From contig JAFSWZ010000025.1 of NCBI GenBank assembly GCA_017450125.1, positions 62,001 to 126,000 of the forward strand: a stretch of 64,000 bases of DNA. Direction: 5' to 3'. Under the pieces are notes generated by a model. The model was not told where the DNA came from and ran no database searches. It worked only from the letters and a program-made list of their open reading frames with translations. The DNA is from Synergistaceae bacterium. GTDB lineage: Bacteria; Synergistota; Synergistia; Synergistales; Aminobacteriaceae. Positions 1 to 64,000 of this stretch are shown one piece after another (within the stretch, counting starts at the first letter, position 1; the number at the start of each line of letters is the position of its first letter). Both the position numbers and the translations under genes were made by a program.

Positions 1-122
1 CGCGGGGCACTAAGCTCGGAGGCCGGACATCATCAGCAAAGCAGGTAGGCTACACTGAGTACGAAACATTGATGAACTGCATAGAAGCCGCCGTTGAAGA
101 CGGAATGCAGCAGATGTATTAA
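1..122 (+). CDS. C-terminal end of a truncated upstream gene
   Basis: A reading frame open from the window edge (first full codon at base 3) ends with TAA at 120-122. About 39 residues are visible, ending in the stretch EDGMQQMY. The tail resembles the C-terminal helix of CsgG-like outer-membrane proteins, and the next gene is CsgG-like, so it may be a CsgG-family paralogue. That is inference from a short fragment. It lies 15 bases before the next gene and is probably in the same operon. Confidence 0.4.
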   Translation, partial: RGTKLGGRTSSAKQVGYTEYETLMNCIEAAVEDGMQQMY

Positions 123-137
123 GGAGGAGGAATAATC

Positions 138-746
138 ATGCGTAAACTTTTGGTGGTACTGCTGGTGCTCGGACTGGCAGGGAGTGCGGCCGCAAAGCCG
201 AGACTGGCGATTCGCGCCTTCGAGGACAAGACAGAGGACGGCAACGCTCCGGCAGGTGCAGTGATGGACATGATGGTATCGGAGCTGAACAAGACGGGGA
301 TTTTCTCTCTCATGGAACGCGAGAGGCTCGACTATGTTGCGGAAGAGATAAAGCTCGGACAGTCCGGCCTTATGGATCCGTCAACAGCCCCGAAGGTCGG
401 CAAGATTAAGGGTGCACAGTACTCAATGACCGGCGCAATCACGGTGTACTACTACAGCAAGAAGGGGAGCGGCTTTGTAGTGCCGATACTGGGCTTCGCA
501 ACGCAGGCCAAAACCGCCTACGTTATGCTTGACCTCCGCGTAATCGACAACTCAACCGGCGACATCGTCTACGCCGCATCCCAGCTCGGCGAGTCAAAGC
601 AGGTCGCGAAAGGTGCGGCGGCGGCGTACAAGGGCTTCTTCATCGGCGGCTACAACAGGACGACAGGAGGCATTCTCGCAAGCGCAACCCGCAATGCCGT
701 CATGAAGCATGTTGACGCGATAAAAGCCGTTTACTGGGAGGAGTAG
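138..746 (+). CDS. CsgG-like exported protein
   Basis: This 202-residue protein starts with a clear signal peptide (hydrophobic residues 4-19, Ala-rich cleavage region) after a strong ribosome binding site (aaggaggagg). The mature part has the CsgG/HfaB pattern: an opening strand AIRAFEDKT, a helix with SELNKTGIFSLMERERLDYV, a GAQYSMTGAIT strand and a closing strand describing variation over time (DLRVIDNSTGDIVYA). CsgG forms the curli export pore, but many homologues are envelope proteins of unknown role. No lipobox Cys is seen, unlike Escherichia CsgG. It ends 10 bases before the EssC-like gene, so it may share a transcript with the secretion locus; a functional link is not shown. Confidence 0.7.
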   Translation: MRKLLVVLLVLGLAGSAAAKPRLAIRAFEDKTEDGNAPAGAVMDMMVSELNKTGIFSLMERERLDYVAEEIKLGQSGLMDPSTAPKVGKIKGAQYSMTGAITVYYYSKKGSGFVVPILGFATQAKTAYVMLDLRVIDNSTGDIVYAASQLGESKQVAKGAAAAYKGFFIGGYNRTTGGILASATRNAVMKHVDAIKAVYWEE

Positions 747-756
747 TAGTTAGGCT

Positions 757-3700
757 ATGGATTACCTGGTAGCTATATATACCGGCAGCAAGATTCATAC
801 CCGCAAGATTGAGCAGGGCAGTACAGTAACGGTCGGCAACTCACGTAGCGACACCATCATCATCGACAAGTACGCGCTCGGCCCGGAATATCTCGTGATG
901 GCCTGCGATCCGGGAGGGGTGCACATACTCTCGAAGCAGCCCATGAAGTTCGGGAACGAGGAGACCACAAACCGCGTGCTGTCCGCAGGAGAGACTATCT
1001 CCGTTACTGAAAAGATAACTCTTGCTGTCTACCCTGCCAGATGCCCTGTCAGCTTCTCATTGTCCCTCGACAGGTTCAGCGAGCTGCATCTGGGGCGGTC
1101 GTACAACAGCAACGACATAGCTCTTCAGGACAGCGGAGTATCATCGCGCCACGCCGTACTGAAGAAGCATGAAGGCCGCTGGTTCATCACGGACCTTAAG
1201 AGCCACAACGGTACTTTTGTCGGCGGGAATATAGCCATGCCGCACGAGGAAGTTCCGGCGGAGGAAGCAACAATCTTCATCAGCGGCTACACGTTCTACA
1301 TTCAGGGCGACATGATACACTTCCAGAACATTCCCGGCGGGATCGACTTTGCACCGGCGCAGATAAACGCTCTCGTATACACTTCCGAGAAGCAGAAGCC
1401 TTACCCGTTCTTCCAGCGGTCGCCGCGAATACGGGGCAGTGCGGACAAGGCAGAGTTCGAGCTGGCAAGTCCTCCAGCCGTCAGCCAGAAACCCACCGTC
1501 TCGTGGTTCATGCTGCTTCTGCAGCCCGTGATGATGGTAGCAATCATGGGCTTCATAGCCGTCATGATGAAGAATTACAGTATGCTGATGTACTCCGTGC
1601 CCATGTCCTTCATGTCGATTATCATGACGATCCTGAACAACAAGAACAACATGAAGAAGTGGCAGAAGAACAACGGCACTGCTGTGGAGAAGTATTCCGA
1701 GTACCTCGAGCAGACTGAGAGCGAAATCATCTCTTCTGAGGGAGCGTATATCTCTGCACTGTCCGGCGCAAGTCCCGGCTCTCTGGAATGCCTGAGCATT
1801 GCCGAGAGCGTGAGCCGCCGCCTCTGGGAACGTACCGTGAGGGACAGCGACTTCCTCTCTGTGAGGCTGGGCATAGGTTCGGTGCCGTCTAACGTTCACA
1901 TCAAGGTTCCGATGTCTCAGATGTCCGTAGAGGATAACCCGTTCATCGCGCAGGCCGAAGCCATAAGGGACAGACACACGACGCTTGCCGGTGTTCCTGT
2001 GTGCCACTCGCTGAAGGATTACCCTATAACAGGACTCGCCGGCAGAAGGGACGACGTGATACGCGCGGCATGGCGGATAATCATGGACATTGCCACTCAC
2101 CATGCGTACACCGACGTTAAGTTCATCTGCGTTTACCCTAAAGAAGAACGCGAAAAATGGGAGTGGATGCGCTGGCTTCCTCATATCTGGGACTCCAAGC
2201 AGAAGAAGCGTTACCTTGCCTGCGACAAAGACGAAGCAAGGATTATGCTCCGCGAGGCCGCAGGTATGCTCAGGACAAGAAGCAAGGAAGCCGGAGAAAG
2301 GATGGACAAGGACGCTCCCCCGCCTACTCCGTTCTACGTGCTGATACTCGCTGACAGAATGCTTACTGAAGCTAGCGGCGAACAGTTCTTCCCCGCAAGC
2401 TCGGCTGTAGGGTTCGCGGCTCTCTACGTTTACGGCGATATAGGCTCTCTTCCCGGAGAATGCCAGAGCGTGATCACCTGCGGGCCGGAAGGCAGGATTC
2501 AGACCACAGAGCCGGGCAAAGGCACGACAACAACATCCTTCACTGCCGACAACGTGAGCCTGAGCATAATGGATGCATTCGCGCGCGCACTTGCCCCCGT
2601 CAAGCTGATGCAGTCAGGCGGAGGAAGCAGAATGCCGACAAGCATAACGTTCATGCAGGGCTTCAAGGCGAACACTGTTGCTGATCTCGACATCATAGGA
2701 CGCTGGGGGAAGAACCATTCAGAATCAAGCCTCGCGGCAGAGATAGGGATACAGGAGAACGGCGACGTGTTCAAGTTCGACGTTTTCGAGAAAGCTATGG
2801 GGCCTCACGGGATAGCCGCCGGTACTTCTGGAAGCGGAAAGTCCGAGATGCTCACGACGTGGCTGCTCTCTCTCGCGCTGAACTTTTCGCCCAAAGATGT
2901 CAACATCGCGCTAATAGAGTTCAAGGGTAACGACCTCTCGAACATACTTCACGACCTGCCTCACATTGCCGGAATAGTCAGCAACCTTAATGACCCGTCG
3001 ACCATCATACGAGGCCTGAAGTCCCTCAAGGGCGAGAAGGACAGGAGGATGCGCCTCTTCGAGCAGTCGGACTTCCTCTCGTCGAAATCTATCTTTGCGT
3101 ATCAGAAGTACCAGAAAAGCCACCCTGAAGCAGGCCTTGAACCTCTGCCGTACCTGATAATAGTCATCGATGAGTTCGCTGAGCTTGTTACGCAGTACCC
3201 AGAGTTCAACGACGAGATAGTCTCTATCGCGCGCGTCGGCCGAAGCGTCGGAATGTACATGACGCTGACCATGCAGAGCCCGCAGGGAGTCGTGAAAGGG
3301 CAGGTGTCGTCGAACACGAAGTTCCGCGTGTGCCTGAGAACCGCCAACGCAGGCGAGAGCAAGGAGATTCTGGGCACAGCAGACGCGTTCAACATCTCCG
3401 CTCCCGGGCGCGCCTACATCAAGGTGGGCAACGGAGAGGTGTACGAGCAGGTTCAGACGTTCTACGCCAAAGCTCCTTACAGACCCGGCGGAGGTCAGAA
3501 GACGGGTATCGGCGAGATACGGCTTGTTGCTCTGGACGGCACGAAGACGAAGCCGGAAATCTACAGCAAGACCGTCAAGAAAGGCAAAGACGAGCAGAGC
3601 GAAGGCAACGTTATCGTACGGGAGATCATCAGCACGGCAGAAGCCCAGCACATGGGGCGCGCACGCCCCGTCTGGACCGATCCTCTGCCGCTGATGCTTC

Positions 3701-5256
3701 CACTCGACGGCCTCATAAAGGGGCACGAAGCGTTTGACCGCGAGGCCAAGACCTGGCATGATGCGAACAAAGGACTTGCTGTAACCGTAGGTCTGGTTGA
3801 TGCTCCTGAAGAGCAGAGACAGTACCCGTTTGTTCTGGACTTCATGAAGAACGGACATCAGGTGCTTTACGGTGCGCCGTCGACGGGAAAGACCAGCTTC
3901 CTGCAGACGGTGCTGACGAGCGCGGCGATGTGCTACACTCCTGATCAGGTGAACTTCGTCATCATCGACTACGGCAGCTTCATCCTGAAAGCCTTTGAGC
4001 CCCTGCCTCACACGATAATAGCCGCAGACCCCACAGACGAGGACAAGGTCAAGAAGACCGCCGAGTTCATGAGGAGGGAGCTTGCGACGAGAAGGAAGCT
4101 GTTTTCTGCTGAGGGTGTCGCCAGCCTCGAGAGTTACCGCGAAGCCATAGGGAAGCCCGTGCCCGCAATAATCGTCATCGTCGACAACATAGCTTCCGTC
4201 AGTGGACAGAGCAGTGAGCTCATGGACGTTCTCAACCTTACGGCGAGAGACGGCGGAGGTCTCGGCGTGTACCTGATGATCACGACCGGAAGCGGCGGCG
4301 GCTTCATGTACAAGATAACGCAGTACGTGAAGAGCAACCACACCCTACAGCTCACCGAAAGGACGGAGTACAGGCCTCTTATCGGCGGTGAAGGCAGAAG
4401 CGAACCCGGAAAGTATCCCGGGCGAGGTTTCACCAAAGGCGCGCTCGAGTACCAGACTGCGCTTTGCGTTGAGGGCGAGACAGAAACCGAGAGAAGCCGC
4501 AAGCTCAAGGCACTGTGCGCGGACATGTCAGCAGCCTGGACGGGCAAACGTGCTTCACTCGCTGAGGCAGAGGCGGCAAGGACTGCACCTGTCGGGGCTG
4601 AAGAACTCTCGTTCAGCACGGACGGCGTTCAGATAGGCATGACGAAGGACACCCGCGAGCCCGTAGAGTTCGTCTACGAAGCAATGCACGGCTGCATAAT
4701 CTCCGGGACGTTCGGCGGCGGCAAGAGCAGCATCCTCGCGATGATAGCCAAAGCCCTCAACGATGACCCGAAGACGAGACTGTACGTCTACGAGGAAGAT
4801 ACGTTCATCGAGAAGTTCTGCCCCAACGCTAAGGTTATCCACAAACCTGAAGAGATGGACGAGATTATCGCCGGGCTTGACGCGGAATACTCCGAGAGAA
4901 GCGAGGACAGCGAAGACAGGATAGTTATCTGCCTCGACAACTTCTACAACCTCTATCAGGACATAACGCAGGAGAGCGCGGATATTCTGGAGGCCATTGC
5001 ACGCGGCGGGCCGGAAAGGAAGATGTTCATCTACGCGGTGTGCACGTCAAAGGCACTCTCTACGCTGGGGATGAGCGATGTGCCTCTGTACTCGGAGCTC
5101 ATGAAGTACGGCAACGCTGTCGTAACCGGCGGAACTCTCAAGGAGTACAGGGAGTTCAACGCCTTCCACAGAGAGGATGACATATCCTTCGGTTCTCATG
5201 AAGGAGCACTGATTCACGGCGGGCGCGTTGTGAATCTTATGTTCGGGATGCCATAA
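757..5256 (+). CDS. essC: Type VII secretion EssC/YukBA-like FtsK/SpoIIIE ATPase with FHA domain
   Basis: The 1499-residue protein has the layout of EssC, the motor of Firmicutes-type ESX secretion. An N-terminal FHA pair comes first. The second FHA is canonical: G113-R114, S129-S130-R131-H132 and N151-G152-T153, the residues that bind phosphothreonine. Two hydrophobic segments at about 250-295 anchor it in the inner membrane. Three P-loop domains follow: Walker A at 689-697 (GTSGSGKS) with Walker B D805-E806, Walker A at 1039-1047 (GAPSTGKT) with D1143-N1144, and Walker A at 1317-1325 (GTFGGGKS) with D1394-N1395. Only the first has the Asp-Glu pair expected for hydrolysis; the others may mainly bind substrate or nucleotide, as proposed for EssC. 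Length matches the family. A YukD-like gene and WXG100 genes follow. Confidence 0.92.
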   Translation: MDYLVAIYTGSKIHTRKIEQGSTVTVGNSRSDTIIIDKYALGPEYLVMACDPGGVHILSKQPMKFGNEETTNRVLSAGETISVTEKITLAVYPARCPVSFSLSLDRFSELHLGRSYNSNDIALQDSGVSSRHAVLKKHEGRWFITDLKSHNGTFVGGNIAMPHEEVPAEEATIFISGYTFYIQGDMIHFQNIPGGIDFAPAQINALVYTSEKQKPYPFFQRSPRIRGSADKAEFELASPPAVSQKPTVSWFMLLLQPVMMVAIMGFIAVMMKNYSMLMYSVPMSFMSIIMTILNNKNNMKKWQKNNGTAVEKYSEYLEQTESEIISSEGAYISALSGASPGSLECLSIAESVSRRLWERTVRDSDFLSVRLGIGSVPSNVHIKVPMSQMSVEDNPFIAQAEAIRDRHTTLAGVPVCHSLKDYPITGLAGRRDDVIRAAWRIIMDIATHHAYTDVKFICVYPKEEREKWEWMRWLPHIWDSKQKKRYLACDKDEARIMLREAAGMLRTRSKEAGERMDKDAPPPTPFYVLILADRMLTEASGEQFFPASSAVGFAALYVYGDIGSLPGECQSVITCGPEGRIQTTEPGKGTTTTSFTADNVSLSIMDAFARALAPVKLMQSGGGSRMPTSITFMQGFKANTVADLDIIGRWGKNHSESSLAAEIGIQENGDVFKFDVFEKAMGPHGIAAGTSGSGKSEMLTTWLLSLALNFSPKDVNIALIEFKGNDLSNILHDLPHIAGIVSNLNDPSTIIRGLKSLKGEKDRRMRLFEQSDFLSSKSIFAYQKYQKSHPEAGLEPLPYLIIVIDEFAELVTQYPEFNDEIVSIARVGRSVGMYMTLTMQSPQGVVKGQVSSNTKFRVCLRTANAGESKEILGTADAFNISAPGRAYIKVGNGEVYEQVQTFYAKAPYRPGGGQKTGIGEIRLVALDGTKTKPEIYSKTVKKGKDEQSEGNVIVREIISTAEAQHMGRARPVWTDPLPLMLPLDGLIKGHEAFDREAKTWHDANKGLAVTVGLVDAPEEQRQYPFVLDFMKNGHQVLYGAPSTGKTSFLQTVLTSAAMCYTPDQVNFVIIDYGSFILKAFEPLPHTIIAADPTDEDKVKKTAEFMRRELATRRKLFSAEGVASLESYREAIGKPVPAIIVIVDNIASVSGQSSELMDVLNLTARDGGGLGVYLMITTGSGGGFMYKITQYVKSNHTLQLTERTEYRPLIGGEGRSEPGKYPGRGFTKGALEYQTALCVEGETETERSRKLKALCADMSAAWTGKRASLAEAEAARTAPVGAEELSFSTDGVQIGMTKDTREPVEFVYEAMHGCIISGTFGGGKSSILAMIAKALNDDPKTRLYVYEEDTFIEKFCPNAKVIHKPEEMDEIIAGLDAEYSERSEDSEDRIVICLDNFYNLYQDITQESADILEAIARGGPERKMFIYAVCTSKALSTLGMSDVPLYSELMKYGNAVVTGGTLKEYREFNAFHREDDISFGSHEGALIHGGRVVNLMFGMP

Positions 5257-5268
5257 AGGAGGCTGGCG

Positions 5269-5526
5269 ATGAACGGTCCTGATACAGTAACAGCTACAGT
5301 AACGAACGACGAGCGCACTTTCCATGATGACATGGAGCTGCCATCAGGTATGCCTGTCTCCGAGCTCAGCCGACAGATTATGCTGATTCTCAAGGACATT
5401 CACGAGGATATATTCTCCGGCTGGACAGCCTGCCGCCTCGAGTACAGGGGACGCATACTGAACGCAGATGATACCTTGCTGAACGTCGGTGCGTTCGACG
5501 GAAGCATAATAGTTGTCCGTCAGTGA
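5269..5526 (+). CDS. YukD/EsaB-like ubiquitin-fold protein
   Basis: An 85-residue protein starting 12 bases after the EssC-like gene behind a strong ribosome binding site (aaaggagg). The pattern matches YukD/EsaB: a starting beta strand (TVTATVTND), a DMELPSGMPVSEL turn into a helix, then GRILNADDTLLNVGAFDGSIIVVRQ, which reads like the last strands of a ubiquitin fold. YukD-type proteins are small cytoplasmic parts of Firmicutes type VII secretion that affect secretion or its expression and are not known to be conjugated. There is no C-terminal Gly-Gly. Its position directly after the motor gene supports the call. Confidence 0.8.
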   Translation: MNGPDTVTATVTNDERTFHDDMELPSGMPVSELSRQIMLILKDIHEDIFSGWTACRLEYRGRILNADDTLLNVGAFDGSIIVVRQ

Positions 5527-5676
5527 TGGCGCGTTTATCCGCAGTTATTGCGATGAAACACTACGTAATTCTATCGTGAGGATATGTAGCCCGAAAGGGT
5601 TGCGGCGGATATAATAATGCCATCGTAAATGAAGCGGAACACAGCGGAATAAAGACGAAGAAGGAGGTGAAACTAG
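5527..5676 (+). promoter_or_regulatory. Intergenic leader before the first WXG100 gene, with a -10-like box
   Basis: A 150-base gap inside an otherwise tight cluster. It contains TATAAT at 5610-5615 without a convincing -35 box, a short CCCGAAAGGG hairpin at 5590-5599 and a strong ribosome binding site (aaggaggtg) just before 5677. It may be an internal promoter or processing site that raises WXG100 expression above that of the motor gene. That is inference. Confidence 0.35.
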
Positions 5677-5979
5677 ATGCCGAAGATCAGAATATCACAC
5701 GAGACGCTCAGGAGCACAGCCAAGAGCATCGCCCAGTGCCAGACAGACCAGCAGGATATCATCTCGAAGATCTCTCAGATGGTGGAGACGCTGAGGACTG
5801 GATGGGAAGGCGAAGCCCGCGTAGGTTTTGAGGCAGCTTTCGAAGCAGCGAAGCCTATGTACCAGCAGTTTGCTCCCGACCTTCAGAAGTTCGCAGACTT
5901 CCTCAACATGTACTCAGGCAAGATGGAGGATGTCGACGTAGCAGGCCGTGAAAGGTTCAAGGACGCTATCCAGCAGTAA
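5677..5979 (+). CDS. WXG100-family type VII secretion substrate
   Basis: A 100-residue protein of exactly WXG100 length. Two helices flank a hairpin with W-E-G in TGWEGEARVGFEAAF, the diagnostic WXG turn. The start follows a very strong ribosome binding site (aaggaggtg). Proteins of this family (EsxA/ESAT-6) form helical-hairpin dimers and are secreted by EssC-type motors. The usual Y-x-x-x-D/E tail motif is not obvious here: the tail has YSGKMED, one residue out of register. It is the first of six small or WXG-like genes in this locus. Confidence 0.9.
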   Translation: MPKIRISHETLRSTAKSIAQCQTDQQDIISKISQMVETLRTGWEGEARVGFEAAFEAAKPMYQQFAPDLQKFADFLNMYSGKMEDVDVAGRERFKDAIQQ

Positions 5980-6044
5980 AGTATTAGCTCTTGAGCGGGC
6001 CGTCAGTCAGAATCATGGCAAGCAGATAGGAGGAGGTGAAAAAT

Positions 6045-6347
6045 ATGGCAGATACAATACTCTTGACCCCCGAAGAACTCGAGGACAACGCCGCGCAGCT
6101 TAATCAGATGGCAGATAAGAACGACGAGGTAGTAACTACGCTCGATGGTGTGGTGAACGGTCTGTTATCCGGCTGGGAAGGCGATGCACAGGCTGCATTC
6201 GTTGAGAGCTTCACGAAGAAGAAGGATGTCTTCAAGCGTTTGAGCGAGGACATGAGGAATTTCGCAAACAGGATTAAGACCTTCGCGTCTCACATGAGGG
6301 ACGAGGAGCAGCAGAAGACCGCACAGGCTCGTGAACTTGGTGCTTAG
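6045..6347 (+). CDS. WXG100-family type VII secretion substrate, second copy
   Basis: A 100-residue protein with a WXG turn in LSGWEGDAQAAFVESF and flanking helices. The ATG at 6045 is preferred: the in-frame GTG at 6036 lies inside the ribosome binding site (aggaggtg). It is a divergent paralogue of the gene before it, 65 bases upstream, and the two may pair as a heterodimer in the way EsxA and EsxB do. The polar C-terminus (DEEQQKTAQARELGA) carries no clear Y-x-x-x-D/E motif. Assignment to the family is firm; pairing is inference. Confidence 0.88.
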   Translation: MADTILLTPEELEDNAAQLNQMADKNDEVVTTLDGVVNGLLSGWEGDAQAAFVESFTKKKDVFKRLSEDMRNFANRIKTFASHMRDEEQQKTAQARELGA

Positions 6348-6431
6348 TCAGTCTCTGATTAAAGGAAGAATAAAGCGGCAGGGGGCAGGAATTGTTCCCT
6401 GCTTTTCGTCAATTTCAGGGGAGAAGATTGT

Positions 6432-6863
6432 ATGCCGGACAAGAAATTTCTGCTTATTACCAAGAAGGAGCTGTTCTATTCAGCCGTGATGCTGAGAATC
6501 CGCAAGCTGGTCAACGTAGTCTACGATTTCCCTGCGGACAGCCTCAAGTTCGAAGCCGAGCTCCGGGACGCGCGCAAGACACTGCGGCGAAAAAACCTTC
6601 TTGAAGATTCAGCACGGGACGGAGTGAACATCAGTTTTTCCCTGAGCGTATGCGTATCCTTCTGCGCAAACCCGGACAGCTGCGAGGTTATAGACTCTTA
6701 CGGATACAGCGCGACAGTCTATCAAGCCTCAAAAATGTATATGCTCATGGAGAACCGCGGGGACGGTGAACTTCTTGCGGCGGCGTGGTTCAAGGACAAA
6801 GCCAGCCTTGACGGTTACGTAGAAAGCCAGATACAGAAAAGGAGAGGAGCAGTGCTCAGATGA
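6432..6863 (+). CDS. Unknown protein of the secretion locus
   Basis: A 143-residue protein without signal peptide or membrane segment, so probably cytoplasmic. It opens with MPDKKFLLITKKELFYSAVM and looks like a mixed alpha/beta domain. A run of hydrophobic strands near the middle (NISFSLSVCVSFCANP) and a Tyr-rich stretch (DSYGYSATVYQASKMYM) stand out. No family was recognised. It sits between WXG100 genes, and its last four bases overlap the next start, which points to translational coupling and a role with the small secreted proteins, for example as chaperone or regulator. That role is inference only. Confidence 0.6.
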   Translation: MPDKKFLLITKKELFYSAVMLRIRKLVNVVYDFPADSLKFEAELRDARKTLRRKNLLEDSARDGVNISFSLSVCVSFCANPDSCEVIDSYGYSATVYQASKMYMLMENRGDGELLAAAWFKDKASLDGYVESQIQKRRGAVLR

Positions 6864-7174
6864 GCGGACTTAGAGACGCAAGCGGCACAATAGTAATCAA
6901 CGAGGCGGAAGCAGAAGAAGACATCCGCCGTGTACAGCAGGCAAAGGCCAGCCTTGAGGAAGCCCGGCAGTACCTTGACCCTGCTTCCATCGACAGCGAA
7001 AGAATGCGCGGCCTCACACGCGATGCCCTGGAACAGCAGTTCGAGAAGATGACCAAAGATCTCAACAGCTGGCAGGAAGCGTGCGACGAGACAGTCAGCT
7101 ACATAAGACGCGTCGTCGCCGAATACCAGCGCATAGACCGCGAGTATGCCGCAAAAGCAAGGGAGATGAAGTGA
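6860..7174 (+). CDS. Small helical type VII-associated protein with YxxxD motif
   Basis: A 104-residue, highly charged, almost entirely helical protein, as in WXG100-like or LXG-partner proteins. It has no true WXG turn (W-Q-E occurs in LNSWQEACDE). Near the C-terminus residues 89-93 read YQRID, matching the Y-x-x-x-D/E export signal of type VII substrates or their partners. Its start overlaps the gene before it by four bases, and the next gene begins two bases after its stop. The likely role is a secreted or substrate-partner protein; a sequence family could not be named. Confidence 0.65.
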   Translation: MSGLRDASGTIVINEAEAEEDIRRVQQAKASLEEARQYLDPASIDSERMRGLTRDALEQQFEKMTKDLNSWQEACDETVSYIRRVVAEYQRIDREYAAKAREMK

Positions 7175-7176
7175 TT

Positions 7177-7476
7177 ATGCCGACGACAGTGATAAACGTC
7201 AGCGCAGTAGAAGAGAGCACGAAGCGGGCACTGGATTACGTGTCAGAACAGCAGGATATGCTGGGTGCAATAGACCGCGTGGTCAACACGATGGAAGATG
7301 CTTGGGACAGCGATGCACAAAGAGCCTACGCAGAGAGTTTCCGGCGGTCAAGAGATCGTATAGAGCGTTTCAACGAGTCAGTAATCAGCTCCCTGAACAA
7401 TATGCGCGGGTTTGTGGGGGACTGCGTGAGTGCGGACGAACTTACGGCACGCGAGATATTAAGCGTAATCTGGTAA
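7177..7476 (+). CDS. WXG100-like protein with degenerate turn
   Basis: A 99-residue helical hairpin protein. The central turn reads DAWDSDAQRAYAESF, where the WXG Gly is replaced by Ser, but the surrounding pattern (W-x-x-D-A-x-x-x-Y/F) is preserved, and the spacing from the N-terminus fits the family. ATG 7177 is chosen: it lies two bases after the previous stop and has a ribosome binding site (aagggag), while a longer frame from 7081 would run through the gene before. It is probably a WXG100 paralogue exported or paired within this locus. Confidence 0.78.
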   Translation: MPTTVINVSAVEESTKRALDYVSEQQDMLGAIDRVVNTMEDAWDSDAQRAYAESFRRSRDRIERFNESVISSLNNMRGFVGDCVSADELTAREILSVIW

Positions 7477-7498
7477 GCGGAAAGGAGAGCGGCAGACA

Positions 7499-7810
7499 AT
7501 GGCAAAAATTTTAGCAGTAACAACAGAAATGGAGGCGCGCGCCTCTGACATAGGAACAAAAGCAGACTCGATTCTTGACATACAGAACGCAGTAACAAAT
7601 ATATTCCAGAGTTTGGGACGGGACTTCAGCGGGCGCATTCCGTCGCTGATGACCGAGAAGATGATAGCAATGGAGGACATATATCAGGGTATAAACGGCA
7701 CGCTCAACGGATACGCGGCTTTCCTGTCCGACGCGGCCAAGAACTACGACTGGAGCGACAGAGAAGGCGCGAGATGGGCAAGGTCTCTTAACTTGGGAGG
7801 GGGTAACTGA
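7499..7810 (+). CDS. Small WXG100-like helical protein
   Basis: A 103-residue protein of WXG100 length with two predicted helical parts either side of a turn near SLGRDFSGRIPSLMTEKM. The Trp of the motif is missing, so it is a divergent relative at best. A C-terminal YDWSDREGARW segment follows the second helix. A ribosome binding site (aaaggagag) precedes it, and it ends two bases before the next gene. It may be the dimer partner of the Gly-rich protein that follows. That is inferred from adjacency only. Confidence 0.65.
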   Translation: MAKILAVTTEMEARASDIGTKADSILDIQNAVTNIFQSLGRDFSGRIPSLMTEKMIAMEDIYQGINGTLNGYAAFLSDAAKNYDWSDREGARWARSLNLGGGN

Positions 7811-7812
7811 TC

Positions 7813-9030
7813 ATGCCGTCAAACGTGTTAATCTTTGATGCTGATTACGTCTCCGAGCTCACGGCAAGGATGAACAGTGCCTGCGAGCTCATGGCGAGTG
7901 CAGTATCCAGCCTGAAGAGCGCGAGCAACCACGAGGGCTGGAAGTGCAAGGAACGCACCGAGATACTGGGCTTCTTCGACCAGCTTAACGACAAACTTGG
8001 CCGCCTTGACGGAGGGGTGAACGAGACCACGAGGATACTCAGCGGGAGCGTGAGCCGTTTTGCCTCCCTCGAACAGCAGTACGAATCGCAAGCTGAAGGG
8101 CTCTCTGAGGAAATAACCGGCGGCTTCGGGTTCAGGGCATCCGTGCGCGGAGGCGGAAACAGCACAGAACCTTCCGGGCAGACACCGGGAAGTTCTGCGT
8201 CCGGCGGAACAGGCTCTGGCGGAAGCGAAGGCACCGGCGGGGCAGGCGGGCAAGGCGGGCACGGCGGGCACGGCGGGCACGGAGGCGGCGGACATGTCGC
8301 AGGAGCAGTCGCAGGACTTGGCCGCAACATAATAGGCGGAAACAGGCCGGGCGACAATCACAATAATTCTGAGACACCTTCAGGAACAGGAGGAGCAGGA
8401 GGAGCAATGAACGTAAATCTTCCGGTAACGTATATTCCCGACAACCCGGGAGCGGCGGCACGGGGCGTTAAGGACACCAAAGCCGTAGCAGTATTCGCGG
8501 TCAGCACAGCCGCAGGGACAATCACGGGAGCTCTGTCGGAAGGAGCTCAGGCAGCGTCAGTACCGGCACTCGTCGAGGCCTACAACACAGCACGTGATGT
8601 CTTCGAGAGTTCCGGCGCAATAATGGCCAGTCCGTCCCAGCCCCACACTGCTGAGCGTCTCGCTATGGCCGCCGGTCTGGTGTCGCTCGCGGGGAATCCG
8701 GGAGCTCAGGCTTCGGCGCATTCGCAGGGCTTCAGTGCTTCGTCATCAGGGAGCGGGAGCTTCGCCGCCAACGCAGGCAGCCTCATGGGTATGCTTCAGG
8801 GCAACTCTGAGGCTTCGGAGCTTCAGGGCATTCTGGGAGTACTGACGGGGGCTGGCGGTGTTTCTGGTGCTGCATTTGCCGGAAGTTCTAGAGGCGAAAA
8901 CAATACATTCTTTGATATGATACTCGATGCACTCAAGAAAGCCCTTGCGGGAGAAGGCACAGGAACGTCGTCATCGTCGTCTGCCTCTAACCCGGTAGCG
9001 GAATTTCTGGGAAGTTACGTGATGGACTAG
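7813..9030 (+). CDS. Large WXG-like protein with Gly-rich linker, candidate secreted effector or structural protein
   Basis: A 405-residue protein. Residues 1-95 are a helical hairpin resembling a WXG100 domain with an altered turn (HEGWKCKERTEI). Residues about 105-190 are extremely rich in Gly, Ser and His, including repeated GGHGGHGG units. Residues about 215-405 are Ala/Gly/Ser-rich with short hydrophobic helices. The layout (WXG-like head plus long variable tail) is that of LXG or PPE-like type VII substrates, but no known toxin domain is visible. It has no signal peptide. No separate immunity gene follows: the next gene is the phosphatase, which argues against a simple antibacterial toxin. 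Confidence 0.6.
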   Translation: MPSNVLIFDADYVSELTARMNSACELMASAVSSLKSASNHEGWKCKERTEILGFFDQLNDKLGRLDGGVNETTRILSGSVSRFASLEQQYESQAEGLSEEITGGFGFRASVRGGGNSTEPSGQTPGSSASGGTGSGGSEGTGGAGGQGGHGGHGGHGGGGHVAGAVAGLGRNIIGGNRPGDNHNNSETPSGTGGAGGAMNVNLPVTYIPDNPGAAARGVKDTKAVAVFAVSTAAGTITGALSEGAQAASVPALVEAYNTARDVFESSGAIMASPSQPHTAERLAMAAGLVSLAGNPGAQASAHSQGFSASSSGSGSFAANAGSLMGMLQGNSEASELQGILGVLTGAGGVSGAAFAGSSRGENNTFFDMILDALKKALAGEGTGTSSSSSASNPVAEFLGSYVMD

Positions 9031-9040
9031 GTGATAATCA

Positions 9041-9841
9041 ATGCCGAAGGTGAAATTTGCAGTACGTTCCGACGTGGGGCGCGTAAGAACCAACAACGAG
9101 GATAATTTATACTGCAACGGAATAGTCATGACGGTCTCCGACAGAGAGAGGCCGTTTTTTCTTGCAGGAATAACGGACACACCCGCAATCTTCGCTGTCT
9201 TTGACGGAATGGGCGGCGAGGACTGCGGGGAACTTGCCTCCCTCACTGCCGCAGAGTCGCTTCAGAAGCACGCAGGCAAGGTACTCGGCAACATTCTTGA
9301 CGCTGAATGGGAAGTAGTCAACTTCGTCAAGGAAGCCAACGCTGAGCTTCTGGAGATTATGCGTTCTCAGGGTCTGAGGATGGGTACTACGCTGGTTATG
9401 GCAGTTGTCGGCGAGGCATCCTTCACGATGTACAGTCTGGGTGATTCTCAGGGCTTCAAGATGCTCGGAGACCGTCTCGTGCGCGTAACGGACGACCACA
9501 CCATAGCCGCAAGCAAAGTCAGGATGGGTCTTATGACTCCTGCTCAGGCGGCCAAGAGCAGGGAGAACCACATTCTCACGCGCTGGCTTGGAGATCCCGA
9601 CGAGTTCGGAGCAGCACCGGATGTCAGCCAAGCCTTTGCGTTCAGTGATGCACAGGGAGGGCTGATGTGCTCTGACGGACTGACTGACATGCTGGACTTC
9701 AAGGACATCGCCGCAATCATGAAGGCTAACCCCGAGCCTTCGGACGCAGTGAATGCCCTCGTTGATGCGGCACTCGGGCGCGGAGGCCGGGACAACGTTA
9801 CGTGCCTTGTGTTCAGAGTAGAGGAGGTTGAGCAGGCATGA
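9041..9841 (+). CDS. PP2C-family Ser/Thr protein phosphatase
   Basis: A 266-residue cytoplasmic phosphatase with the full set of metal-binding motifs: VGRVRTNNEDN near the N-terminus, FAVFDGMGG, GTTLVMAV, YSLGDSQGFKM, CSDGLTDML and GRDNVTCLV. The length is typical of stand-alone bacterial PP2C enzymes (PrpC/Stp). It overlaps the kinase gene that follows by four bases, so the two are translationally coupled. It probably reverses phosphorylation by that kinase; with the FHA domain on the secretion motor a shared target is plausible. The activity call is strong, the target is inference. Confidence 0.93.
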   Translation: MPKVKFAVRSDVGRVRTNNEDNLYCNGIVMTVSDRERPFFLAGITDTPAIFAVFDGMGGEDCGELASLTAAESLQKHAGKVLGNILDAEWEVVNFVKEANAELLEIMRSQGLRMGTTLVMAVVGEASFTMYSLGDSQGFKMLGDRLVRVTDDHTIAASKVRMGLMTPAQAAKSRENHILTRWLGDPDEFGAAPDVSQAFAFSDAQGGLMCSDGLTDMLDFKDIAAIMKANPEPSDAVNALVDAALGRGGRDNVTCLVFRVEEVEQA

Positions 9842-11766
9842 CGGACATAAAGCAGTACGAGCCTCTGTGGGGTTCATGGTACGTCGAGGGCAATCCGCTG
9901 GGTGAGGGATCGTTCGGCCAAGTGTGGAAGGTACGGCGCGAGGAGTTCGACCGCAAGTACTACGCCGCCGTGAAAATAATCTCCCTGCCTCAGAGCCGGG
10001 AAGACCTCAACCGCATACGCAGCGAGCTCAATGACGACGAGCCAAGCGTACGGAGCTACTTCAAGGGTATGGTTGACGACATAATCCAGGAAATAGACCT
10101 CATGAGCATGTTCAGGGGGAACTCTAACGTCGTCTCTATCGAGGATCACAAGGTGCTGCCAAAAGAAGGCGGAGAAGGCTGGGAGTCCATAGGCTGGGAC
10201 ATTCTCATACGCATGGAACTTCTGGAGACGTTGTCGGCTCACACAGCGTCCAAGCCGCTAACCCTTGAAGAGGTTATGAGGCTGGGTATAGACATCTCGC
10301 ACGCTCTGGAGCTCTGCGCCGTCAAGAACGTTATCCACAGGGATATCAAGCCGGACAATATCTTTGTGTCGGAGTACGGAGACTACAAGCTGGGCGATTT
10401 CGGTGTAGCCCGGCACATTGAGCGCATGAACGCCGAGATGTCAGAGAAGGGAACGCCCACGTACATGGCACCTGAAATCTTCAACCACCAGCCTTACGGG
10501 CCTTCTGTGGATCTGTACTCTCTGGGCATAGTCATGTACCGTTACCTGAACAACAACCGTGCTCCGTTCATGCCGCCTTATCCCGAACAGCCGACCCCTG
10601 ATGACCGCGAGAATGCACTGATGCGCAGGATGAGGGGGGAGCAGATTCCCGACATACCCGGCATTCCCGCAGAGCTCAATGATTTTGTGCTCAAGGCGTG
10701 TGCGTTCCGGCCTGACGACAGGTTCAGGAGTGCTGAGGAGTTCAGGAAGGAGCTCGAGAGGATAGCGGGCGTGAAGTCTAAGGCTTCCGTGTACGAGATT
10801 CCGAGAGCGCAGGGAGGTGCGGACACTTCTCCGCGCGCACGCAGGGCTGACGAAGAAGAGGAGCATACTGTCGGGCAGTTCGTTCCACGTTACGAGGAGA
10901 CCATCATTGCCCCCAAGAACGAGAAGCCCGAAGTTCCCGCACGAATCATGAACTTCATCTCAATACCCGGTGCTGTGTGTTCGGGGCTGCTTACCCTTCT
11001 GTGTATCTTCAGCGGACGAACCGGCGACATTGTGTTCTCCATGCCGCTCTACGCTATGCTTGCTGCCCTCTGCGTCCTGACCTTCAAGCTCTCGGCGTTG
11101 AACCTTGTAGCGATTGTCTGGCTCATCGTATGGCTGGCCTTTACGGCTCTGATGAACTTCTCGGCGTTCGATTATCCTCTGCTGGCAATGACGGTGGGGA
11201 TATTGTGTGCTGAGGCTCTGCGTTCGCCCAACCCGAAGTACAAGCGCGTCCTTAGTGTTGCTCTTGCGATGTGCGCAGTTGTTACGTCAGTGCTGTCTTA
11301 CAGGGCTTCGGGAGCTTCGACCTCAGAGAACTTCAAGGCACTCATTGCGGCATCTTACGGAATACCGGCCATACTGTCGTTCGGTGCTGTAGCCGTAATG
11401 CTGCCCCATCGCGAGGACGGGAAAGTCATCCCTGTTCTTGCGGCTCTGCAGTTTGCACCGCTGATGATGTTCCTGATGATGATAGCAGCAGCATTTGCCG
11501 GGAAATTCTCTTACGTGCTGTTCAACATGGCTAATGCCTGCTTGGTGGGGTTCTCGCCGGAAAGATTCTCGTGGTGGAGGTACGCGCGGTTTCTCGGGCT
11601 AGTCATTCAGGTTGTGGCGGCACTGTGCGTTGTGCTGACGGCGTGCGCAAGGATGATGCCTAGTGATTTTCTGGCGATGATGAACAGCAAGGGGAAATCT
11701 GCCGGGATGTTTGCGGCCGGGCTTGCTGTCGTAATTATGGGCTTATTGGCTGTGTTGCTGATTTAG
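9838..11766 (+). CDS. Ser/Thr protein kinase with polytopic C-terminal membrane domain
   Basis: A 642-residue membrane kinase. The catalytic domain (about 15-310) is complete: Gly loop from residue 22 (GEGSFGQV), K46, HRDIKPDN with D169, D187-F-G and APE at 211-213. A charged linker (about 320-370) leads to a C-terminal half of roughly eight hydrophobic segments (about 372-640). No extracellular PASTA repeats are present, unlike PrkC/PknB. Firmicutes EssB has an inactive kinase fold plus one membrane helix; this protein is active-looking and polytopic, and it may stand in for a membrane component of the secretion machine. Coupled by overlap to the phosphatase. Confidence 0.92.
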   Translation: MTDIKQYEPLWGSWYVEGNPLGEGSFGQVWKVRREEFDRKYYAAVKIISLPQSREDLNRIRSELNDDEPSVRSYFKGMVDDIIQEIDLMSMFRGNSNVVSIEDHKVLPKEGGEGWESIGWDILIRMELLETLSAHTASKPLTLEEVMRLGIDISHALELCAVKNVIHRDIKPDNIFVSEYGDYKLGDFGVARHIERMNAEMSEKGTPTYMAPEIFNHQPYGPSVDLYSLGIVMYRYLNNNRAPFMPPYPEQPTPDDRENALMRRMRGEQIPDIPGIPAELNDFVLKACAFRPDDRFRSAEEFRKELERIAGVKSKASVYEIPRAQGGADTSPRARRADEEEEHTVGQFVPRYEETIIAPKNEKPEVPARIMNFISIPGAVCSGLLTLLCIFSGRTGDIVFSMPLYAMLAALCVLTFKLSALNLVAIVWLIVWLAFTALMNFSAFDYPLLAMTVGILCAEALRSPNPKYKRVLSVALAMCAVVTSVLSYRASGASTSENFKALIAASYGIPAILSFGAVAVMLPHREDGKVIPVLAALQFAPLMMFLMMIAAAFAGKFSYVLFNMANACLVGFSPERFSWWRYARFLGLVIQVVAALCVVLTACARMMPSDFLAMMNSKGKSAGMFAAGLAVVIMGLLAVLLI

Positions 11767-11782
11767 GCGGAGTGCATCAGCT

Positions 11783-12925
11783 ATGAGCAAAAAGCTAGTG
11801 TACTTATCGAACTGTCCCAGTCATTATTCACTGTCGCTCTCTGAGGCCTTCACCAAAATCTACGGCGACAGCTTCAAGTTCATCACGACCGTCCGGCTCA
11901 AAGAAGGCGAGGGTCTGCCGTCATACTTCGGGGACACGGCGGAACTTCCGTTTGTCCTGCGAGCCTACGACAGCCCGGAGGCCGGAGAGGAAGCCCGCAG
12001 GATGGTGATTGATGCGGACTGCGTGATAATTGGCGGCCTGCCGGTAAGCGATGTCGCCGAGAGACTGCGTGCGGGGAAATTGACTTTCATGCAGAGCGAA
12101 CGTTTCTTCAAGGGGCCGCTGTGGAAGGATGCAGTGAGGTTCGCGAAGTACTGTCTCTACAGCGGCGGGAGGTCTCAGGCACGGGATAGGCGCGCGAAGT
12201 TCTACCTCCTGTGCGTGTCTGCTTACGCGGCACGGGACTACAGCACCTGCGGACTGTTCAGGGGCAAGTCGTACAGGTGGGGCTACTTCCCCGAGCTGAA
12301 GCACTGGGACACTCTTCCCGCAAAGGACAGCGGAAGCATCATCTGGACGGGAAGGCTAATCTCGTGGAAGCACCCTGATTTGGCGGTGAAGCTCGCGGAG
12401 AGGCTCAAGGCTCAGGGCAAAACCTTCCGGCTGAAGATTATCGGTTCTGGCGAAATGCAGGCAGAACTCTCGCGCATGGTCGACGCACTGAACCTTCACG
12501 ACTGCGTAGAACTTCCGGGAGCTCTTCCCGTCGGGAAGGTTCGCACGGAGATGGAGAGGGCGGAGATCTCGCTGTTCACGTCGGACAGAGGCGAAGGCTG
12601 GGGAGTTGTTCTCAACGAAGCAATGAACTCCGGCTGTGCAGTTCTCGCGGACAACCGAGCAGGCTCTACCCCATACCTAGTCAGGGACGGGCACAACGGA
12701 CTGACCTTCAAGGGGCTCGATGACCTCACGCAGAAAGTCTCTGCACTGCTCGATGCTCCCGAGAGATGCGCTGAACTTGGCCGGAACGCCTACAAGACTA
12801 TTGCGGAGGTGTGGAGTCCTGATGTCGCGGCAAGGAGGTTCGTCGAGCTTGCGGAGGCACTGAGGACAAAAGATTCTGTGAGCTTGTGGGAGGACGGGCC
12901 GGGAAGCGTTGCGCCGGTGATATAA
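11783..12925 (+). CDS. GT4-type glycosyltransferase
   Basis: A 380-residue GT-B enzyme. The C-terminal Rossmann half carries the family pattern: IIWTGRLISWKHPDLA, then LKIIGSGEMQAEL, and the donor-binding EGWGVVLNEAMNSGCAVLA, with E-x7-E preserved. The N-terminal half is divergent (acceptor side). Such enzymes transfer a sugar from a nucleotide-sugar to a lipid- or polymer-linked acceptor at the cytoplasmic membrane; the substrate cannot be read. It starts 16 bases after the kinase gene with a weak ribosome binding site, so it may be read through from the secretion operon without belonging to it. Confidence 0.82.
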   Translation: MSKKLVYLSNCPSHYSLSLSEAFTKIYGDSFKFITTVRLKEGEGLPSYFGDTAELPFVLRAYDSPEAGEEARRMVIDADCVIIGGLPVSDVAERLRAGKLTFMQSERFFKGPLWKDAVRFAKYCLYSGGRSQARDRRAKFYLLCVSAYAARDYSTCGLFRGKSYRWGYFPELKHWDTLPAKDSGSIIWTGRLISWKHPDLAVKLAERLKAQGKTFRLKIIGSGEMQAELSRMVDALNLHDCVELPGALPVGKVRTEMERAEISLFTSDRGEGWGVVLNEAMNSGCAVLADNRAGSTPYLVRDGHNGLTFKGLDDLTQKVSALLDAPERCAELGRNAYKTIAEVWSPDVAARRFVELAEALRTKDSVSLWEDGPGSVAPVI

Positions 12926-12926
12926 T
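12918..12926 (+). promoter_or_regulatory. Extended -10 promoter element
   Basis: TGATATAAT fits the extended -10 consensus (TGnTATAAT) and overlaps the stop of the glycosyltransferase gene, 34 bases before the dehydrogenase start. No clear -35 is present, as is tolerated for this promoter class. A separate transcript for the dehydrogenase is inferred. Confidence 0.45.
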
Positions 12927-12959
12927 TACACAATCCCCAACGAAAAGAGGTACTCACTC

Positions 12960-13856
12960 ATGAAGATAGGATTTATCGGTCTCGGCATAATGGGTCGCCC
13001 GATGGCCAAGAACCTCCTCAAGGCCGGGCACGAACTCAGAGTATTCGACATGAACAAAGCCGCTGTTGACGACGTCGTAGCCTTCGGTCAGGGCAAAGCC
13101 ACAGCCGCCGCAAACGCAGTCGATGCCGCGAAGGGTGCAGAGCTCGTCCTTACGATGCTCCCCAACTCCCCGCACGTCAAAAGCGTAATGCTCGAGGACG
13201 ACAAAGTCGCTGACCACATGGAGCAGGGCGCGGCATTCATCGACATGTCCTCAATCAACCCCATCGCCAGCCGCGAAATCGCCGACGCTCTCGCAAAGAA
13301 GGGAATCCCTATGCTCGACGCTCCCGTCTCCGGCGGTGAACCTAAAGCTATTGACGGAACGCTGAGCTTCATGGTCGGCGGCAAGAAGGAAGTCTTCGCG
13401 AAGTTCGAGCCTGTGCTTAAGGCTATGGGCTCAAGCGTTGTGCTCTGCGGAGACATCGGCGCAGGGAACGTTACGAAGCTGTGCAACCAGATCGTCGTTG
13501 CGGTGAACATCGCGGCAGTCAGTGAAGCACTCATGCTCGGCAAGAAGGCCGGCGTTGACCCCGAAGCAATCTATCAGGCGATACGCGGAGGGCTCGCAGG
13601 CTCAACGGTAATGGACGCGAAAGCTCCCATGATCATGAACCGCAACTTCAAGCCCGGCTTCAAGATTGACCTTCACATCAAGGATCTCACCAATGTTATG
13701 GACGCGGCCAAGAGCGTTGACAGCCCCATTCCTCTGACGGTGCAGGTGTTCGAGATGATGAAGATTCTTCACGGCGACGGCAAGGGACAGTGCGACCACA
13801 GCGCGCTTGCCCTCGTGTACGAGAAACTTGCTAACACGGAGATTACGCGCGGCTAG
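12960..13856 (+). CDS. garR: 3-hydroxyacid dehydrogenase, tartronate semialdehyde reductase-like
   Basis: A 298-residue beta-hydroxyacid dehydrogenase. An N-terminal Rossmann motif GFIGLGIMGRPMAKNL binds the dinucleotide, followed by the substrate-binding DAPVSGGEPKAIDGTLSFMVGG and the catalytic-Lys segment GAGNVTKLCNQIVV. The length and the motif spellings match GarR/GlxR enzymes, which reduce tartronate semialdehyde to glycerate, but 3-hydroxyisobutyrate dehydrogenases share these motifs, so the substrate is uncertain. The start has a ribosome binding site (aaagagg). No glyoxylate or glucarate genes lie nearby. Confidence 0.8.
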   Translation: MKIGFIGLGIMGRPMAKNLLKAGHELRVFDMNKAAVDDVVAFGQGKATAAANAVDAAKGAELVLTMLPNSPHVKSVMLEDDKVADHMEQGAAFIDMSSINPIASREIADALAKKGIPMLDAPVSGGEPKAIDGTLSFMVGGKKEVFAKFEPVLKAMGSSVVLCGDIGAGNVTKLCNQIVVAVNIAAVSEALMLGKKAGVDPEAIYQAIRGGLAGSTVMDAKAPMIMNRNFKPGFKIDLHIKDLTNVMDAAKSVDSPIPLTVQVFEMMKILHGDGKGQCDHSALALVYEKLANTEITRG

Positions 13857-13957
13857 TTCACGAAAATTTCATACCAACTGCATATAATAGACCCTGTGAG
13901 TTAGTGTACAATCTATATTCACGGGGTCTAATCTTATTCTCAGGAGTTCATTATGTG

Positions 13958-15268
13958 ATGCGCAAAATCTTTCTTACAATTTCACTCTTTCTGCTGATGA
14001 TGCTTCCGTCAGTCCTTTATGCTGAAGACATTTCCGGCCTTTCCCTCGAAGAGTGCCTGACGCTCGCTCTCCTCAACCACCCTTCGCTGACCAAAGCCAA
14101 AGCCTCAACGCGGGACATTGCCGCACAGCTCGAAGCCCTGCGCGCAAGCACACGGTGGAAGCTCAGCCTCTCCGGGTCATTCAGCTACGACGGCGACTAC
14201 GAGGACTGGGACAGCAGATACCACAGCGAGTCCCTCCGTGTAACGGCGACGAAACTCATCTATGACAACGGACGCAGCAAACTTCAGCGCGAGATACGCA
14301 CGGAGAGCCTGAAGGGTTCGCGCGAAACATTCAGGAACACGCAGATAACCGTAGCCGCCAACGCCAAGAAAGCCTACTATGACCTCGTGCTGAAGATGCT
14401 CAACAGGGACGTAGAACGCGAGAAAGTAATGAACCTTGAGGAACACCTTAAGCGGGCTCAAGGTCTCTACGAGGTCGGCAACGTCGCATTCATCGAGGTA
14501 ACGAAGGCTCAGGCAGATGTAGCCAGCGCGCGCGTCTCCCTCCTGAAGGCAGAGAACGATATTCTTGTGTCGCAGGAAGCACTGAGGGTAGCGATGGGCA
14601 CGGATATTGCCGGGCCGTTCGACATTCTGCTGTCGACGGAGCTGCTGCTTCCTCAGCCCGCAGAGGACACGTCCGCACTCATAGCCTCAGCCCTCAACGA
14701 CAGGCCGGACTACCGCAAACTTCTTCACGACATCAGGGGAAGCGAGCTCGCAATCACCAACGCCGCCCGCGCGAACTCACCGACAGTGAACGGCACGCTG
14801 AGTTCTACGTTCTCGAAGCGTGAGGGCAACAACTCGACGGAGAACTACGCCGCCGGAATAACCGTAACCGTCCCGATAGTTGACGGCGGGGAGGTCAAGG
14901 CTAACGTTGCGTCCGCACGTGCACAGCTTGACTCCGTGAATGCAGACGCAGAGGCCTTAAGGCAGCAGATAACTTACTCAGTGAGGAGCGCGGCACTCTC
15001 GCTAACGAACGCGACGGACAGGGTAAGATCCAGCGAAGCAAGCGTGAAGTACGCGGAGGAGAACCTCGAGCTGGCGAAAGGACGCTACGAAGTCGGAGTA
15101 GGCGAACCACTCGAGCTCAGCGATGCGGTCTCTACGCTGGCAAGTTCGCGGTACACGTACTATCAGGCACTGTATGACGCACAGACAGCAAGGGCAGAAC
15201 TTGACGCGGCACTGGGTCATTTTCCGCCGGAGATTGACGGGAGGATAGGAGAATGGGAAGCAGAGTAG
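13958..15268 (+). CDS. TolC-family outer membrane efflux protein
   Basis: An outer membrane channel of 436 residues from ATG 13958 (GTG 13955 is also possible; the ribosome binding site caggag is at 13941). The signal peptide is MRKIFLTISLFLLMMLPSVLYA. Two OEP repeats with long coiled helices follow (LTLALLNHPSLTKAKAS and the related NLELAKGRYEVGVGEPLEL), the hallmark of the TolC alpha-barrel. It should form the trimeric exit duct for the MacA-like adaptor encoded two genes later. The next gene starts inside its 3' end. Its presence indicates an outer membrane. Confidence 0.88.
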   Translation: MRKIFLTISLFLLMMLPSVLYAEDISGLSLEECLTLALLNHPSLTKAKASTRDIAAQLEALRASTRWKLSLSGSFSYDGDYEDWDSRYHSESLRVTATKLIYDNGRSKLQREIRTESLKGSRETFRNTQITVAANAKKAYYDLVLKMLNRDVEREKVMNLEEHLKRAQGLYEVGNVAFIEVTKAQADVASARVSLLKAENDILVSQEALRVAMGTDIAGPFDILLSTELLLPQPAEDTSALIASALNDRPDYRKLLHDIRGSELAITNAARANSPTVNGTLSSTFSKREGNNSTENYAAGITVTVPIVDGGEVKANVASARAQLDSVNADAEALRQQITYSVRSAALSLTNATDRVRSSEASVKYAEENLELAKGRYEVGVGEPLELSDAVSTLASSRYTYYQALYDAQTARAELDAALGHFPPEIDGRIGEWEAE

Positions 15269-16098
15269 ACCTTCACATACACACTGACGCATCGGACGGA
15301 ACAGACAGCCCGCAGGCCTTGCTCTGGAACATCCAGAAGGCCGGAATAGACACGTTCGCTGTTACTGACCATGACACGATACGCGGGGCAATGGCTGTGA
15401 AGAAGATTGTTCCGCCGGGAATGAAGTTCATTCAGGGAATAGAGTTCTCATGCATTGCAGAAGGCGGAAAGTGCCACATTCTGGGCCTGAATTACGACGA
15501 GAACAACCTCGACTTTCAGGAGGCACTTCGTACTGGCGACGAGCTCCGGCACGCAAAGTTCTGGAAGCGCGTTGAGGTATTGCGCTCGGAATTCGGGATA
15601 ACCTTCACTGATGACGAGATGGATACCCTCCTCAAGACCCCCAGCGTGGGCAAGCCGCATCTGGCTAATATGATTGTCGCTAAGGGCTTCGCAACGGACA
15701 GGCAGGACGCAATCACACGCTACATCGACAAGTGCAGGACGGGCGTAAAGAGCAAGATAGATGCTTCTTTCGCGGTGAGAGCAATTCTGTCGGCAGGAGG
15801 AATCCCTGTGTGGGCACATCCTCTAGGCGGTGAAGGTGAGCCGGAGCTTCCCGAGCATAAGTTCAGGGTTATGCTTCAGGAGCTCGCGGGTTACGGCTTG
15901 AAGGGGCTGGAGTGCTGGTACTCGAAGTACAAGCCCATGAAGTGCGAGTGGCTTTCGCGGTGGGCGGAGAGAATGGGGCTGTGCGTTTCGGGCGGTAGCG
16001 ACTATCACGGAACGAACAAATCAATTCCGCTCGGCCGTCTCAATGCTGACAACATAAACATAGATGCAGAGAAACTTACGATACTAAGAAAGGTGTGA
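15253..16098 (+). CDS. PHP-domain metal-dependent phosphoesterase
   Basis: A 281-residue PHP protein, cytoplasmic. The first motif HIHTDASDG (starting at about residue 7), the second AVTDHDTI, a later IEFSC acidic motif, WAHPLG and the closing SGGSDYHG are the conserved metal ligands. Relatives include YciV/RnmAB, a 5'-3' exonuclease and 3',5'-nucleotide phosphatase. The ATG overlaps the TolC gene by 16 bases behind ggagg at 15239, so it is co-translated with an efflux operon with which it has no obvious functional link. Confidence 0.87.
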   Translation: MGSRVDLHIHTDASDGTDSPQALLWNIQKAGIDTFAVTDHDTIRGAMAVKKIVPPGMKFIQGIEFSCIAEGGKCHILGLNYDENNLDFQEALRTGDELRHAKFWKRVEVLRSEFGITFTDDEMDTLLKTPSVGKPHLANMIVAKGFATDRQDAITRYIDKCRTGVKSKIDASFAVRAILSAGGIPVWAHPLGGEGEPELPEHKFRVMLQELAGYGLKGLECWYSKYKPMKCEWLSRWAERMGLCVSGGSDYHGTNKSIPLGRLNADNINIDAEKLTILRKV

Positions 16099-16102
16099 AA
16101 TC

Positions 16103-17419
16103 ATGATAGCAGGAATAAAGAGGCTTCTTATTCTCGCTGTGATGGCGGGGCTGGGGTATTGGGGGTACATGTTCTTCTTCCATGAAGAGCCGGTGACTTA
16201 CGGCCTGACGACTTCGCAGATAACACGGGGGGACATTGTCTCGACAGTTACGGCGACAGGCGAGCTCAACGCAATAAACGTCATCGAGGTGGGAACTCAG
16301 GTCTCAGGGATAGTGCAGGAAATCTACGTCGACTTCAACTCTGTCGTGAGAGCAGGGCAGTTAATCGCGCTGATTGACCCGTCAGTTCTTCAGCTCACGC
16401 TTAGAGAGTCGGAAGCCAGCCTCGCGGTGTATCAGGCGAGCGTAGCCAGCGCACAGGCATCGCTTGAGGACGCGCAGAGGCAGCTAGCCCGCAACAAGGA
16501 GCTTTTGGCGCGCAAGCTCATAGCCCGCAGTACTGTGGACACCAGCGAGACCGACGTATCTATGAAGAGGGCAGCCCTTCAGGAGGCGAAATCCCGTGTT
16601 GTTCAGGGACGTGCGGCAGTCGAACGCGCAAGGACGAATCTCGGCTACACACGCATAACTTCACCGGTGAACGGCGTAGTGATTGACCGCCAGGTAGACG
16701 CTGGGCAGACCGTAGCATCAGGCTACCAGACACCGACGCTGTTCAAGGTTGCCGAAGACCTCACGAGGATGCAGATCGAGACGCAGGTTGACGAGGCGGA
16801 CATCGGGACGGTTGCTGAAGGCCAGAGCGTAACTTTCAGGGTAGACGCGTTCCCTGACGAGGTGTTCGACGGAAAGGTCGTGCAGGTGAGGATAGCTCCG
16901 TCGACGAGCAACAACGTCGTAACGTACACGGTGATTATCCACGTGAGCAACCCTGACCTTAAGCTGAAACCAGGAATGACCGCCAACGTCTCAATCGAGA
17001 CCGCCCGCGCAAATAACGTCCTGCGTATCCCGGTAGCTGCATTGAGGTTCACGCCGCCTGAGGGACTGCTGGAGACGATCTCGTTCGACCGGGACATTCT
17101 GACGCAGAAGAAGACGCTCAACAGCGGGACGTTATGGCCGGAACACGACGGAATAATGATGAGGCCGGTTCAGGTAGAGACAGGCATCACGGACAGCCGC
17201 TACGTTGAGCTTGTGAGGGAGAAGACGCAGGCTCCTGCGCGCCCGGACAGGACAGGTCAGGGAACAGGTCAGGGCAGGCCGGAAGGTTCTCCGCGTCAGG
17301 TACTGCGTGAAGGTACGGAACTTGTGGTGAACGCTCAGGCTGGAGCGACGACTGGGACGACGAGTCGGGGCGGGTTGTTCGGAGCACCCAGAGGCGGCGG
17401 AAGAGGCGGGCCGAGATAG
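16103..17419 (+). CDS. macA: MacA-like periplasmic adaptor (HlyD/RND family)
   Basis: A 438-residue adaptor protein. A single N-terminal membrane helix (about 5-26) anchors it. A lipoyl half-motif (IEVGTQVSGIVQEIYVDFNSVV), a helical hairpin (about 95-175), the second lipoyl half (SPVNGVVIDRQVDAGQTV) and a beta-barrel follow, in the order expected for MacA. The hairpin should dock on TolC. The C-terminal 50 residues are low complexity (Gly, Arg, Thr), an unusual tail. The ATPase gene begins one base after its stop. MacA works with MacB to export macrolides, haem or peptides; the substrate here is unknown. Confidence 0.85.
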   Translation: MIAGIKRLLILAVMAGLGYWGYMFFFHEEPVTYGLTTSQITRGDIVSTVTATGELNAINVIEVGTQVSGIVQEIYVDFNSVVRAGQLIALIDPSVLQLTLRESEASLAVYQASVASAQASLEDAQRQLARNKELLARKLIARSTVDTSETDVSMKRAALQEAKSRVVQGRAAVERARTNLGYTRITSPVNGVVIDRQVDAGQTVASGYQTPTLFKVAEDLTRMQIETQVDEADIGTVAEGQSVTFRVDAFPDEVFDGKVVQVRIAPSTSNNVVTYTVIIHVSNPDLKLKPGMTANVSIETARANNVLRIPVAALRFTPPEGLLETISFDRDILTQKKTLNSGTLWPEHDGIMMRPVQVETGITDSRYVELVREKTQAPARPDRTGQGTGQGRPEGSPRQVLREGTELVVNAQAGATTGTTSRGGLFGAPRGGGRGGPR

Positions 17420-17420
17420 C

Positions 17421-18143
17421 ATGAGCATAATCGAAGTCAGAGACCTCACGAAGATCTACAAGACCGGCGACGTTGAGCTTCATGCTCTTGACGGGGTGAG
17501 CTTCGCCATCGAGCGCGGTGAGTTCGTGTGCGTGATGGGGCCGTCGGGTTCGGGGAAGTCGACGATGATGAACATTCTCGGCTGCCTTGACGTGCCCACG
17601 TCGGGACACTACGAGCTTGACGGTGTGGACGTGAAGGATCAGAGCAGGGCGGAGCTGGCTGACATCCGCAACAAGAAGCTTGGTTTTGTGTTTCAGGGCT
17701 TCAACCTTCTGCCGAAAGTTGACGCTGTCGAGAACGTAGAACTTCCTCTGCTGTATCGCGGCGTTGGAGGTTCAGCGCGGAGGAAGGCGGCGATAAACGC
17801 GCTTGAACGCGTCGGGCTTGGAGAGAGGCTGCACCATCGGCCTGCGCAGATGTCGGGCGGGCAACAGCAGAGAGTCGCCATTGCGCGCGCAATCGTAGGC
17901 GAAGCACCGATAATCTTGGCCGACGAACCGACGGGCAACCTCGACACGAAAACGACGGTGGAGATCATGAACATCTTTACGGAGCTGCATAAGCAGGGAA
18001 TAACGGTGATTCTGGTTACGCACGAGCCGGAGATAGCGACGTGGAGCGAGAGGGTGTTACGGTTCAGGGACGGGAAGCTGATTGCTGACGAGGCCGCACC
18101 GAAGCTCGAGGAGCTGGAGACGGAGGCCAAGCAGAGGCAGTAA
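17421..18143 (+). CDS. MacB/LolD-type ABC transporter ATPase without a fused permease
   Basis: A 240-residue ATPase: Walker A GPSGSGKST, Q-loop FVFQGFNLLP, signature MSGGQQQRVAIARA, Walker B ILADEPTGNLD and H-loop THEPEIA. The FQGFNLLP and ADEPTGNLD spellings are typical of the MacB/LolD/FtsE group. It stops after the nucleotide-binding domain, so the permease half of MacB must come from another gene. None follows: the next gene is on the other strand. It should pair with a FtsX-type permease encoded elsewhere, or the complex is broken here. Confidence 0.9.
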   Translation: MSIIEVRDLTKIYKTGDVELHALDGVSFAIERGEFVCVMGPSGSGKSTMMNILGCLDVPTSGHYELDGVDVKDQSRAELADIRNKKLGFVFQGFNLLPKVDAVENVELPLLYRGVGGSARRKAAINALERVGLGERLHHRPAQMSGGQQQRVAIARAIVGEAPIILADEPTGNLDTKTTVEIMNIFTELHKQGITVILVTHEPEIATWSERVLRFRDGKLIADEAAPKLEELETEAKQRQ

Positions 18144-18147
18144 GTCA

Positions 18148-18188
18148 GGGAGGGCAGGAGAGAGATTATCCCCTGTCCTCTGCGTTTT
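18148..18188. terminator. Hairpin between convergent genes
   Basis: The imperfect stem gagggcagg / cctgtcctc at 18150-18180 is followed on the plus strand by tgcgtttt. It lies between the ABC ATPase stop and the converging radical SAM stop, and probably ends transcription of the efflux operon. Confidence 0.5.
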
Positions 18189-18191
18189 CAC

Positions 18192-19142
18192 CTACAGCCA
18201 CTCGTTGATGTTGCGCTTTGACGTACCCCAAGTGAATGTCCTTACAGGTTCTACTTTTCTGCAGTAACGGCAGGCGGGTATAGGCTCGCTCAGCTTCTGG
18301 CATATCTCGTCTGCTGTCAGATCTTGATAGATGTCGATGTAATCATCCTCCGTGATAACTACATTCTGGCCGAAGTATTTGTTGAAATGGTGGACGTGAG
18401 GAGCAAACGAGCACGTGAACAGGCGGCCGTGACTCAAGACGATACAGTTGTTGGCGCGTCCACACATGCCGAACTGTAATTTTATGTCGCTGTCTCCGCC
18501 TAGATTTATGGGCACAATGTCGAATATGTCTTTAGTGCTGCTGGCATCATTCCACGCCCACTCAAAATTGACACCGAACTTGGCGGCCTTTGCTTTGATG
18601 GTGTCAGCATCAATCTTTATGGGGTATGCCGAGACCCAGATTCTGATGTTATTGTCATGGCAGGCTTTCCAGAAATCATCCGGCATCTTGGGCAGAAGTA
18701 TACCGTTGGAGAAGACGTAAATATCTCCCTCAGGCAATACTTGTCTGGTTATCCTCATAAACTCTAAGAGGTCGGGATGAAGCAGAGGCTCGCCTCCCAT
18801 GAGATAGACACGATCACACTCGTGGCCGAAAAGTTCCGCAAGCCTTGTAACGTCGCGGCGAAATTCCTCAACGTCAAGAAATTCCGGCTCAGCCAGCGGA
18901 GCAAAATCACTACAACCCTTACAGTTGAGATTGCAGTGTTCGACTAAGTGTACCTCAAACCTCAGCTTGCTGCGCTTCTCAGTCAGAGGCAGGGACTTCG
19001 CTATCTTGGATTTGACGGATCTTAGGCGTATCCTACGGATAATTTCGGGCTTTATCAGCCTTATAGAGCGGAAAAGAGGAGCGGGAAGAATAATGCTCAG
19101 GAACTTCTTCAGAAGTCCCTTCAACTTCAGGAGCTTCTTCAA
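18192..19142 (-). CDS. Radical SAM protein with extra C-terminal cysteines
   Basis: A 316-residue radical SAM enzyme. The cluster motif C-x3-C-x2-C is present in EHCNLNCKGC, followed by the SAM-binding MGGEPLLHP. Additional Cys residues near the C-terminus (CGRANNC, FTCSF, CRYC) suggest an auxiliary iron-sulfur cluster of SPASM type. The TTG start at 19142 with aggcaggtg upstream is the best fit. SPASM enzymes modify peptides, proteins or sugars; no precursor peptide was found nearby, so the substrate is unknown. Its own promoter lies at 19279-19308 and is followed by a heptanucleotide repeat. Confidence 0.82.
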   Translation of the reverse strand: MKKLLKLKGLLKKFLSIILPAPLFRSIRLIKPEIIRRIRLRSVKSKIAKSLPLTEKRSKLRFEVHLVEHCNLNCKGCSDFAPLAEPEFLDVEEFRRDVTRLAELFGHECDRVYLMGGEPLLHPDLLEFMRITRQVLPEGDIYVFSNGILLPKMPDDFWKACHDNNIRIWVSAYPIKIDADTIKAKAAKFGVNFEWAWNDASSTKDIFDIVPINLGGDSDIKLQFGMCGRANNCIVLSHGRLFTCSFAPHVHHFNKYFGQNVVITEDDYIDIYQDLTADEICQKLSEPIPACRYCRKVEPVRTFTWGTSKRNINEWL

Positions 19143-19234
19143 GATGCCGCACCTGCCTCTCCAGCAGGACAGTACAGCACGACATGAACACTATCTGCTA
19201 TATTTCTGGCGAGGGGAAAAGGATAGACTAGGCT

Positions 19235-19276
19235 ACTGCGAACTGCGAACTGCGAACTGCGAACTGCGAACTGCGA
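19235..19276. repeat. Six-copy tandem heptanucleotide repeat
   Basis: ACTGCGA is repeated six times without error from 19235 to 19276, followed by a partial copy (ac). It lies between the radical SAM gene and its promoter, so it falls in the start of that gene's leader transcript. It is not within a supported coding sequence. Confidence 0.95.
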
Positions 19277-19278
19277 AC

Positions 19279-19308
19279 ATTATACGCACACAAATTCATT
19301 CGCGTCAA
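19279..19308 (-). promoter_or_regulatory. Strong sigma-70-type promoter of the radical SAM gene
   Basis: Read on the minus strand, TTGACG (19308-19303) and TATAAT (19284-19279) are separated by 18 bases. This is the best promoter match seen in the window. The start of transcription should fall near 19272, inside the tandem repeat, leaving a leader of about 130 bases before the TTG start. Confidence 0.7.
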
Positions 19309-19342
19309 CCTCCTTATTGCTTAAGATTGCATTATTCTATCA

Positions 19343-19373
19343 CAAAAATACGGCTCCGATTATCTCAGAGCCG
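19343..19373 (-). terminator. Intrinsic terminator of argG
   Basis: On the minus strand CGGCTC, an 11-base loop and GAGCCG are followed by TATTTTTG. It lies just past the argG stop, as expected for a Rho-independent terminator. Confidence 0.85.
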
Positions 19374-19383
19374 CGCTCAATCC

Positions 19384-20616
19384 TTATGCCTCTATCGGGA
19401 TCTCCGCCTCGTCCTGTCTCGGCCAGGTTGAAGTCCATGTGCGCACCGGCATTCCCCAGATGTTGATGAACCCCACAGCCGCAGAATGGTCGAACGTGTC
19501 GCCCTCCGAGTACGTCGCGAGGTCATGACGGTAAATGCTCTTGGCCGCCTTCAAGCCCCTCACTACCGCGCTGCCCTTGAAGAGACGCATCTTCACCGTG
19601 CCGTTCACGTAACGCTGCGTGTCGTTGATGAACGCGTTGATTGCGTCGCGCAGAGGCGAGAACCAGTAGCCCTCGTACGTCAGCTCCGCAAAACGTGTCT
19701 CGAGCTCCCTCTTGCTCCTGAGAACCTGCTTGTCCAGCGTAAGTGTCTCCATTGCACGATGAGCAGTAAGAAGCGTTACAGAGCCCGGGCACTCGTAGAC
19801 CTCGCGGGACTTGAAGCCCACAAGCCTGTCTTCTACCATGTCAACGCGTCCGATGCCGTGCCGCCCCGCAATCCTGTTGAGCTTCTGGATGAGTTCAACG
19901 CCGTGCATCCTCTCTCCGTTCAGTGCCGCAGGTATTCCGCCCTCAAACGTAATCTCTATGTATTCGGGAGCATCCGGGCCCTCGAGGGGGTTAGCTGTCA
20001 TCTCGTAGGCATCTTCCGGCGGTTCGTTCCAAGGGTCTTCGAGGAGTCCGCACTCTATTGAACGTCCCCAAAGGTTGTCGTCAGTACTGTAAGGTGATGA
20101 CGCTGTTGCTCTCACGGGTATTCCGTGCTTGTCCGCGTACTCTATCTCTGCCTCGCGCGTGAAATGCCAGTCCCTCACAGGCGCGAGAACCTTGATTTTC
20201 GGGTTGAGTGCCGTTGCGCAGACCTCAATGCGCACCTGATCCTGACCCTTGCCCGTGCATCCGTGTGCTACTGCGACTGCGCCTTCTTTGTTGGCGATGT
20301 CGACGAGCGTCTTTGCGATTAACGGACGGGACAGCGCAGAAACGAGGGGATACGTTCCCTGATACATTGCGTTAGCCTTCAATGCAGGGTAAACGTAGTT
20401 CTCGGTGAACGTCTTCTTGAGGTCGAAGATGTACGCTTTCACCGCTCCGCTGTTCAGTGCCTTTGCCTTCGCCGCCTGAAGGTCAACGTCCTTCTGTCCT
20501 ACGTCGGCCGTCATCGTAATTACGTCGTAGCCCTGCTCGGTGAGCCACATTACCGCAACGGATGTATCAAGCCCTCCGCTGTAAGCGAGAACCGCTTTGC
20601 CTTTCTTCTCTGCCAT
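19384..20616 (-). CDS. argG: Argininosuccinate synthase
   Basis: A 410-residue enzyme that joins citrulline and aspartate with ATP in arginine synthesis, in the cytoplasm. The N-terminal PP-loop motif AYSGGLDTSVAV, HGCTGKGQDQVR, the substrate-contact ASSPYSTDDNLWGRS and the EDRLVGFKSREVYE region are all present. The start at 20616 (MAEKKGKAVLAYSGG) follows gagaagga; a longer frame to 20637 lacks a signal. No argH or other arginine gene adjoins it, so it is a single-gene unit with its own terminator. Confidence 0.96.
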   Translation of the reverse strand: MAEKKGKAVLAYSGGLDTSVAVMWLTEQGYDVITMTADVGQKDVDLQAAKAKALNSGAVKAYIFDLKKTFTENYVYPALKANAMYQGTYPLVSALSRPLIAKTLVDIANKEGAVAVAHGCTGKGQDQVRIEVCATALNPKIKVLAPVRDWHFTREAEIEYADKHGIPVRATASSPYSTDDNLWGRSIECGLLEDPWNEPPEDAYEMTANPLEGPDAPEYIEITFEGGIPAALNGERMHGVELIQKLNRIAGRHGIGRVDMVEDRLVGFKSREVYECPGSVTLLTAHRAMETLTLDKQVLRSKRELETRFAELTYEGYWFSPLRDAINAFINDTQRYVNGTVKMRLFKGSAVVRGLKAAKSIYRHDLATYSEGDTFDHSAAVGFINIWGMPVRTWTSTWPRQDEAEIPIEA

Positions 20617-20676
20617 GAATAGGATTCCTTCTCCCATGAAAATTTTTGATGATGTTATGATAATAACACAAGCTGA

Positions 20677-21459
20677 TTTTATGGAGACATCAGAAAAATA
20701 TCTTCTGAGGAACTGCCGGACTTTGAGTTACTGCTCGCCGGTTTTCCATGCCAGGCATTTTCGATAATAGGCAGGCGCGAAGGTTTTGATGATGCTGTTC
20801 ACGGAAAACTGTTCTTCGAGATTCTGAGAATACTCCGCGAAAGAAAACCTGTCGCATTCATGCTAGAGAACGTAAAGAACCTTACAGCTCACGACAGCGG
20901 CAGGACATACAGAATAATCATGAACTTCCTCGAACACCTGGGGTACTGCGTCTATTCGCGGGTTCTTAACGCAATGGACTTCGGGCTTCCCCAGAAACGC
21001 GAAAGAATCATTATTGTCGGCTTCCGTGAAAATGTGCTGTTCGCTTTTCCTGAGCCTGTACCTGACTCAGAATGTCTGACACTCGCAGATATTCTTGAGC
21101 CGTCTCCCCCGGCACGGTATTATGTCAGCGACAAGATACGGGCATCACGGCTGGCAAGACTGAAGTATAAAGACTTTCCCAAGCCGTATATTTCGCATGA
21201 AAATGTAGCAGGAAGCGTAACGCCTCATTTATGGTCAGCAACACTCAGAGCAGGAGCTTCGGCAAATTACATGCTTGTTAATGACGAACGCAGGCCTACA
21301 GAACGCGAGATGCTGCGGCTTCAAGGTTTCCCCGACAGTTTCAGAATAGTAGTTCCATACGGGAAGCTGAGACAGCAGTGCGGAAATTCCGTAGCCGTCC
21401 CGGTAATCAAAGCAGTAGCTCAGGAAATGTTAAGGTCATTAAGGCAGGTACAGGCATGA
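20677..21459 (+). pseudogene. 5'-truncated DNA cytosine-5 methyltransferase
   Basis: An open frame after TGA 20674-20676 reads GDIRKISSEELPDFELLLAG and then the catalytic motif IV GFPCQAFS, motif VI MLENVKNL, motif VIII FGLPQKRERIIIVGF, motif IX TEREMLRLQGFPDSF and motif X CGNSVAVPVIKA. The SAM-binding motif I (F-x-G-x-G) and about the first 60 residues are missing, and no start codon lies before the catalytic Cys; the first ATG is at 20860, beyond it. It is therefore a remnant of a Dcm/M.HhaI-type enzyme, inactive unless a partner supplies motif I. The break lies next to the argG promoter region. Confidence 0.82.
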
Positions 21460-21811
21460 ACACAGAACAGTCATTCACAGTTCAGAAATGCCCTTTATTA
21501 CGTAAGGACTGCATCACCCGGAGATTTTGACGTGAAGAAATTCATAGATTCTTTCAGGTATGAGGCGGGGCTCAAGGGCTGAAGTTCTGGAGGAGTTCGG
21601 GGATTTTGCGGAACGTGTGATGCGCATCAATCCTTAGCTTAGACGAAGAGCTTGCGGAAGATATAACAGGCAGCATATCCGGCGACAGAATCATTATCGT
21701 CTGCCGTGATGCAGAGAAGAACATAATACATTGCGGAAGCTTCGTGATGAAATTGCGCTGGAATTTCCTCCTGCTTATAATTTGCCTGAGGTTCTGAAAG
21801 CCAGGCATTAC
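21460..21811 (+). pseudogene. Decayed gene of unknown family after the methyltransferase remnant
   Basis: This 350-base stretch has no intact gene. Conceptual translation gives protein-like pieces in shifting frames: RNALYYVRTASPGDFDVKKF ending in a stop at 21580-21582, then AEVLEEFGDFAERVMRINP, then LAEDITGSISGDRIIIVCRD, then RDEIALEFPPAYNLPEVLKA. The pieces follow in order, as in one protein of about 110 residues broken by several frameshifts. It may have been the partner of the methyltransferase (for example a restriction enzyme), but no family was recognised. Confidence 0.5.
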
Positions 21812-21847
21812 GAAAAATTACACCCCCTGAGGCAGCCTCAAGGGGTG
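21812..21847 (-). terminator. Intrinsic terminator of the site-2 protease operon
   Basis: On the minus strand a 12-base stem (caccccttgagg / cctcagggggtg, one mismatch) with a three-base loop runs into taattttt. It lies directly after the protease stop. Confidence 0.88.
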
Positions 21848-21852
21848 CACGC

Positions 21853-22467
21853 CTAATACGGCAGAATGTTCCACAAAAGATTGATTATCGGGTCAAAGAA
21901 CACGTTGATTATCCCGGTCAGCAGAAGCACGAGAATTATTATCATCCCGTACCTCTCCAGCCACCAGTAATAATGCATGTACTTATACGGCAGAAACGCC
22001 TCCAGCACCCTCGAACCGTCCAGCGGCGGAATCGGTATCAGGTTGAACGCCGCAAGCCCCATGTTGATGTTCACCATCTGGAACAGGAAGATTAACCCGC
22101 TCTGCCCCGTCCACTGATACCACCTCGCCCCGAAAAACCTGAAGAACAGCACGGTAACTACCGCCGTCAAGAGGTTTCCCGCAACGCCGGCCAGAGACAC
22201 AATCACCAGATCACGTCTCGGATGGCGGAAGTACCTCGTGTTTATCGGCACAGGCTTAGCCCACCCGAACCCCACAAGCAGAAGCATCAACGTTCCCACA
22301 AGGTCGAAATGGTCGAACGGGTTAAGCGATAGTCTCCCGCTGCGTTCAGCCGTTGGGTCGCCGACGCACTTGGCCGCGAAACCATGACAGAACTCGTGGA
22401 ACGACAACGCCCACAGCAATGCCGGAATCGTGAGGAGAAGCCTCACCGGATCATGCAGTAATCTCAT
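21853..22467 (-). CDS. Site-2 protease-type membrane metalloprotease (M50)
   Basis: A 204-residue polytopic protein of the short YwhC-like M50 class. Zinc ligands are H-E-x-x-H in SFHEFCHGF, near residue 25, and the later NLIPIPPLDGSRVLEAFLP motif that supplies the Asp ligand. Four to five hydrophobic segments place the active site in the membrane. No PDZ domain is present. The start overlaps the stop of the giant TamB-like gene by four bases, so the two are translationally coupled, although a shared role is not evident. M50 enzymes cut membrane-embedded regulators; the target is unknown. Confidence 0.88.
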   Translation of the reverse strand: MRLLHDPVRLLLTIPALLWALSFHEFCHGFAAKCVGDPTAERSGRLSLNPFDHFDLVGTLMLLLVGFGWAKPVPINTRYFRHPRRDLVIVSLAGVAGNLLTAVVTVLFFRFFGARWYQWTGQSGLIFLFQMVNINMGLAAFNLIPIPPLDGSRVLEAFLPYKYMHYYWWLERYGMIIILVLLLTGIINVFFDPIINLLWNILPY

Positions 22468-25400
22468 CTCTTCAACAGTCCTCCTAATCCCTTCTGCAGT
22501 CCCTTGCGCAGTTCGTCCTTCACTCTGTCCTCGACCTGCTGCCTCGTGCTCTTCTTCTGCTGCGTCTGAGGCTTGGTCTGCGTCTTGGGCTTGATGTCCG
22601 CAGGTGTAGTAATCTTCGGAGTTATCGGCGTGCTCTGCTGAGGCTTCTTCGCTCCGGGCAAAAGAATATCCACCGTGCGGTCTATTATCCTCTCCTGCAA
22701 AGTAGTTTCCTGCTTCTTGTCCGTGCTCTGGGTCTGCGCAGGTGTCTGCGTCTTAACCGTCGACGGCCCTATCTTCAGCCCCGAGAACGACGGCGACGCT
22801 GCTTTGCCCGAAATCTTCAGGTTCACGGTGCGGAAGTCTCCCGTTGCCGCCGTCTTCTCTGCTCCCGCTAGGCCTCCCTGAAGAAACGCTTTCAGTCCGT
22901 CCTGAAGGTTCGACACTCCTCCCTTGAAGAGTGCCTCAAGACCTCCCTTGCCGCCGCCCTGCAGTGCGTTGATCAGCTGGTAGTTGATGACGCTCTCGGT
23001 GAGGAAGTTCAGGGTTGCTTCCTGCCCGCCGAAATCTATCGTTCCGTTCTGTGTCAGTTTCGCGTAACGGTACATCGGGTCGTTCTTCGGAGCGTTCGCG
23101 ATGCTTCCGGCCTTGAGGATGAGTTTCCCCGTCTGAAGGCTCAGAGGCGCGTTGACGGTCGCGTAACGTATTCCGTTGATGCCGTGAACCTTCGCCACTA
23201 TGTCCAGCCACTTGAAGCCAGTGATTGCTCCCGCGCCCATCGAGAAATTCCCAGTGCCTGAGTACGTTACCTTGTCCTTCGCCGAGCCGTTTACCTTCAT
23301 TGTGAGCTTGCCCGTGCCCGTAATCTTTCCCTCGAGGCCGCCCGAAGCATCCTGAATCAGCGCGTTCACGTCAACTCCTGATGCGTCGATGTTGTCGGTG
23401 AACTTCATCGTGTTCACGTCGAACGTCAGAGTGTTCTTGAGCGTCCCGCCGTAGAGTTTCGCTGTTCCGCCTGATGATGCAAACTTGTTTCCCGAGTACG
23501 ACAGCGGCAGGTTCACGCTGGACAGGCTGAAGCCGTATGCCTTGAACGCTGGAAGTGTCAGAGTGCCCTTGCCCGAAACGTTTGCACCTGTGCCCGAAAG
23601 GTTCAGCGTGAGAGCGGCTGTGCCGGTGATGGTGTCCTTCATGTCCTTAGAGACATCCGCGACGAGCCCGCCGAGATTCACTCCCGAAGCCTCGAAGCTG
23701 TCCGTGAACTTCATGCTGTCGACGTTGAACGTCAAAGAGTTCTTGAGGTTTCCGCCGTAGAATTTCGCCGTGCCTCCGTTCGACGTGAAGGAGTTTCCCG
23801 AATACGCGAGAGGAAGGCTTACGTTCGAGAGTGAGATTCCGTACGCTTTGAGGGCTGGTGAGCCCAGAGAGCCTTTGCCGGTTACGTTCGTGCCCTCGCC
23901 GGTCATGACGAAGTTCAGGCTCGCAGTCCCGGAAACGTCGTAATCTGGTAACAGCCTCGCTAAGTTCACGCCGTCAGCCTTGATTGTGATGTTGGGTCTG
24001 ATTGACGGCGACACCTGCACCGTTCCCGACGCGCTGACCTCCGCCCCCTCAACGTCCGCACGCAATCTGTTAATCTTCACGCTCTCCATTGTTCCCGCAA
24101 CATCCGCCGCAACTCCCGTGAGCGTGAAGCCCTGTGCGTTCAGTGAAGGAACGTTGGCATTCAGTGCGATGTTCGGGCTGGTGTTAGTGCCTGAGACCTT
24201 CAGCGTACCTGTCAGACTTCCTTTGAGCTCAGCTCCCGAAGCCGCCGCTAACGGAGCAAGTTCGAGGTTCGTGAACCTGAAGTTGAAGTCCAGAGGTGAT
24301 TTGCCCGCTATGTCCGCAGTCCCGCTTCCTGTAATCGTTCCTTTCCCGCTCTTTGCGTTGAGGCCTCCGAGAGTGATTTTGTCGCCGTTCTTGTCGATTT
24401 TCGCACTCACGCCAGAAAATGTTACTCCGCTCGCAGTTATGCTCTTGGCCGCCGCGTTGATGCTCAGTTTGTCGAGTTTCGCCAAGTCTCCGGCAAGTGC
24501 CGTCGTAAGCTCGATGTCCTTCGCACTCACAATGTCCATTGCCTGCAGGTTCGGCGATGATGCTACGAGGTTCACGCTCGGACTGTTCACGCTCCCTCTG
24601 ACCCGCACTCCGGCATGAACGTTGCCCTTCAGCTTGTAGCTGTCGATGTCGGGAACGTAGGCCTTCAGTGCCGCAGGTGTCATCGAGATTGTTGCGCTTA
24701 TGTCAAGATTGGGGTTGTCTGACGGAAGAGGAGAGATTGTCCCGTTCACGTTGATGGGCATTCCGTTTAACGTTCCTTCCGTCTTGCTGAGGGTCAAAGT
24801 CTTGTCCGCAAACGCAAAATTTATCACCGGCTTCGTTATCGTCTGATCGAACCCTGAGAACTCCGGGCTGTTCAGCGAGCCGGAAATTTTCGGAGAAGAA
24901 GCAGTGCCCTTGACGTTCACGCTCGCAGTGATTTTTCCCGCCAGCTTGTAGTCCGACGCATCGGGTATCATGTTCTCGACGCGCTTAATGTCCAAGTCGA
25001 CAATCTTTGCCGTGATGTTCATGTTCGGGTTCACCAGCAGTGAGGCTACCTGCCCCTGAATGTACCCTTGCGCTCCCTCGAAGGTGAATTTTCCGTCAAC
25101 GTTCGCCGTGTCGCTCTGGGAGAGCTTCATCTGTGCGCGTATGTTCGTGAAGGCACGTCCTGCGTAGGCTACGCGTGGTGCTGTGAAGTTCACGAGTCCG
25201 TTCAGCTTGTCGACGTACCCGCTGATGTTCGCATTGAACGCCTCAACCTTTCCCGACAACCCTTTAAGCTCCTCGAGGCCAAGTACTTTGTCGAGGCCGT
25301 CAAGGCTGGCTTCGCTCCCGTCCAGCTTCACCATAACCGACAGCTTCTCGTTCGGACGCACTGCCGCCGCTATTTCACCCTGAATCGGAACGTTGAACAC

Positions 25401-26423
25401 GCTCGCCTGAATGTTGCTCAGCCCTGCGCGGTAATCTGCATAGTTGAAGTTCGCGCTCGCACGTTCGACCGGGAAGCCGTAAATCTTCGTGCCCTTGTAG
25501 TCTATCGTCCCGAAGGCTCTCGGCGAATCCGTCCTCCCGGTAATGTCCGCATTGATGCTCGCAGTCCCCGCAAAGTCCCCCGACTTCAGCAGCTCAGGAT
25601 AAAGGCCGGTCATCTCCTGCAGGTCAACATTCTCTATTGACGCGTGAAGGTCTAAGTTCTCTCCGACTAATCCTCCTGTCGCAAGAATCTTTGCGCTCCC
25701 GAAGCTCAAGTCAGAACGGTTTATCCCCGTGAGGCCTGCCGCTTCTCCCATGTCGACAGTCCCCCTCAGCGGAATACCGTTAATCCCAGCGTCAATATCC
25801 ACGTCGAACTTCCGCAGGTCCGCGCCGATCTCGTTCACGGTTATCACGCCGTATTCTGAGGTGAAGCGGCTTTCCCTGAGGCTGAAACGGTCTAACGGAA
25901 TGTCGGGCATAGGGTTATCCGTGTCTGCGAAGGCCGGAGTCGCGTAGAGGCTCAGTGATGCCTGAGGTTCTGTCTCTGGGAGCTTGAGGTTCTGCACAGT
26001 CGCAATCAGCGTATCAATGTCCATGCTCATGCCGCCGAGCGAGATTTCTGCGAGCCGAACCTTCCCCGTCAGCAGTGCACCGAAATTCACGCGCCCGGCC
26101 AAGTACCCCGCCGCGAGAATCTTTCTGCCGTCCTTGTCAGCAAGCTCAAAGTTGTTGAGCCTGTAGCCCTTCACAGGGTTGCCGGTGATGCTGTCGGCAG
26201 TGAGCTCAAGCCCCATGTTCTCGGAAAGATAGCTCTTGGCGAAGCCGAGTATTATGTTGCCGCCGATGTCAGCGATAGAGAATATCCCCGCCAGCACAAG
26301 AAACAGCAGCCCAAGCCCCAACAGGAAACGCAGAAACCCTTTTCCGCTTCGTTTGACCGGCGGTCTTCTGTGCTTAGGCATCGGAATCAGAATGTCGTCA
26401 ACAGTCTTTGCCAATAAATTCAC
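22464..26423 (-). CDS. Very large AsmA/TamB-like envelope protein
   Basis: A 1319-residue protein. A basic N-terminus (KHRRPPVKRSGKG) precedes one membrane helix at about 30-55, then an enormous beta-rich repeat region in which similar blocks recur (for example ISLSNVSLPLAYSGNSFTSN and FSLSSVNLPLSYSGNKFASS). The C-terminus is Gln/Thr/Lys-rich. The early segment (LSENMGLELTADSITGNPVKGYRLNNFEL) matches the AsmA/TamB start. Such proteins span the periplasm as lipid-conducting grooves or help outer-membrane assembly. The start is uncertain: GTG 26423 touches the ribosome binding site (gagggg), while TTG 26414 is better spaced. Confidence 0.82.
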   Translation of the reverse strand: MNLLAKTVDDILIPMPKHRRPPVKRSGKGFLRFLLGLGLLFLVLAGIFSIADIGGNIILGFAKSYLSENMGLELTADSITGNPVKGYRLNNFELADKDGRKILAAGYLAGRVNFGALLTGKVRLAEISLGGMSMDIDTLIATVQNLKLPETEPQASLSLYATPAFADTDNPMPDIPLDRFSLRESRFTSEYGVITVNEIGADLRKFDVDIDAGINGIPLRGTVDMGEAAGLTGINRSDLSFGSAKILATGGLVGENLDLHASIENVDLQEMTGLYPELLKSGDFAGTASINADITGRTDSPRAFGTIDYKGTKIYGFPVERASANFNYADYRAGLSNIQASVFNVPIQGEIAAAVRPNEKLSVMVKLDGSEASLDGLDKVLGLEELKGLSGKVEAFNANISGYVDKLNGLVNFTAPRVAYAGRAFTNIRAQMKLSQSDTANVDGKFTFEGAQGYIQGQVASLLVNPNMNITAKIVDLDIKRVENMIPDASDYKLAGKITASVNVKGTASSPKISGSLNSPEFSGFDQTITKPVINFAFADKTLTLSKTEGTLNGMPINVNGTISPLPSDNPNLDISATISMTPAALKAYVPDIDSYKLKGNVHAGVRVRGSVNSPSVNLVASSPNLQAMDIVSAKDIELTTALAGDLAKLDKLSINAAAKSITASGVTFSGVSAKIDKNGDKITLGGLNAKSGKGTITGSGTADIAGKSPLDFNFRFTNLELAPLAAASGAELKGSLTGTLKVSGTNTSPNIALNANVPSLNAQGFTLTGVAADVAGTMESVKINRLRADVEGAEVSASGTVQVSPSIRPNITIKADGVNLARLLPDYDVSGTASLNFVMTGEGTNVTGKGSLGSPALKAYGISLSNVSLPLAYSGNSFTSNGGTAKFYGGNLKNSLTFNVDSMKFTDSFEASGVNLGGLVADVSKDMKDTITGTAALTLNLSGTGANVSGKGTLTLPAFKAYGFSLSSVNLPLSYSGNKFASSGGTAKLYGGTLKNTLTFDVNTMKFTDNIDASGVDVNALIQDASGGLEGKITGTGKLTMKVNGSAKDKVTYSGTGNFSMGAGAITGFKWLDIVAKVHGINGIRYATVNAPLSLQTGKLILKAGSIANAPKNDPMYRYAKLTQNGTIDFGGQEATLNFLTESVINYQLINALQGGGKGGLEALFKGGVSNLQDGLKAFLQGGLAGAEKTAATGDFRTVNLKISGKAASPSFSGLKIGPSTVKTQTPAQTQSTDKKQETTLQERIIDRTVDILLPGAKKPQQSTPITPKITTPADIKPKTQTKPQTQQKKSTRQQVEDRVKDELRKGLQKGLGGLLKR

Positions 26424-26518
26424 GCCCCTCTGTTAATGAAAATTACATTAATAGAATTTGGAGGTAATTATAAGCTAAAATAGGCGCAAAAAATTTCAAT
26501 GGGAGACAAATTTTCAGC

Positions 26519-28171
26519 ATGTGCATGACAATTCTAGCGGGTCGTTACGCGACAGTTTCCGGCGAGGTCTTGGTCGGGCACAACGAAGACGCACCCGGCC
26601 GGTTCATGATGCAGACCCACCTAGTGAAGAAGAGGCGCAGGCATCCCGGCACAAAAATATCCTTCGAGCCCGGCCTCTCGGAACTCGAACTCAACGAGAC
26701 ACGAACAAATCTCTTCTGGTCAGAAGCCTCCTGCCTTGACCCGGAAGCCTGTGCTTTCTGCGACCTCTACGCCAACGGTCATGGCGTGGTCATCTGCACC
26801 AACAACTGCGCGGACAGCCGCGAAGACACCCCCGAACTCCTTGACGGCGGAATAGGCTACGGACTGCGCAGGCTCGTCGCGGAGAAGGCGCACAGTGCGC
26901 GCGAAGCTCTGGAGACTGCCTGCGGGCTCGTGGAGAAATACGGCTATGCATCGAGCGGAAGAAGCTACTCGTTCGCGGACAAGGACGACATCTTCGTGAT
27001 GCAGATCGTTCACGGAAAACACTACGCTGTCCAGAGAGTGCCAGACGATGAAGTCGCCGTCATCCCCAACCACTACACGATACACGAGCCGGACAAAGGC
27101 GCGCCGGGTTACGACGAGCTCGTGAGCTACGCGCACTCACGCGGATGGTACAAGCCTGTTGACGGGACGTTTGACTTCGCGCACGTCTGCCAGTCGCCGG
27201 AGACTTCAGGGCTCGACAAGAACACGTACAGGCACATCCGGGCGTTCGAGATTCTTCTGGATATGGACTTGTCGGAGCTCAAGTGGCAGAAGTGGCAGGG
27301 ACTTCCCTTCTCGGTGAAGCCTTCGCGGAAGGTTGACGTTGCCATGATGAAGGAGATTCTCCGTTCGCACGACGGGAATCCTCACTTCAGCGAGCCGCTC
27401 ACTATCTGCAACACCGAGACCCTCGAGAGCACAATCATACAGCTCCGCGACAACCCCGACAGAATCATTCTGCGCAAAGCACTTGCCCGGCCGTCATACT
27501 CGCCCTATCTCGCGTGGTACATGGGCATTCCGTCGATTCCTGCTGGCTACGAGGACACAGAGCCCGAAGAGTCGTTAGCGCAGCACTTTCACCTGAAGCC
27601 GGAAGCTCTGGACTGGAAAGACAATGCGTGGTTCAGGGCACTCGAGGTCAGCACAGCCGCCGAGATTCTCAGTGCTACGAAGGAAGATGCAGTGCGCGGG
27701 AAGATTGCGGCCTTCGAGGAAGAGGAAGAGCGCGAACTCGCGGACATTGACGGGCAGATAGAGCTCAGCCTTCGGAGCAAGCCGGACATTGCGCGCGCAA
27801 TCATGGAGGGCACGGTCATGAAGTGGGCGCAGGGTGTTGAAGGCCTCATGAACTCCCTCAGGGACGAGCTCGGGATACTCACCGCCACAGCTTCAGGCGC
27901 GGTAACCTGCGGAAAAGCGTTCGCTGTGCGCCTTGACGGTGTGAACACGACGGAGCTCGAGGAGTCGGGGTGTATCTGCGGGCCGTCGTACGAGAAATAT
28001 TCTGCGTGGTCAAAGTGCGCTGGCATCAATCATGCTGACGGAACGTTAGAGTTTTCCGCCGGTGAATGGATGAAGGACGCTGTCCAGTGCTTCACGGACT
28101 TGTACATGATGCTTCCGTGCAGGGACGGCAAGAAGCTAGCCGGTTGCGTGAGAGTTCAGGTTAGGAGGTAA
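26519..28171 (+). CDS. C69-family dipeptidase (N-terminal nucleophile hydrolase)
   Basis: A 550-residue peptidase of the PepD/C69 family. Cys2 directly follows the initiator Met (MCMTILAG), which becomes the N-terminal nucleophile after Met removal. The supporting GEVLVGHNEDAPGRF and the NNCADSRED region match the family. No signal peptide is present, so it should be cytoplasmic and split dipeptides. It starts 95 bases from the divergent TamB-like gene, and its stop is three bases before the thermonuclease start, suggesting a two-gene operon. Confidence 0.85.
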   Translation: MCMTILAGRYATVSGEVLVGHNEDAPGRFMMQTHLVKKRRRHPGTKISFEPGLSELELNETRTNLFWSEASCLDPEACAFCDLYANGHGVVICTNNCADSREDTPELLDGGIGYGLRRLVAEKAHSAREALETACGLVEKYGYASSGRSYSFADKDDIFVMQIVHGKHYAVQRVPDDEVAVIPNHYTIHEPDKGAPGYDELVSYAHSRGWYKPVDGTFDFAHVCQSPETSGLDKNTYRHIRAFEILLDMDLSELKWQKWQGLPFSVKPSRKVDVAMMKEILRSHDGNPHFSEPLTICNTETLESTIIQLRDNPDRIILRKALARPSYSPYLAWYMGIPSIPAGYEDTEPEESLAQHFHLKPEALDWKDNAWFRALEVSTAAEILSATKEDAVRGKIAAFEEEEERELADIDGQIELSLRSKPDIARAIMEGTVMKWAQGVEGLMNSLRDELGILTATASGAVTCGKAFAVRLDGVNTTELEESGCICGPSYEKYSAWSKCAGINHADGTLEFSAGEWMKDAVQCFTDLYMMLPCRDGKKLAGCVRVQVRR

Positions 28172-28174
28172 ACG

Positions 28175-28738
28175 ATGGCGAAGAAGAAAGCACAGAGCAT
28201 AACGGTTGACGACATCATCAAGCTCGGCCCGAAGAAGATTATCGCGCTGGTACTCGCGGCAATAGCGATCTACTTCTTCGGAATGCCCGAACAGCAGGAC
28301 GACTCCGGCTTCATCGTGGGGACAGTTGCACGCGTTGTTGACGGGGACACAGCGGTGATTATGGTTGACGGTGCGGAAAGGCGCGTGAGGTTCTTGGGCG
28401 TGGACACTCCCGAGACAGTTCACCCCAACAAGCCCGTACAGTTCTACGGGAAAGAAGCAAGCGACTTCACCAAGAGTACGCTGACGGGAAAGCGCGTGTG
28501 GCTAGAGTACGACAAATCCCCTCAGGACAGGTACAGCAGACACCTCGCCTACATCTGGACGGCAAAGCCAAAGGCCATCAACGACGAGACCATGAGGCGC
28601 GACATGTTCAACGCGAGGTTACTGCTCGGGGGTTACGGAAAAGTTCTCATCATCAAGCCGAATAACCGTTACGCAAAACAGTTCGGGGAGTTCGAGGCAG
28701 AGGCAAGAAACGCCCGACGCGGCTTGTGGGGGGAATAA
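28175..28738 (+). CDS. Membrane-anchored thermonuclease-like protein (SNase fold)
   Basis: A 187-residue protein. One hydrophobic segment at about 25-42 anchors or exports it. The SNase-like domain then shows VARVVDGDTAVIMV, VRFLGVDTPETVHP and WLEYDKSPQDRYSRHLAYIW, which hold the Asp, Arg and Glu residues used by staphylococcal nuclease. It probably degrades nucleic acid at the cell envelope. A ribosome binding site (taggaggtaa) precedes the start, and a hairpin follows the stop. Confidence 0.87.
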   Translation: MAKKKAQSITVDDIIKLGPKKIIALVLAAIAIYFFGMPEQQDDSGFIVGTVARVVDGDTAVIMVDGAERRVRFLGVDTPETVHPNKPVQFYGKEASDFTKSTLTGKRVWLEYDKSPQDRYSRHLAYIWTAKPKAINDETMRRDMFNARLLLGGYGKVLIIKPNNRYAKQFGEFEAEARNARRGLWGE

Positions 28739-28742
28739 GGCG

Positions 28743-28767
28743 GAGGGGAGAAAGCCTCTCCCCTTTG
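28743..28767. terminator. Hairpin between convergent genes
   Basis: AGGGGAGA, a five-base loop and TCTCCCCT lie five bases after the thermonuclease stop and just before the converging CsgG/Sel1 gene end at 28771. The T-tract is short (ttt). It probably serves the plus-strand operon. Confidence 0.6.
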
Positions 28768-28770
28768 CGC

Positions 28771-30315
28771 TTAATTGATGGTGATGCCGGAAAGTCTGTC
28801 CAGCCCTTCCTGAGCCGTCCGTACAAATTCGCTGTTATGCTCGCGCTTGGCCTGTTCAAGAGCGTCCTGAAGCCATTTTTGTGCTTCTTGGTGAAGCGCA
28901 TAATCCCGAGAACCTTTCTTTACGCTAGCAACTCCGCTGTTCTGAAGCGCGTTGCATATCATGATACCAAGATTTGCCTTCGCGTCCAGCAGTCCGCTCC
29001 TTGCTGCTTCACGGTACAGTGATGCCGCCTTCCTGATGTCGTGCTTTACTCCCAAGCCCTTGTCGTACATGTAGGCCATATTGTTGGCGGCTGAGGCCTT
29101 CGCGTCCCTGTCTTCTTCCTGCTGCCATGCTTTGGCATACCACAAGAACGCACGCGCGTAATCCTGTCCGACTCCTCTGCCGTGCTGGTACATCTGCCCG
29201 ATGTTGACCTGTGCGCTGGCCGTTCCCTGCTCTGCCGCCTTAAGATACCACCCGAATGCTTTTGACGCGTTCAGCGGGACACCAAGACCGTTGTCGTACA
29301 TGTAGCCCAGATTGTTGTACGCGCTGATGTTGCCCTGCTCTGCCGCCTCATTCAGCCACTTTAACGCCTGCCGGAAATCCCTTCGGTTCATGTAGTACAC
29401 TCCCAGATTGTTTTGTGCCGCCGGGTGGCCGTTTTCTGCGAGGCTCTTCACTTCCTCAAGGTCTGACATCTGCACGCCAGCATTAAGAGATTTGCCCAAA
29501 TCACTGTGTGCTCCTGCGTCAGAATGCTTCTGCATGATCGTTTCCATCGAGAAAGTTTTACGGCTTATCAGCCTCTTGGCTTCAGACCGGGAAATTGCTT
29601 CTGCTTTCTTGCTGTCGAGCTCAGGAAGTATCTTTGCATCTCCTCCGTCTTTAAGGAAATTCGCTGTGCTGTAGTCCTTCTGCACACCATTAACCTCAAC
29701 AACAGCCAGGTCGACGCGCCTTCTTCCTGAGGTGCTGCCATCTGCGTCGATATTTTCGCCGTATTCCCTGTAAACGATGTACAAATCTCCCTTGCGTACT
29801 CCTGAAGTACTGCCGCGATTTATGCGGATATCCTTGCCCTTCACAACTGACACTGCGGGGTATTCGCCGGTCAGCTTTTCGCGGACTTTGTCGCCGAGCT
29901 TTATGCTTTCGGCACGCAATGACTGCGCGTTGGGCGAACTGCAAGTTCCCGACACGGTGAAGGGAATTTTCGCGGTCTCAACGTCAACAGCCCTGACGCT
30001 GATAATAATATCCTTGTCGCGTTTGACCGAGCCGAGCAGAATATACCTGCACCCCTCGCGCCTGCCGAAATCCGATACCGCTTCAGCCTCTGATTCACTG
30101 CTGACAGCGTTATTGCTTCTTATGCGGTTAAGAAGGGTTATCGTGCCTGAGCCTGACAGAGTTTTTGTGAAGGAGTCTGTTATGATGTCAGCTTCCTTCA
30201 GAAATTCGGACGGGCTTGAAAACTGAAGGATTCCCAGCTTGATTTTCTCAGCGGCTTCAGCTCCTGACGACAGAACAAGGATTGCCGCACAACACACTAA
30301 CAACTTCCTGAACAT
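28771..30315 (-). CDS. Exported CsgG-like protein with Sel1 repeats
   Basis: A 514-residue exported protein with signal peptide (residues 1-21). Residues about 25-130 resemble the CsgG/TolB-type N-terminal domain (LGILQFSSPSEFLKEADIIT, CRYILLGSVKRDKDIIISVR). Residues about 150-230 hold INRGSTSGVRKGDLYIVY, similar to the FlgT C-terminal domain. From about 275 on there are five or more Sel1 repeats (for example AAEQGNISAYNNLGYMYDNG). It is a paralogue of the gene just upstream, 15 bases away. It probably acts at the outer membrane as an assembly or protein-interaction factor; no substrate is known. Confidence 0.78.
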   Translation of the reverse strand: MFRKLLVCCAAILVLSSGAEAAEKIKLGILQFSSPSEFLKEADIITDSFTKTLSGSGTITLLNRIRSNNAVSSESEAEAVSDFGRREGCRYILLGSVKRDKDIIISVRAVDVETAKIPFTVSGTCSSPNAQSLRAESIKLGDKVREKLTGEYPAVSVVKGKDIRINRGSTSGVRKGDLYIVYREYGENIDADGSTSGRRRVDLAVVEVNGVQKDYSTANFLKDGGDAKILPELDSKKAEAISRSEAKRLISRKTFSMETIMQKHSDAGAHSDLGKSLNAGVQMSDLEEVKSLAENGHPAAQNNLGVYYMNRRDFRQALKWLNEAAEQGNISAYNNLGYMYDNGLGVPLNASKAFGWYLKAAEQGTASAQVNIGQMYQHGRGVGQDYARAFLWYAKAWQQEEDRDAKASAANNMAYMYDKGLGVKHDIRKAASLYREAARSGLLDAKANLGIMICNALQNSGVASVKKGSRDYALHQEAQKWLQDALEQAKREHNSEFVRTAQEGLDRLSGITIN

Positions 30316-30330
30316 GTATATTCTCCTTTC

Positions 30331-32094
30331 TCAGTTGATGCCCAGAGCCTTAAGGTTATTTCTTGCCCCGTCTCCCCTGATGCCCGGAGTTTCTGCCGCC
30401 TTGCGGAAAAGCTCTATAGCCATCCTGAAATTCTGCGGGACACCCAGCCCTTCAGCATACATTCTGCCAAGCATGGTCTGCCCCTGAGCATCGCCTCTGT
30501 CTGCCGCGTAACGGAAGAGATCCAGAGCCTTAGCGTAATTCTGTGTTACTCCTTTGCCCTCGAGGTACATTATCCCCATGCTCACATAAGAATCAATGTC
30601 GCCCTGTCCTGCCGCTTGCGAGAACAGCTCCAGAGCCTTCGCGTAGTCTTTATCCGCTCCCCAGCCCTCATAGTACATCTGACCCAGACAGCCCTGCGAC
30701 TCTGCGTGGCCTTTCGCCGCACCCTGCCCGAAAAACTTCAAGGCCTCATCGTAATTCTGCTCAACTCCCCATCCGGCTAAATACATGTAGCCTAACGTGC
30801 ACAGAGCATCGCCCACTCCCTGTTCTGCCGCAATCTTGAGGAGCTTCACGGAATCATCAGCGTTCTTCTGCGACACCTCTATACCCTGCTCATACAAGCT
30901 AACCAGCAAATCACACAAATTGTTCAAGGCGTTGATGTTGCTCTGATATGCGGACATCTGGAACATTCCCATTGCAAGACTGAAAAAGCTGGAGGCCGTC
31001 TTGTCATAACGCTGTTCATTGCTCTGGATTCGCGCTTGGGTATCGTGTTTGATGCCTATTTTCACCGCATCAAGTTTTCTGTACGCACTATCTAGGGAAT
31101 TTTCCCGCTTGCGCTTCATGACCGCCCAGCCAAGTTCCTCAAAAGCCGTGCCGACTTCATTGCGCATCTTTGCGTCCTTACTCTCAAGAGCTTCCTTCAT
31201 CCTTTTACCTGTGATGTCCTGAGAGACTTTAACTGCCCGCCAGAAAGCCTGTTCATCATCAAGAGGGGTATCCAGCCTTTTTACTGCCGCCGCTGAAGGG
31301 TCTTTCACGGTCTTTTCGCCGGGACGTTTCTTCGCAAACTTCCTGCGCCTGACCAAGTCCTCCGCTTCCTTCTTCGAGACAGCCTCAACCTTGTCAGTCC
31401 TCCTGAGCAACGCAATAGCCCCTCCGTTCTTGACCAGTTCCGCAGTGCTGAACCCTGAACGTACATCCTTCACACGGATCACTGCTAGGTTCACAGAGCT
31501 GCGCTTCGTCCCGAGATATACGCGGTACAGGTCTCCGGCTCTCACGCCAGAACTGCTCCCGCGATTGATTATCACTTCGCTGGCGAGTATCTCTGTTACG
31601 ACTGCACGCTCTCCGGCAAGAACCTCAAGAACTCTGTCCGCCATTCTGGAGCTCGCCGCAGTCATTGAAGAGCTGCTCCCGATGTCAGGAATCTCCGTGT
31701 CAGAGTAGACTATCTCCGAAGTCTCCACTTCAACAAGCCGCGCCGTAATGACCGGCTCACTCTCGAAGGCAAGCGAACTCAGCAGAACATACTGACATCC
31801 CGTAATGTTGCCTATTTTCGCCGCCCTGTCCCCAAGCTGTGAAGCATTAATCTTCTGTTCGCTGATTACCAGCTCCAGCTCTTCACGCTCAACGACCGAC
31901 AAAGCCGATGACTTTGCAAGCGTGCCGATGAGATTGCCGACAATAATTTCTGCTTCCTGTGCCAGATTCTGGTCATCTGTGGTGTTCAGGACTGCAATAC
32001 GTATCTTGGAGGCCGCCCCGGCACATGACGAACAGAGCAAAACGATTGCCAGTGCCAAAAGGCAGAAGTGCATACGGGGAGTGTATCTTCTCAT
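30331..32094 (-). CDS. Exported CsgG-like protein with Sel1 repeats, paralogue
   Basis: A 587-residue exported protein with the same layout as the downstream gene: signal peptide (residues about 1-28), CsgG-like N-terminal domain (IRIAVLNTTDDQNLAQEAEI, CQYVLLSSLAFESEPVITAR), the FlgT-like motif VIINRGSSSGVRAGDLYRVY, a helical middle (about 270-390) and C-terminal Sel1 repeats (for example GDALCTLGYMYLAGWGVEQN). The pair clearly arose by duplication and has diverged. A specific role cannot be given. Confidence 0.78.
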   Translation of the reverse strand: MRRYTPRMHFCLLALAIVLLCSSCAGAASKIRIAVLNTTDDQNLAQEAEIIVGNLIGTLAKSSALSVVEREELELVISEQKINASQLGDRAAKIGNITGCQYVLLSSLAFESEPVITARLVEVETSEIVYSDTEIPDIGSSSSMTAASSRMADRVLEVLAGERAVVTEILASEVIINRGSSSGVRAGDLYRVYLGTKRSSVNLAVIRVKDVRSGFSTAELVKNGGAIALLRRTDKVEAVSKKEAEDLVRRRKFAKKRPGEKTVKDPSAAAVKRLDTPLDDEQAFWRAVKVSQDITGKRMKEALESKDAKMRNEVGTAFEELGWAVMKRKRENSLDSAYRKLDAVKIGIKHDTQARIQSNEQRYDKTASSFFSLAMGMFQMSAYQSNINALNNLCDLLVSLYEQGIEVSQKNADDSVKLLKIAAEQGVGDALCTLGYMYLAGWGVEQNYDEALKFFGQGAAKGHAESQGCLGQMYYEGWGADKDYAKALELFSQAAGQGDIDSYVSMGIMYLEGKGVTQNYAKALDLFRYAADRGDAQGQTMLGRMYAEGLGVPQNFRMAIELFRKAAETPGIRGDGARNNLKALGIN

Positions 32095-32267
32095 GAAAAC
32101 AGCCGCCCTTCATAGTGTGGTGATATTGTGAATTGGATTGCGGATGATTATAGCTGAAAAAAATATATGTGCGCATAAAATTTTTTCACGGCCTTAAAGT
32201 TGCTGTGTTATACTCTGATTTTGCAGAAACTCTCAGACTTATTGATTACACAGGAGGAAAAATTATC

Positions 32268-32957
32268 ATGCTGGGTTATGGTCTAGACCCTACTATCCTT
32301 GTACTTATACCAGCTTTGTTATTGTCAGGCTGGGCACAATCAAAGGTATCATCAACATTCAACCAGTACAGCAGGATTCCCGCGCGCGGAAACGTTACGG
32401 CGGACAGCGTCGCACGGATGCTCCTGACGCTCTACGGGATGGCCTCGATGCCCATCAACAGGGTAGCAGGCTCGCTCACCGACCACTATGACCCCCGCAA
32501 CAAGACCCTGAACCTCTCAGAGAGCGTCTACGGCTCGAACAGCATTGCGTCTATCGGCGTGGCTGCGCACGAGGTCGGGCACGCGATACAGCATCACGAG
32601 TCTTACTCACCGTTAATCTTCAGGAACTCAATCGTACCCGTCGTGAACATCTGCTCCAGCGCGTCAATGCCTCTCTTCGTTATCGGACTGCTGATGGCTA
32701 ATTCACTGCTCAGAAACTTGGGGATAATGCTTTTCGCGGGAGCAATCGTGTTCCACCTCGTAACACTGCCTGTCGAGATTAACGCCAGCTCCAGAGCACT
32801 AAAGCTCCTCGAGCAGACGCACACGCTCTCTTCCGACGAACTTTCAGGCGCAAAGAAGGTGCTGACTGCGGCGGCGTGGACGTACATTGCGGCGGCGTTG
32901 ATGTCGGTGCTTCAGCTCGTGAGGCTGATACTTATCAGTCGGAGCAGGAGGCGTTAG
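32268..32957 (+). CDS. YugP-like zinc-dependent membrane protease
   Basis: A 229-residue polytopic protein of the YugP family. The zinc motif is H-E-x-x-H in GVAAHEVGHAIQHHE, with hydrophobic segments at the N-terminus and in the second half. ATG 32268 follows caggaggaaa; the upstream in-frame ATG has no such signal. In many Firmicutes a YugP-type gene lies next to def-fmt and rsmB; here it lies directly before rsmB, which supports an ancient cluster. Substrates are unknown. Confidence 0.85.
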   Translation: MLGYGLDPTILVLIPALLLSGWAQSKVSSTFNQYSRIPARGNVTADSVARMLLTLYGMASMPINRVAGSLTDHYDPRNKTLNLSESVYGSNSIASIGVAAHEVGHAIQHHESYSPLIFRNSIVPVVNICSSASMPLFVIGLLMANSLLRNLGIMLFAGAIVFHLVTLPVEINASSRALKLLEQTHTLSSDELSGAKKVLTAAAWTYIAAALMSVLQLVRLILISRSRRR

Positions 32958-32961
32958 GCAG

Positions 32962-34290
32962 TTGCGGGGAATAGAAGCAGCCCTGAAAGTCCTGACATCG
33001 GACATAAGCACGGGAGCTTTTGCCTCAGAGGCTCTGCGGAAACTTGCGGGGCGCGAGAACATGAAAGCTCCTGACATTTCGCTTGCTTCGTCGCTGATCT
33101 ACATTGTGATGAGGCGAAAAGAACTCTGGGAGAAGATAGCCGGAAAGTTCCTCAGAGCAGAAGAGAACCTGCCCCCTCAAGTCTACATGAGCATCATAAT
33201 GGGAACAGGCGGACTGCTGGAACTCCGCCGCTTCTCTGAGGGAGTGCTGATCAACGGAATAATAGAGCAGCTGAAGCACAGGGAAGAGCTCAGCAGGTAT
33301 GCATCCCTCGTGAATGCTGTCTTGCGCAAGGTCAATGAGGCCGGAAGCTCATTGCTCGAGGAAGTCGCTAAGTCCCCGTCCCTCGAGGACAAAGCTATAT
33401 ACTCCGGGATTCCTGTATGGTCTCTGCCCGCGTGGCTGAAGACGTGGAGCAGACCGGAACTCGGAGACATCTTCGCCCTGATGCTTCAGCCGTCGTACGC
33501 GTCCTTGAGGGTAACGCCCGGCAAGCTCGACGAGCTAACCAAGATGCTCGACGCTAAGGACATTCGCTGGACGCAGTCGGACATCTCTGCGGCGATCCGT
33601 CTCGGCGGAAGTATCCTGCCGTCGAACGTTCCGGGTTTCGCGGAGGGGCTGTGCACTGTGCAGTCAGAGAGCTCGATACTCACTGCTTCGCTCGCCGGAA
33701 GGTTCTACGAGGGCGGCAAAGTGCTCGACATGTGCTCAGGGCGCGGCGTGAAGGCCTGCCAGATTCTGCAGGAATGCCCGGGCTCGGAGATAGAGTGCTG
33801 GGACATCTCGGAAGCACGCCTGAAGAGCGCGGAGGGTGAGTTCGCTCGTCTTGGCCTGACTGAACGCGCAAAGTTCCGGGCGGGCGATGCCGTAACCCTC
33901 GAGCCGGAAGACACACCGTCATTCGTTGTGCTTGACGCTCCGTGCTCGTGTTCGGGAACATGGACGCGGAAGCCGGAGTCAAAATGGCGGCTCGACTGGG
34001 CAAAGCTCGACGGCCTTGCTGGTATTCAGGTGAAGCTGCTTGAACACGCTGTAACTCTCTGCAAGACGGGAGGCTACATACTCTACATAACATGTTCACT
34101 GCTGAAACAGGAGAACGAAAACGTTGTTGCAGGAGTTCTCGCGAACCATCAGGAATGTGCGGACGTTTCCGGGTTAATCGGCTGGAAGGGAAGCATGTTC
34201 AGGAAGGGCAAGCCTTATGGTGCGTACATATGGCCGCGCAATTCGTGGCTTGACGGTTTTTACTGCGCACTTATTCTGAGGAGGGAATGA
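32962..34290 (+). CDS. rsmB: 16S rRNA cytosine-5 methyltransferase RsmB
   Basis: A 442-residue rRNA methyltransferase. Residues about 1-130 form the NusB-like RNA-binding domain. The catalytic half has the SAM motif KVLDMCSGRGVKA, motif IV VVLDAPCSCSGTW and motif VI YITCSLLKQENE with the nucleophilic Cys in T-C-S. The family usually has P-C-S-G-x-G in motif IV; here the fourth residue is Cys, a mild oddity. The start is TTG behind ggaggc. It lies four bases after the protease gene and abuts the ankyrin gene. Confidence 0.9.
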   Translation: MRGIEAALKVLTSDISTGAFASEALRKLAGRENMKAPDISLASSLIYIVMRRKELWEKIAGKFLRAEENLPPQVYMSIIMGTGGLLELRRFSEGVLINGIIEQLKHREELSRYASLVNAVLRKVNEAGSSLLEEVAKSPSLEDKAIYSGIPVWSLPAWLKTWSRPELGDIFALMLQPSYASLRVTPGKLDELTKMLDAKDIRWTQSDISAAIRLGGSILPSNVPGFAEGLCTVQSESSILTASLAGRFYEGGKVLDMCSGRGVKACQILQECPGSEIECWDISEARLKSAEGEFARLGLTERAKFRAGDAVTLEPEDTPSFVVLDAPCSCSGTWTRKPESKWRLDWAKLDGLAGIQVKLLEHAVTLCKTGGYILYITCSLLKQENENVVAGVLANHQECADVSGLIGWKGSMFRKGKPYGAYIWPRNSWLDGFYCALILRRE

Positions 34291-35010
34291 ATGGCGAAAT
34301 TCCGCAGTGTGATAGAGAAAGAACAGCAGGACGCATTCTGGGACATCTGCGAGTCCGGGACTGTTCAGGAAGTCCGCGAGGCGATAGACGCGGGGATAAA
34401 TGTGAATTACGTGTACGAGTACAGCAGCACCGCACTGATGGGAGCAGCACACAGCAACACGCCCGACGTGATAAAGCTGCTCGTTGATGCCGGAGCAGAC
34501 CTCAGCGCGCGCGAACAGGACGGCAATACTGCGCTGGGCTGGGCGGCAGTCTCGAACACTCCCGAAGCCGTGAAGGTGCTGATAGATGCCGGAGCGAGCC
34601 CCAACATTGCGCGGGACGACGGAATCACTCCCCTTATGACCGCCGCGAAGAAGAACACTCCCGCAGTCATCAGGGCACTTCTTGCGGGCGGAGCTAACCC
34701 CAACTTACAGGACACAAACGGAATGACCGCCCTGATGTATGCCGCGATGAACAACCCTGACCCCGATGTGCTTGATGTGCTCATCGAGGGAGGAGCAGAG
34801 GACGCGCGGGACAAGAAGGGACGTACAGCCTTGATGTTCGCCGCGCAGTGGAACACGCCGGAGGTTGTCGGCGCGCTGCTCGAGGCAGGAGCTGACTTCA
34901 ACGCTGGCGACCACGAGGGCAAGACAGCTTTGACGTACATGAAGGCCAACAGCAGGCTTCAGGATAAAGAGGTCGTCAGGCAGCTTATCAGGAGAGCGAG
35001 GGGGGCATAG
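34291..35010 (+). CDS. Ankyrin-repeat protein
   Basis: A 239-residue cytoplasmic protein built of about six ankyrin repeats with a 33-residue period (for example NTPDVIKLLVDAGADLSARE, NTPEAVKVLIDAGASPNIAR, NTPAVIRALLAGGANPNLQD). There is no signal peptide. It starts immediately after the rsmB stop with its own ribosome binding site (gaggagggaa) inside the rsmB end. The function is protein binding by family; a partner is unknown. It occupies a place between rsmB and the PASTA gene where Firmicutes usually have rlmN and a phosphatase gene. Confidence 0.9.
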   Translation: MAKFRSVIEKEQQDAFWDICESGTVQEVREAIDAGINVNYVYEYSSTALMGAAHSNTPDVIKLLVDAGADLSAREQDGNTALGWAAVSNTPEAVKVLIDAGASPNIARDDGITPLMTAAKKNTPAVIRALLAGGANPNLQDTNGMTALMYAAMNNPDPDVLDVLIEGGAEDARDKKGRTALMFAAQWNTPEVVGALLEAGADFNAGDHEGKTALTYMKANSRLQDKEVVRQLIRRARGA

Positions 35011-35012
35011 AG

Positions 35013-36194
35013 TTGCGCAGGAGACCAGGAGGATTCGGGATAATTTTTCTGATGATTGCGCTGATAATCTTTGCATCTGGAGCAATCGTCGTCTACGTTG
35101 TGTTCATGAAGCCGGAGAAGATTTCTACTGTGCCTGCACTCACGGGAAAATCAGTCGTCGAAGCTGTCTCTGAGGCTGAGAGGCTGGAACTCGTCGTGCA
35201 GGTCGAGCGCGTTGCCTCAACAATGCCTGAAGGCCGCGTACTCGCGCAGTCCCCCTCAGCAGGAACGGAGCTCCGCAAGGGCAAAGTCATCGTGCTTCAG
35301 GTTGCTGGCGGCGGAGAACTTCACCCCGTGCCGGACGTGTCGGGAAAGACGCTTGCTGATGCGCAGTCGGAGATTCGCTCGCAGGGCTTCGGGCTGGGTG
35401 ATGTCGTGAGAATCCGCGAGGCTGGTGTTCAGGCCGGGACGGTCATAGCACAGAGTCCCGCTGCACCGGCGAACATTGCGGCGGGGAGAAAGATAGACCT
35501 CCTCGTTCAGGACGCGGGAGACGCTAGCGGCAACGTTACGATTCCCGACGTGAACAGAATGACCGAGTCTGAGGCGCGCAACGTTCTGACGGCCAGCGGA
35601 CTCAGCGTTAGTTCGGTGAACAGGGTGTACAGTCCTCTTCTGCCGGAAGGGCTCGCGATTGAGACACAGCCCGCCGCAGGGACAGCAATAAAGTCCGGGC
35701 AGGGAGTCATCCTCAAGCTCGCTACGCAGAGACGGCCTGCCGGTTACATGGACGGCGAGTCAGGAAGGCGCGTAACCAGCAATCAGGAGGCACAGCAGAC
35801 AGAGCAGGCTCCGGCCAAGCCAGCGCAGACCACTACGCCCGCGAAGGCTCAGACACCGGCGGAAGCTATCCGCCAGTCGACGCAGGCAGCACAGACCACG
35901 CAGACAACGACCCCCGCACCGGCCAAGCCAGCGCAGACACCCGCACCGGCTCAGACGACGACTCCCGCACCGTCGGGAGGCAGCAAGACCGCACGGATAC
36001 GCTACATTGTTCCGCCAATCTCGCGGCCGATGAACCTCCGAGTTGAGATTACTGACCCGAACGGCAAGCGCGATGTCCTCAACCGCCAGGTACGGAGCGG
36101 AGAAGCCATCAACACGACAGCAAGATACACCAGCGAATGTCTCATCACGTACTATCTCGGCGGAGAATTTGTCTGGCAGGAAAGGCAGAACTAA
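35013..36194 (+). CDS. Membrane-anchored PASTA-domain protein lacking a kinase domain
   Basis: A 393-residue protein starting at TTG 35013, two bases after the ankyrin gene. One membrane helix (about 8-32) is followed outside by three PASTA domains at about 38-102, 106-172 and 176-244, each with the P-D/P-A-x-x-x-K start and the Q-x-P-x-x-G turn. A low-complexity Gln/Thr/Pro/Ala tract covers about 255-325, then a small C-terminal domain follows. PASTA domains bind muropeptides or peptidoglycan. The kinase normally joined to them (PrkC/PknB) is absent. The upstream rsmB and downstream rpe flank prkC in many Firmicutes, so this looks like a positional counterpart. Confidence 0.88.
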   Translation: MRRRPGGFGIIFLMIALIIFASGAIVVYVVFMKPEKISTVPALTGKSVVEAVSEAERLELVVQVERVASTMPEGRVLAQSPSAGTELRKGKVIVLQVAGGGELHPVPDVSGKTLADAQSEIRSQGFGLGDVVRIREAGVQAGTVIAQSPAAPANIAAGRKIDLLVQDAGDASGNVTIPDVNRMTESEARNVLTASGLSVSSVNRVYSPLLPEGLAIETQPAAGTAIKSGQGVILKLATQRRPAGYMDGESGRRVTSNQEAQQTEQAPAKPAQTTTPAKAQTPAEAIRQSTQAAQTTQTTTPAPAKPAQTPAPAQTTTPAPSGGSKTARIRYIVPPISRPMNLRVEITDPNGKRDVLNRQVRSGEAINTTARYTSECLITYYLGGEFVWQERQN

Positions 36195-36196
36195 CC

Positions 36197-36865
36197 ATGC
36201 TCATAGCACCTTCACTTTTGGGGGCTGACCCGCTCGATATTGCCGGAGCAGTAGATTCGCTTCAGGGAAATTACGACTGGCTTCACCTCGACATAATGGA
36301 CGGGCACTTCGTCAGGAATTTGTCCTTCGGCCCGGAGTTCGCACGCTCGCTGAGAAAACGTTATCCTGATGCGTTCATTGACACTCACCTGATGATTGAC
36401 AGGCTCGAGACGATTCTTCCCCTCTTCATGACTTCCGGCAGCTCATCAATCACGATACACGCAGAGACAGAACCGCACCTCCTACACGCCTCGCTGAGCA
36501 TGATAAAGAGTGCAGGCCTCAAGGCAGGGGTTGCCCTCTGTCCTCCCACGCAGACGAGCAGCATCAAGGCCGTACTTGAACTCGCTGACCTCGTGCTCGT
36601 GATGTCGGTAACGCCGGGCTTCGGTGGGCAGACGTTCATTGACGGGATGCTCGATAAGGTGAGAGAACTGGTGAGCCTCAGAGAAGTTCACGGCTATAAT
36701 TACCTGATAGAGATTGACGGAGGGATAAACGGAGAGACCATACACAAGGCAGTGAATGCCGGGTGTGATGTGATAGTGATGGGAAGCGCAGTATTTGCAC
36801 AGAAAGAGCCGGGAAAATGGCTCTCTGACATAAAGGAGGCAGTACGGAATTTTGACAGAACGTGA
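36197..36865 (+). CDS. rpe: Ribulose-phosphate 3-epimerase
   Basis: A 222-residue TIM-barrel enzyme interconverting ribulose 5-phosphate and xylulose 5-phosphate. Motifs: APSLLGADPLDIAGAV, HLDIMDGHFVRNLSFGP with the catalytic Asp and metal His, VLVMSVTPGFGGQTF, and IEIDGGINGETI with the second Asp. ATG 36197 is two bases after the PASTA gene stop. The rodZ-like gene starts inside its 3' end. Its place after the PASTA gene mirrors Firmicutes gene order. Confidence 0.95.
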   Translation: MLIAPSLLGADPLDIAGAVDSLQGNYDWLHLDIMDGHFVRNLSFGPEFARSLRKRYPDAFIDTHLMIDRLETILPLFMTSGSSSITIHAETEPHLLHASLSMIKSAGLKAGVALCPPTQTSSIKAVLELADLVLVMSVTPGFGGQTFIDGMLDKVRELVSLREVHGYNYLIEIDGGINGETIHKAVNAGCDVIVMGSAVFAQKEPGKWLSDIKEAVRNFDRT

Positions 36866-37721
36866 TGACATCCTCAAGGAACTTGGCCAGAAGCTGACGG
36901 AGAAGCGGGAAGCCGCAGGCCTTACGCTGGAGTCAGTCTTTGACCGCACAAAGATACGTCCCGAGTACCTTCGCGGGCTCGAGGAGGGGAACTACGAGGG
37001 TTTCCCTGAGACAGTGTACATCAAGGGCTTCTTGAGGACATACCTTAATCTTGTAGGCTGGGACAAAGAGTTTTACGAGGAGTTTGCCGCCTGCCTTGAC
37101 AGCACAGAAGCATCACCTCCACGCAAGCAGTCTTCAGGCTCACGCAAGGGCATGAAGAACATTCTCGGCAACGGATCATCAATGCCCAAAGGCTTCAAGC
37201 CGGCATCGCACTTCTGGCTGTTTCTCGCGCTGGTAGCGGCATTAATCGGCACGGGGTCTTATGTGTGGTACGCGGTAACCTACGGCGGCCTTGACCTCAA
37301 GAACCTGAAGCCGTTCAGCTTCACGGGAGCTGGCGGTCCTCTTGCGTCGAACACCTCATCAGACAGCGCGTCAGCTGAGATCATGGACGAGGCAGTGAGC
37401 GTCGCGGTCTCTGACGATGTTTCGGAGGACGAAGAGCCTGAGGAGGAAGTTCCGCCGTCCCTCGAGATTCGTGCGGTCAATGACGTGTGGCTCAGCGTGG
37501 CTTTCGGGAACGCACAGCCGGTGTTCAGGAGGACGCTGAGGCGCGGCGAGTCAATGCGCTGGGATCTGACACAGCCCGCAAGAGTAGTGTTCGGCCGTCC
37601 GAGTGCTGCACAGGTCATCCACAACGGCACGGATTTGGGGATAGTGAACCCTTCGGCCAAGAAGTCAGAGACTTACATCTACAACCTTGACGGAACGAAC
37701 CGCAGAGCCGGAAGGAATTAG
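36852..37721 (+). CDS. RodZ-like helix-turn-helix membrane protein
   Basis: A 289-residue bitopic protein. Residues about 5-75 form the HTH_25 domain of RodZ (LTLESVFDRTKIRPEYLRGL, followed by EGNYEGFPETVYIKGFLRTY). A basic stretch precedes a membrane helix at about 118-140. An acidic linker (EDEEPEEEVP) leads to a periplasmic beta domain of the DUF4115 type. RodZ links MreB to the cell-wall elongation complex. TTG 36852 is used, with aaaggagg upstream, giving a 14-base overlap with rpe. Confidence 0.85.
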   Translation: MTERDDILKELGQKLTEKREAAGLTLESVFDRTKIRPEYLRGLEEGNYEGFPETVYIKGFLRTYLNLVGWDKEFYEEFAACLDSTEASPPRKQSSGSRKGMKNILGNGSSMPKGFKPASHFWLFLALVAALIGTGSYVWYAVTYGGLDLKNLKPFSFTGAGGPLASNTSSDSASAEIMDEAVSVAVSDDVSEDEEPEEEVPPSLEIRAVNDVWLSVAFGNAQPVFRRTLRRGESMRWDLTQPARVVFGRPSAAQVIHNGTDLGIVNPSAKKSETYIYNLDGTNRRAGRN

Positions 37722-37731
37722 GAGGCAGAAG

Positions 37732-38280
37732 ATGGCAGAAGCAGCAGCAGCAAAACCCTGGTGGCGCGAGACAATAGAGACGATAATCTGGGCATTCGTG
37801 CTTGCAATGATTATCAGGACGTTCATCGTGCAGGCCTTCTGGATTCCTAGCGGCTCGATGATTCCGACGCTCGAAATCGGCGACAGGGTTCTTGTGGCCA
37901 AGTTCTGGAACTGGTTTTTTGAGCCGTCGAGGGGGTCTCTGTACGTGTTCAGGTATCCGATGGACAGGGACAGGGACTTCGTGAAGAGGGTGATTGCAGT
38001 GCCGGGTGATGTTGTGGACATCCGGGACGGAGTGGTCTTCATCAACGGACAGCCGACCGACGAACCCTACGTCAAGAACCACGACAGGTACACTCTGAGG
38101 GAGAGCAGTATCTTTCCGCAGGTGCCGTTCACTGTGCCGGAAGGAAAATACTTCATGCTTGGCGACAACAGAGGCAACTCTCAGGACAGCAGGTTCTGGG
38201 GCTTCGCGTCAATCGACGACATGAGAGGCCCTGTGTTCTGCAGGTACTGGCCGCTTGATAGGATAGGCATCCCCAAATGA
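37732..38280 (+). CDS. lepB: Signal peptidase I
   Basis: A 182-residue membrane protease that cleaves signal peptides outside the inner membrane. One N-terminal helix (about 13-36) is followed by the Ser motif SGSMIPTLEIGDRVLV with S42, the Lys motif DRDFVKRVIAVPGD with K85, and the late GDNRGNSQDSRFWG box. This is the short, Bacillus-like form. ATG 37732 follows ttaggaggcag, 10 bases after the rodZ-like stop. The GTPase gene overlaps its stop by four bases. Confidence 0.94.
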   Translation: MAEAAAAKPWWRETIETIIWAFVLAMIIRTFIVQAFWIPSGSMIPTLEIGDRVLVAKFWNWFFEPSRGSLYVFRYPMDRDRDFVKRVIAVPGDVVDIRDGVVFINGQPTDEPYVKNHDRYTLRESSIFPQVPFTVPEGKYFMLGDNRGNSQDSRFWGFASIDDMRGPVFCRYWPLDRIGIPK

Positions 38281-39113
38281 GAACAGTCTGGTATCCCGGC
38301 CACATGGCGAGGGGTACGCGAAAACTTAATGAATTAGCCAGCAAACTTGATGTTATTGTTGAGGTCAGGGACTCACGCGCTCCGGCCTCAACTTCTTCAC
38401 CGTTAATCAAAGCACTCGCAAAGATAAGGCCCGTCATTCACGTACTCTCCCGAAAAGACCTCGCAGACCAAGAAAAACTGTCCCTGTGGCTCGAGAAGCT
38501 GAGGCACACTTACGCCGCAGATCTCCGAACGCGCGAAGGCCTCTCTGCGGTCAAGCGTGCACTCCTCCGCTTCAAGCCCTCTCACCGTGAAGTGAGGCTC
38601 GCAGTCGTCGGCATCCCCAACGTCGGCAAGTCATTGCTGTTAAATTCGCTCATCGGGAAATCAAATGCAGGAGTCGGAAACATTCCCGGCATCACAAAGT
38701 CCGTGAGCTGGTACAGGAATGACGGAATGCTTATCGTTGACTCGCCGGGCATCCTTGACCCTCACGCAGAAAGCGGAGCTCACCTGATTCTGTCGTGGCT
38801 GGGCTGTGCGAAGGCTGAAGTTGTCGGAGGCTGGGAGAACGCGGCACTGTCGCTGATACGTTTCCTCGAGGCTAGGGGAATGCATCACCTTGTGCCTATC
38901 GAACACATAGACGACGAACCTGCGGCACTTACGCTCGAGCGCATAGGCAAGAAGTACGGGTGCCTGATTTCCGGCGGAAGGGTCAACGCTGAACTCGCGG
39001 GGCAGAAGTTTATCGAGGCTTTCGGCTCTGGGAGGCTAGGTGCGGTGTGCCTTGAGCTTCCTGATGAAGAGAGGGCAATAGATTTCAGAGATGAGGCAGA
39101 TGCAATTGTTTGA
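38277..39113 (+). CDS. rbgA: Ribosome biogenesis GTPase RbgA/YlqF
   Basis: A 278-residue circularly permuted GTPase needed for late assembly of the 50S subunit. The G4 motif comes first (LSRKDLADQ), then G1 GIPNVGKSLLLNSL, G2 GITKSVSW and G3 VDSPGI. The N-terminal YPGHMARGTRKLNE matches RbgA. The gene order rbgA-rnhB-ylqG-ylqH here is that of Bacillus. It overlaps the signal peptidase stop by four bases and the rnhB start by 23 bases. Confidence 0.93.
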   Translation: MRTVWYPGHMARGTRKLNELASKLDVIVEVRDSRAPASTSSPLIKALAKIRPVIHVLSRKDLADQEKLSLWLEKLRHTYAADLRTREGLSAVKRALLRFKPSHREVRLAVVGIPNVGKSLLLNSLIGKSNAGVGNIPGITKSVSWYRNDGMLIVDSPGILDPHAESGAHLILSWLGCAKAEVVGGWENAALSLIRFLEARGMHHLVPIEHIDDEPAALTLERIGKKYGCLISGGRVNAELAGQKFIEAFGSGRLGAVCLELPDEERAIDFRDEADAIV

Positions 39114-39792
39114 CGACGTTATTCTAGTACCGCGCGCAGACCAGAAGGAAGCAGCCGCGCTGATGAAGAAGCTCCGCAAACGAGGGCCGGTTTTCGGGAC
39201 GGACGAAGCGGGAAGAGGAGCACTCGCCGGGCCGCTGATTGCCGCGTCAGTGTACCTCACACCCGAGCAGGAGAAGGCATTAATAGCGCACAAGCTCCGC
39301 GACTCGAAGAAGATGACTCCGAAGGCCAGAGAACGTCTCTTTGAGGAGATGAACGAGATGGGCGTTCAGTGGTGCGCACACTCGGCGACGGTCAGGAGGA
39401 TTGAGCGCGGCAATATCCTTGTGGCCTCGCTGTGGGCAATGGGCAAGAGCGCAGAAGAACTCGCCGCGAAGACCGGCCAAGCTCCCGTGTGCGTAGTTGT
39501 TGACGGCACGGAGAGAATCCCCAAGCTCGCCTATCCGCAGTGGACGCTGATAATGGCGGACAATCTTGTGCCTGTGGTCTCTGCCGCGTCGGTAATCGCA
39601 AAAGTTCTGAGAGACAGGCTGATGATTGAGATGTCGCCGAAATATCCAGCGTACGACTTTGCGCGCAACAAGGGCTACCCTACTCCTCAGCACATGGACG
39701 CAGTCTTGAAGTCAGGAATGTCAGAGGTGCACAGGCCTTCGTTCTGCAGGTTCATATTCAAAAACGGAGGGACAACACTTGCCGCCGATTAA
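39091..39792 (+). CDS. rnhB: Ribonuclease HII
   Basis: A 233-residue nuclease that removes ribonucleotides from DNA. The acidic triad region begins at GTDEAGRGALAGPLIAAS (Asp-Glu), followed by VVVDGTERI and AASVIAKVLRDRLM with conserved Asp. The N-terminus has about 30 extra residues before the catalytic core. The start lies inside the rbgA 3' end, and the following gene starts inside its own 3' end, so the cluster is tightly coupled. Confidence 0.93.
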   Translation: MRQMQLFDDVILVPRADQKEAAALMKKLRKRGPVFGTDEAGRGALAGPLIAASVYLTPEQEKALIAHKLRDSKKMTPKARERLFEEMNEMGVQWCAHSATVRRIERGNILVASLWAMGKSAEELAAKTGQAPVCVVVDGTERIPKLAYPQWTLIMADNLVPVVSAASVIAKVLRDRLMIEMSPKYPAYDFARNKGYPTPQHMDAVLKSGMSEVHRPSFCRFIFKNGGTTLAAD

Positions 39793-40885
39793 CGTAAACG
39801 TAGAGAGCGGGTACAACCAGGCACAGCAGAACATCTCGGCGAACGCACGTCAGGGCCAGATCTCGACAGGGCCGCAGATTCAGCCGCCCTCCTCTATTGC
39901 CGCCCGCTTGGCCGGAATCCGCACGGGCATGGTCGTTGAAGGAAGCGTGCTGTCGCAGAACTCCGACGGAACATACCTCGTGCGTGTCGACGTGAACGGT
40001 GTTGCTCAGGAGCTCAGGGCACGTGCTACGCTGTCGCTGATTCCGGGCGAACACTTCCGGGCAGTGTGGGACGCGTCGGGTCATGACGGAGTGCCGGTGC
40101 TGAGGCTGTCGCAGGGTGAGCTGTCGTTCTTGTCGCAGATTCCCGCGCGGGACAGGGAGCTCGCGACTGCGCTGCTGTCGAGGGGGCTTCCGCTGTCGAG
40201 CGAAGTCCTCAACGCCATTAAGGACGCGTGGCGGAAGTCCGGCTCTGACCCGTCGGAGCTGTCGTCGTTCATTGAGCTGTGGGCACGCGATGTCCCGATG
40301 ACGCAGGAGAACGCCTCCCTTCTCTCGCAGTACGCGGCGATGAACGGCACTGAGGCTACGGAGATGTGGAACAGAATCCGCCGTGAGCTCCGCGAGAAGA
40401 GCAAGGGCAATGACCCCGTGAAAGTCCTCCGTAAGATGAAGGAAGGCAGCGACGACATCGCGAAATTCCTGCAGGCACAATCTATCCTCATGAAGTCCCC
40501 GCGCAACGAAGTCAATCCCGCTCTCTTGGCCGCACCTTTCTGGCCTCTCGCCGACAATGCCTCGCAGAACCTGACCGCGAAAATCTACGTCGGACGTTCA
40601 GCGGAAGAGGAAGGGCAGAAGTATTGGCAGGTAGGTTTCGGGATTACGGGCTCAGTGCTCGGTGAAGTGGGCGGGCTCGTCGAGAGCGACGGCAAAAGCT
40701 GCAACCTCACGCTTAACGCCGAGAAGCCGGAGACGTGCAGAATCCTCGAGCGCAAACGTCGTGAACTGCGCAGAGAGCTTGAGGGCGGGGCACTGCCTGT
40801 GAGCTTCATCGGAATCTCTCAGAGAGCACCAGAGACTGAACGCGACGTGCTTCTTGCGGGCAGAGGGCTCGACATTACGGTGTGA
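39779..40885 (+). CDS. YlqG/FliK-like protein of unknown function
   Basis: A 368-residue protein with no signal peptide. The N-terminal 45 residues are Gln/Asn-rich and disordered-looking. A small beta domain follows (MVVEGSVLSQNSDGTYLVRV), then a helical middle and a C-terminal beta domain (WQVGFGITGSVLGEVGGLVE, then RELRRELEGG), which resembles the hook-length-control FliK C-terminus. By position it equals Bacillus ylqG, which lies between rnhB and the flhB-like ylqH. TTG 39779 has ggaggga upstream. No flagellar genes are near. Confidence 0.68.
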   Translation: MPPINVNVESGYNQAQQNISANARQGQISTGPQIQPPSSIAARLAGIRTGMVVEGSVLSQNSDGTYLVRVDVNGVAQELRARATLSLIPGEHFRAVWDASGHDGVPVLRLSQGELSFLSQIPARDRELATALLSRGLPLSSEVLNAIKDAWRKSGSDPSELSSFIELWARDVPMTQENASLLSQYAAMNGTEATEMWNRIRRELREKSKGNDPVKVLRKMKEGSDDIAKFLQAQSILMKSPRNEVNPALLAAPFWPLADNASQNLTAKIYVGRSAEEEGQKYWQVGFGITGSVLGEVGGLVESDGKSCNLTLNAEKPETCRILERKRRELRRELEGGALPVSFIGISQRAPETERDVLLAGRGLDITV

Positions 40886-40888
40886 ACG

Positions 40889-41161
40889 ATGGCAGACAAC
40901 AGACCAGACAAGGCCGTAGCCGTAAAGTACGACAGCAAGAAGATGGCCGCACCGACAGTCGTTGCGAAGGGCGAGGGCTTCCTTGCACGCAAGATCGTCG
41001 AGCGCGCAATAGAAGCTGATGTTCCCATCGTGGAGGATGCCGCGCTGGTGTCCGCGCTGATTTCGCTCGAGCTCGGCGAGGAGATTCCCGCAGAACTCTA
41101 CGAGGTCGTGGCGAGGGTGCTTGCGTGGGTGTACAGGCTCGACAAGGAAGCACAGCAATGA
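40889..41161 (+). CDS. FlhB C-terminal-like protein (YlqH family)
   Basis: A 90-residue protein equal to the cytoplasmic domain of FlhB/YscU, as in Bacillus YlqH. It starts with AVAVKYDSKKMAAPTVVAKG and ends with the ELYEVVARVLAWVY helix. The self-cleavage N-P-T-H of true FlhB is not preserved (A-A-P-T), so autocleavage is not expected. It has no membrane part. The function of the family is unsettled. It overlaps yraN by four bases. Confidence 0.86.
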   Translation: MADNRPDKAVAVKYDSKKMAAPTVVAKGEGFLARKIVERAIEADVPIVEDAALVSALISLELGEEIPAELYEVVARVLAWVYRLDKEAQQ

Positions 41162-41538
41162 CGCACGCTCAGGAGCTCGGACGTTACGCGGAGGACAGGG
41201 CGGCGGAGTACCTCGCGTCCATAGGCTGGCGGGTTGTTGCCCGCAACGTCAGGAACAGCTGCGGAGAGCTCGACATCATTGCCCTTGACCCGAAAGCCCG
41301 GGAGCTCGTGATTGTCGAGGTCAGGGCACGTACGCTAGGGCTGACGCAGAGCCCGCTGGAGTCCGTAGGTTCACGCAAGCTCAGGACGCTGCTCAAGGCA
41401 TCGAGGCTGTACGTTGAGGAGATTAACTGGACGGGGTTCTGGAGGATTGACGTTGTCGGAATAACAATAAAAGCTCCCGGTGATTGGGAGCTCGAACACG
41501 TCAAAGACATAACCGCAGGGATGAACGTATCATGCTAG
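41158..41538 (+). CDS. YraN family (UPF0102) putative endonuclease
   Basis: A 126-residue protein with the Holliday-junction-resolvase-like PD-(D/E)xK fold: GRYAEDRAAEYLASIGWRVV, then NSCGELDIIALD and VIVEVRART with the E-x-R variant of the motif. ATG 41158 overlaps the previous stop by four bases. It closes the long plus-strand housekeeping run and overlaps the convergent binding-protein gene by four bases at its 3' end. Confidence 0.88.
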   Translation: MTHAQELGRYAEDRAAEYLASIGWRVVARNVRNSCGELDIIALDPKARELVIVEVRARTLGLTQSPLESVGSRKLRTLLKASRLYVEEINWTGFWRIDVVGITIKAPGDWELEHVKDITAGMNVSC

Positions 41539-42353
41539 GGCATAACCTGGAACGTCCGCGCAATTGCCCTGTCCATAACTTTCTGGCGGTCGCGCTTGGA
41601 GATTTTCGCCAGAGCGGCATTGATGCCCTCAAGCAGCTTGTTATCATCCTTGCGTACTGCCGCGCATATTCCGCTGAACTCCAGCTTGAAGCCCTCTCCC
41701 TCAGGAAACGCTATAACCTTCAGGTTTCTGTGCTTGCGCTGGTATGACTGTCCCGTGTCGAGGTTTATCACCGTCCCGTCAACTTGGTTGTTGATGACCA
41801 TGTTCAGCATCTGCGTAACCGTCTCGACCGGCGGCATGTGTATTACTCCCTCTATCTGGTCTATAACGTCGTCAAGGTGAGTACCCCTCTGCGCCACAAG
41901 TCTTGCACCCGCGAAATCCGCCAGCTTCTCGGCGTTCCAGTAACTGCTCTTGTTGTTCACGACGATCGTGTATTCCGTCTTCGTGATGTCGTAAACGTCA
42001 GAGAAAGCAGACTTCTTCCTGCGTTCGGGAGAGTCCAGCATCCCGGAGAAAATCGCGTCGATTTCGCCCCTGTTCAGTGCGTCCTGCAGGTCATTCCACG
42101 CAATTTTCCTCACCTCCAGCTTCATGTGAAGCTCATCGGCAACCAGCTTCGCGATCTGCAGGTCATAGCCTTCCGCGTAATGTCCCGGCTCGTTCACTAT
42201 GGGGAAGTTGGTCTTGGTCTGAGCGTTCTCCTCCCAGTTGTTAGGGGCATAGTCGCACTCAACGCCTATACGCAGAACCTTGCCGCTGTCCATATTGCGG
42301 GTGAAGTACACTCCTGCCGCTATCAACAGTAAAAGCAACAAGTATTTCTTCAT
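41535..42353 (-). CDS. Extracellular amino-acid-type solute-binding protein
   Basis: A 272-residue periplasmic-binding protein of family 3. After an N-terminal hydrophobic segment (residues 4-16, no lipobox Cys), motifs include LRIGVECDYAPNNW, EGYDLQIAKLVADEL and GEIDAIFSGMLDSPERR, which form the ligand cleft. It would deliver an amino acid or similar compound to an ABC importer. No permease or ATPase gene adjoins it, so the transporter must be elsewhere. The next gene on the same strand, an amidohydrolase, lies about 50 bases upstream. Confidence 0.87.
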   Translation of the reverse strand: MKKYLLLLLLIAAGVYFTRNMDSGKVLRIGVECDYAPNNWEENAQTKTNFPIVNEPGHYAEGYDLQIAKLVADELHMKLEVRKIAWNDLQDALNRGEIDAIFSGMLDSPERRKKSAFSDVYDITKTEYTIVVNNKSSYWNAEKLADFAGARLVAQRGTHLDDVIDQIEGVIHMPPVETVTQMLNMVINNQVDGTVINLDTGQSYQRKHRNLKVIAFPEGEGFKLEFSGICAAVRKDDNKLLEGINAALAKISKRDRQKVMDRAIARTFQVMP

Positions 42354-42401
42354 TGCGTCGTCCCTCCTCGATATGAAAATTGTCCGAATATTATACAGGT
42401 T

Positions 42402-43529
42402 TCACAGCGACAGCCGGCAGATTTTTACGAACACATCTACAGCTTCGCGAAGAATCTTGTCGTTGAAGTCGTAGCTTTCTGTGTGGATAGGAGGGTAATT
42501 CTCTCCGTTGCCGACGTAGAAGATTGCGCCGGGAATCTGCTTCATGTACCAGCCGAAGTCTTCAGAGGCACGGATAGCTTCGGGCATCTCTATGACCTTG
42601 AGGCCGAGAGATTCAGCCGCCAGCCTGACTTTCACCACGCATTCAGAATCGCTCACTGTCTCGGGGAAGTAGTCCTGAGACGAGAAGGAGACTTCTACGC
42701 CGTGATTTAATGCTACGCTTGCGGCCAAGCGTCTGGTGTCCGCGTCAAAGGCCTTCATGTCAGCTTCACGTTCAGCCCTGAGGGTCAGTGATAGTTCGCC
42801 GTCGCCGGGAGAGATGCCGAAGTTCTTTTCGCCGACCTTGACGTTGACGATGGTGCAGAGAACTTTCCGGCCGTCGTAGCGTTCGTAGAGCTCGCGGATG
42901 CCCATGATGAACCTTCCGACAACAAAAGAGGGGTTGCGTCCCCTCTCGGGTTCGCTGGCGTGTGAGGCTTTGCCCGTAAAGTGAACGGTCAAGCCCTGCG
43001 ATGCGCACTGGCACAAACCGCTGCGAACAACTATGCTGCCTTCTGGGAAGCCGCTCCAGTTGTGGAAGGCGTAGATCTCGCTGATGTTGCGTTCGCGGAG
43101 GAAGGAGGCGCATTCTTGGCCGCCCTGCCCGGTCTCTTCTGCGTGCTGGAAGATCAGGTACACCGAGCGCGTAGGGTTCATAGCGTCGAGTTCGAGGGCA
43201 AGCCCGCAGAGAGCGGCGCAGTGTCCGTCGTGCCCGCACTTGTGGGAGACACCGGGAGTTCGTGAGGCGTAGGGCAGGGAAATCCCCTCGTCAATGGGGA
43301 GAGCGTCCATGTCAGCACGAAAGGCGATCGCGCTCGTACTTTCGACGTAACGTGAGGCGTAGAACCATTTTCCGCAGTCGACGACGGCAAGGCGTGTGTT
43401 GTGTTCTATGAAGTCCATCAGCCTGCGCTTTGTGGCTGATTCTTGGCCGGAAAGTTCCGGGTACATGTGCAATTCATGGCGCAGAGCAATAATCTTCTGC
43501 AAATTCTCATTGTTCAAAGTATCATTCAC
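42402..43529 (-). CDS. M20-family amidohydrolase
   Basis: A 375-residue enzyme of the M20D aminoacylase/IAA-amidohydrolase type. The metal motifs HKCGHDGHCAAL and QHAEETGQGGQ are clear, as is the N-terminal LRHELHMYPELSGQE, and a dimerisation lid lies in the middle. It should remove an acyl group from an amino acid or peptide in the cytoplasm. The binding protein encoded after it could bring in the substrate; that is inference from adjacency. Confidence 0.88.
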   Translation of the reverse strand: MNDTLNNENLQKIIALRHELHMYPELSGQESATKRRLMDFIEHNTRLAVVDCGKWFYASRYVESTSAIAFRADMDALPIDEGISLPYASRTPGVSHKCGHDGHCAALCGLALELDAMNPTRSVYLIFQHAEETGQGGQECASFLRERNISEIYAFHNWSGFPEGSIVVRSGLCQCASQGLTVHFTGKASHASEPERGRNPSFVVGRFIMGIRELYERYDGRKVLCTIVNVKVGEKNFGISPGDGELSLTLRAEREADMKAFDADTRRLAASVALNHGVEVSFSSQDYFPETVSDSECVVKVRLAAESLGLKVIEMPEAIRASEDFGWYMKQIPGAIFYVGNGENYPPIHTESYDFNDKILREAVDVFVKICRLSL

Positions 43530-43627
43530 CTCATTTAGTGCTATTATCTAACATCAATGCTGGGTAGCAGTGTTAAATGTTCGGCAGGCCTTCACATTTA
43601 ACAACCCGCCCACCCACCCGCTACGCG

Positions 43628-43653
43628 AAAACGACACATGCCCGTGTCATTTT
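43628..43653. terminator. Terminator after the chromate-type transporter genes
   Basis: AAAACGACAC, a six-base loop and GTGTCATTTT form a symmetrical stem with T-tracts on both strands. It lies 14 bases past the stop of the minus-strand transporter pair. Confidence 0.7.
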
Positions 43654-43666
43654 CCCCCCCAAAAAC

Positions 43667-44215
43667 CTACAGGCCTATCACTCCATACATAATTATTCCT
43701 GCAACCGCGCTGAATAATAGCACCTTCGGGATTGAGAGCTTGAACTTCATCAGCAGAACCAAGTCCACAGCCCCCAGCACAGCAGACGGCAGGTTCACAG
43801 CCCCAGCCTCGAGGTAGTTCGCCGCCGCCAAGTCAAGCACTACACCAGCGACCATCCCCACACACGCAGGACGCACGCCCGTCATGACCTGCCCGAGACG
43901 CTTGCTGTCCCTGAAACGGTCGAAGAACACCGCCGCAACCGCACACAGCGTGAACGTCGGCGCAAGTGCCCCCATGTTCGCCACAAACGCACCAAGAACA
44001 CCAGCCGCCCGCATTCCCGCGAAAGTCGCACAGTTCAGGCCAAGAGGGCCGGGAGTCATCTCCGCAATCGCCACAATGTCAGAGACTTCGTGAGCGTTCA
44101 TCCAGCCGTGAGAAGTCATCTCGTGCGAGATAAGCGGAATCATCGACAGCCCGCCGAAGCTCGTAAAGCCTATCTTCACGAAGCTCCAGAACAGCTCAAG
44201 CAGAAGCATCATCAC
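43667..44215 (-). CDS. Chromate transporter half, second subunit
   Basis: A 182-residue polytopic protein, one ChrA half. It opens with LLELFWSFVKIGFTSFGGLSMIPLI, has the repeat-specific AEMTPGPLGLNCATFAG, and carries about five or six hydrophobic segments. Short-chain ChrA proteins work as pairs of paralogous halves encoded in tandem, as here. It overlaps the first half by 20 bases. The transported anion in this organism is unknown; chromate is the family name. Confidence 0.88.
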   Translation of the reverse strand: MMMLLLELFWSFVKIGFTSFGGLSMIPLISHEMTSHGWMNAHEVSDIVAIAEMTPGPLGLNCATFAGMRAAGVLGAFVANMGALAPTFTLCAVAAVFFDRFRDSKRLGQVMTGVRPACVGMVAGVVLDLAAANYLEAGAVNLPSAVLGAVDLVLLMKFKLSIPKVLLFSAVAGIIMYGVIGL

Positions 44216-44750
44216 TCTTCCTCCTCTCGTACCACTCGCAGATTGCCAGCCCGCACACAGCTCCGATGAGAACGAGCATTATCGGGCTGACCTTCAGGAA
44301 GAAGTACAGCACGAACATTCCCAGCGCAACAACGTAGCACGGCGGGAACTTGAAGGCACTCTTCACCATCGCCATCAACGCACTGAGAATCACAGGCGCA
44401 ACAGCGGCACGAACTCCCTTCATCGCACTAGCTACCCATATGTTGCTCTGGAAGGCTGTGTAGAAACCGGTTATCAGCAGCAAAATTATCATGGGCACAG
44501 TTATCATGCCGAACATGCACGCAACCCCGCCCCAGAAGCCCGCTATCCTGTGGCCGTAGAACATCGCGATGTTGCCGATCATCGTTCCGGGCAGTGAGCG
44601 GCCTATGCTGGTTATGTCTAGTAACTCTTCGTCGGTCAGAGAGTGCTCCTTCTCCACGTAGAGTTCTCTCATCTGCGCAACTATGCTCCAGCCACCGCCG
44701 AAGGTGAAGCTCCCGAACTTCAGGAACTGCAGGTAGAGTTTCGCAAGCAT
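44196..44750 (-). CDS. Chromate transporter half, first subunit
   Basis: A 184-residue polytopic protein, the partner half of the ChrA pair. It has the family signature FLKFGSFTFGGGWSIVAQM and ITSIGRSLPGTMIGNIAMFYG. Its stop overlaps the start of the second half, so the two are translationally coupled. It starts five bases after the uvrB stop, suggesting that uvrB and the transporter share a transcript. Confidence 0.88.
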   Translation of the reverse strand: MLAKLYLQFLKFGSFTFGGGWSIVAQMRELYVEKEHSLTDEELLDITSIGRSLPGTMIGNIAMFYGHRIAGFWGGVACMFGMITVPMIILLLITGFYTAFQSNIWVASAMKGVRAAVAPVILSALMAMVKSAFKFPPCYVVALGMFVLYFFLKVSPIMLVLIGAVCGLAICEWYERRKSDDASA

Positions 44751-44754
44751 GTAT

Positions 44755-46734
44755 TTATTCCCCCTTTGAGGCTCTGATTTCCGCTATGGTATCACGAATC
44801 GCCGCCGCCCTCTCAAAGTCAAGCTCCTCGACAGCCTTCCACATCGCCTCCTCGAGCTCAGGGACAGTCAGCTTACCGGCACGCTTCGTCCTCCGTGTTA
44901 CGCCGCCTGCAGTTCTCTCCTCCGTGAACGCCGCCGCAAGTTCGGGAGGCAGCAAGTCCGCAACATCCTTCGTGATGCTCTTCGGCGTGATGCCGTGCTC
45001 CTCGTTGAACGCAATCTGCTTCTCGCGCCGACGCTTCGTCTCGCTCACTGCAAGACGTATGCTGTCGGTCATGTTGTCCGCGTACAGAATAATCTTGCTA
45101 TTGATGTTCCGTGCCGCCCTGCCCATAATCTGAATCAGTGAGCGGTACGACCTCAGGAAACCCTCTCTATCAGCGTCAAGAATCGCGACCAGCGTAACTT
45201 CCGGCAGATCCATTCCCTCACGCAGAAGATTTATCCCTACCAGCACATCAATTTTCCCTGCCCGCAAGTCCCGAATCAGCTCCGCGCGCTCAAACGTGTT
45301 CAGCTCAGAGTGTATGTACTTCACCCTGAACTTCAGCTCCGTAAGGTAGTCGGCCAAGTCCTCAGACTCCCTCTTCGTCAGCGTAAGGACTAATGCGCGT
45401 TCGTTCCTGTCCTTGAGCTCCCGCAGGCGGTCAATGAGGTCATCAACCTGCGTCTTGGCCGGAGCTACTTCGACCTCCGGGTCAGGGATTCCCGTCGGAC
45501 GTATGACCTGCTCGGCAATAACACTCGAAGTCCCCAGCTCATAGTCTCCGGGTGTCGCCGACACAAACACCGCCTGATGTATGTGCCCCTCGAACTCCTG
45601 CCACTGAAGCGGGCGGTTGTCCATGCACGACGCGAGACGAAACCCGTTCTCCACAAGAACCTTCTTGCGCGCACGGTCGCCGTTGAACATCCCGCGAACC
45701 TGCGGAAGGGTGATGTGTGATTCATCGACGACAAGCAGGAAGTCTTCCGGGAAAAAGTCTATCAGAGTTCCGGGCGGGTCTCCGTGCTTCCGGCCGTCAA
45801 GGTACACGGAATAGTTCTCGATGCCCGAACAGTAACCCGCCTCCTGCATCATCTCGAGGTCATAGAGCGTACGCATCTTTATCCTCTGTGCCTCAACAAG
45901 CCTGCCCTGTAGTGTGAAGTCCCTCTCCGTCCGGCCAAGCTCCTCGAGAATCTGAGGTACTGCCAGCTTTATCGCGTCGTCCTGCGTAACATAATGCTGT
46001 GCCGGGAAGATTGAGGCCTCCTCCGCACGCTCAATGACGTGGCCGGTAAGAGGCTCGGTGATGTCGATTCTCTCTATCTCGTCGTCAAAGAACGTTACCC
46101 TTATGCCCATGTCCTCCTCGTATGCCGGGAAAATCTCTACAGTGTCGCCGCGTACCCTGAACTTCCCGGGCTCGGGCGTGTAGTCGGAACGTTCGTAGTA
46201 GTTGCTCACCAGACGGGACAGAAAATCCCGCTGGTCTGCCTTGTCGCCGACAGAGAAGCGTATTATTGCCTCCTCGTAGTTCACTTTCTCACCCAAGCCA
46301 TAGATACATGACACGCTCGCCACTACGATAACATCCCTGCGCTCGATTAGTGCCTTCGTTGCCGAGAGCCTGAGCCTCTCTATCCTCTCGTTGACCGAAG
46401 CATCTTTCTCTATGTATGTGTCGCTCTGCGGAATGTACGCTTCCGGCTGGTAGTAGTCATAGTAACTCACGAAGTACCTGACTGCGTTCTCGGGGAAGAA
46501 GGCCTTGAACTCGCTGTAGAGCTGTGCGGCTAAGGTCTTGTTGTGTGCCAGGACGAGAGTCGGGCGGTTTAGGGCGGCAATGACGTTTGCGACGGTGAAG
46601 GTCTTTCCGCTCCCTGTAACGCCCATCAGCGTCTGGAATCTGTTTCCGGCTTTAAGGGACTGAACTAGCGAGTCGATGGCTTCGGGCTGGTCTCCTGATG
46701 GCGGCCAGTTGGAATATAGCACAAAGTTTTTCAT
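44755..46734 (-). CDS. uvrB: Excinuclease ABC subunit B
   Basis: A 659-residue helicase-like protein of nucleotide excision repair, which verifies the lesion with UvrA and recruits UvrC. Walker A is LMGVTGSGKTFT, the damage-probing hairpin region is YYDYYQPEAYIPQSDTYIEK, and helicase motifs VLVGINLLREGMDLP and IQIMGRAARN follow. The C-terminal UVR motif (ELEEAMWKAVEELDFERAAA) is intact. ATG 46734 follows gagagg; the longer frame to 46794 lacks such a signal. Confidence 0.96.
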   Translation of the reverse strand: MKNFVLYSNWPPSGDQPEAIDSLVQSLKAGNRFQTLMGVTGSGKTFTVANVIAALNRPTLVLAHNKTLAAQLYSEFKAFFPENAVRYFVSYYDYYQPEAYIPQSDTYIEKDASVNERIERLRLSATKALIERRDVIVVASVSCIYGLGEKVNYEEAIIRFSVGDKADQRDFLSRLVSNYYERSDYTPEPGKFRVRGDTVEIFPAYEEDMGIRVTFFDDEIERIDITEPLTGHVIERAEEASIFPAQHYVTQDDAIKLAVPQILEELGRTERDFTLQGRLVEAQRIKMRTLYDLEMMQEAGYCSGIENYSVYLDGRKHGDPPGTLIDFFPEDFLLVVDESHITLPQVRGMFNGDRARKKVLVENGFRLASCMDNRPLQWQEFEGHIHQAVFVSATPGDYELGTSSVIAEQVIRPTGIPDPEVEVAPAKTQVDDLIDRLRELKDRNERALVLTLTKRESEDLADYLTELKFRVKYIHSELNTFERAELIRDLRAGKIDVLVGINLLREGMDLPEVTLVAILDADREGFLRSYRSLIQIMGRAARNINSKIILYADNMTDSIRLAVSETKRRREKQIAFNEEHGITPKSITKDVADLLPPELAAAFTEERTAGGVTRRTKRAGKLTVPELEEAMWKAVEELDFERAAAIRDTIAEIRASKGE

Positions 46735-46792
46735 GGGTAACCTCTCGTAATGTAAAATATCGAGTATCTTAACATCGGGAGAATGATATTCC

Positions 46793-47368
46793 ATGACCAG
46801 AAAAATTGCTGTGCTTGCCGTTATCGCTGTGATGCTGACTTGCGGGAGCTCTGAGGCCGCGAAGAAGAAAGTTCCCGCCGTAACCTACACTCCGCGAGAG
46901 ATTCCGTCGTCGATGCTCCTGCCGCCGTTCAAGAACCCGGTAGAGGCTGACCTCAGGAAGAGCAAACTTCACATCAGCTTCAAGGGGGCATTCAGGGGCA
47001 TCGATAAGGAGGGCGAGCCTAACGACTGGGTGTACCTGGCGTTCATAGCGCGTCCGCAGAAGGACATGTACCTTGCTGTCGGCCAGTCGGAACTGTTCGA
47101 CGGAACGGGCAGACGCTACATGTACCGCTCAATCCCGAAGATAGGCAGCGAGCACGTGTTCGGGCGCAATATTGTCGGCGGGGTGGCTGTGCCTGTGCTT
47201 GTGGGTGTGAACATGCCGATTGCGGAGGCGGGGGATCTTCCTTCTATCGCGCGCGTAACTGTAACGTTCAGCGGTGAGACGCTGGAGTTCAGGAACGTTC
47301 AGTCGGAGGAGGGGTACATCTGGGAAGAAGTCAGGGACACAGAGGGTACGCTGGATGACGAGCAATAG
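46793..47368 (+). CDS. Exported protein of unknown function
   Basis: A 191-residue protein with a signal peptide (residues 1-22, ending in SSEAA). The mature part looks beta-rich (KLHISFKGAFRGIDKEGEPN, then ARVTVTFSGETLEFRNV). No family was recognised. It is divergent from uvrB. Its final 14 bases overlap the methyltransferase start, which is odd for an exported protein paired with a DNA-modifying enzyme and suggests accidental proximity. Confidence 0.7.
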   Translation: MTRKIAVLAVIAVMLTCGSSEAAKKKVPAVTYTPREIPSSMLLPPFKNPVEADLRKSKLHISFKGAFRGIDKEGEPNDWVYLAFIARPQKDMYLAVGQSELFDGTGRRYMYRSIPKIGSEHVFGRNIVGGVAVPVLVGVNMPIAEAGDLPSIARVTVTFSGETLEFRNVQSEEGYIWEEVRDTEGTLDDEQ

Positions 47369-48446
47369 AGCCCTTCACGCGGCATCAATCGCTCAGCAGG
47401 ATGAGTTCTACACGCAGTTCACTGACGTTCAGGAGGAACTCGGCCACTACTGGGAACACTTTCGGGGCGCAAAGATTCTGTGCAACTGCGATGACCCTTT
47501 CGAGAGCAGCTTCTTCCGCTACCTCGCGCTTCAGTTCGCGTATCTGGGCATCAAGAAGCTCACGGCGACATGCTACGCGGGAAGTCCCATCGCCCAGCAA
47601 CAGTTATCGCTGTTCGAGGAGGACACTCCCGCCCCGAAGCGCAAACCTTACTGCGCAACGATCACCGACTACCGCGACTGGAACGGCGACGGCCGCACTG
47701 ACCTGCTGGACGTGCGCTACATGCTCGAGCACCAGATCGGGTGCACGGTCAGAGTCCTGCAGGGGGACGGGGATTTTCGGAGTCCCGAGTGCGTGGAGCT
47801 CCTCAAGGACGCGGACATAGTCATCACGAACCCGCCCTTCTCGCTCTTCCGTGAGTTCGTCGCGCTGATGATGGAGCACAACAAGAAGTTTCTCATTCTC
47901 GGGAACAAGAACGCAGTAACGTACAAGGAGATTTTCCCTCTGAGTCAGCAGGGCAAGATGTGGCTTGGGCATCGGAACATGAACAGCGACTTCTGGCTGG
48001 AAGTTCCGAGCTACGAGAACTACGAGAAAACCGACGAACAGGGGCGGAGGCTGAAGCACATCATGGCTTGCTGGTACACGAACCTTCCGATCACGAAGCG
48101 GCATGAGTTCCTGACGCTGCTCTACCCCTACACGCCCGAAGAGTACCCCCGCTACGACAACTACGATGCTATAGAGGTGAGCCGCACGGACCGCATTCCG
48201 ATGGACTACGACGGAGTGATGGGCGTGCCGATAACCTTCCTCGACAAGTACTGCCCCAGCCAGTTCGAGATTGTGGGGTGCACGTACGCCTACGGAGACC
48301 CGGGCTGCCACGTTCCCGGCACGACGTGGAACGCACGCATCAACGGCAGGGACATCTACAAGCGGCTGTTCATCCGCAAGAAACAGTACGACGAGAACGG
48401 CAGCTTCTACGTCGTCAAACATTACGGCCCCGATGGTATAGAATAG
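47355..48446 (+). CDS. EcoRI-type adenine-specific DNA methyltransferase, orphan
   Basis: A 363-residue enzyme of the M.EcoRI family. It opens with AASIAQQDEFYTQFTDVQEE and DPFESSFFRYLA, has the catalytic N159-P-P-F in DIVITNPPFSLF, and ends with the family-typical TTWNARINGRDIYKRLFIRK. ATG 47355 is used; the in-frame extension upstream is antisense-like. No EcoRI-like endonuclease gene adjoins it, so it acts alone as an epigenetic mark or a leftover of a restriction system. Confidence 0.88.
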   Translation: MTSNRALHAASIAQQDEFYTQFTDVQEELGHYWEHFRGAKILCNCDDPFESSFFRYLALQFAYLGIKKLTATCYAGSPIAQQQLSLFEEDTPAPKRKPYCATITDYRDWNGDGRTDLLDVRYMLEHQIGCTVRVLQGDGDFRSPECVELLKDADIVITNPPFSLFREFVALMMEHNKKFLILGNKNAVTYKEIFPLSQQGKMWLGHRNMNSDFWLEVPSYENYEKTDEQGRRLKHIMACWYTNLPITKRHEFLTLLYPYTPEEYPRYDNYDAIEVSRTDRIPMDYDGVMGVPITFLDKYCPSQFEIVGCTYAYGDPGCHVPGTTWNARINGRDIYKRLFIRKKQYDENGSFYVVKHYGPDGIE

Positions 48447-48478
48447 TAACCACAACAACGAAGGGAGACATCACAATC

Positions 48479-50311
48479 ATGTGCGGAATATTGGGCTACA
48501 CAGGCGACCGCCAGGCCAGCGGCATCCTCCTCGCAGGGCTCGCCAGACTCGAATACAGGGGCTACGACTCAGCAGGAATTGCAGTGCTCGACGGCGGGAC
48601 GGTCAAGGTCGAGAAGAACAAGGGCCGCCTCAAAGTCCTCGAGGACAAGATACACGGCGGAAAAGACATCACAGGAACGTGCGGCATCGGCCACACCCGC
48701 TGGGCAACACACGGAGAACCTTCCGACGTAAATGCCCATCCCCTCTGGAGCGATGACATGTCCGTAGTCGCAGTGCATAACGGCATTGTAGAGAATTACC
48801 GCGAAATCAAGAACATGCTCGCAAATCACGGCTACGAGTTCTATTCACAGACGGACACGGAAGCCGCCGTAAAACTCATCGATTACTACTACAAGCAGTC
48901 CCACAGCCCGCTGAAAGCCATCACCGAAGCAATAAAGGTTATAGAGGGTTCGTACTGTTTTGTGATGCTGTTCAAGGATTTTCCCGGCGAAGTCTGGGGC
49001 GCGCGCAAAGACCTTCCGTTAATCGCGGGTCAGGGCAAAGGCGAGTCCTTCCTTGCGTCCGACGTTTCGGCAATTCTTCAGGACACGCGCTCTGTGTACT
49101 ACCTCGACAACATGGACATCGTACAGCTCAAGAAGGGAGTTGTGCGCTTCTTCGACACGGAGGGCTACGCGAAGCACAAGGAGATAAGCGAAGTAACTTG
49201 GGATGCTCAGGCGGCGGAGAAGGGCGGCTTTGAGCACTTCATGATGAAGGAGATTCACGAGCAGGCACGGGCAGTCAGGGACACGTTCGGGTCAGTGTTC
49301 CACAGCGGAAAGATAGACCTCTCGGACGTTGGGCTGAATGACGAGGCGATGAAGAACATCTCGCAGGTGTACGTGATTGCGTGCGGTTCGGCGTACCACG
49401 TCGGAGCGGCGGCACAGTACGTCATTGAGGATCTCGCGAAAATCCCCGTGAGGATAGAGCTTGCGTCGGAGTTCCGTTACCGTTCGATGCCCCTCGACAA
49501 GAATGCTCTTGCGGTAATAATCTCGCAGTCAGGAGAGACAGCCGACACTTTGGCGGCAATGCGTCTTGCGCACGACAGCGGCATAAAGACCCTCGCGATC
49601 GTCAACGTTGTGGGGAGCACGATAGCCCGCGAGGCGGATAACGTCTTCTACACGATGGCCGGGCCTGAAATCGCCGTCGCAACAACAAAGGCTTACAGTG
49701 CACAGCTGATTGCGTGTTACGTTCTTGCGATGGAGCTTGCCCGCGCGCGGGGAACAATCGCGAACACTTATTACGAGCACTTAATCGGAGAGATTCAGCG
49801 TCTGCCGGAGAAGATTGACGAGATTCTTGACGAGAAGGGAAGCCTTGAGGAGCTTGCAGGCCGTTTCGTGAATGCCCGCAACGCGTTCTATCTCGGACGG
49901 AATATAGATTACGCGGTTGCGATGGAAGGCAGCCTGAAGATGAAGGAAATCAGTTACCTTCACAGCGAGGCAATAGCTGCGGGAGAGATGAAGCACGGGC
50001 CGATAAGCCTTATCGAACGCGGGATGCTTGTAGCGGGAATAATGACGCAGAAGAATCTTTCTCTGAAGATAGCGAGCAACATGCTGGAGGCGAAGAGCAG
50101 GGGAGGATTTATCCTGATGATAGCCATGCGTGGATGCGAAGCCCTGAAGGAGGAAGCGGATATGATTTTCACAGTGCCTGAGACGGACGAACATTTGAGC
50201 GCGAGCCTTGCGGTGATTCCGTTGCAGCTGCTGGGGTATTATGTTGCGGTTGCGAGGAAGCTGGATGTGGACAAGCCGCGAAACCTCGCTAAGAGCGTAA
50301 CAGTAGAGTAG
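48479..50311 (+). CDS. glmS: Glutamine-fructose-6-phosphate aminotransferase
   Basis: A 610-residue enzyme that makes glucosamine 6-phosphate, the entry to peptidoglycan and lipopolysaccharide sugars. Cys2 (MCGILGYTGD) is the glutaminase nucleophile; two SIS domains follow (VIACGSAYHVGAAAQ; SQSGETADTLAAM; FYLGRNIDYAVAMEG), ending in the conserved KPRNLAKSVTVE. ATG 48479 follows aagggag. No glmS ribozyme could be recognised in the 32-base leader, which is too short for one. Confidence 0.97.
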   Translation: MCGILGYTGDRQASGILLAGLARLEYRGYDSAGIAVLDGGTVKVEKNKGRLKVLEDKIHGGKDITGTCGIGHTRWATHGEPSDVNAHPLWSDDMSVVAVHNGIVENYREIKNMLANHGYEFYSQTDTEAAVKLIDYYYKQSHSPLKAITEAIKVIEGSYCFVMLFKDFPGEVWGARKDLPLIAGQGKGESFLASDVSAILQDTRSVYYLDNMDIVQLKKGVVRFFDTEGYAKHKEISEVTWDAQAAEKGGFEHFMMKEIHEQARAVRDTFGSVFHSGKIDLSDVGLNDEAMKNISQVYVIACGSAYHVGAAAQYVIEDLAKIPVRIELASEFRYRSMPLDKNALAVIISQSGETADTLAAMRLAHDSGIKTLAIVNVVGSTIAREADNVFYTMAGPEIAVATTKAYSAQLIACYVLAMELARARGTIANTYYEHLIGEIQRLPEKIDEILDEKGSLEELAGRFVNARNAFYLGRNIDYAVAMEGSLKMKEISYLHSEAIAAGEMKHGPISLIERGMLVAGIMTQKNLSLKIASNMLEAKSRGGFILMIAMRGCEALKEEADMIFTVPETDEHLSASLAVIPLQLLGYYVAVARKLDVDKPRNLAKSVTVE

Positions 50312-50314
50312 ACA

Positions 50315-50340
50315 GAAGGGGGACGATGCTCCCCCTATTT
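50315..50340. terminator. Hairpin between glmS and the convergent glycosidase
   Basis: AGGGGGA, a six-base loop and TCCCCCT, followed on the plus strand by ATTTGT, lie five bases after the glmS stop. It could act on both strands. Confidence 0.65.
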
Positions 50341-53052
50341 GTACAGTCTTGCTTCGAGCGATGCAAGTTCCTGCGGGTTAATCCCGCTCTCACTGCTGAG
50401 AATGAGTTTCTTTCCCGACAGTTCATCAGGGACTTTCACGCTCTCCAGAGAGAAATTCGCGGCGGTGATAATCTCTTCGCCGTCAAGTTCCCTCACGAAC
50501 GCAAACAGTTCTTCGCTATCACCCAGAATCTCCCTGTACGTTCCGCTGAGAAGCGCAGGGCTGTCCTTCCTCAACGCTAACAGTTTCTTGTACCACGAGA
50601 GCACCGATGCCGGGTCTCCCTCCTCACTTGCCGCATTCACATCAACATAGTTCGGGTTGACGGTAAGCCACGCCTTGCCGGAAGTGAAGCCCGCGTTCTT
50701 TCCTGCTGTCCACTGCATGGGAGTGCGTGCGTTGTCGCGGGTAAAATACCGCACGAACTTCATAGCCTCATCGGGGGAAAATCCTTCCTTCAGCGCAAGG
50801 TCATATTGTCCGCGCGTCTGTATGTCGTCAACCTCATCAATGTTCTTCCAGTTGAGATTCGTCATTCCGAGTTCCTGACCCTGATAGATGAACGGTGTCC
50901 CCCTCATCGTCAGCAGAACAGCCGCTAAGCACTTGGCCGCCTTCACTGGGTCTGCACCTTCGGGGAAAAAGTGATTCACGCTTCTGGGCTGGTCGTGGTT
51001 CTCGAAGAATACAGGATACCAGCCGTTATTCGCGGTGGCCTTCTGGCTGGCTGTAAGTGCCTTCTTGAGGTCGGTCAGCTTCCATTCCACAGGGTAACAC
51101 CAGATTTCCGCGTCGCCGAAAGGAAGCGTTACGTGGCTGAACTCAAACAGCATGTCGAACACTCCTTCACGTCCTACCCACTGCGGCAGCTCCTCAGCAC
51201 TTACGCCGTTAGCCTCTCCGACGGTGAAGATGTCGTGCCCGTCCCGAACTTCGCGCTTGAACTCCCGCAGGAAATCCAGAATGCCCGGCGTGTTTGCGGT
51301 CATCGTGTGAACGTTCACCGTGCCATCCTTAGCATCAGGTGTGCCGTCAAGAAATTCTGCGGGCTTCTTGATGTAGGTTATCGCGTCAATCCTGAAGCCT
51401 CCGACTCCCTTATCGAGCCAGAAATTAGCCGCGCCGTAGAGTGCCCTGCGTACGTCGGGGTTCTCCCAGTTCAGGTCGGGTTGCTGTTCCGCGAAGGTGT
51501 GAAGGTAGTACTGTCCTCTTTCGGGTGAGAATGTCCACGCACTCCCTCCGAAGATGCTCCGCCAGTTAGTGGGCTTGTCCCTCCAAATGTACCAGTCAGC
51601 TTTAGGGTTGTCGCGTGATGATTTGCTCTCCAGAAACCATTTGTGCTGGTTCGAGCTGTGGTTGAACACCAGATCCATAACTATCTTGATGCCGCGTTTG
51701 TCCGCCTCGCGTATAAGTTCCTCGAAGTCCGACATTGTCCCGAAACGCTGATCTATTCCCGTGTAATCCGCAATGTCGTAGCCGTTATCGACCATCGGCG
51801 ACGGGTACACAGGAGTCATCCACACAGCACCCACACCCAAGCTCTGCAGGTAATCCAGCCTCTGGATTATTCCCCTGATGTCGCCCGTTCCTGTTCCGTC
51901 TGTGTCCTGAAAACTTTTCGGGTAAATCTGATAAACCGCCGTCTTCTGCCACCACTTTTGTGCGTTCATTGCGTATTTCTCCTTCAGCTTCGTTATTCTG
52001 TTCACGCTCTCATCAATCCGCGCTTCAGTTATCCTTCCTGACTTCACAGCCTCCATCACTCCGTCAAAAGCCTCGCGGTAATCGTAAGGCATAAGCAGAA
52101 TATCACACCCCGCCTCGAGCGCAAGTACAGCCGCCTCCGCAGAAGTGTAGTTATTCGAGATTGCCTTCATCATGAGTGCATCAACGATAACAACCCCATC
52201 ATACCCCAGCTCCCCGCGCAGTTTCCCTGTAACCAGCTCACGTGAGAGAGTAGCGGGCAGTCCGTCGTGCGTAACGTTCTTCATCACTATGTGCGCAATC
52301 ATCACGCTGTCCGTCTTCTTGAGGTTGTCGATGAAGGGTACAAGCTCGCACTTCATAAGCTCTTCCCATGTCTTGAGGACGTATACGCTTCCTTCGTGGG
52401 TGTCGTTCTTCGTGTCGCCATGTCCGGGAAAATGCTTGATGCTCCCGGCTATTCCCTGTGAGTGCAGGCCGTCTAAGTACCCGCTGACCATCCGCGAAAC
52501 GTGCTCGGGGTCTGAGCCGAAGGCCCGGTCTCCTATGACGATGTTCTCGGGGTTGGTGTTCACGTCGGCGACCGGCGCAAAGTTTATGTTGAAGCCGTAA
52601 TCCTTGATGTACGACGCAATATACGATGCTGCTTCGCGCGGGTTTGTGATTGAGGCTGTGCTCTCGTACTTCCTGAGCTTGAAGGCTTTGTGGTTGGCGA
52701 TGCGCGCGATTCTTCCGCCCTCCTCGTCAACTGCCATCAGCGGCGTAACTTTACACGAATCCTTGAGAGCTTTCGTCAAAACCTTAAGCTGTGATGGAGA
52801 CTCGATGTTCTTGCGGAAAACTATGAACCCTCCCGCAGGATATTCCTTCAAGGTCTGTAGCATCAGCTTGCTCACTGACCTTACGCCGACAGCACTGGCT
52901 TTGTCGTTGTGAATCTCGTCCAGTGATACGGTTGTGTTGAGCTGGTCAGGCCTTATCATGAAGAGCTGGCCGACTTTCTCGCGCAGGGTCATTGCTTCAC
53001 CGGCGGAGGACATAACCCCCAGAAGAAGCACAGTGCATAATAACTTTCTCAT
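50335..53052 (-). CDS. NagZ-like GH3 glycosidase fused in frame to a GH13 alpha-glucosidase
   Basis: One uninterrupted frame of 905 residues. Residues 1-20 are a signal peptide. Residues about 21-360 are a NagZ-type GH3 domain: VGQLFMIRP, DEEGGRIAR, the loop KHFPGHGDT with the later D-T-H, and VIVDALMMKAI with the nucleophile Asp. Residues 362-905 are a complete GH13 oligo-1,6-glucosidase: MNAQKWWQKTAVYQIYPKSF, GFRIDAITYI (nucleophile), VGEANG (acid/base) and ENHDQ. The junction falls exactly on the usual start Met of the GH13 enzyme, and an intact ribosome binding site lies in front of it. NagZ recycles peptidoglycan sugars; GH13 enzymes of this group split alpha-1,6 glucosides. A recent fusion or a one-base sequence error are both possible. 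Confidence 0.85.
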   Translation of the reverse strand: MRKLLCTVLLLGVMSSAGEAMTLREKVGQLFMIRPDQLNTTVSLDEIHNDKASAVGVRSVSKLMLQTLKEYPAGGFIVFRKNIESPSQLKVLTKALKDSCKVTPLMAVDEEGGRIARIANHKAFKLRKYESTASITNPREAASYIASYIKDYGFNINFAPVADVNTNPENIVIGDRAFGSDPEHVSRMVSGYLDGLHSQGIAGSIKHFPGHGDTKNDTHEGSVYVLKTWEELMKCELVPFIDNLKKTDSVMIAHIVMKNVTHDGLPATLSRELVTGKLRGELGYDGVVIVDALMMKAISNNYTSAEAAVLALEAGCDILLMPYDYREAFDGVMEAVKSGRITEARIDESVNRITKLKEKYAMNAQKWWQKTAVYQIYPKSFQDTDGTGTGDIRGIIQRLDYLQSLGVGAVWMTPVYPSPMVDNGYDIADYTGIDQRFGTMSDFEELIREADKRGIKIVMDLVFNHSSNQHKWFLESKSSRDNPKADWYIWRDKPTNWRSIFGGSAWTFSPERGQYYLHTFAEQQPDLNWENPDVRRALYGAANFWLDKGVGGFRIDAITYIKKPAEFLDGTPDAKDGTVNVHTMTANTPGILDFLREFKREVRDGHDIFTVGEANGVSAEELPQWVGREGVFDMLFEFSHVTLPFGDAEIWCYPVEWKLTDLKKALTASQKATANNGWYPVFFENHDQPRSVNHFFPEGADPVKAAKCLAAVLLTMRGTPFIYQGQELGMTNLNWKNIDEVDDIQTRGQYDLALKEGFSPDEAMKFVRYFTRDNARTPMQWTAGKNAGFTSGKAWLTVNPNYVDVNAASEEGDPASVLSWYKKLLALRKDSPALLSGTYREILGDSEELFAFVRELDGEEIITAANFSLESVKVPDELSGKKLILSSESGINPQELASLEARLYK
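51967..51984 (-). promoter_or_regulatory. Internal Shine-Dalgarno and ATG inside the fused glycosidase
   Basis: On the minus strand AAGGAG (51984-51979) stands nine bases before ATG (51969-51967), in frame with the GH13 half. It would give a 544-residue cytoplasmic GH13 enzyme, the normal length of that family. It is good evidence that the GH13 part was, or still is, a separate gene. Confidence 0.7.
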
Positions 53053-53077
53053 GTGTGATTACCTCGATGAATGAATT

Positions 53078-53107
53078 TTGCAGATACTCTATCACAAAAT
53101 GTATAAT
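53078..53107 (+). promoter_or_regulatory. Sigma-70-type promoter of the exported-protein gene
   Basis: TTGCAG (53078-53083) and TATAAT (53102-53107) are separated by 18 bases and lie 24 bases before the start at 53132. It lies in the 79-base gap between divergent genes. Confidence 0.6.
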
Positions 53108-53131
53108 GCCATTCATTCAGGAGGTGCTATT

Positions 53132-53833
53132 ATGCTCAGAAAAATTTTGTTTGCTGTAATGATGGTGATGCTTCTTGTAGGTTCGTGTTTTGCCTCTGAC
53201 GTTAAGGTGTGGCACGACAGCTCGCTGAAACTCCCCGAACTCAAGAAGGTGTTTGTCCTGCCGGTAACGTCATCCCTTAATGCAGGTGATAACCTCATGC
53301 CCGCAAAGAAGCTCAATGCTCAGCTGGAGGCTTGGACGCTTGAAGGTATCTCGTCGGCCTTCAAGAAGGGAAGAATCACGGTGAAGGGTCTTGATGCTCT
53401 GCTTGAGGACATGAGGTTCATCTACAGCGATAATGTTTCGTCGGGGGATCTGTTCTTCAAGAGAGCCGCCGAGATGGGCTACAGGGCTTTTGTTGCGGTG
53501 AACGTGTCGCAGGAGTTCAAGACCGAGCACGTGCCGGAGACAACGAGAACTTACACCGAATACAAGGAGATCGAGAAGCGGGACAGCAAAGGCCACGTGA
53601 TAGAGACAATCCGAATCCCAGAGGAGAAGACGGAGGTTATTCCTGCTCATGATGTAACGTACCTGTCAACCAACTGCGAACCGAGACTGTATTTTACGGA
53701 AGATTATGCGGGTGATTATGTCGGAGCTGTGAGCTACAAGATTTACCGCGAATATCAGGGAGGCCCTGTGATGAAAGTTGTCGAGAACATCCTCAAGGCC
53801 TCGATGAAGAGTCTTTTTACGCCGCAAAAATAA
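53132..53833 (+). CDS. Exported protein of unknown function
   Basis: A 233-residue protein from ATG 53132, chosen for its ribosome binding site (caggaggt); an upstream in-frame ATG overlaps the promoter. The signal peptide ends at about residue 21 (GSCFAS; the Cys of this segment could also be a lipidation site, though the lipobox is imperfect). The mature part begins with a strand like those of CsgG-type domains (KKVFVLPVTSSLNAG) and has a Glu/Arg-rich middle. No family was named. It overlaps the convergent azlD-like gene by 17 bases. Confidence 0.65.
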   Translation: MLRKILFAVMMVMLLVGSCFASDVKVWHDSSLKLPELKKVFVLPVTSSLNAGDNLMPAKKLNAQLEAWTLEGISSAFKKGRITVKGLDALLEDMRFIYSDNVSSGDLFFKRAAEMGYRAFVAVNVSQEFKTEHVPETTRTYTEYKEIEKRDSKGHVIETIRIPEEKTEVIPAHDVTYLSTNCEPRLYFTEDYAGDYVGAVSYKIYREYQGGPVMKVVENILKASMKSLFTPQK

Positions 53834-54146
53834 CCTGCACCAGAAACATATACACTCCTGTTCCGGCAATTATGCTCAGGAGTGTATTTCTCTTCCAGAC
53901 GTGCAGAACAACAACAACAACAACACACGCTAAGGCTTCGGGGATTCCGTGAGAGCCGGTTAGGAAGTTCACGGTCTTCAGGCAGTACACGGTGAGCATC
54001 GCCATAACAGCGGGAGGCAGAACCCGGCCAAGATACATCACGAAATCCGGCTGTTTCTTCCCGAACGCAATGAACGGCAGGAATCTCAGGAACACGGTTA
54101 CAGCTCCGGCCACCAGCACGATATACCCAGCGTGAACGTCAAACAC
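53817..54146 (-). CDS. azlD: AzlD-family small subunit of branched-chain amino acid exporter
   Basis: A 109-residue protein with three or four membrane segments, typical of AzlD/YgaH (VTVFLRFLPFIAFG near the N-terminus, then VLPPAVMAMLTVYCL). Together with AzlC it exports branched-chain amino acids. It overlaps azlC by eight bases. The 3' end overlaps the convergent exported-protein gene. Confidence 0.85.
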   Translation of the reverse strand: MFDVHAGYIVLVAGAVTVFLRFLPFIAFGKKQPDFVMYLGRVLPPAVMAMLTVYCLKTVNFLTGSHGIPEALACVVVVVVLHVWKRNTLLSIIAGTGVYMFLVQVIFAA

Positions 54147-54807
54147 TCTCTATCCTCCTCCTCAGTACGAACAGCATAACCGTAATCGCAATCATTGACG
54201 GTATCAGGAAATTTTCCGCGCCGAAAAGCACGAGACACGACACACTTGCGATGAACCCGACGAGTGCGGGAGTGTGTTCCTCAGCCTTAAGCCACTGCTC
54301 GACGCATATACTCACGAATAGCGCGGTAAGTGCAAAGTCTATTCCCCGCGAGTCGAACGGCAGAATTTCTCCGAGCATCGAGCCCATCACTCCGCCCGCA
54401 ACCCAATAAGTCTGGTCGAGCAGGGACACCCAGAAACAGTAATCTTCGTCGTCGGACTCGCACACAAGAGAGTACGTTTCGTCCGTGAGAGCGTAAATCA
54501 TGTATGCTTTCTTCAGGCCGTGAATGTTCCTGTAACGTTCGGACATCGAGAGCCCGTAGAAGATATGCCGCGCGCTCACCATCAGTGCAGTTCCGGCGGC
54601 AGCCCCCAGCGTAACTCCTCCCGTGAACATGTCGGCGCAGACGAACTGCATCGTTCCCGAATAAATCATCAGCCCCGTCATCAACGCCCACAACGCGCCA
54701 TAGCCCTTAGTGCTGAGGAGGATTCCGAAACCCATCCCCAGCACTACGTAGCCCGTCATCACGGGAATTGTGTCGTGAAGTGCGCGGGTTACTGTGCCCC
54801 TACGCAC
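54139..54807 (-). CDS. azlC: AzlC-family branched-chain amino acid exporter
   Basis: A 222-residue polytopic protein. The family signature TIPVMTGYVVLGMGFGILL and the IYSGTMQFVCADMFTGG segment mark AzlC/YgaZ; the middle RHIFYGLSMSERY and YALTDETYSL are also typical. The GTG start directly follows the clpC stop codon inside a short octanucleotide repeat. It is therefore probably co-transcribed with ctsR-clpC, which would tie an amino-acid exporter to heat-shock control; this is inference. Confidence 0.87.
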   Translation of the reverse strand: MRRGTVTRALHDTIPVMTGYVVLGMGFGILLSTKGYGALWALMTGLMIYSGTMQFVCADMFTGGVTLGAAAGTALMVSARHIFYGLSMSERYRNIHGLKKAYMIYALTDETYSLVCESDDEDYCFWVSLLDQTYWVAGGVMGSMLGEILPFDSRGIDFALTALFVSICVEQWLKAEEHTPALVGFIASVSCLVLFGAENFLIPSMIAITVMLFVLRRRIESV

Positions 54808-54819
54808 CTACGCACCTAC
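54796..54819. repeat. Three-copy octanucleotide repeat at the clpC-azlC junction
   Basis: GCACCTAC occurs at 54804-54811 and 54812-54819, and GCCCCTAC, one change, at 54796-54803. On the minus strand it contains the clpC stop codon and the azlC GTG start. Confidence 0.8.
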
Positions 54820-57366
54820 GCCCTCCGTACTCAGTGCCAACGCTGGCACAGGCTCTGCGTTCCTCACTGCTTCGCACTTCAGCTCTCCGTCCTCTATGCT
54901 GACGTTGATGCAGGTCTCGCCTTCCCTGAGCCCGCCGGACAGCATGAAGTCAGACAGCTTGTCCTCGAGCATCGACTGTATCGCCCTGCGTAACGGACGC
55001 GCGCCGTATTTGGGCTGGTAACCCTTCTCGAGAATCTTGGCCTTCACCTCGTCGGATACGTTTATCTTCACACCCTTAGTGTCCAGGCGTTCGGAGAGGT
55101 CATCAAGCATCGTGTCTATTATCTTCAGCAGGCTGTCGCGCGACAAAGGCTTGAAGACAGCCATCTCGTCTATCCTGTTGAGGAACTCCGGCCGGAACAT
55201 CTTGTTGGCTTCCTCGAGGATTATGTTCTTCGTCCTGTTCCAGTCGCGGTCAGACTGGCTCTCGGCACTCATCCCGAAACCCAGCGAGTTGCCCTGCTGT
55301 GCTTCTTTCGCGCCGACGTTGCTGGTCATTATCACGACTGTGTTGCGGAAGTCGATTCTCCTGCCGTGCCCGTCAGTCAGGCTTCCGTCATCGAGAATCT
55401 GAAGCAGGATGTTGAACACGTCGGGGTGTGCCTTCTCTATCTCGTCGAACAGAACGACGCTGTAGGGCTTCCTCCGCACCATCTCGGTGAGCTTTCCGCC
55501 GGATTCGTGGCCGACATAGCCGGGAGGTGCTCCGATGAGCTTGGAGACTTCGTGCCGCTCCATGTACTCGCTCATGTCTATGCGAATCATCGAGTCGTCC
55601 TTCCCGAACATGAACCGCGCCAGGCATCGTGCAAGCTCAGTCTTCCCGACACCCGTCGGCCCCATGAACAGGAAGCTACCGATAGGCCGTCTCGGGTCGC
55701 GCAGGCCTGTACGTGCACGGCGTATTGCTTTGGCGATGGCACTTACCGCCTCGTCTTGGCCGATTAACCGCTTCGAGATCTCGTCCTCCATCTTCAGCAG
55801 GCGTGTCGTCTCGGCTTCAGTGAGCTGCTTCACGGGGATTCCCGTCTGTTCCGCAATAACCGCCGCAATGTCTTCGGCCGTAATCTCGTAGTGTGCGTTC
55901 GAGCGTTCGGACTTCCACTCCTGAACTGCACGGTCAAGCTCGTCGGAGAGTTTGCTCTCAGTCATCCTGAGTTCTGCCGCCAGGTCATAATGCTCGGACA
56001 TCACAGCCTCTTCTTTTCTGCGCTGAATATCCTCAAGCTGCTTCTTGAGGTTTCTGACGTTCTCGGGCGGATCGAGCGCAAGAAGACGCGTCCGTGCTCC
56101 GGCCTCGTCGATGAGGTCTATTCCCTTGTCCGGCAGATACCTGTCCTGAACGTAACGTGATGACAGCTTCGCGGCGGCATCTATCGCGCCGTCGGTGAAG
56201 ACTACGTTATGGTGGCTCTCGTACTTGTCCTTCAAGCCCCGCAGAATCAGCACAGCATCATCTACGCTAGGTTCATCGACCTGCACGGGCTGGAAGCGTC
56301 TCTCCAGCGCAGCATCCTTCTCGACGTACTTGCGGTATTCGTCCTGAGTCGTCGCGCCGATAAGCTGGAATGCTCCCCGCGACAGTTCGGGCTTGAGGAT
56401 GTTCGCGGCATCAGTCGAGCCTTCCGCGTTGCCCGCCCCTACAATCGTATGAACTTCATCGACGAACAGGATAACTTCTCCCTTGCTGTCAACAAGTTCC
56501 TTCACGATGCGCCGGAGCCTGTCCTCGAACTCTCCCCTGTACTTTGTCCCGGCAACCAGCGTCCCCATGTTCAGTTGAACGATTCGCTTGTCCCGCAGAG
56601 GGTCAGGAGCTATCCCGTAGGCGATCTGCGAGGCCAGACCCTCAACGACCGCAGTCTTCCCGACTCCCGGGTCGCCGATAAGCACGGGGTTGCACTTTGT
56701 ACGGCGGCACAACACCTGCATTACGCGGCGAATCTCCTTTTCGCGGCCGATAACAGGATCAAGCTCTCCGTTGCGGGCTCGTTCCGTGAGATCAGTGCCG
56801 AGATGGTCGAGCGTCGGTGTCCTGACCTTGCTCTTGCGCTTCGAGCTCCTGTCGTCAGGCGACGATGACGAGTACGACTGCGAGTACGACGATGACGACG
56901 ATGGAGCGCGCCTTATCGTGCCCGTGCCGTTCGTGCGGATGTCGTTTATCTGCTTCAGCACCATCGTAGGCGTTAAGCCCATCGCCTTGAACTGCCGGGC
57001 GGAGAGTGCCCCGTCATCAGCGAGAATCCCAAGCAGTATGTGTTCCGTGTCCACGTAATTGTCGCCCATCTTGCGGGCTTCCGACATCGCTACGTCAAGC
57101 GCGTGCGTTACCCTCTGGCTCAGCGGAAGATCTGTAGGCTTGGCGATGATGTCCTGAGAGTTGCCGATAAGATCCCTCACGTGTGCCGCGAAGTTCTCCG
57201 TATCAACCCCAAGCTCAGAGAGTGCCTGCGCCACCGTGCCTCCTCCTTCCTGAAGAACTCCCAGCAGCAAGTGTTCAGGCTCAACCATCTGGCTGCCCAT
57301 GTTGATGGCTTCATTCCTCGCCAGCTGTATTACTCTCTTCCCCCGCTCCGTATAGAACTGCCACAT
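54808..57366 (-). CDS. clpC: ClpC-type AAA+ protease chaperone
   Basis: An 852-residue Hsp100 unfoldase that feeds proteins to ClpP. The N-terminal double repeat (about 1-145) begins [18 protein letters not shown]1 has [14 protein letters not shown], then a central coiled coil with the UVR-like [20 protein letters not shown] that marks ClpC rather than ClpA. D2 has [16 protein letters not shown]. The C-terminus has the [16 protein letters not shown] sensor. It lies three bases after ctsR. The adaptor genes mcsA and mcsB, usual between them in Bacillus, are missing. Confidence 0.96.
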
Positions 57367-57369
57367 GAA

Positions 57370-57870
57370 TTATTCTCCTTCTCTTTCTTCTACGATAAGC
57401 ATTAATCCCTTGAGCATACGTTTCAGCAAACCTGCGAACATTTTTTCACGATCCGAAAGTCTTATGTCCTTTATGTCCTCACAGATATAGTTCGAGTGCC
57501 GTAGTGCTATCTCAATCAGCAGCCTTTCCCTCTGCGTAATGAACCTTCTTGCCTCAAGGGTCTCTAACAGCCTGTGAGCTTCCTTCATTGATATTGAGCT
57601 GCCTATTATATCGTCAAGATGCTCCGTCCGTTCCTCTGGAGTTATGCACGAAATCTTCACGATCTTGATGTAGCCGTGCTCTCCCCTCCTGCTCTCGATG
57701 ATGTACCCGTGCTCGGGAGAAAATCTGCTCCTCAGAACGTAATTTATCTGGCTCGGCACGCACCCGAAAATCTCCGCCAGTTCCTTGCGCCTGAGCCTTA
57801 CATAATTCTCCTGCACGTCCTCAAGGCGGCTCAATATATACTGCTCGATATCACTGCTCAAATTCTGCAT
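57370..57870 (-). CDS. ctsR: CtsR-family heat-shock repressor
   Basis: A 166-residue repressor. The winged-helix N-terminal half reads LSDIEQYILSRLEDVQENYV-type sequence followed by RRKELAEIFGCVPSQINYVL and the Gly-rich wing RFSPEHGYIIESRRGEHGYI, as in CtsR. The C-terminal helical half is more divergent. In Bacillus it represses clp genes and is released by heat through McsB; here no mcsAB is present, so release must occur differently. A clear tandem GGTCAAA operator was not found upstream. Confidence 0.9.
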   Translation of the reverse strand: MQNLSSDIEQYILSRLEDVQENYVRLRRKELAEIFGCVPSQINYVLRSRFSPEHGYIIESRRGEHGYIKIVKISCITPEERTEHLDDIIGSSISMKEAHRLLETLEARRFITQRERLLIEIALRHSNYICEDIKDIRLSDREKMFAGLLKRMLKGLMLIVEEREGE

Positions 57871-57945
57871 GATAAATCATCCTCTCTGGGGAAATTATGG
57901 GCAAGCATTATATCTTCATAAGTCAGAGATAATCAATCATGGAAA

Positions 57946-57973
57946 TTGACTATTGCGCGCTTTCACCTAAAAT
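57946..57973 (+). promoter_or_regulatory. Sigma-70-type promoter of def
   Basis: TTGACT (57946-57951) and TAAAAT (57968-57973) have a 16-base spacer and end 37 bases before the def start. Confidence 0.55.
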
Positions 57974-58010
57974 CTTATCCGCAAGAATATCAAAGGAGAG
58001 TGGAGATTTC

Positions 58011-58523
58011 ATGTCAGAAGAAGTCATTGACGGAGGGCTGGAGATTCTGAAGTACCCGAATCCCGTGCTCAAGAAAAAGTCCGAAGACGTAACGGTCTTT
58101 GACGAAGAGCTTGCCGTGTTCGTGAAGGATTTGTTTGCGGCGATGAGGGCACATGACGGCGTAGGACTTGCCGCCCCGCAGGTCGGAGTCCTCAAGAAGA
58201 TTGCGGTTGTCGAGTACGACGGAAAAAGCTACGTGCTCATCAACCCGCGCGTTGTTGACCAGAAAGGGCTTCAGGACGGCGAGGAAGGCTGCCTGAGCTT
58301 TCCGGGAATCTACGCACATGTTACGCGTCCGCAGTGGGTCAAGATAGCGGCGCAGGACGAGACGGGGGAAATCCACGAGTACGAGGCTGAGGGTTACACG
58401 GCGCGGGCGTTCCTTCACGAGATGGATCACCTGACGGGAAAGCTGTTTGTGGATTACCTGTCGAGCCTTAAGCGCAACGCCATCAAAAAGAAGGCGGCCA
58501 AGAAGACGGGAGGGCACTTCTAG
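58011..58523 (+). CDS. def: Peptide deformylase
   Basis: A 170-residue metalloenzyme that removes the formyl group from new proteins. All three motifs are present: GVGLAAPQVG, EGCLSFPG (Cys ligand) and HEMDHLTG (H-E-x-x-H ligands). ATG 58011 follows ggagag/tggag; longer frames run into the promoter. The fmt gene follows after one base, the common def-fmt pairing. Confidence 0.96.
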   Translation: MSEEVIDGGLEILKYPNPVLKKKSEDVTVFDEELAVFVKDLFAAMRAHDGVGLAAPQVGVLKKIAVVEYDGKSYVLINPRVVDQKGLQDGEEGCLSFPGIYAHVTRPQWVKIAAQDETGEIHEYEAEGYTARAFLHEMDHLTGKLFVDYLSSLKRNAIKKKAAKKTGGHF

Positions 58524-58524
58524 C

Positions 58525-59454
58525 GTGGACGGTAAATGCATCTGGTTCATGGGTACGGGGCAGTTCGCGGCTCTGTGCCTTGAAGGCCTCACCAAGAACG
58601 GCGTAACTCTATCGCGAATCATCACCGGGCTTCCGACGCGTTCAGGACGTAACGGCAAGGAGAACCCTTCTGACGTTGAGCGCAAAGCGGCGGAGATGGG
58701 GATAGGTGTTTCGCGCACAGGAAAACTCTCAGAGAATCAGGAGCTCATTGACGCGCTCGAGGCCGAACAGCCCGCAGTAATCTTCGTCATCGACTTCGGG
58801 CAGATTATACGCGAGCCGTTCTTGTCGCGAATGTGCCTGAACATTCACCCGTCGCTTTTGCCGGAATACAGGGGAGCAGCACCGATACAGCGCGCGCTTC
58901 TCGACGGCAGGGAGTACACGGGGGTTACTGTGTTCCGTCTTGTTCAGGCGATGGACGCAGGAGGAATCGCCGCACAGAGACGCGTTGAGGCTAATGCGTC
59001 GGACAACGCATCTGACCTCTACCGCAGGCTGTCGGAGATCGGCTGTGAGCTCGCCGCCGAAGCAGTGAGTAACATTGACGCACTGACCTTCACACCACAG
59101 GATGATTCGCGCGCAACGTTCGCCCCGAAGCTCGAGAAGGCAGACTTTGCGCTGACGTTCGGCATGACCGCGAGAGAGTTCGTGAACAGGGTCAGGGCAC
59201 TCGACATGTCCGGCGGAGCGTACGTGATGATTAACGGGAAGCGCGTAAAGGTCTGGAGGGCATCAGTGCGCGACGACCTGAAGGGAGAAGTCCCCGGCCA
59301 AGTGCTCGAGGTCAAGGGCTGTCTTGCTGTGGCGTGCGGTGATTTCTGCATTGAACTCTCTGAAGTCCAGAACGAGGGCAAGGCACGAATCAGCGGCATC
59401 GACTGGGCAAGGGGCATGCGTATAAGGGCGGGGGATAATCTGTGTAAAGTTTAG
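58525..59454 (+). CDS. fmt: Methionyl-tRNA formyltransferase
   Basis: A 309-residue enzyme that formylates initiator Met-tRNA. It starts at GTG 58525, one base after the def stop, with gggagg upstream. Motifs: IWFMGTGQFAALCLEGL, the formyl-THF site CLNIHPSLLPEYRGAAPIQRALLDG (only the core S-L-L-P-x-Y-R-G-A is diagnostic) and GVTVFRLVQAMDAGGI with the Asp. The C-terminal tRNA-binding barrel ends in ISGIDWARGMRI. In Firmicutes rsmB normally follows; here it lies some 25 kb away. Confidence 0.94.
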   Translation: MDGKCIWFMGTGQFAALCLEGLTKNGVTLSRIITGLPTRSGRNGKENPSDVERKAAEMGIGVSRTGKLSENQELIDALEAEQPAVIFVIDFGQIIREPFLSRMCLNIHPSLLPEYRGAAPIQRALLDGREYTGVTVFRLVQAMDAGGIAAQRRVEANASDNASDLYRRLSEIGCELAAEAVSNIDALTFTPQDDSRATFAPKLEKADFALTFGMTAREFVNRVRALDMSGGAYVMINGKRVKVWRASVRDDLKGEVPGQVLEVKGCLAVACGDFCIELSEVQNEGKARISGIDWARGMRIRAGDNLCKV

Positions 59455-59518
59455 GGTTATGCGATATAATTAAGCAATTCATGTAATCATACACAATCAG
59501 AAAAGGGCAGGTGTTCTT

Positions 59519-60082
59519 ATGCCGCAGAATATCTCAGACATTGAAGAAGTCTGCGTAAATGAGAAGAGAATCTTTGACGGTAAGATTCTCAGTGTCCGCC
59601 TCGATGAAGTCCGTACCCCTTCAGGCCGTCTTGCAGCCCGTGAAGTCGTCGAACACAAAGCCGCTGTGGGTATGCTTGTCGTTACGAGCCGCAGGAGCGT
59701 GCTTCTGGTGAGACAGTACAGGTACGCAGTCCACGAGGCAACGCTTGAGGTGTGCGCCGGACTCATCGAGAAGGGCGAAGACCCCGCACAGGCCGCAGAA
59801 CGCGAAATGCAGGAAGAGCTGAACGTCAAGGCCGGGAAGCTCTACGCAATCGGAGACTTCTACGCGTCGCCGGGTTTCTGCACGGAGATGTTCACGCTGT
59901 TCCTCGCGGAAAACCTCACAGAATCATCACTGCCCCAAGACGAAGACGAGAATGTTTCGGTTGTCGAGGTCAAATTCTCTGACATACCGATAATGATTCG
60001 TGAAGGCAAAATACGGGACTCGAAGACGTTTGCAGCTCTTTCGTGGCTCATGGCTAAGGAGGGGATTGCCCCTGAACGATAA
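59519..60082 (+). CDS. Nudix hydrolase, ADP-ribose pyrophosphatase-like
   Basis: A 187-residue enzyme. The Nudix box G-x5-E-x7-REMQEEL is complete in GLIEKGEDPAQAAEREMQEE. The N-terminal strand region (VLLVRQYRYAVHEATLEVCAG) is typical of ADP-ribose pyrophosphatases of the NudF/YqkG type, which recycle ADP-ribose. A TATAAT at 59465-59470 lies upstream. It stands alone between fmt and the chemotaxis receptor. Confidence 0.9.
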   Translation: MPQNISDIEEVCVNEKRIFDGKILSVRLDEVRTPSGRLAAREVVEHKAAVGMLVVTSRRSVLLVRQYRYAVHEATLEVCAGLIEKGEDPAQAAEREMQEELNVKAGKLYAIGDFYASPGFCTEMFTLFLAENLTESSLPQDEDENVSVVEVKFSDIPIMIREGKIRDSKTFAALSWLMAKEGIAPER

Positions 60083-60153
60083 GGCTGTACAATCGTCGCT
60101 GTAGTCGTTAAGCTTTTTCACCCACAAATTTTTATTCACAGGAGCGTAATAGT

Positions 60154-62307
60154 ATGTTAAACAACTTTAAGATTACGGGAAAACTTACGATAGGCTTCGG
60201 GATTGTTCTCGCGCTTTTCGGAGTTGCAGTGTTCTTCTCGTGGCAGAGCATCTCAGCAGTTCAGAGTGATGTTCAGTACCTCCAGAAGGTCGTCGATAAC
60301 ACGGTCAAAATTGCGGTTGAGCTGACGAACCAGATCAGCTTTATCCGTGCAGGTGTCAGAGACCTCAAGTTCTCCGAGAGCGATGAGGACATCGACAAGA
60401 TGACTAACTATCTGTCCGGATTGCGCACTATTCTGGAGAAAGGGAAGCAGATGTATGCGCAGGATCCGTCATTGACCAGTCTTTCTAACCTAGCGGAGAT
60501 GGAGAACATCATACGCAACACAGAGTCTACCTTCGCCAAAGCTACCCAGATGATAAGGACGAAGCGCACGGTGTCTGCAACCCTCGTTACTGAAATCGAC
60601 AAGATGATTGCACTGCTTGAGAGCGTTATCGATATGCAGTACAAGATAACGATTCAGAACCTCAAGACCAACCTTGAAGGCCATGATTACGAGCCGGACA
60701 TCAACCGTATAAGGTCAGTTGAAGACCTGCGCACACAGTTTGCTATCACCGCGAGGAACTACGCAATAGCAATGTGGTACAGGGACGCAAAGATGATGAA
60801 CGATGTTACCCAGCAGATAGTCAACGGAGAGAACGCCTACAACAGGTTTTACGAGAACACGACGTACAAAGAGGTTAAGGACGTAATGAACGCCGGACGC
60901 GGAGCTTTCTCTACGCTTAAGGCCGGATTTGCGGACGTGCTTAACTCCTTCACGCAGACGGAGCCGGCATTTGCGGCACTTCTTGCTGACGGTTTGAACC
61001 TCGTGAACATCGCTAACAAGATTACGGACGCAGGCACACAGAGAATCGTAGACCTTTCGCAGGGAGCACATGACGCGCTCGGAAGCACGATGACCCTCGT
61101 CCTTTCGCTTGCGGCAGTAGCAATAATTCTCGGCATCGGAATCGCGCTTTACATCGCAAAGTCAATCTCATCACCTCTTGGCCGCGTTGTTGAGCTCTGC
61201 AAGGAAGCCAGCAACGGCGAAATGTCGATTACCCGCGCAGACTTCCACTATGAGGGCAAGGACGAACTCGGCAACTTGGGCGATGCACTCTCTGAGATGT
61301 TCGCTTCTCTGAGCACGGCAATCGGGGACATTCGCGGACTTGCAATCATGAGCCACGAGACTTCGGCCCGCATGAAGGAAGACGCAACGAAGAACACCGA
61401 ATACGCCAACAACGTACGCGCCAATGTCGCCAACGTTGTGAAGCTGATGGAGGGCAGCGCATCATCACTTCAGGAGTCCAACGCCGGAACAGAAGAGATG
61501 AGCGCGGCATCAATGACGAGCGCACAGGCCGCAACCGACTGCGCGGAGTTCATCTCGAACATGACATCAGTAACGAACAAGGCAGTAGACACGGTGAAGG
61601 AAGCAATCGCCAACATCGTAATTCTGCAGAAGAAGACGCAGGAGAGCGGAGAGAAACTTCAGGAACTTGTTGAAAGCGTCAACAAGATTTCCGAGTTCAT
61701 CGGAGACATCACGTCAATAGCCGACCAGACGAACCTTCTGGCACTCAACGCGGCAATTGAGGCAGCAAGAGCAGGAGAAGCCGGACGCGGATTCGCAGTT
61801 GTTGCGGAGAGCGTACGTAAACTCGCCGAAGAGTCCAGCAGGGCCGCCGAGAACGTTAGAGGGTTAATCGAGTCATTGCAGACCAGCGCAAGGGAGACTA
61901 AGGCCTCCAGCGACGAGACAGCGGAGATTCTGACCGAGACGACCGAGAAGGCCAACGGAGCGCAGGATTCGCTTGCAGAGGCAATCGGGCAGATCGACAA
62001 GGCGAACGACAGAATCCAGAACATCGCGGCAGTGGCACAGGAGCAGGCGGCATCGAGCAGAGAGATTGCGGCCGGTATCGACAACGTAACCAAGTCGACC
62101 ACCGAGATTCTGGAGAACCTCGAGAGCGTCAAGAACGACATGGACGAAACCGCAATGATAGCGGAACGTGCGGCGGCAGGTGCAGTAGAACAGACCGGGC
62201 TTGTGGAGAGCATCACAGAGGCACTCTCGCAGTTCCACATCGAGGACGATGCGCCAGCGCAGAAGAAGGGTGCGGCGCGCAAGGCACTTCCTCCGAAGAA
62301 GAAATAA
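60154..62307 (+). CDS. Methyl-accepting chemotaxis protein
   Basis: A 717-residue receptor. An N-terminal membrane helix (about 10-30), a four-helix-bundle-like sensor (about 35-310), a second helix (about 312-338) and a HAMP linker precede the signalling domain, whose tip reads [20 protein letters not shown] and [20 protein letters not shown]. The C-terminus is basic ([10 protein letters not shown]) with no CheR-binding pentapeptide. The ligand is unknown. No other chemotaxis or flagellar genes are in the window. Confidence 0.93.
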
Positions 62308-62334
62308 CCTGTTGCTGGGGGAACTCATGTAATT

Positions 62335-62370
62335 TGTGCTGGGGAGGTGTAACAGCCTCTCCAGTTTTTT
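62335..62370 (+). terminator. Strong intrinsic terminator of the chemotaxis receptor gene
   Basis: CTGGGGAGG, a short loop and CCTCTCCAG, followed by TTTTTTT at 62364-62370. The next gene's ATG lies immediately after the T-tract. Confidence 0.9.
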
Positions 62371-62377
62371 TATGGCC

Positions 62378-64000
62378 ATGAACGAATCCAACTTTGACAT
62401 CTACATACATGACCTGCTGAGAGATGCAGGAATTGACGCTGGATATCAGTACACCTCAATCATTCCCCTTCAGGAAGCACTGAGCACGGCCTCAAAGTCC
62501 CAGACCGGCGAGGCGGGAAAACCTGACTTTATCGCCGTAGTGAATGGTTATGTGCTTGTGATTGAGGACAAGGCCGACAGGGACAAACTGTGTCTCAGGG
62601 ACAATGGCGGGAGCATCTCTCAGACCATCGAGGCGACGAGGGATTACGCGGTGAACGGCGCAGTGTGGTACGCGCGCAAGATTCTAGAGCACGGCGGGTA
62701 CACGAAGATTTTTGCGTTCGGCAATGCTGGAGACAACAAGCATCACACGTTGAAGCCCGTCTTTGTGAGTGCAGACACGGTTAAGGAGCTTGATGAAATA
62801 GAGACGTTCGGGAACTTCTCAGCGGGTGAGATAGAGAAATATTACCGGCGTTCAGTGCTTGAGGAGGAGTCGCCGGAAGAGCTGCAGCTTGACGAGATTA
62901 TCACGAAGGCAAGGATGCTCCATGAACACCTGCGCAACTACGGGAACTTGAGCGACACGGAAAAACCTCTGGTTGTGTCGGCAATCCTTCTTGCACTGAG
63001 CGAGCAGAGATACGGTTTCAGTCTCGGCCTCCTCAAGGGCGACAGCGTCGAGGGCAACACTGACGGCGAGATACTCTACAGGTATCTTGAAAACGCAATG
63101 ACCCGCGCGAAAGTCCGTCCCGAAGTCAAACGTGATAAAGTCCTTAACCAGTTCACGATCGTCAAGGACAGGCCGGTACTGAACACCGTACGCCCCGACC
63201 TGCAAACTACACCGCTGAAGTTCTTTGCGGATTACCTGAACAGAGAAATATACAGCGCAATAGAGCTCAACGCGTCATCAGAGGACTATCTGGGGAGGTT
63301 CTACGGCGAGTTTGTGAGGTATTCGGGCGGGGACGGCCAGACGCTGGGGGTTGTGCTGACACCGAGACACATAACGGAATTGTTCTGCGACCTCGTGAAC
63401 CTCCGGCCTGACGACGTAATTTTTGACCCTTGCTGCGGAACGGGAGGCTTCCTGATTGCGGGGATGCACAGGATGCTTCAGGCGGCGGGATCGGACGCAC
63501 AGCGCAGGCACATCAAGGAGAAACAGATTTTCGGGACGGAGATACGTAACGACATGTTTGCGATTGCGACGACGAACATGATTTTACGCGGGGACGGCCA
63601 GAGCAATTTGACGTGCGAGGACTTCTTTGCGAAGAGTGCCGGAGAGCTCCAGCTTCACGGAATAACGGTAGGCTTCATGAATCCTCCGTACTCTCAGGCC
63701 AAGAACAAGGCGACGCAGAACCTCTCGGAGCTGAACTTCATTTATCACCTGCTGGAGAGCGTGTTAGAGGGCGGGAGAGTGGCGGTTATCGTGCCTGTGT
63801 CGGCGATGATAGGCAAGACGAAGGACGACAAACAGCTGAAGGCGGACATCCTGAAGCACCACACGTTAGAGGGAGTAATCAGCCTGAACAAGCAGACATT
63901 CTACGGCGTGGGAACTGTGCCGTGTATTGCTGTGTTCACGGCGGGAGTGCCTCACGAAGCGGGAAAACTGGTGAAGTTCATCAACTTCGAGGACGACGGC
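62378..64000 (+). CDS. Nuclease-methyltransferase fusion restriction protein, cut by the window edge
   Basis: At least 541 residues, open to the end of the window. Residues about 45-70 show a PD-(D/E)xK nuclease core (P49-D50 and E63-D64-K65) like the HsdR N-terminal domain. From about 320 on it is a type I-like N6-adenine methyltransferase: D350-P-C-C-G-T-G-G (SAM) and N435-P-P-Y (catalysis). Nuclease plus HsdM-type methyltransferase in one chain is the layout of type IIG/IIB enzymes such as BcgI subunit A, which need a specificity partner, presumably beyond the edge. No ribosome binding site is visible: the start (ATG 62378 or 62372) lies right after a terminator T-tract, so the start is uncertain. 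Confidence 0.85.
   Translation, partial: MNESNFDIYIHDLLRDAGIDAGYQYTSIIPLQEALSTASKSQTGEAGKPDFIAVVNGYVLVIEDKADRDKLCLRDNGGSISQTIEATRDYAVNGAVWYARKILEHGGYTKIFAFGNAGDNKHHTLKPVFVSADTVKELDEIETFGNFSAGEIEKYYRRSVLEEESPEELQLDEIITKARMLHEHLRNYGNLSDTEKPLVVSAILLALSEQRYGFSLGLLKGDSVEGNTDGEILYRYLENAMTRAKVRPEVKRDKVLNQFTIVKDRPVLNTVRPDLQTTPLKFFADYLNREIYSAIELNASSEDYLGRFYGEFVRYSGGDGQTLGVVLTPRHITELFCDLVNLRPDDVIFDPCCGTGGFLIAGMHRMLQAAGSDAQRRHIKEKQIFGTEIRNDMFAIATTNMILRGDGQSNLTCEDFFAKSAGELQLHGITVGFMNPPYSQAKNKATQNLSELNFIYHLLESVLEGGRVAVIVPVSAMIGKTKDDKQLKADILKHHTLEGVISLNKQTFYGVGTVPCIAVFTAGVPHEAGKLVKFINFEDDG

Follow-up and report, generated by a model that had tools for sequence, protein, structure and literature searches.

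How does an EssC-type motor secrete across the membrane when its usual membrane partners seem to be missing? Most descriptions of type VII secretion systems (T7SS) come from Gram-positive bacteria and mycobacteria, and the T7SSb form is characterized by the membrane proteins EssB, EssA and EsaA. The window analyzed here (64,000 nucleotides; positions 62,001 to 126,000 of contig JAFSWZ010000025.1, assembly GCA_017450125.1) comes from a Synergistaceae bacterium of the phylum Synergistota with a genome of 2.16 Mb (97% complete) that is closely related to Synergistaceae MAGs of ruminant origin and to a Fretibacterium. Near its left end lies a type VII secretion cluster, identified by an EssC/EccC ATPase above the family cut-off together with two WXG100 proteins above cut-off and three weaker ones (Table 1). 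Gene order is largely fixed among relatives and conserved across two families: EssC, YukD, WXG1, WXG2, a 143-aa protein, WXG3-5, variable genes, PP2C phosphatase, kinase. The 143-aa protein found no match in Pfam, NCBIfam or the PDB. Counterparts of the variable gene in other genomes carry lysozyme or CHAP domains, and the substrates are probably among these variable genes. A glycosyltransferase gene lies closely downstream of the kinase in some genomes. Searches for RNA families (window positions 1-13000) and tRNAs (whole window) found none, and promoter and terminator scans gave no more matches than shuffled sequence.

Table 1. Features of the type VII secretion cluster; coordinates are positions in the window.
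Feature	Coordinates	Strand	Basis
CsgG-family exported protein (CsgG1), signal peptide, no lipobox	138..746	+	PF03783 E 3.8e-30
EssC-type motor ATPase, FHA domains, 2 membrane helices, FtsK/SpoIIIE domains	757..5256	+	TIGR03928 903.5 bits, cut-off 778.4
EssC FHA2, intact phosphothreonine-binding residues G113 R114 S115, S129, H132, N151 G152	1090..1242	+	FHA E 2.4e-14
YukD/EsaB-like ubiquitin-fold protein	5269..5526	+	PF08817 E 1.1e-4, 23.4 bits, below cut-off 27
WXG100 protein 1	5677..5979	+	PF06013 E 2.5e-14
WXG100 protein 2	6045..6347	+	PF06013 E 6.4e-12
143-aa conserved protein, family not matched, syntenic in nearly all relatives	6432..6863	+	Synteny
WXG100-like protein 3	6860..7174	+	Weak PF06013, E 0.005; synteny
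WXG100-like protein 4	7171..7476	+	PF06013 E 3e-5, TIGR03930 E 3e-7, both below cut-off
WXG100-like protein 5	7499..7810	+	Weak PF06013, E 0.014; TIGR03930 E 4.6e-4
Candidate substrate, Gly-rich middle, in genome-variable slot	7813..9030	+	No family match
PP2C-type phosphatase	9041..9841	+	PP2C E 1.3e-9; NF033484 E 1.1e-43, below its cut-off
T7SS-associated Hanks-type Ser/Thr kinase with polytopic membrane domain, 642 aa	9838..11766	+	ORF; Pkinase E 5.5e-37; alignment of 19 relatives
Kinase domain, spanning residues 15-298, with the catalytic HRDxKPxN at 10336-10359	9880..10731	+	Pfam Pkinase; alignment
T344-V-G-Q-F348 motif of the linker, where an FHA domain is predicted to dock on phosphothreonine	10867..10881	+	T344 invariance
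Polytopic membrane domain of 8-9 helices (residues 364-642), unmatched in the PDB	10927..11763	+	Hydropathy; AlphaFold model; Foldseek

An initial annotation, made from the sequence alone, had recognized none of EssA, EssB and EsaA in the cluster and proposed that the kinase at its end might be both regulator and channel or scaffold, possibly close to an ancestral form of EssB. The absence extends to the whole genome: profiles for EssB (PF10140), EssA (PF10661) and EsaA (TIGR03929) found no match there, and each recovered its B. subtilis control. For EssA and EsaA the search covered the window's genome; for EssB it covered 188 Synergistota genomes, among which nothing rose above the curated cut-off and a single sub-threshold match scored 19 bits. 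The set of membrane proteins that marks T7SSb is thus not found in this genome. Among the cluster proteins scanned for membrane segments, which were those other than the two clear WXG100 proteins, such segments occur in EssC (2) and in the kinase, besides the signal peptide of the CsgG-like protein; within that scope the motor and the kinase are, as had been proposed, the cluster's only membrane proteins.

The kinase gene begins within the last 4 bases of the PP2C gene. Its product consists of a kinase domain, a linker of ~54 residues and a hydrophobic C-terminus, and its best relative in the PDB is PknB. Invariant or nearly so in the 19 relatives are the glycine loop G22xG24xxG27, K46, E85, H167-R-D169-x-K-P-x-N174, D187-F-G (187-189) and the APE motif, so that by sequence the protein has all the elements expected of an active Hanks-type Ser/Thr kinase (Gly loop, Lys, Glu, HRDxKxxN and DFG). 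With its catalytic residues intact, the kinase is apparently active. It is also the sole strong Hanks kinase of the genome, at 128 bits vs 48 and 23 for the next matches. PADLOC matches to mad6, PD-T4-6 and mad8 were ascribed to generic kinase and FtsK-type domains. Elsewhere, six clostridial T7SS kinases are 45-49% identical to the kinase domain over ~305 aa, and the kinase of a Coriobacteriaceae locus is 39% identical. The clostridial kinase profile was built without a Synergistaceae fragment (L052). The clostridial proteins mostly have a PP2C neighbor; those with a complete C-terminus differ from ours in having a single membrane helix and varied extracellular domains, including an OmpA domain in one, and none matches the polytopic domain.

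The membrane domain of the Synergistaceae kinase comprises 8 segments by hydropathy, in agreement with the roughly eight first counted, and ~9 helices in an AlphaFold model. Because Foldseek searches with the whole protein were swamped by generic kinases, we folded this domain alone from 21 sequences and obtained a confident model (mean pLDDT 88.2, pTM 0.87). Foldseek found no matching fold for it in the PDB (best E 0.19), a search of PDB sequences with the membrane-domain profile returned nothing (best E 1.4), and in a Pfam and NCBIfam scan of the whole protein all matches were confined to the kinase part. The C-terminus thus matches no sensor family in these collections. Such a match, or canonical EssB and EsaA genes elsewhere in the genome, would have spoken against the initial proposal, and neither turned up. 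With a confidently modeled fold and no PDB counterpart, the domain is a candidate new inner-membrane component. Its sequence diverges fast, to ~25% identity with distant relatives.

In two genomes of another family (G161 and G155; loci L042 and L043) the membrane domain occurs in a protein that has no kinase domain, preceded instead by an N-terminal cysteine-rich, zinc-ribbon-like segment. Locus L043 has separate downstream genes for PP2C and for a distinct kinase of another subfamily, and at L042 no kinase-phosphatase pair was seen on the contig; the wiring of kinase and phosphatase therefore varies between genomes. The occurrence of the domain apart from a kinase argues that it does more than carry one.

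We then compared the distribution of this domain with that of EssC. Across the 188 Synergistota genomes the membrane domain is present in 22 and EssC in 23, and the two coincide almost completely: the domain was found in 22/23 genomes with EssC and in 0/165 without it (Fisher P ~1e-27, a descriptive figure that treats related genomes as independent and that their relatedness inflates). The sole EssC genome without the domain is 74% complete; MAG contigs are fragmented, and the EssC genes of several relatives are broken. Outside the phylum, the domain was not found in 422 genomes, comprising 32 with a related EssC and 391 Clostridia (one shared), the nearest positive control for this search being the search of the Synergistota phylum with a single sequence. 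Because it was seen only in Synergistota, the polytopic domain looks lineage-specific. In a quick EssC tree with SH-aLRT values, the Synergistota sequences group together in a single supported clade, next to a clostridial one that includes several loci of the 45-49% identical kinases. One of the 32 genomes (L063) is labelled Peptococcaceae, yet its EssC groups in the Synergistota clade.

A possible physical link between kinase and motor is found in the linker. Here T344 is the only invariant residue (19/19 relatives), within the pattern T-x-x-[V/I]-F, and the motif recurs in one more relative (G144) and in the two proteins without a kinase domain. Of the 19 linkers, 18 contain the looser form T..[VIL][FWL], where shuffled sequence gives an expectation of 0.5, and T-x-[GSA]-[VILM]-[FW] occurs in 5/7 linkers of non-Synergistota T7SS kinases (up to 3 copies each; 10 matches vs 0.09 expected), ratios that are descriptive, the motif having been defined after the sequences were viewed. 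Most clostridial linkers share the form T-x-[GS]-[VILM]-F. The window's own copy, TVGQF, has Gln at +3 in place of Val/Ile, which is unique in the set, and its affinity for an FHA domain may be lower. The linker motif is reminiscent of the ETTS phosphothreonine motif of GarA and OdhI, also in the residues that follow. In those proteins a threonine motif is paired with an FHA domain and is phosphorylated in vivo (ETTS, PMC12321487; OdhI Thr14/15, PMC2784874), but motif and domain lie within one soluble protein.

On the side of the motor, the second FHA domain of EssC (residues 112-162) retains the complete phosphothreonine pocket, namely G-R-S, S-x-x-H and N-G, and its pocket residues are invariant in 10/10 aligned Synergistota EssC proteins. 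In one EssC that is encoded beside EssB (locus L139), these residues of FHA2 are lost. S. aureus needs FHA2 for secretion, and the domain recruits EssB there (PMC9436818); in B. subtilis the contact between FHA domain and pseudokinase appears phosphorylation-independent, with a degenerate pocket (PMC9600267). The simplest reading of the sequences is that the EssB-docking surface of FHA2 is reused here through a phosphothreonine.

Taken together, we favor a model in which a polytopic scaffold docks to the motor in a phosphorylation-dependent manner under control of the kinase-PP2C pair, and assign it a probability of about 0.58. The cytoplasmic N-terminal kinase would phosphorylate Thr344 in its own juxtamembrane linker, possibly along with further sites, and FHA2 of EssC would bind the phosphorylated threonine. 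This contact would tie motor and nine-helix membrane domain together, licensing assembly or secretion, and the PP2C phosphatase encoded just upstream would reverse it. The membrane domain would probably form the motor's inner-membrane scaffold or vestibule, in the place that EssB and EsaA hold in T7SSb, because it is the motor's only polytopic partner in the conserved cluster. The model draws on the catalytic residues, T344, the FHA2 pocket, co-inheritance with EssC, the missing EssA, EssB and EsaA and the unmatched fold; we also count for it the fixed order of the PP2C and kinase genes, the kinase being the genome's sole strong Hanks kinase, and the FHA2-EssB recruitment in S. aureus. Within the model, support is stronger for the docking step than for a role as scaffold or channel.

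The main rival of this docking model is that the kinase is purely a sensor-regulator: the polytopic domain would sense a signal from the envelope or membrane and only switch the kinase, in the way that threonine phosphorylation switches type VI secretion, and the channel would consist of EssC with other or housekeeping proteins. A kinase, a PP2C phosphatase and an FHA domain do make up a typical post-translational switch, the single-helix clostridial kinases with their varied extracellular parts look sensor-like, and rapid divergence of the membrane domain would fit sensing. However, two genomes retain the membrane domain and the threonine motif without a fused kinase, the domain resembles no sensor family or PDB structure, and the conserved core encodes no other polytopic protein. 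We consider this alternative possible but rather improbable. That the kinase merely adjoins the operon by chance and regulates another pathway is extremely unlikely; kinases are versatile, and the nearby glycosyltransferase gene of some genomes could suggest such a pathway, but neither the near-perfect co-occurrence with EssC, nor the overlap with the PP2C gene, nor a gene order shared by two families would be expected of a bystander.

The idea that the pseudokinase EssB is a degenerate descendant of an active polytopic kinase fared worse than the rest of the initial proposal. Both proteins would occupy the same slot in the system, as partner of EssC FHA2, and EssB/YukC of T7SSb shares with the kinase a membrane anchor and a cytoplasmic kinase-like fold (PMC9600267). 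EssB differs, though, in being a pseudokinase with one helix and a phospho-independent contact, and it bears no detectable sequence relation to the kinase, which has no PF10140 match in Pfam. In hhalign comparisons, three EssB sequences showed no similarity to the profiles of this kinase and of the clostridial T7SS kinases (probability 0.2-0.3%), a divergence too great for a tree. Moreover, the topology of EssB is closer to that of the single-helix clostridial kinases, which are also the closest relatives of this one, and every polytopic domain found came from Synergistota; the EssC proteins of this phylum form one clade beside the clostridial EssC. Such an ancestry is thus very unlikely; EssB may be a very diverged relative of the kinase, which sequence cannot decide. 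What stands of the proposal are the missing partners, the intact-looking kinase, its co-inheritance with EssC and a membrane domain without a sensor-family or PDB match.

The Synergistota hosts of this T7SS and its polytopic kinase are gut bacteria with two membranes. Synergistetes are listed as (atypical) diderms (PMC8871954), and an outer-membrane efflux protein (PF02321) is encoded in the window. The first genes of the cluster, which encode exported envelope proteins, lie beyond the window's left edge and had been missed by the initial annotation. In operon-like spacing, the genes left of and at this edge encode an FlgT_N-like protein of 473 aa that has a signal peptide (a weak match, below cut-off), the exported protein SP192 of 192 aa, and the CsgG-family protein. 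The latter combines a CsgG domain with a signal peptide, recognized by eye and by hydropathy, and a profile search supported the family by matching CsgG structures (E 3e-5); a repeat-protein identity suggested by a single-sequence PDB search was spurious. Homologues of the FlgT-like protein and SP192 lie upstream of EssC in all 12 of the Synergistota loci with enough upstream sequence (12/12), and in 10/13 loci CsgG-like genes are found no more than 2.5 kb upstream of EssC, often as a pair that ends 0-7 bases before it. No CsgG match was found in non-Synergistota T7SS loci. The FlgT-like/SP192/CsgG-like module is a possible candidate for a periplasmic and outer-membrane conduit of a diderm T7SS. 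It recalls the CsgG curli channel and FlgT-type envelope proteins, but no curli genes were seen nearby and CsgG1 has no lipobox. Tentatively, and as a rather doubtful extension of the docking model, the system could be adapted to two membranes, with the nine-helix module acting as an inner-membrane vestibule switched by phosphothreonine and the FlgT-like/SP192/CsgG-like set carrying substrates across the periplasm and outer membrane.

A kinase in place of the pseudokinase is not a new idea: Garrett, Higginson and Palmer had already put it forward for T7SS variants of Gram-positive bacteria (2024, PMC11217815). In T7SSc, an active-looking membrane kinase with a conserved active site, TscD, stands in EssB's place; kinases are also reported from T7SSd, e and j (TsdD, TseD and TsjD), PPM phosphatases from c, e and j, and an FHA-bearing ATPase with a conserved phosphothreonine motif from d, e and j (PMC11217815). 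As in those clusters, a Ser/Thr kinase here accompanies a motor without EssB, and like their kinases it combines an active site and a membrane anchor with PPM and ATPase neighbors, whereas its C-terminal domain differs. TscD is described as having one or more membrane helices plus a part in the envelope, and TsjD a TPR domain, and all come from Gram-positive bacteria (PMC11217815); the present kinase has a nine-helix domain without a PDB match, is found in Synergistota, and is not accompanied by TseI, TseJ (DUF6382) or TscE (vWA). The polytopic membrane part and the two-membrane setting appear new, and our full-text search of open-licence literature found no paper pairing type VII secretion or WXG100 with Synergistota or Synergistetes. 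The locus offers a concrete test case of phosphorylation-controlled T7SS assembly, with one threonine, one FHA domain and one phosphatase, and it provides a candidate inner-membrane component with an unmatched fold and a candidate outer-membrane route in a diderm.

The cluster also falls outside the individual classes most like it. T7SSc has an FHA-less ATPase and the vWA protein TscE, whereas EssC here has FHA domains and no vWA domain was found among the cluster proteins. Of the proteins that mark T7SSe, the nearest published subtype with a kinase, a PPM phosphatase and FHA domains, neither TseJ (DUF6382 plus FHA) nor the large envelope protein TseI was found in the window's cluster. In a single relative, a 670-aa Ig/PKD-like gene flanks EssC. 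T7SSe was also weighed for the clostridial sister loci, but no DUF6382 was found among the scanned genes of L066 and L067, so these loci were left without a published subtype.

Homologues of the FlgT-like protein (473 aa, a weak match to FlgT_N) and of SP192, a 192-aa exported protein, were found upstream of the motor ATPase gene essC in 12 of 12 Synergistota loci with enough sequence, and with a CsgG-like gene they make up a conserved exported module immediately upstream of EssC. A conserved 143-aa protein, which keeps its place in the gene order of almost every T7SS locus of Synergistota and has no match in Pfam, NCBIfam or PDB, was occasionally duplicated along with the weaker WXG100-like proteins WXG3/WXG4 (loci L040 and L043). 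The variable slot held candidate T7SS substrates, in which a phage-tail-lysozyme (PF18013) or CHAP domain follows a WXG/helical N-terminus.

The polytopic domain also occurred as stand-alone proteins that lack the kinase domain. They start with a zinc-ribbon-like segment and also contain the Thr motif (T-x-x-[VI]-F, a predicted docking site for EssC FHA2); in L043, separate kinase and PP2C genes follow. A clostridial T7SS kinase ends its C-terminal extracellular part in an OmpA-family domain, and in one genome a 1157-aa CsgG-ankyrin-repeat fusion lies directly 3' of the kinase gene.

EssC-type ATPases, some with WXG100-like neighbours, were present in Chloroflexi (Thermomicrobiales, Anaerolineae, Ktedonobacterales; L093, L095, L112, L114, L115, L117, L123), a further phylum beyond the two described in PMC11217815. 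The EssC of L063 nested within the Synergistota clade, yet its contig is labelled Peptococcaceae, indicating either a misbinned contig or transfer.

Within the window, a match to the C5-cytosine DNA methyltransferase profile spans positions 107-323 of 324 and so takes in the C-terminal part of the enzyme; stops break the frame upstream of it, and it is therefore probably a remnant.

Coordinates of the features described
Feature	Location	Strand
Exported module (FlgT-like, SP192, CsgG-like)	L132:6102-8123 (left of window edge) and window 138-746	
143-aa protein	window 6432-6863	
Candidate substrate	L037:5844-6947	-
Candidate substrate	L038:776-1558	+
Stand-alone polytopic-domain protein	L042:2-1147	-
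Stand-alone polytopic-domain protein	L043:6621-7796	-
Clostridial T7SS kinase	L067:20926-24069	+
CsgG-ankyrin-repeat fusion	L046:13322-16795	+
Methyltransferase part	window 20860-21459
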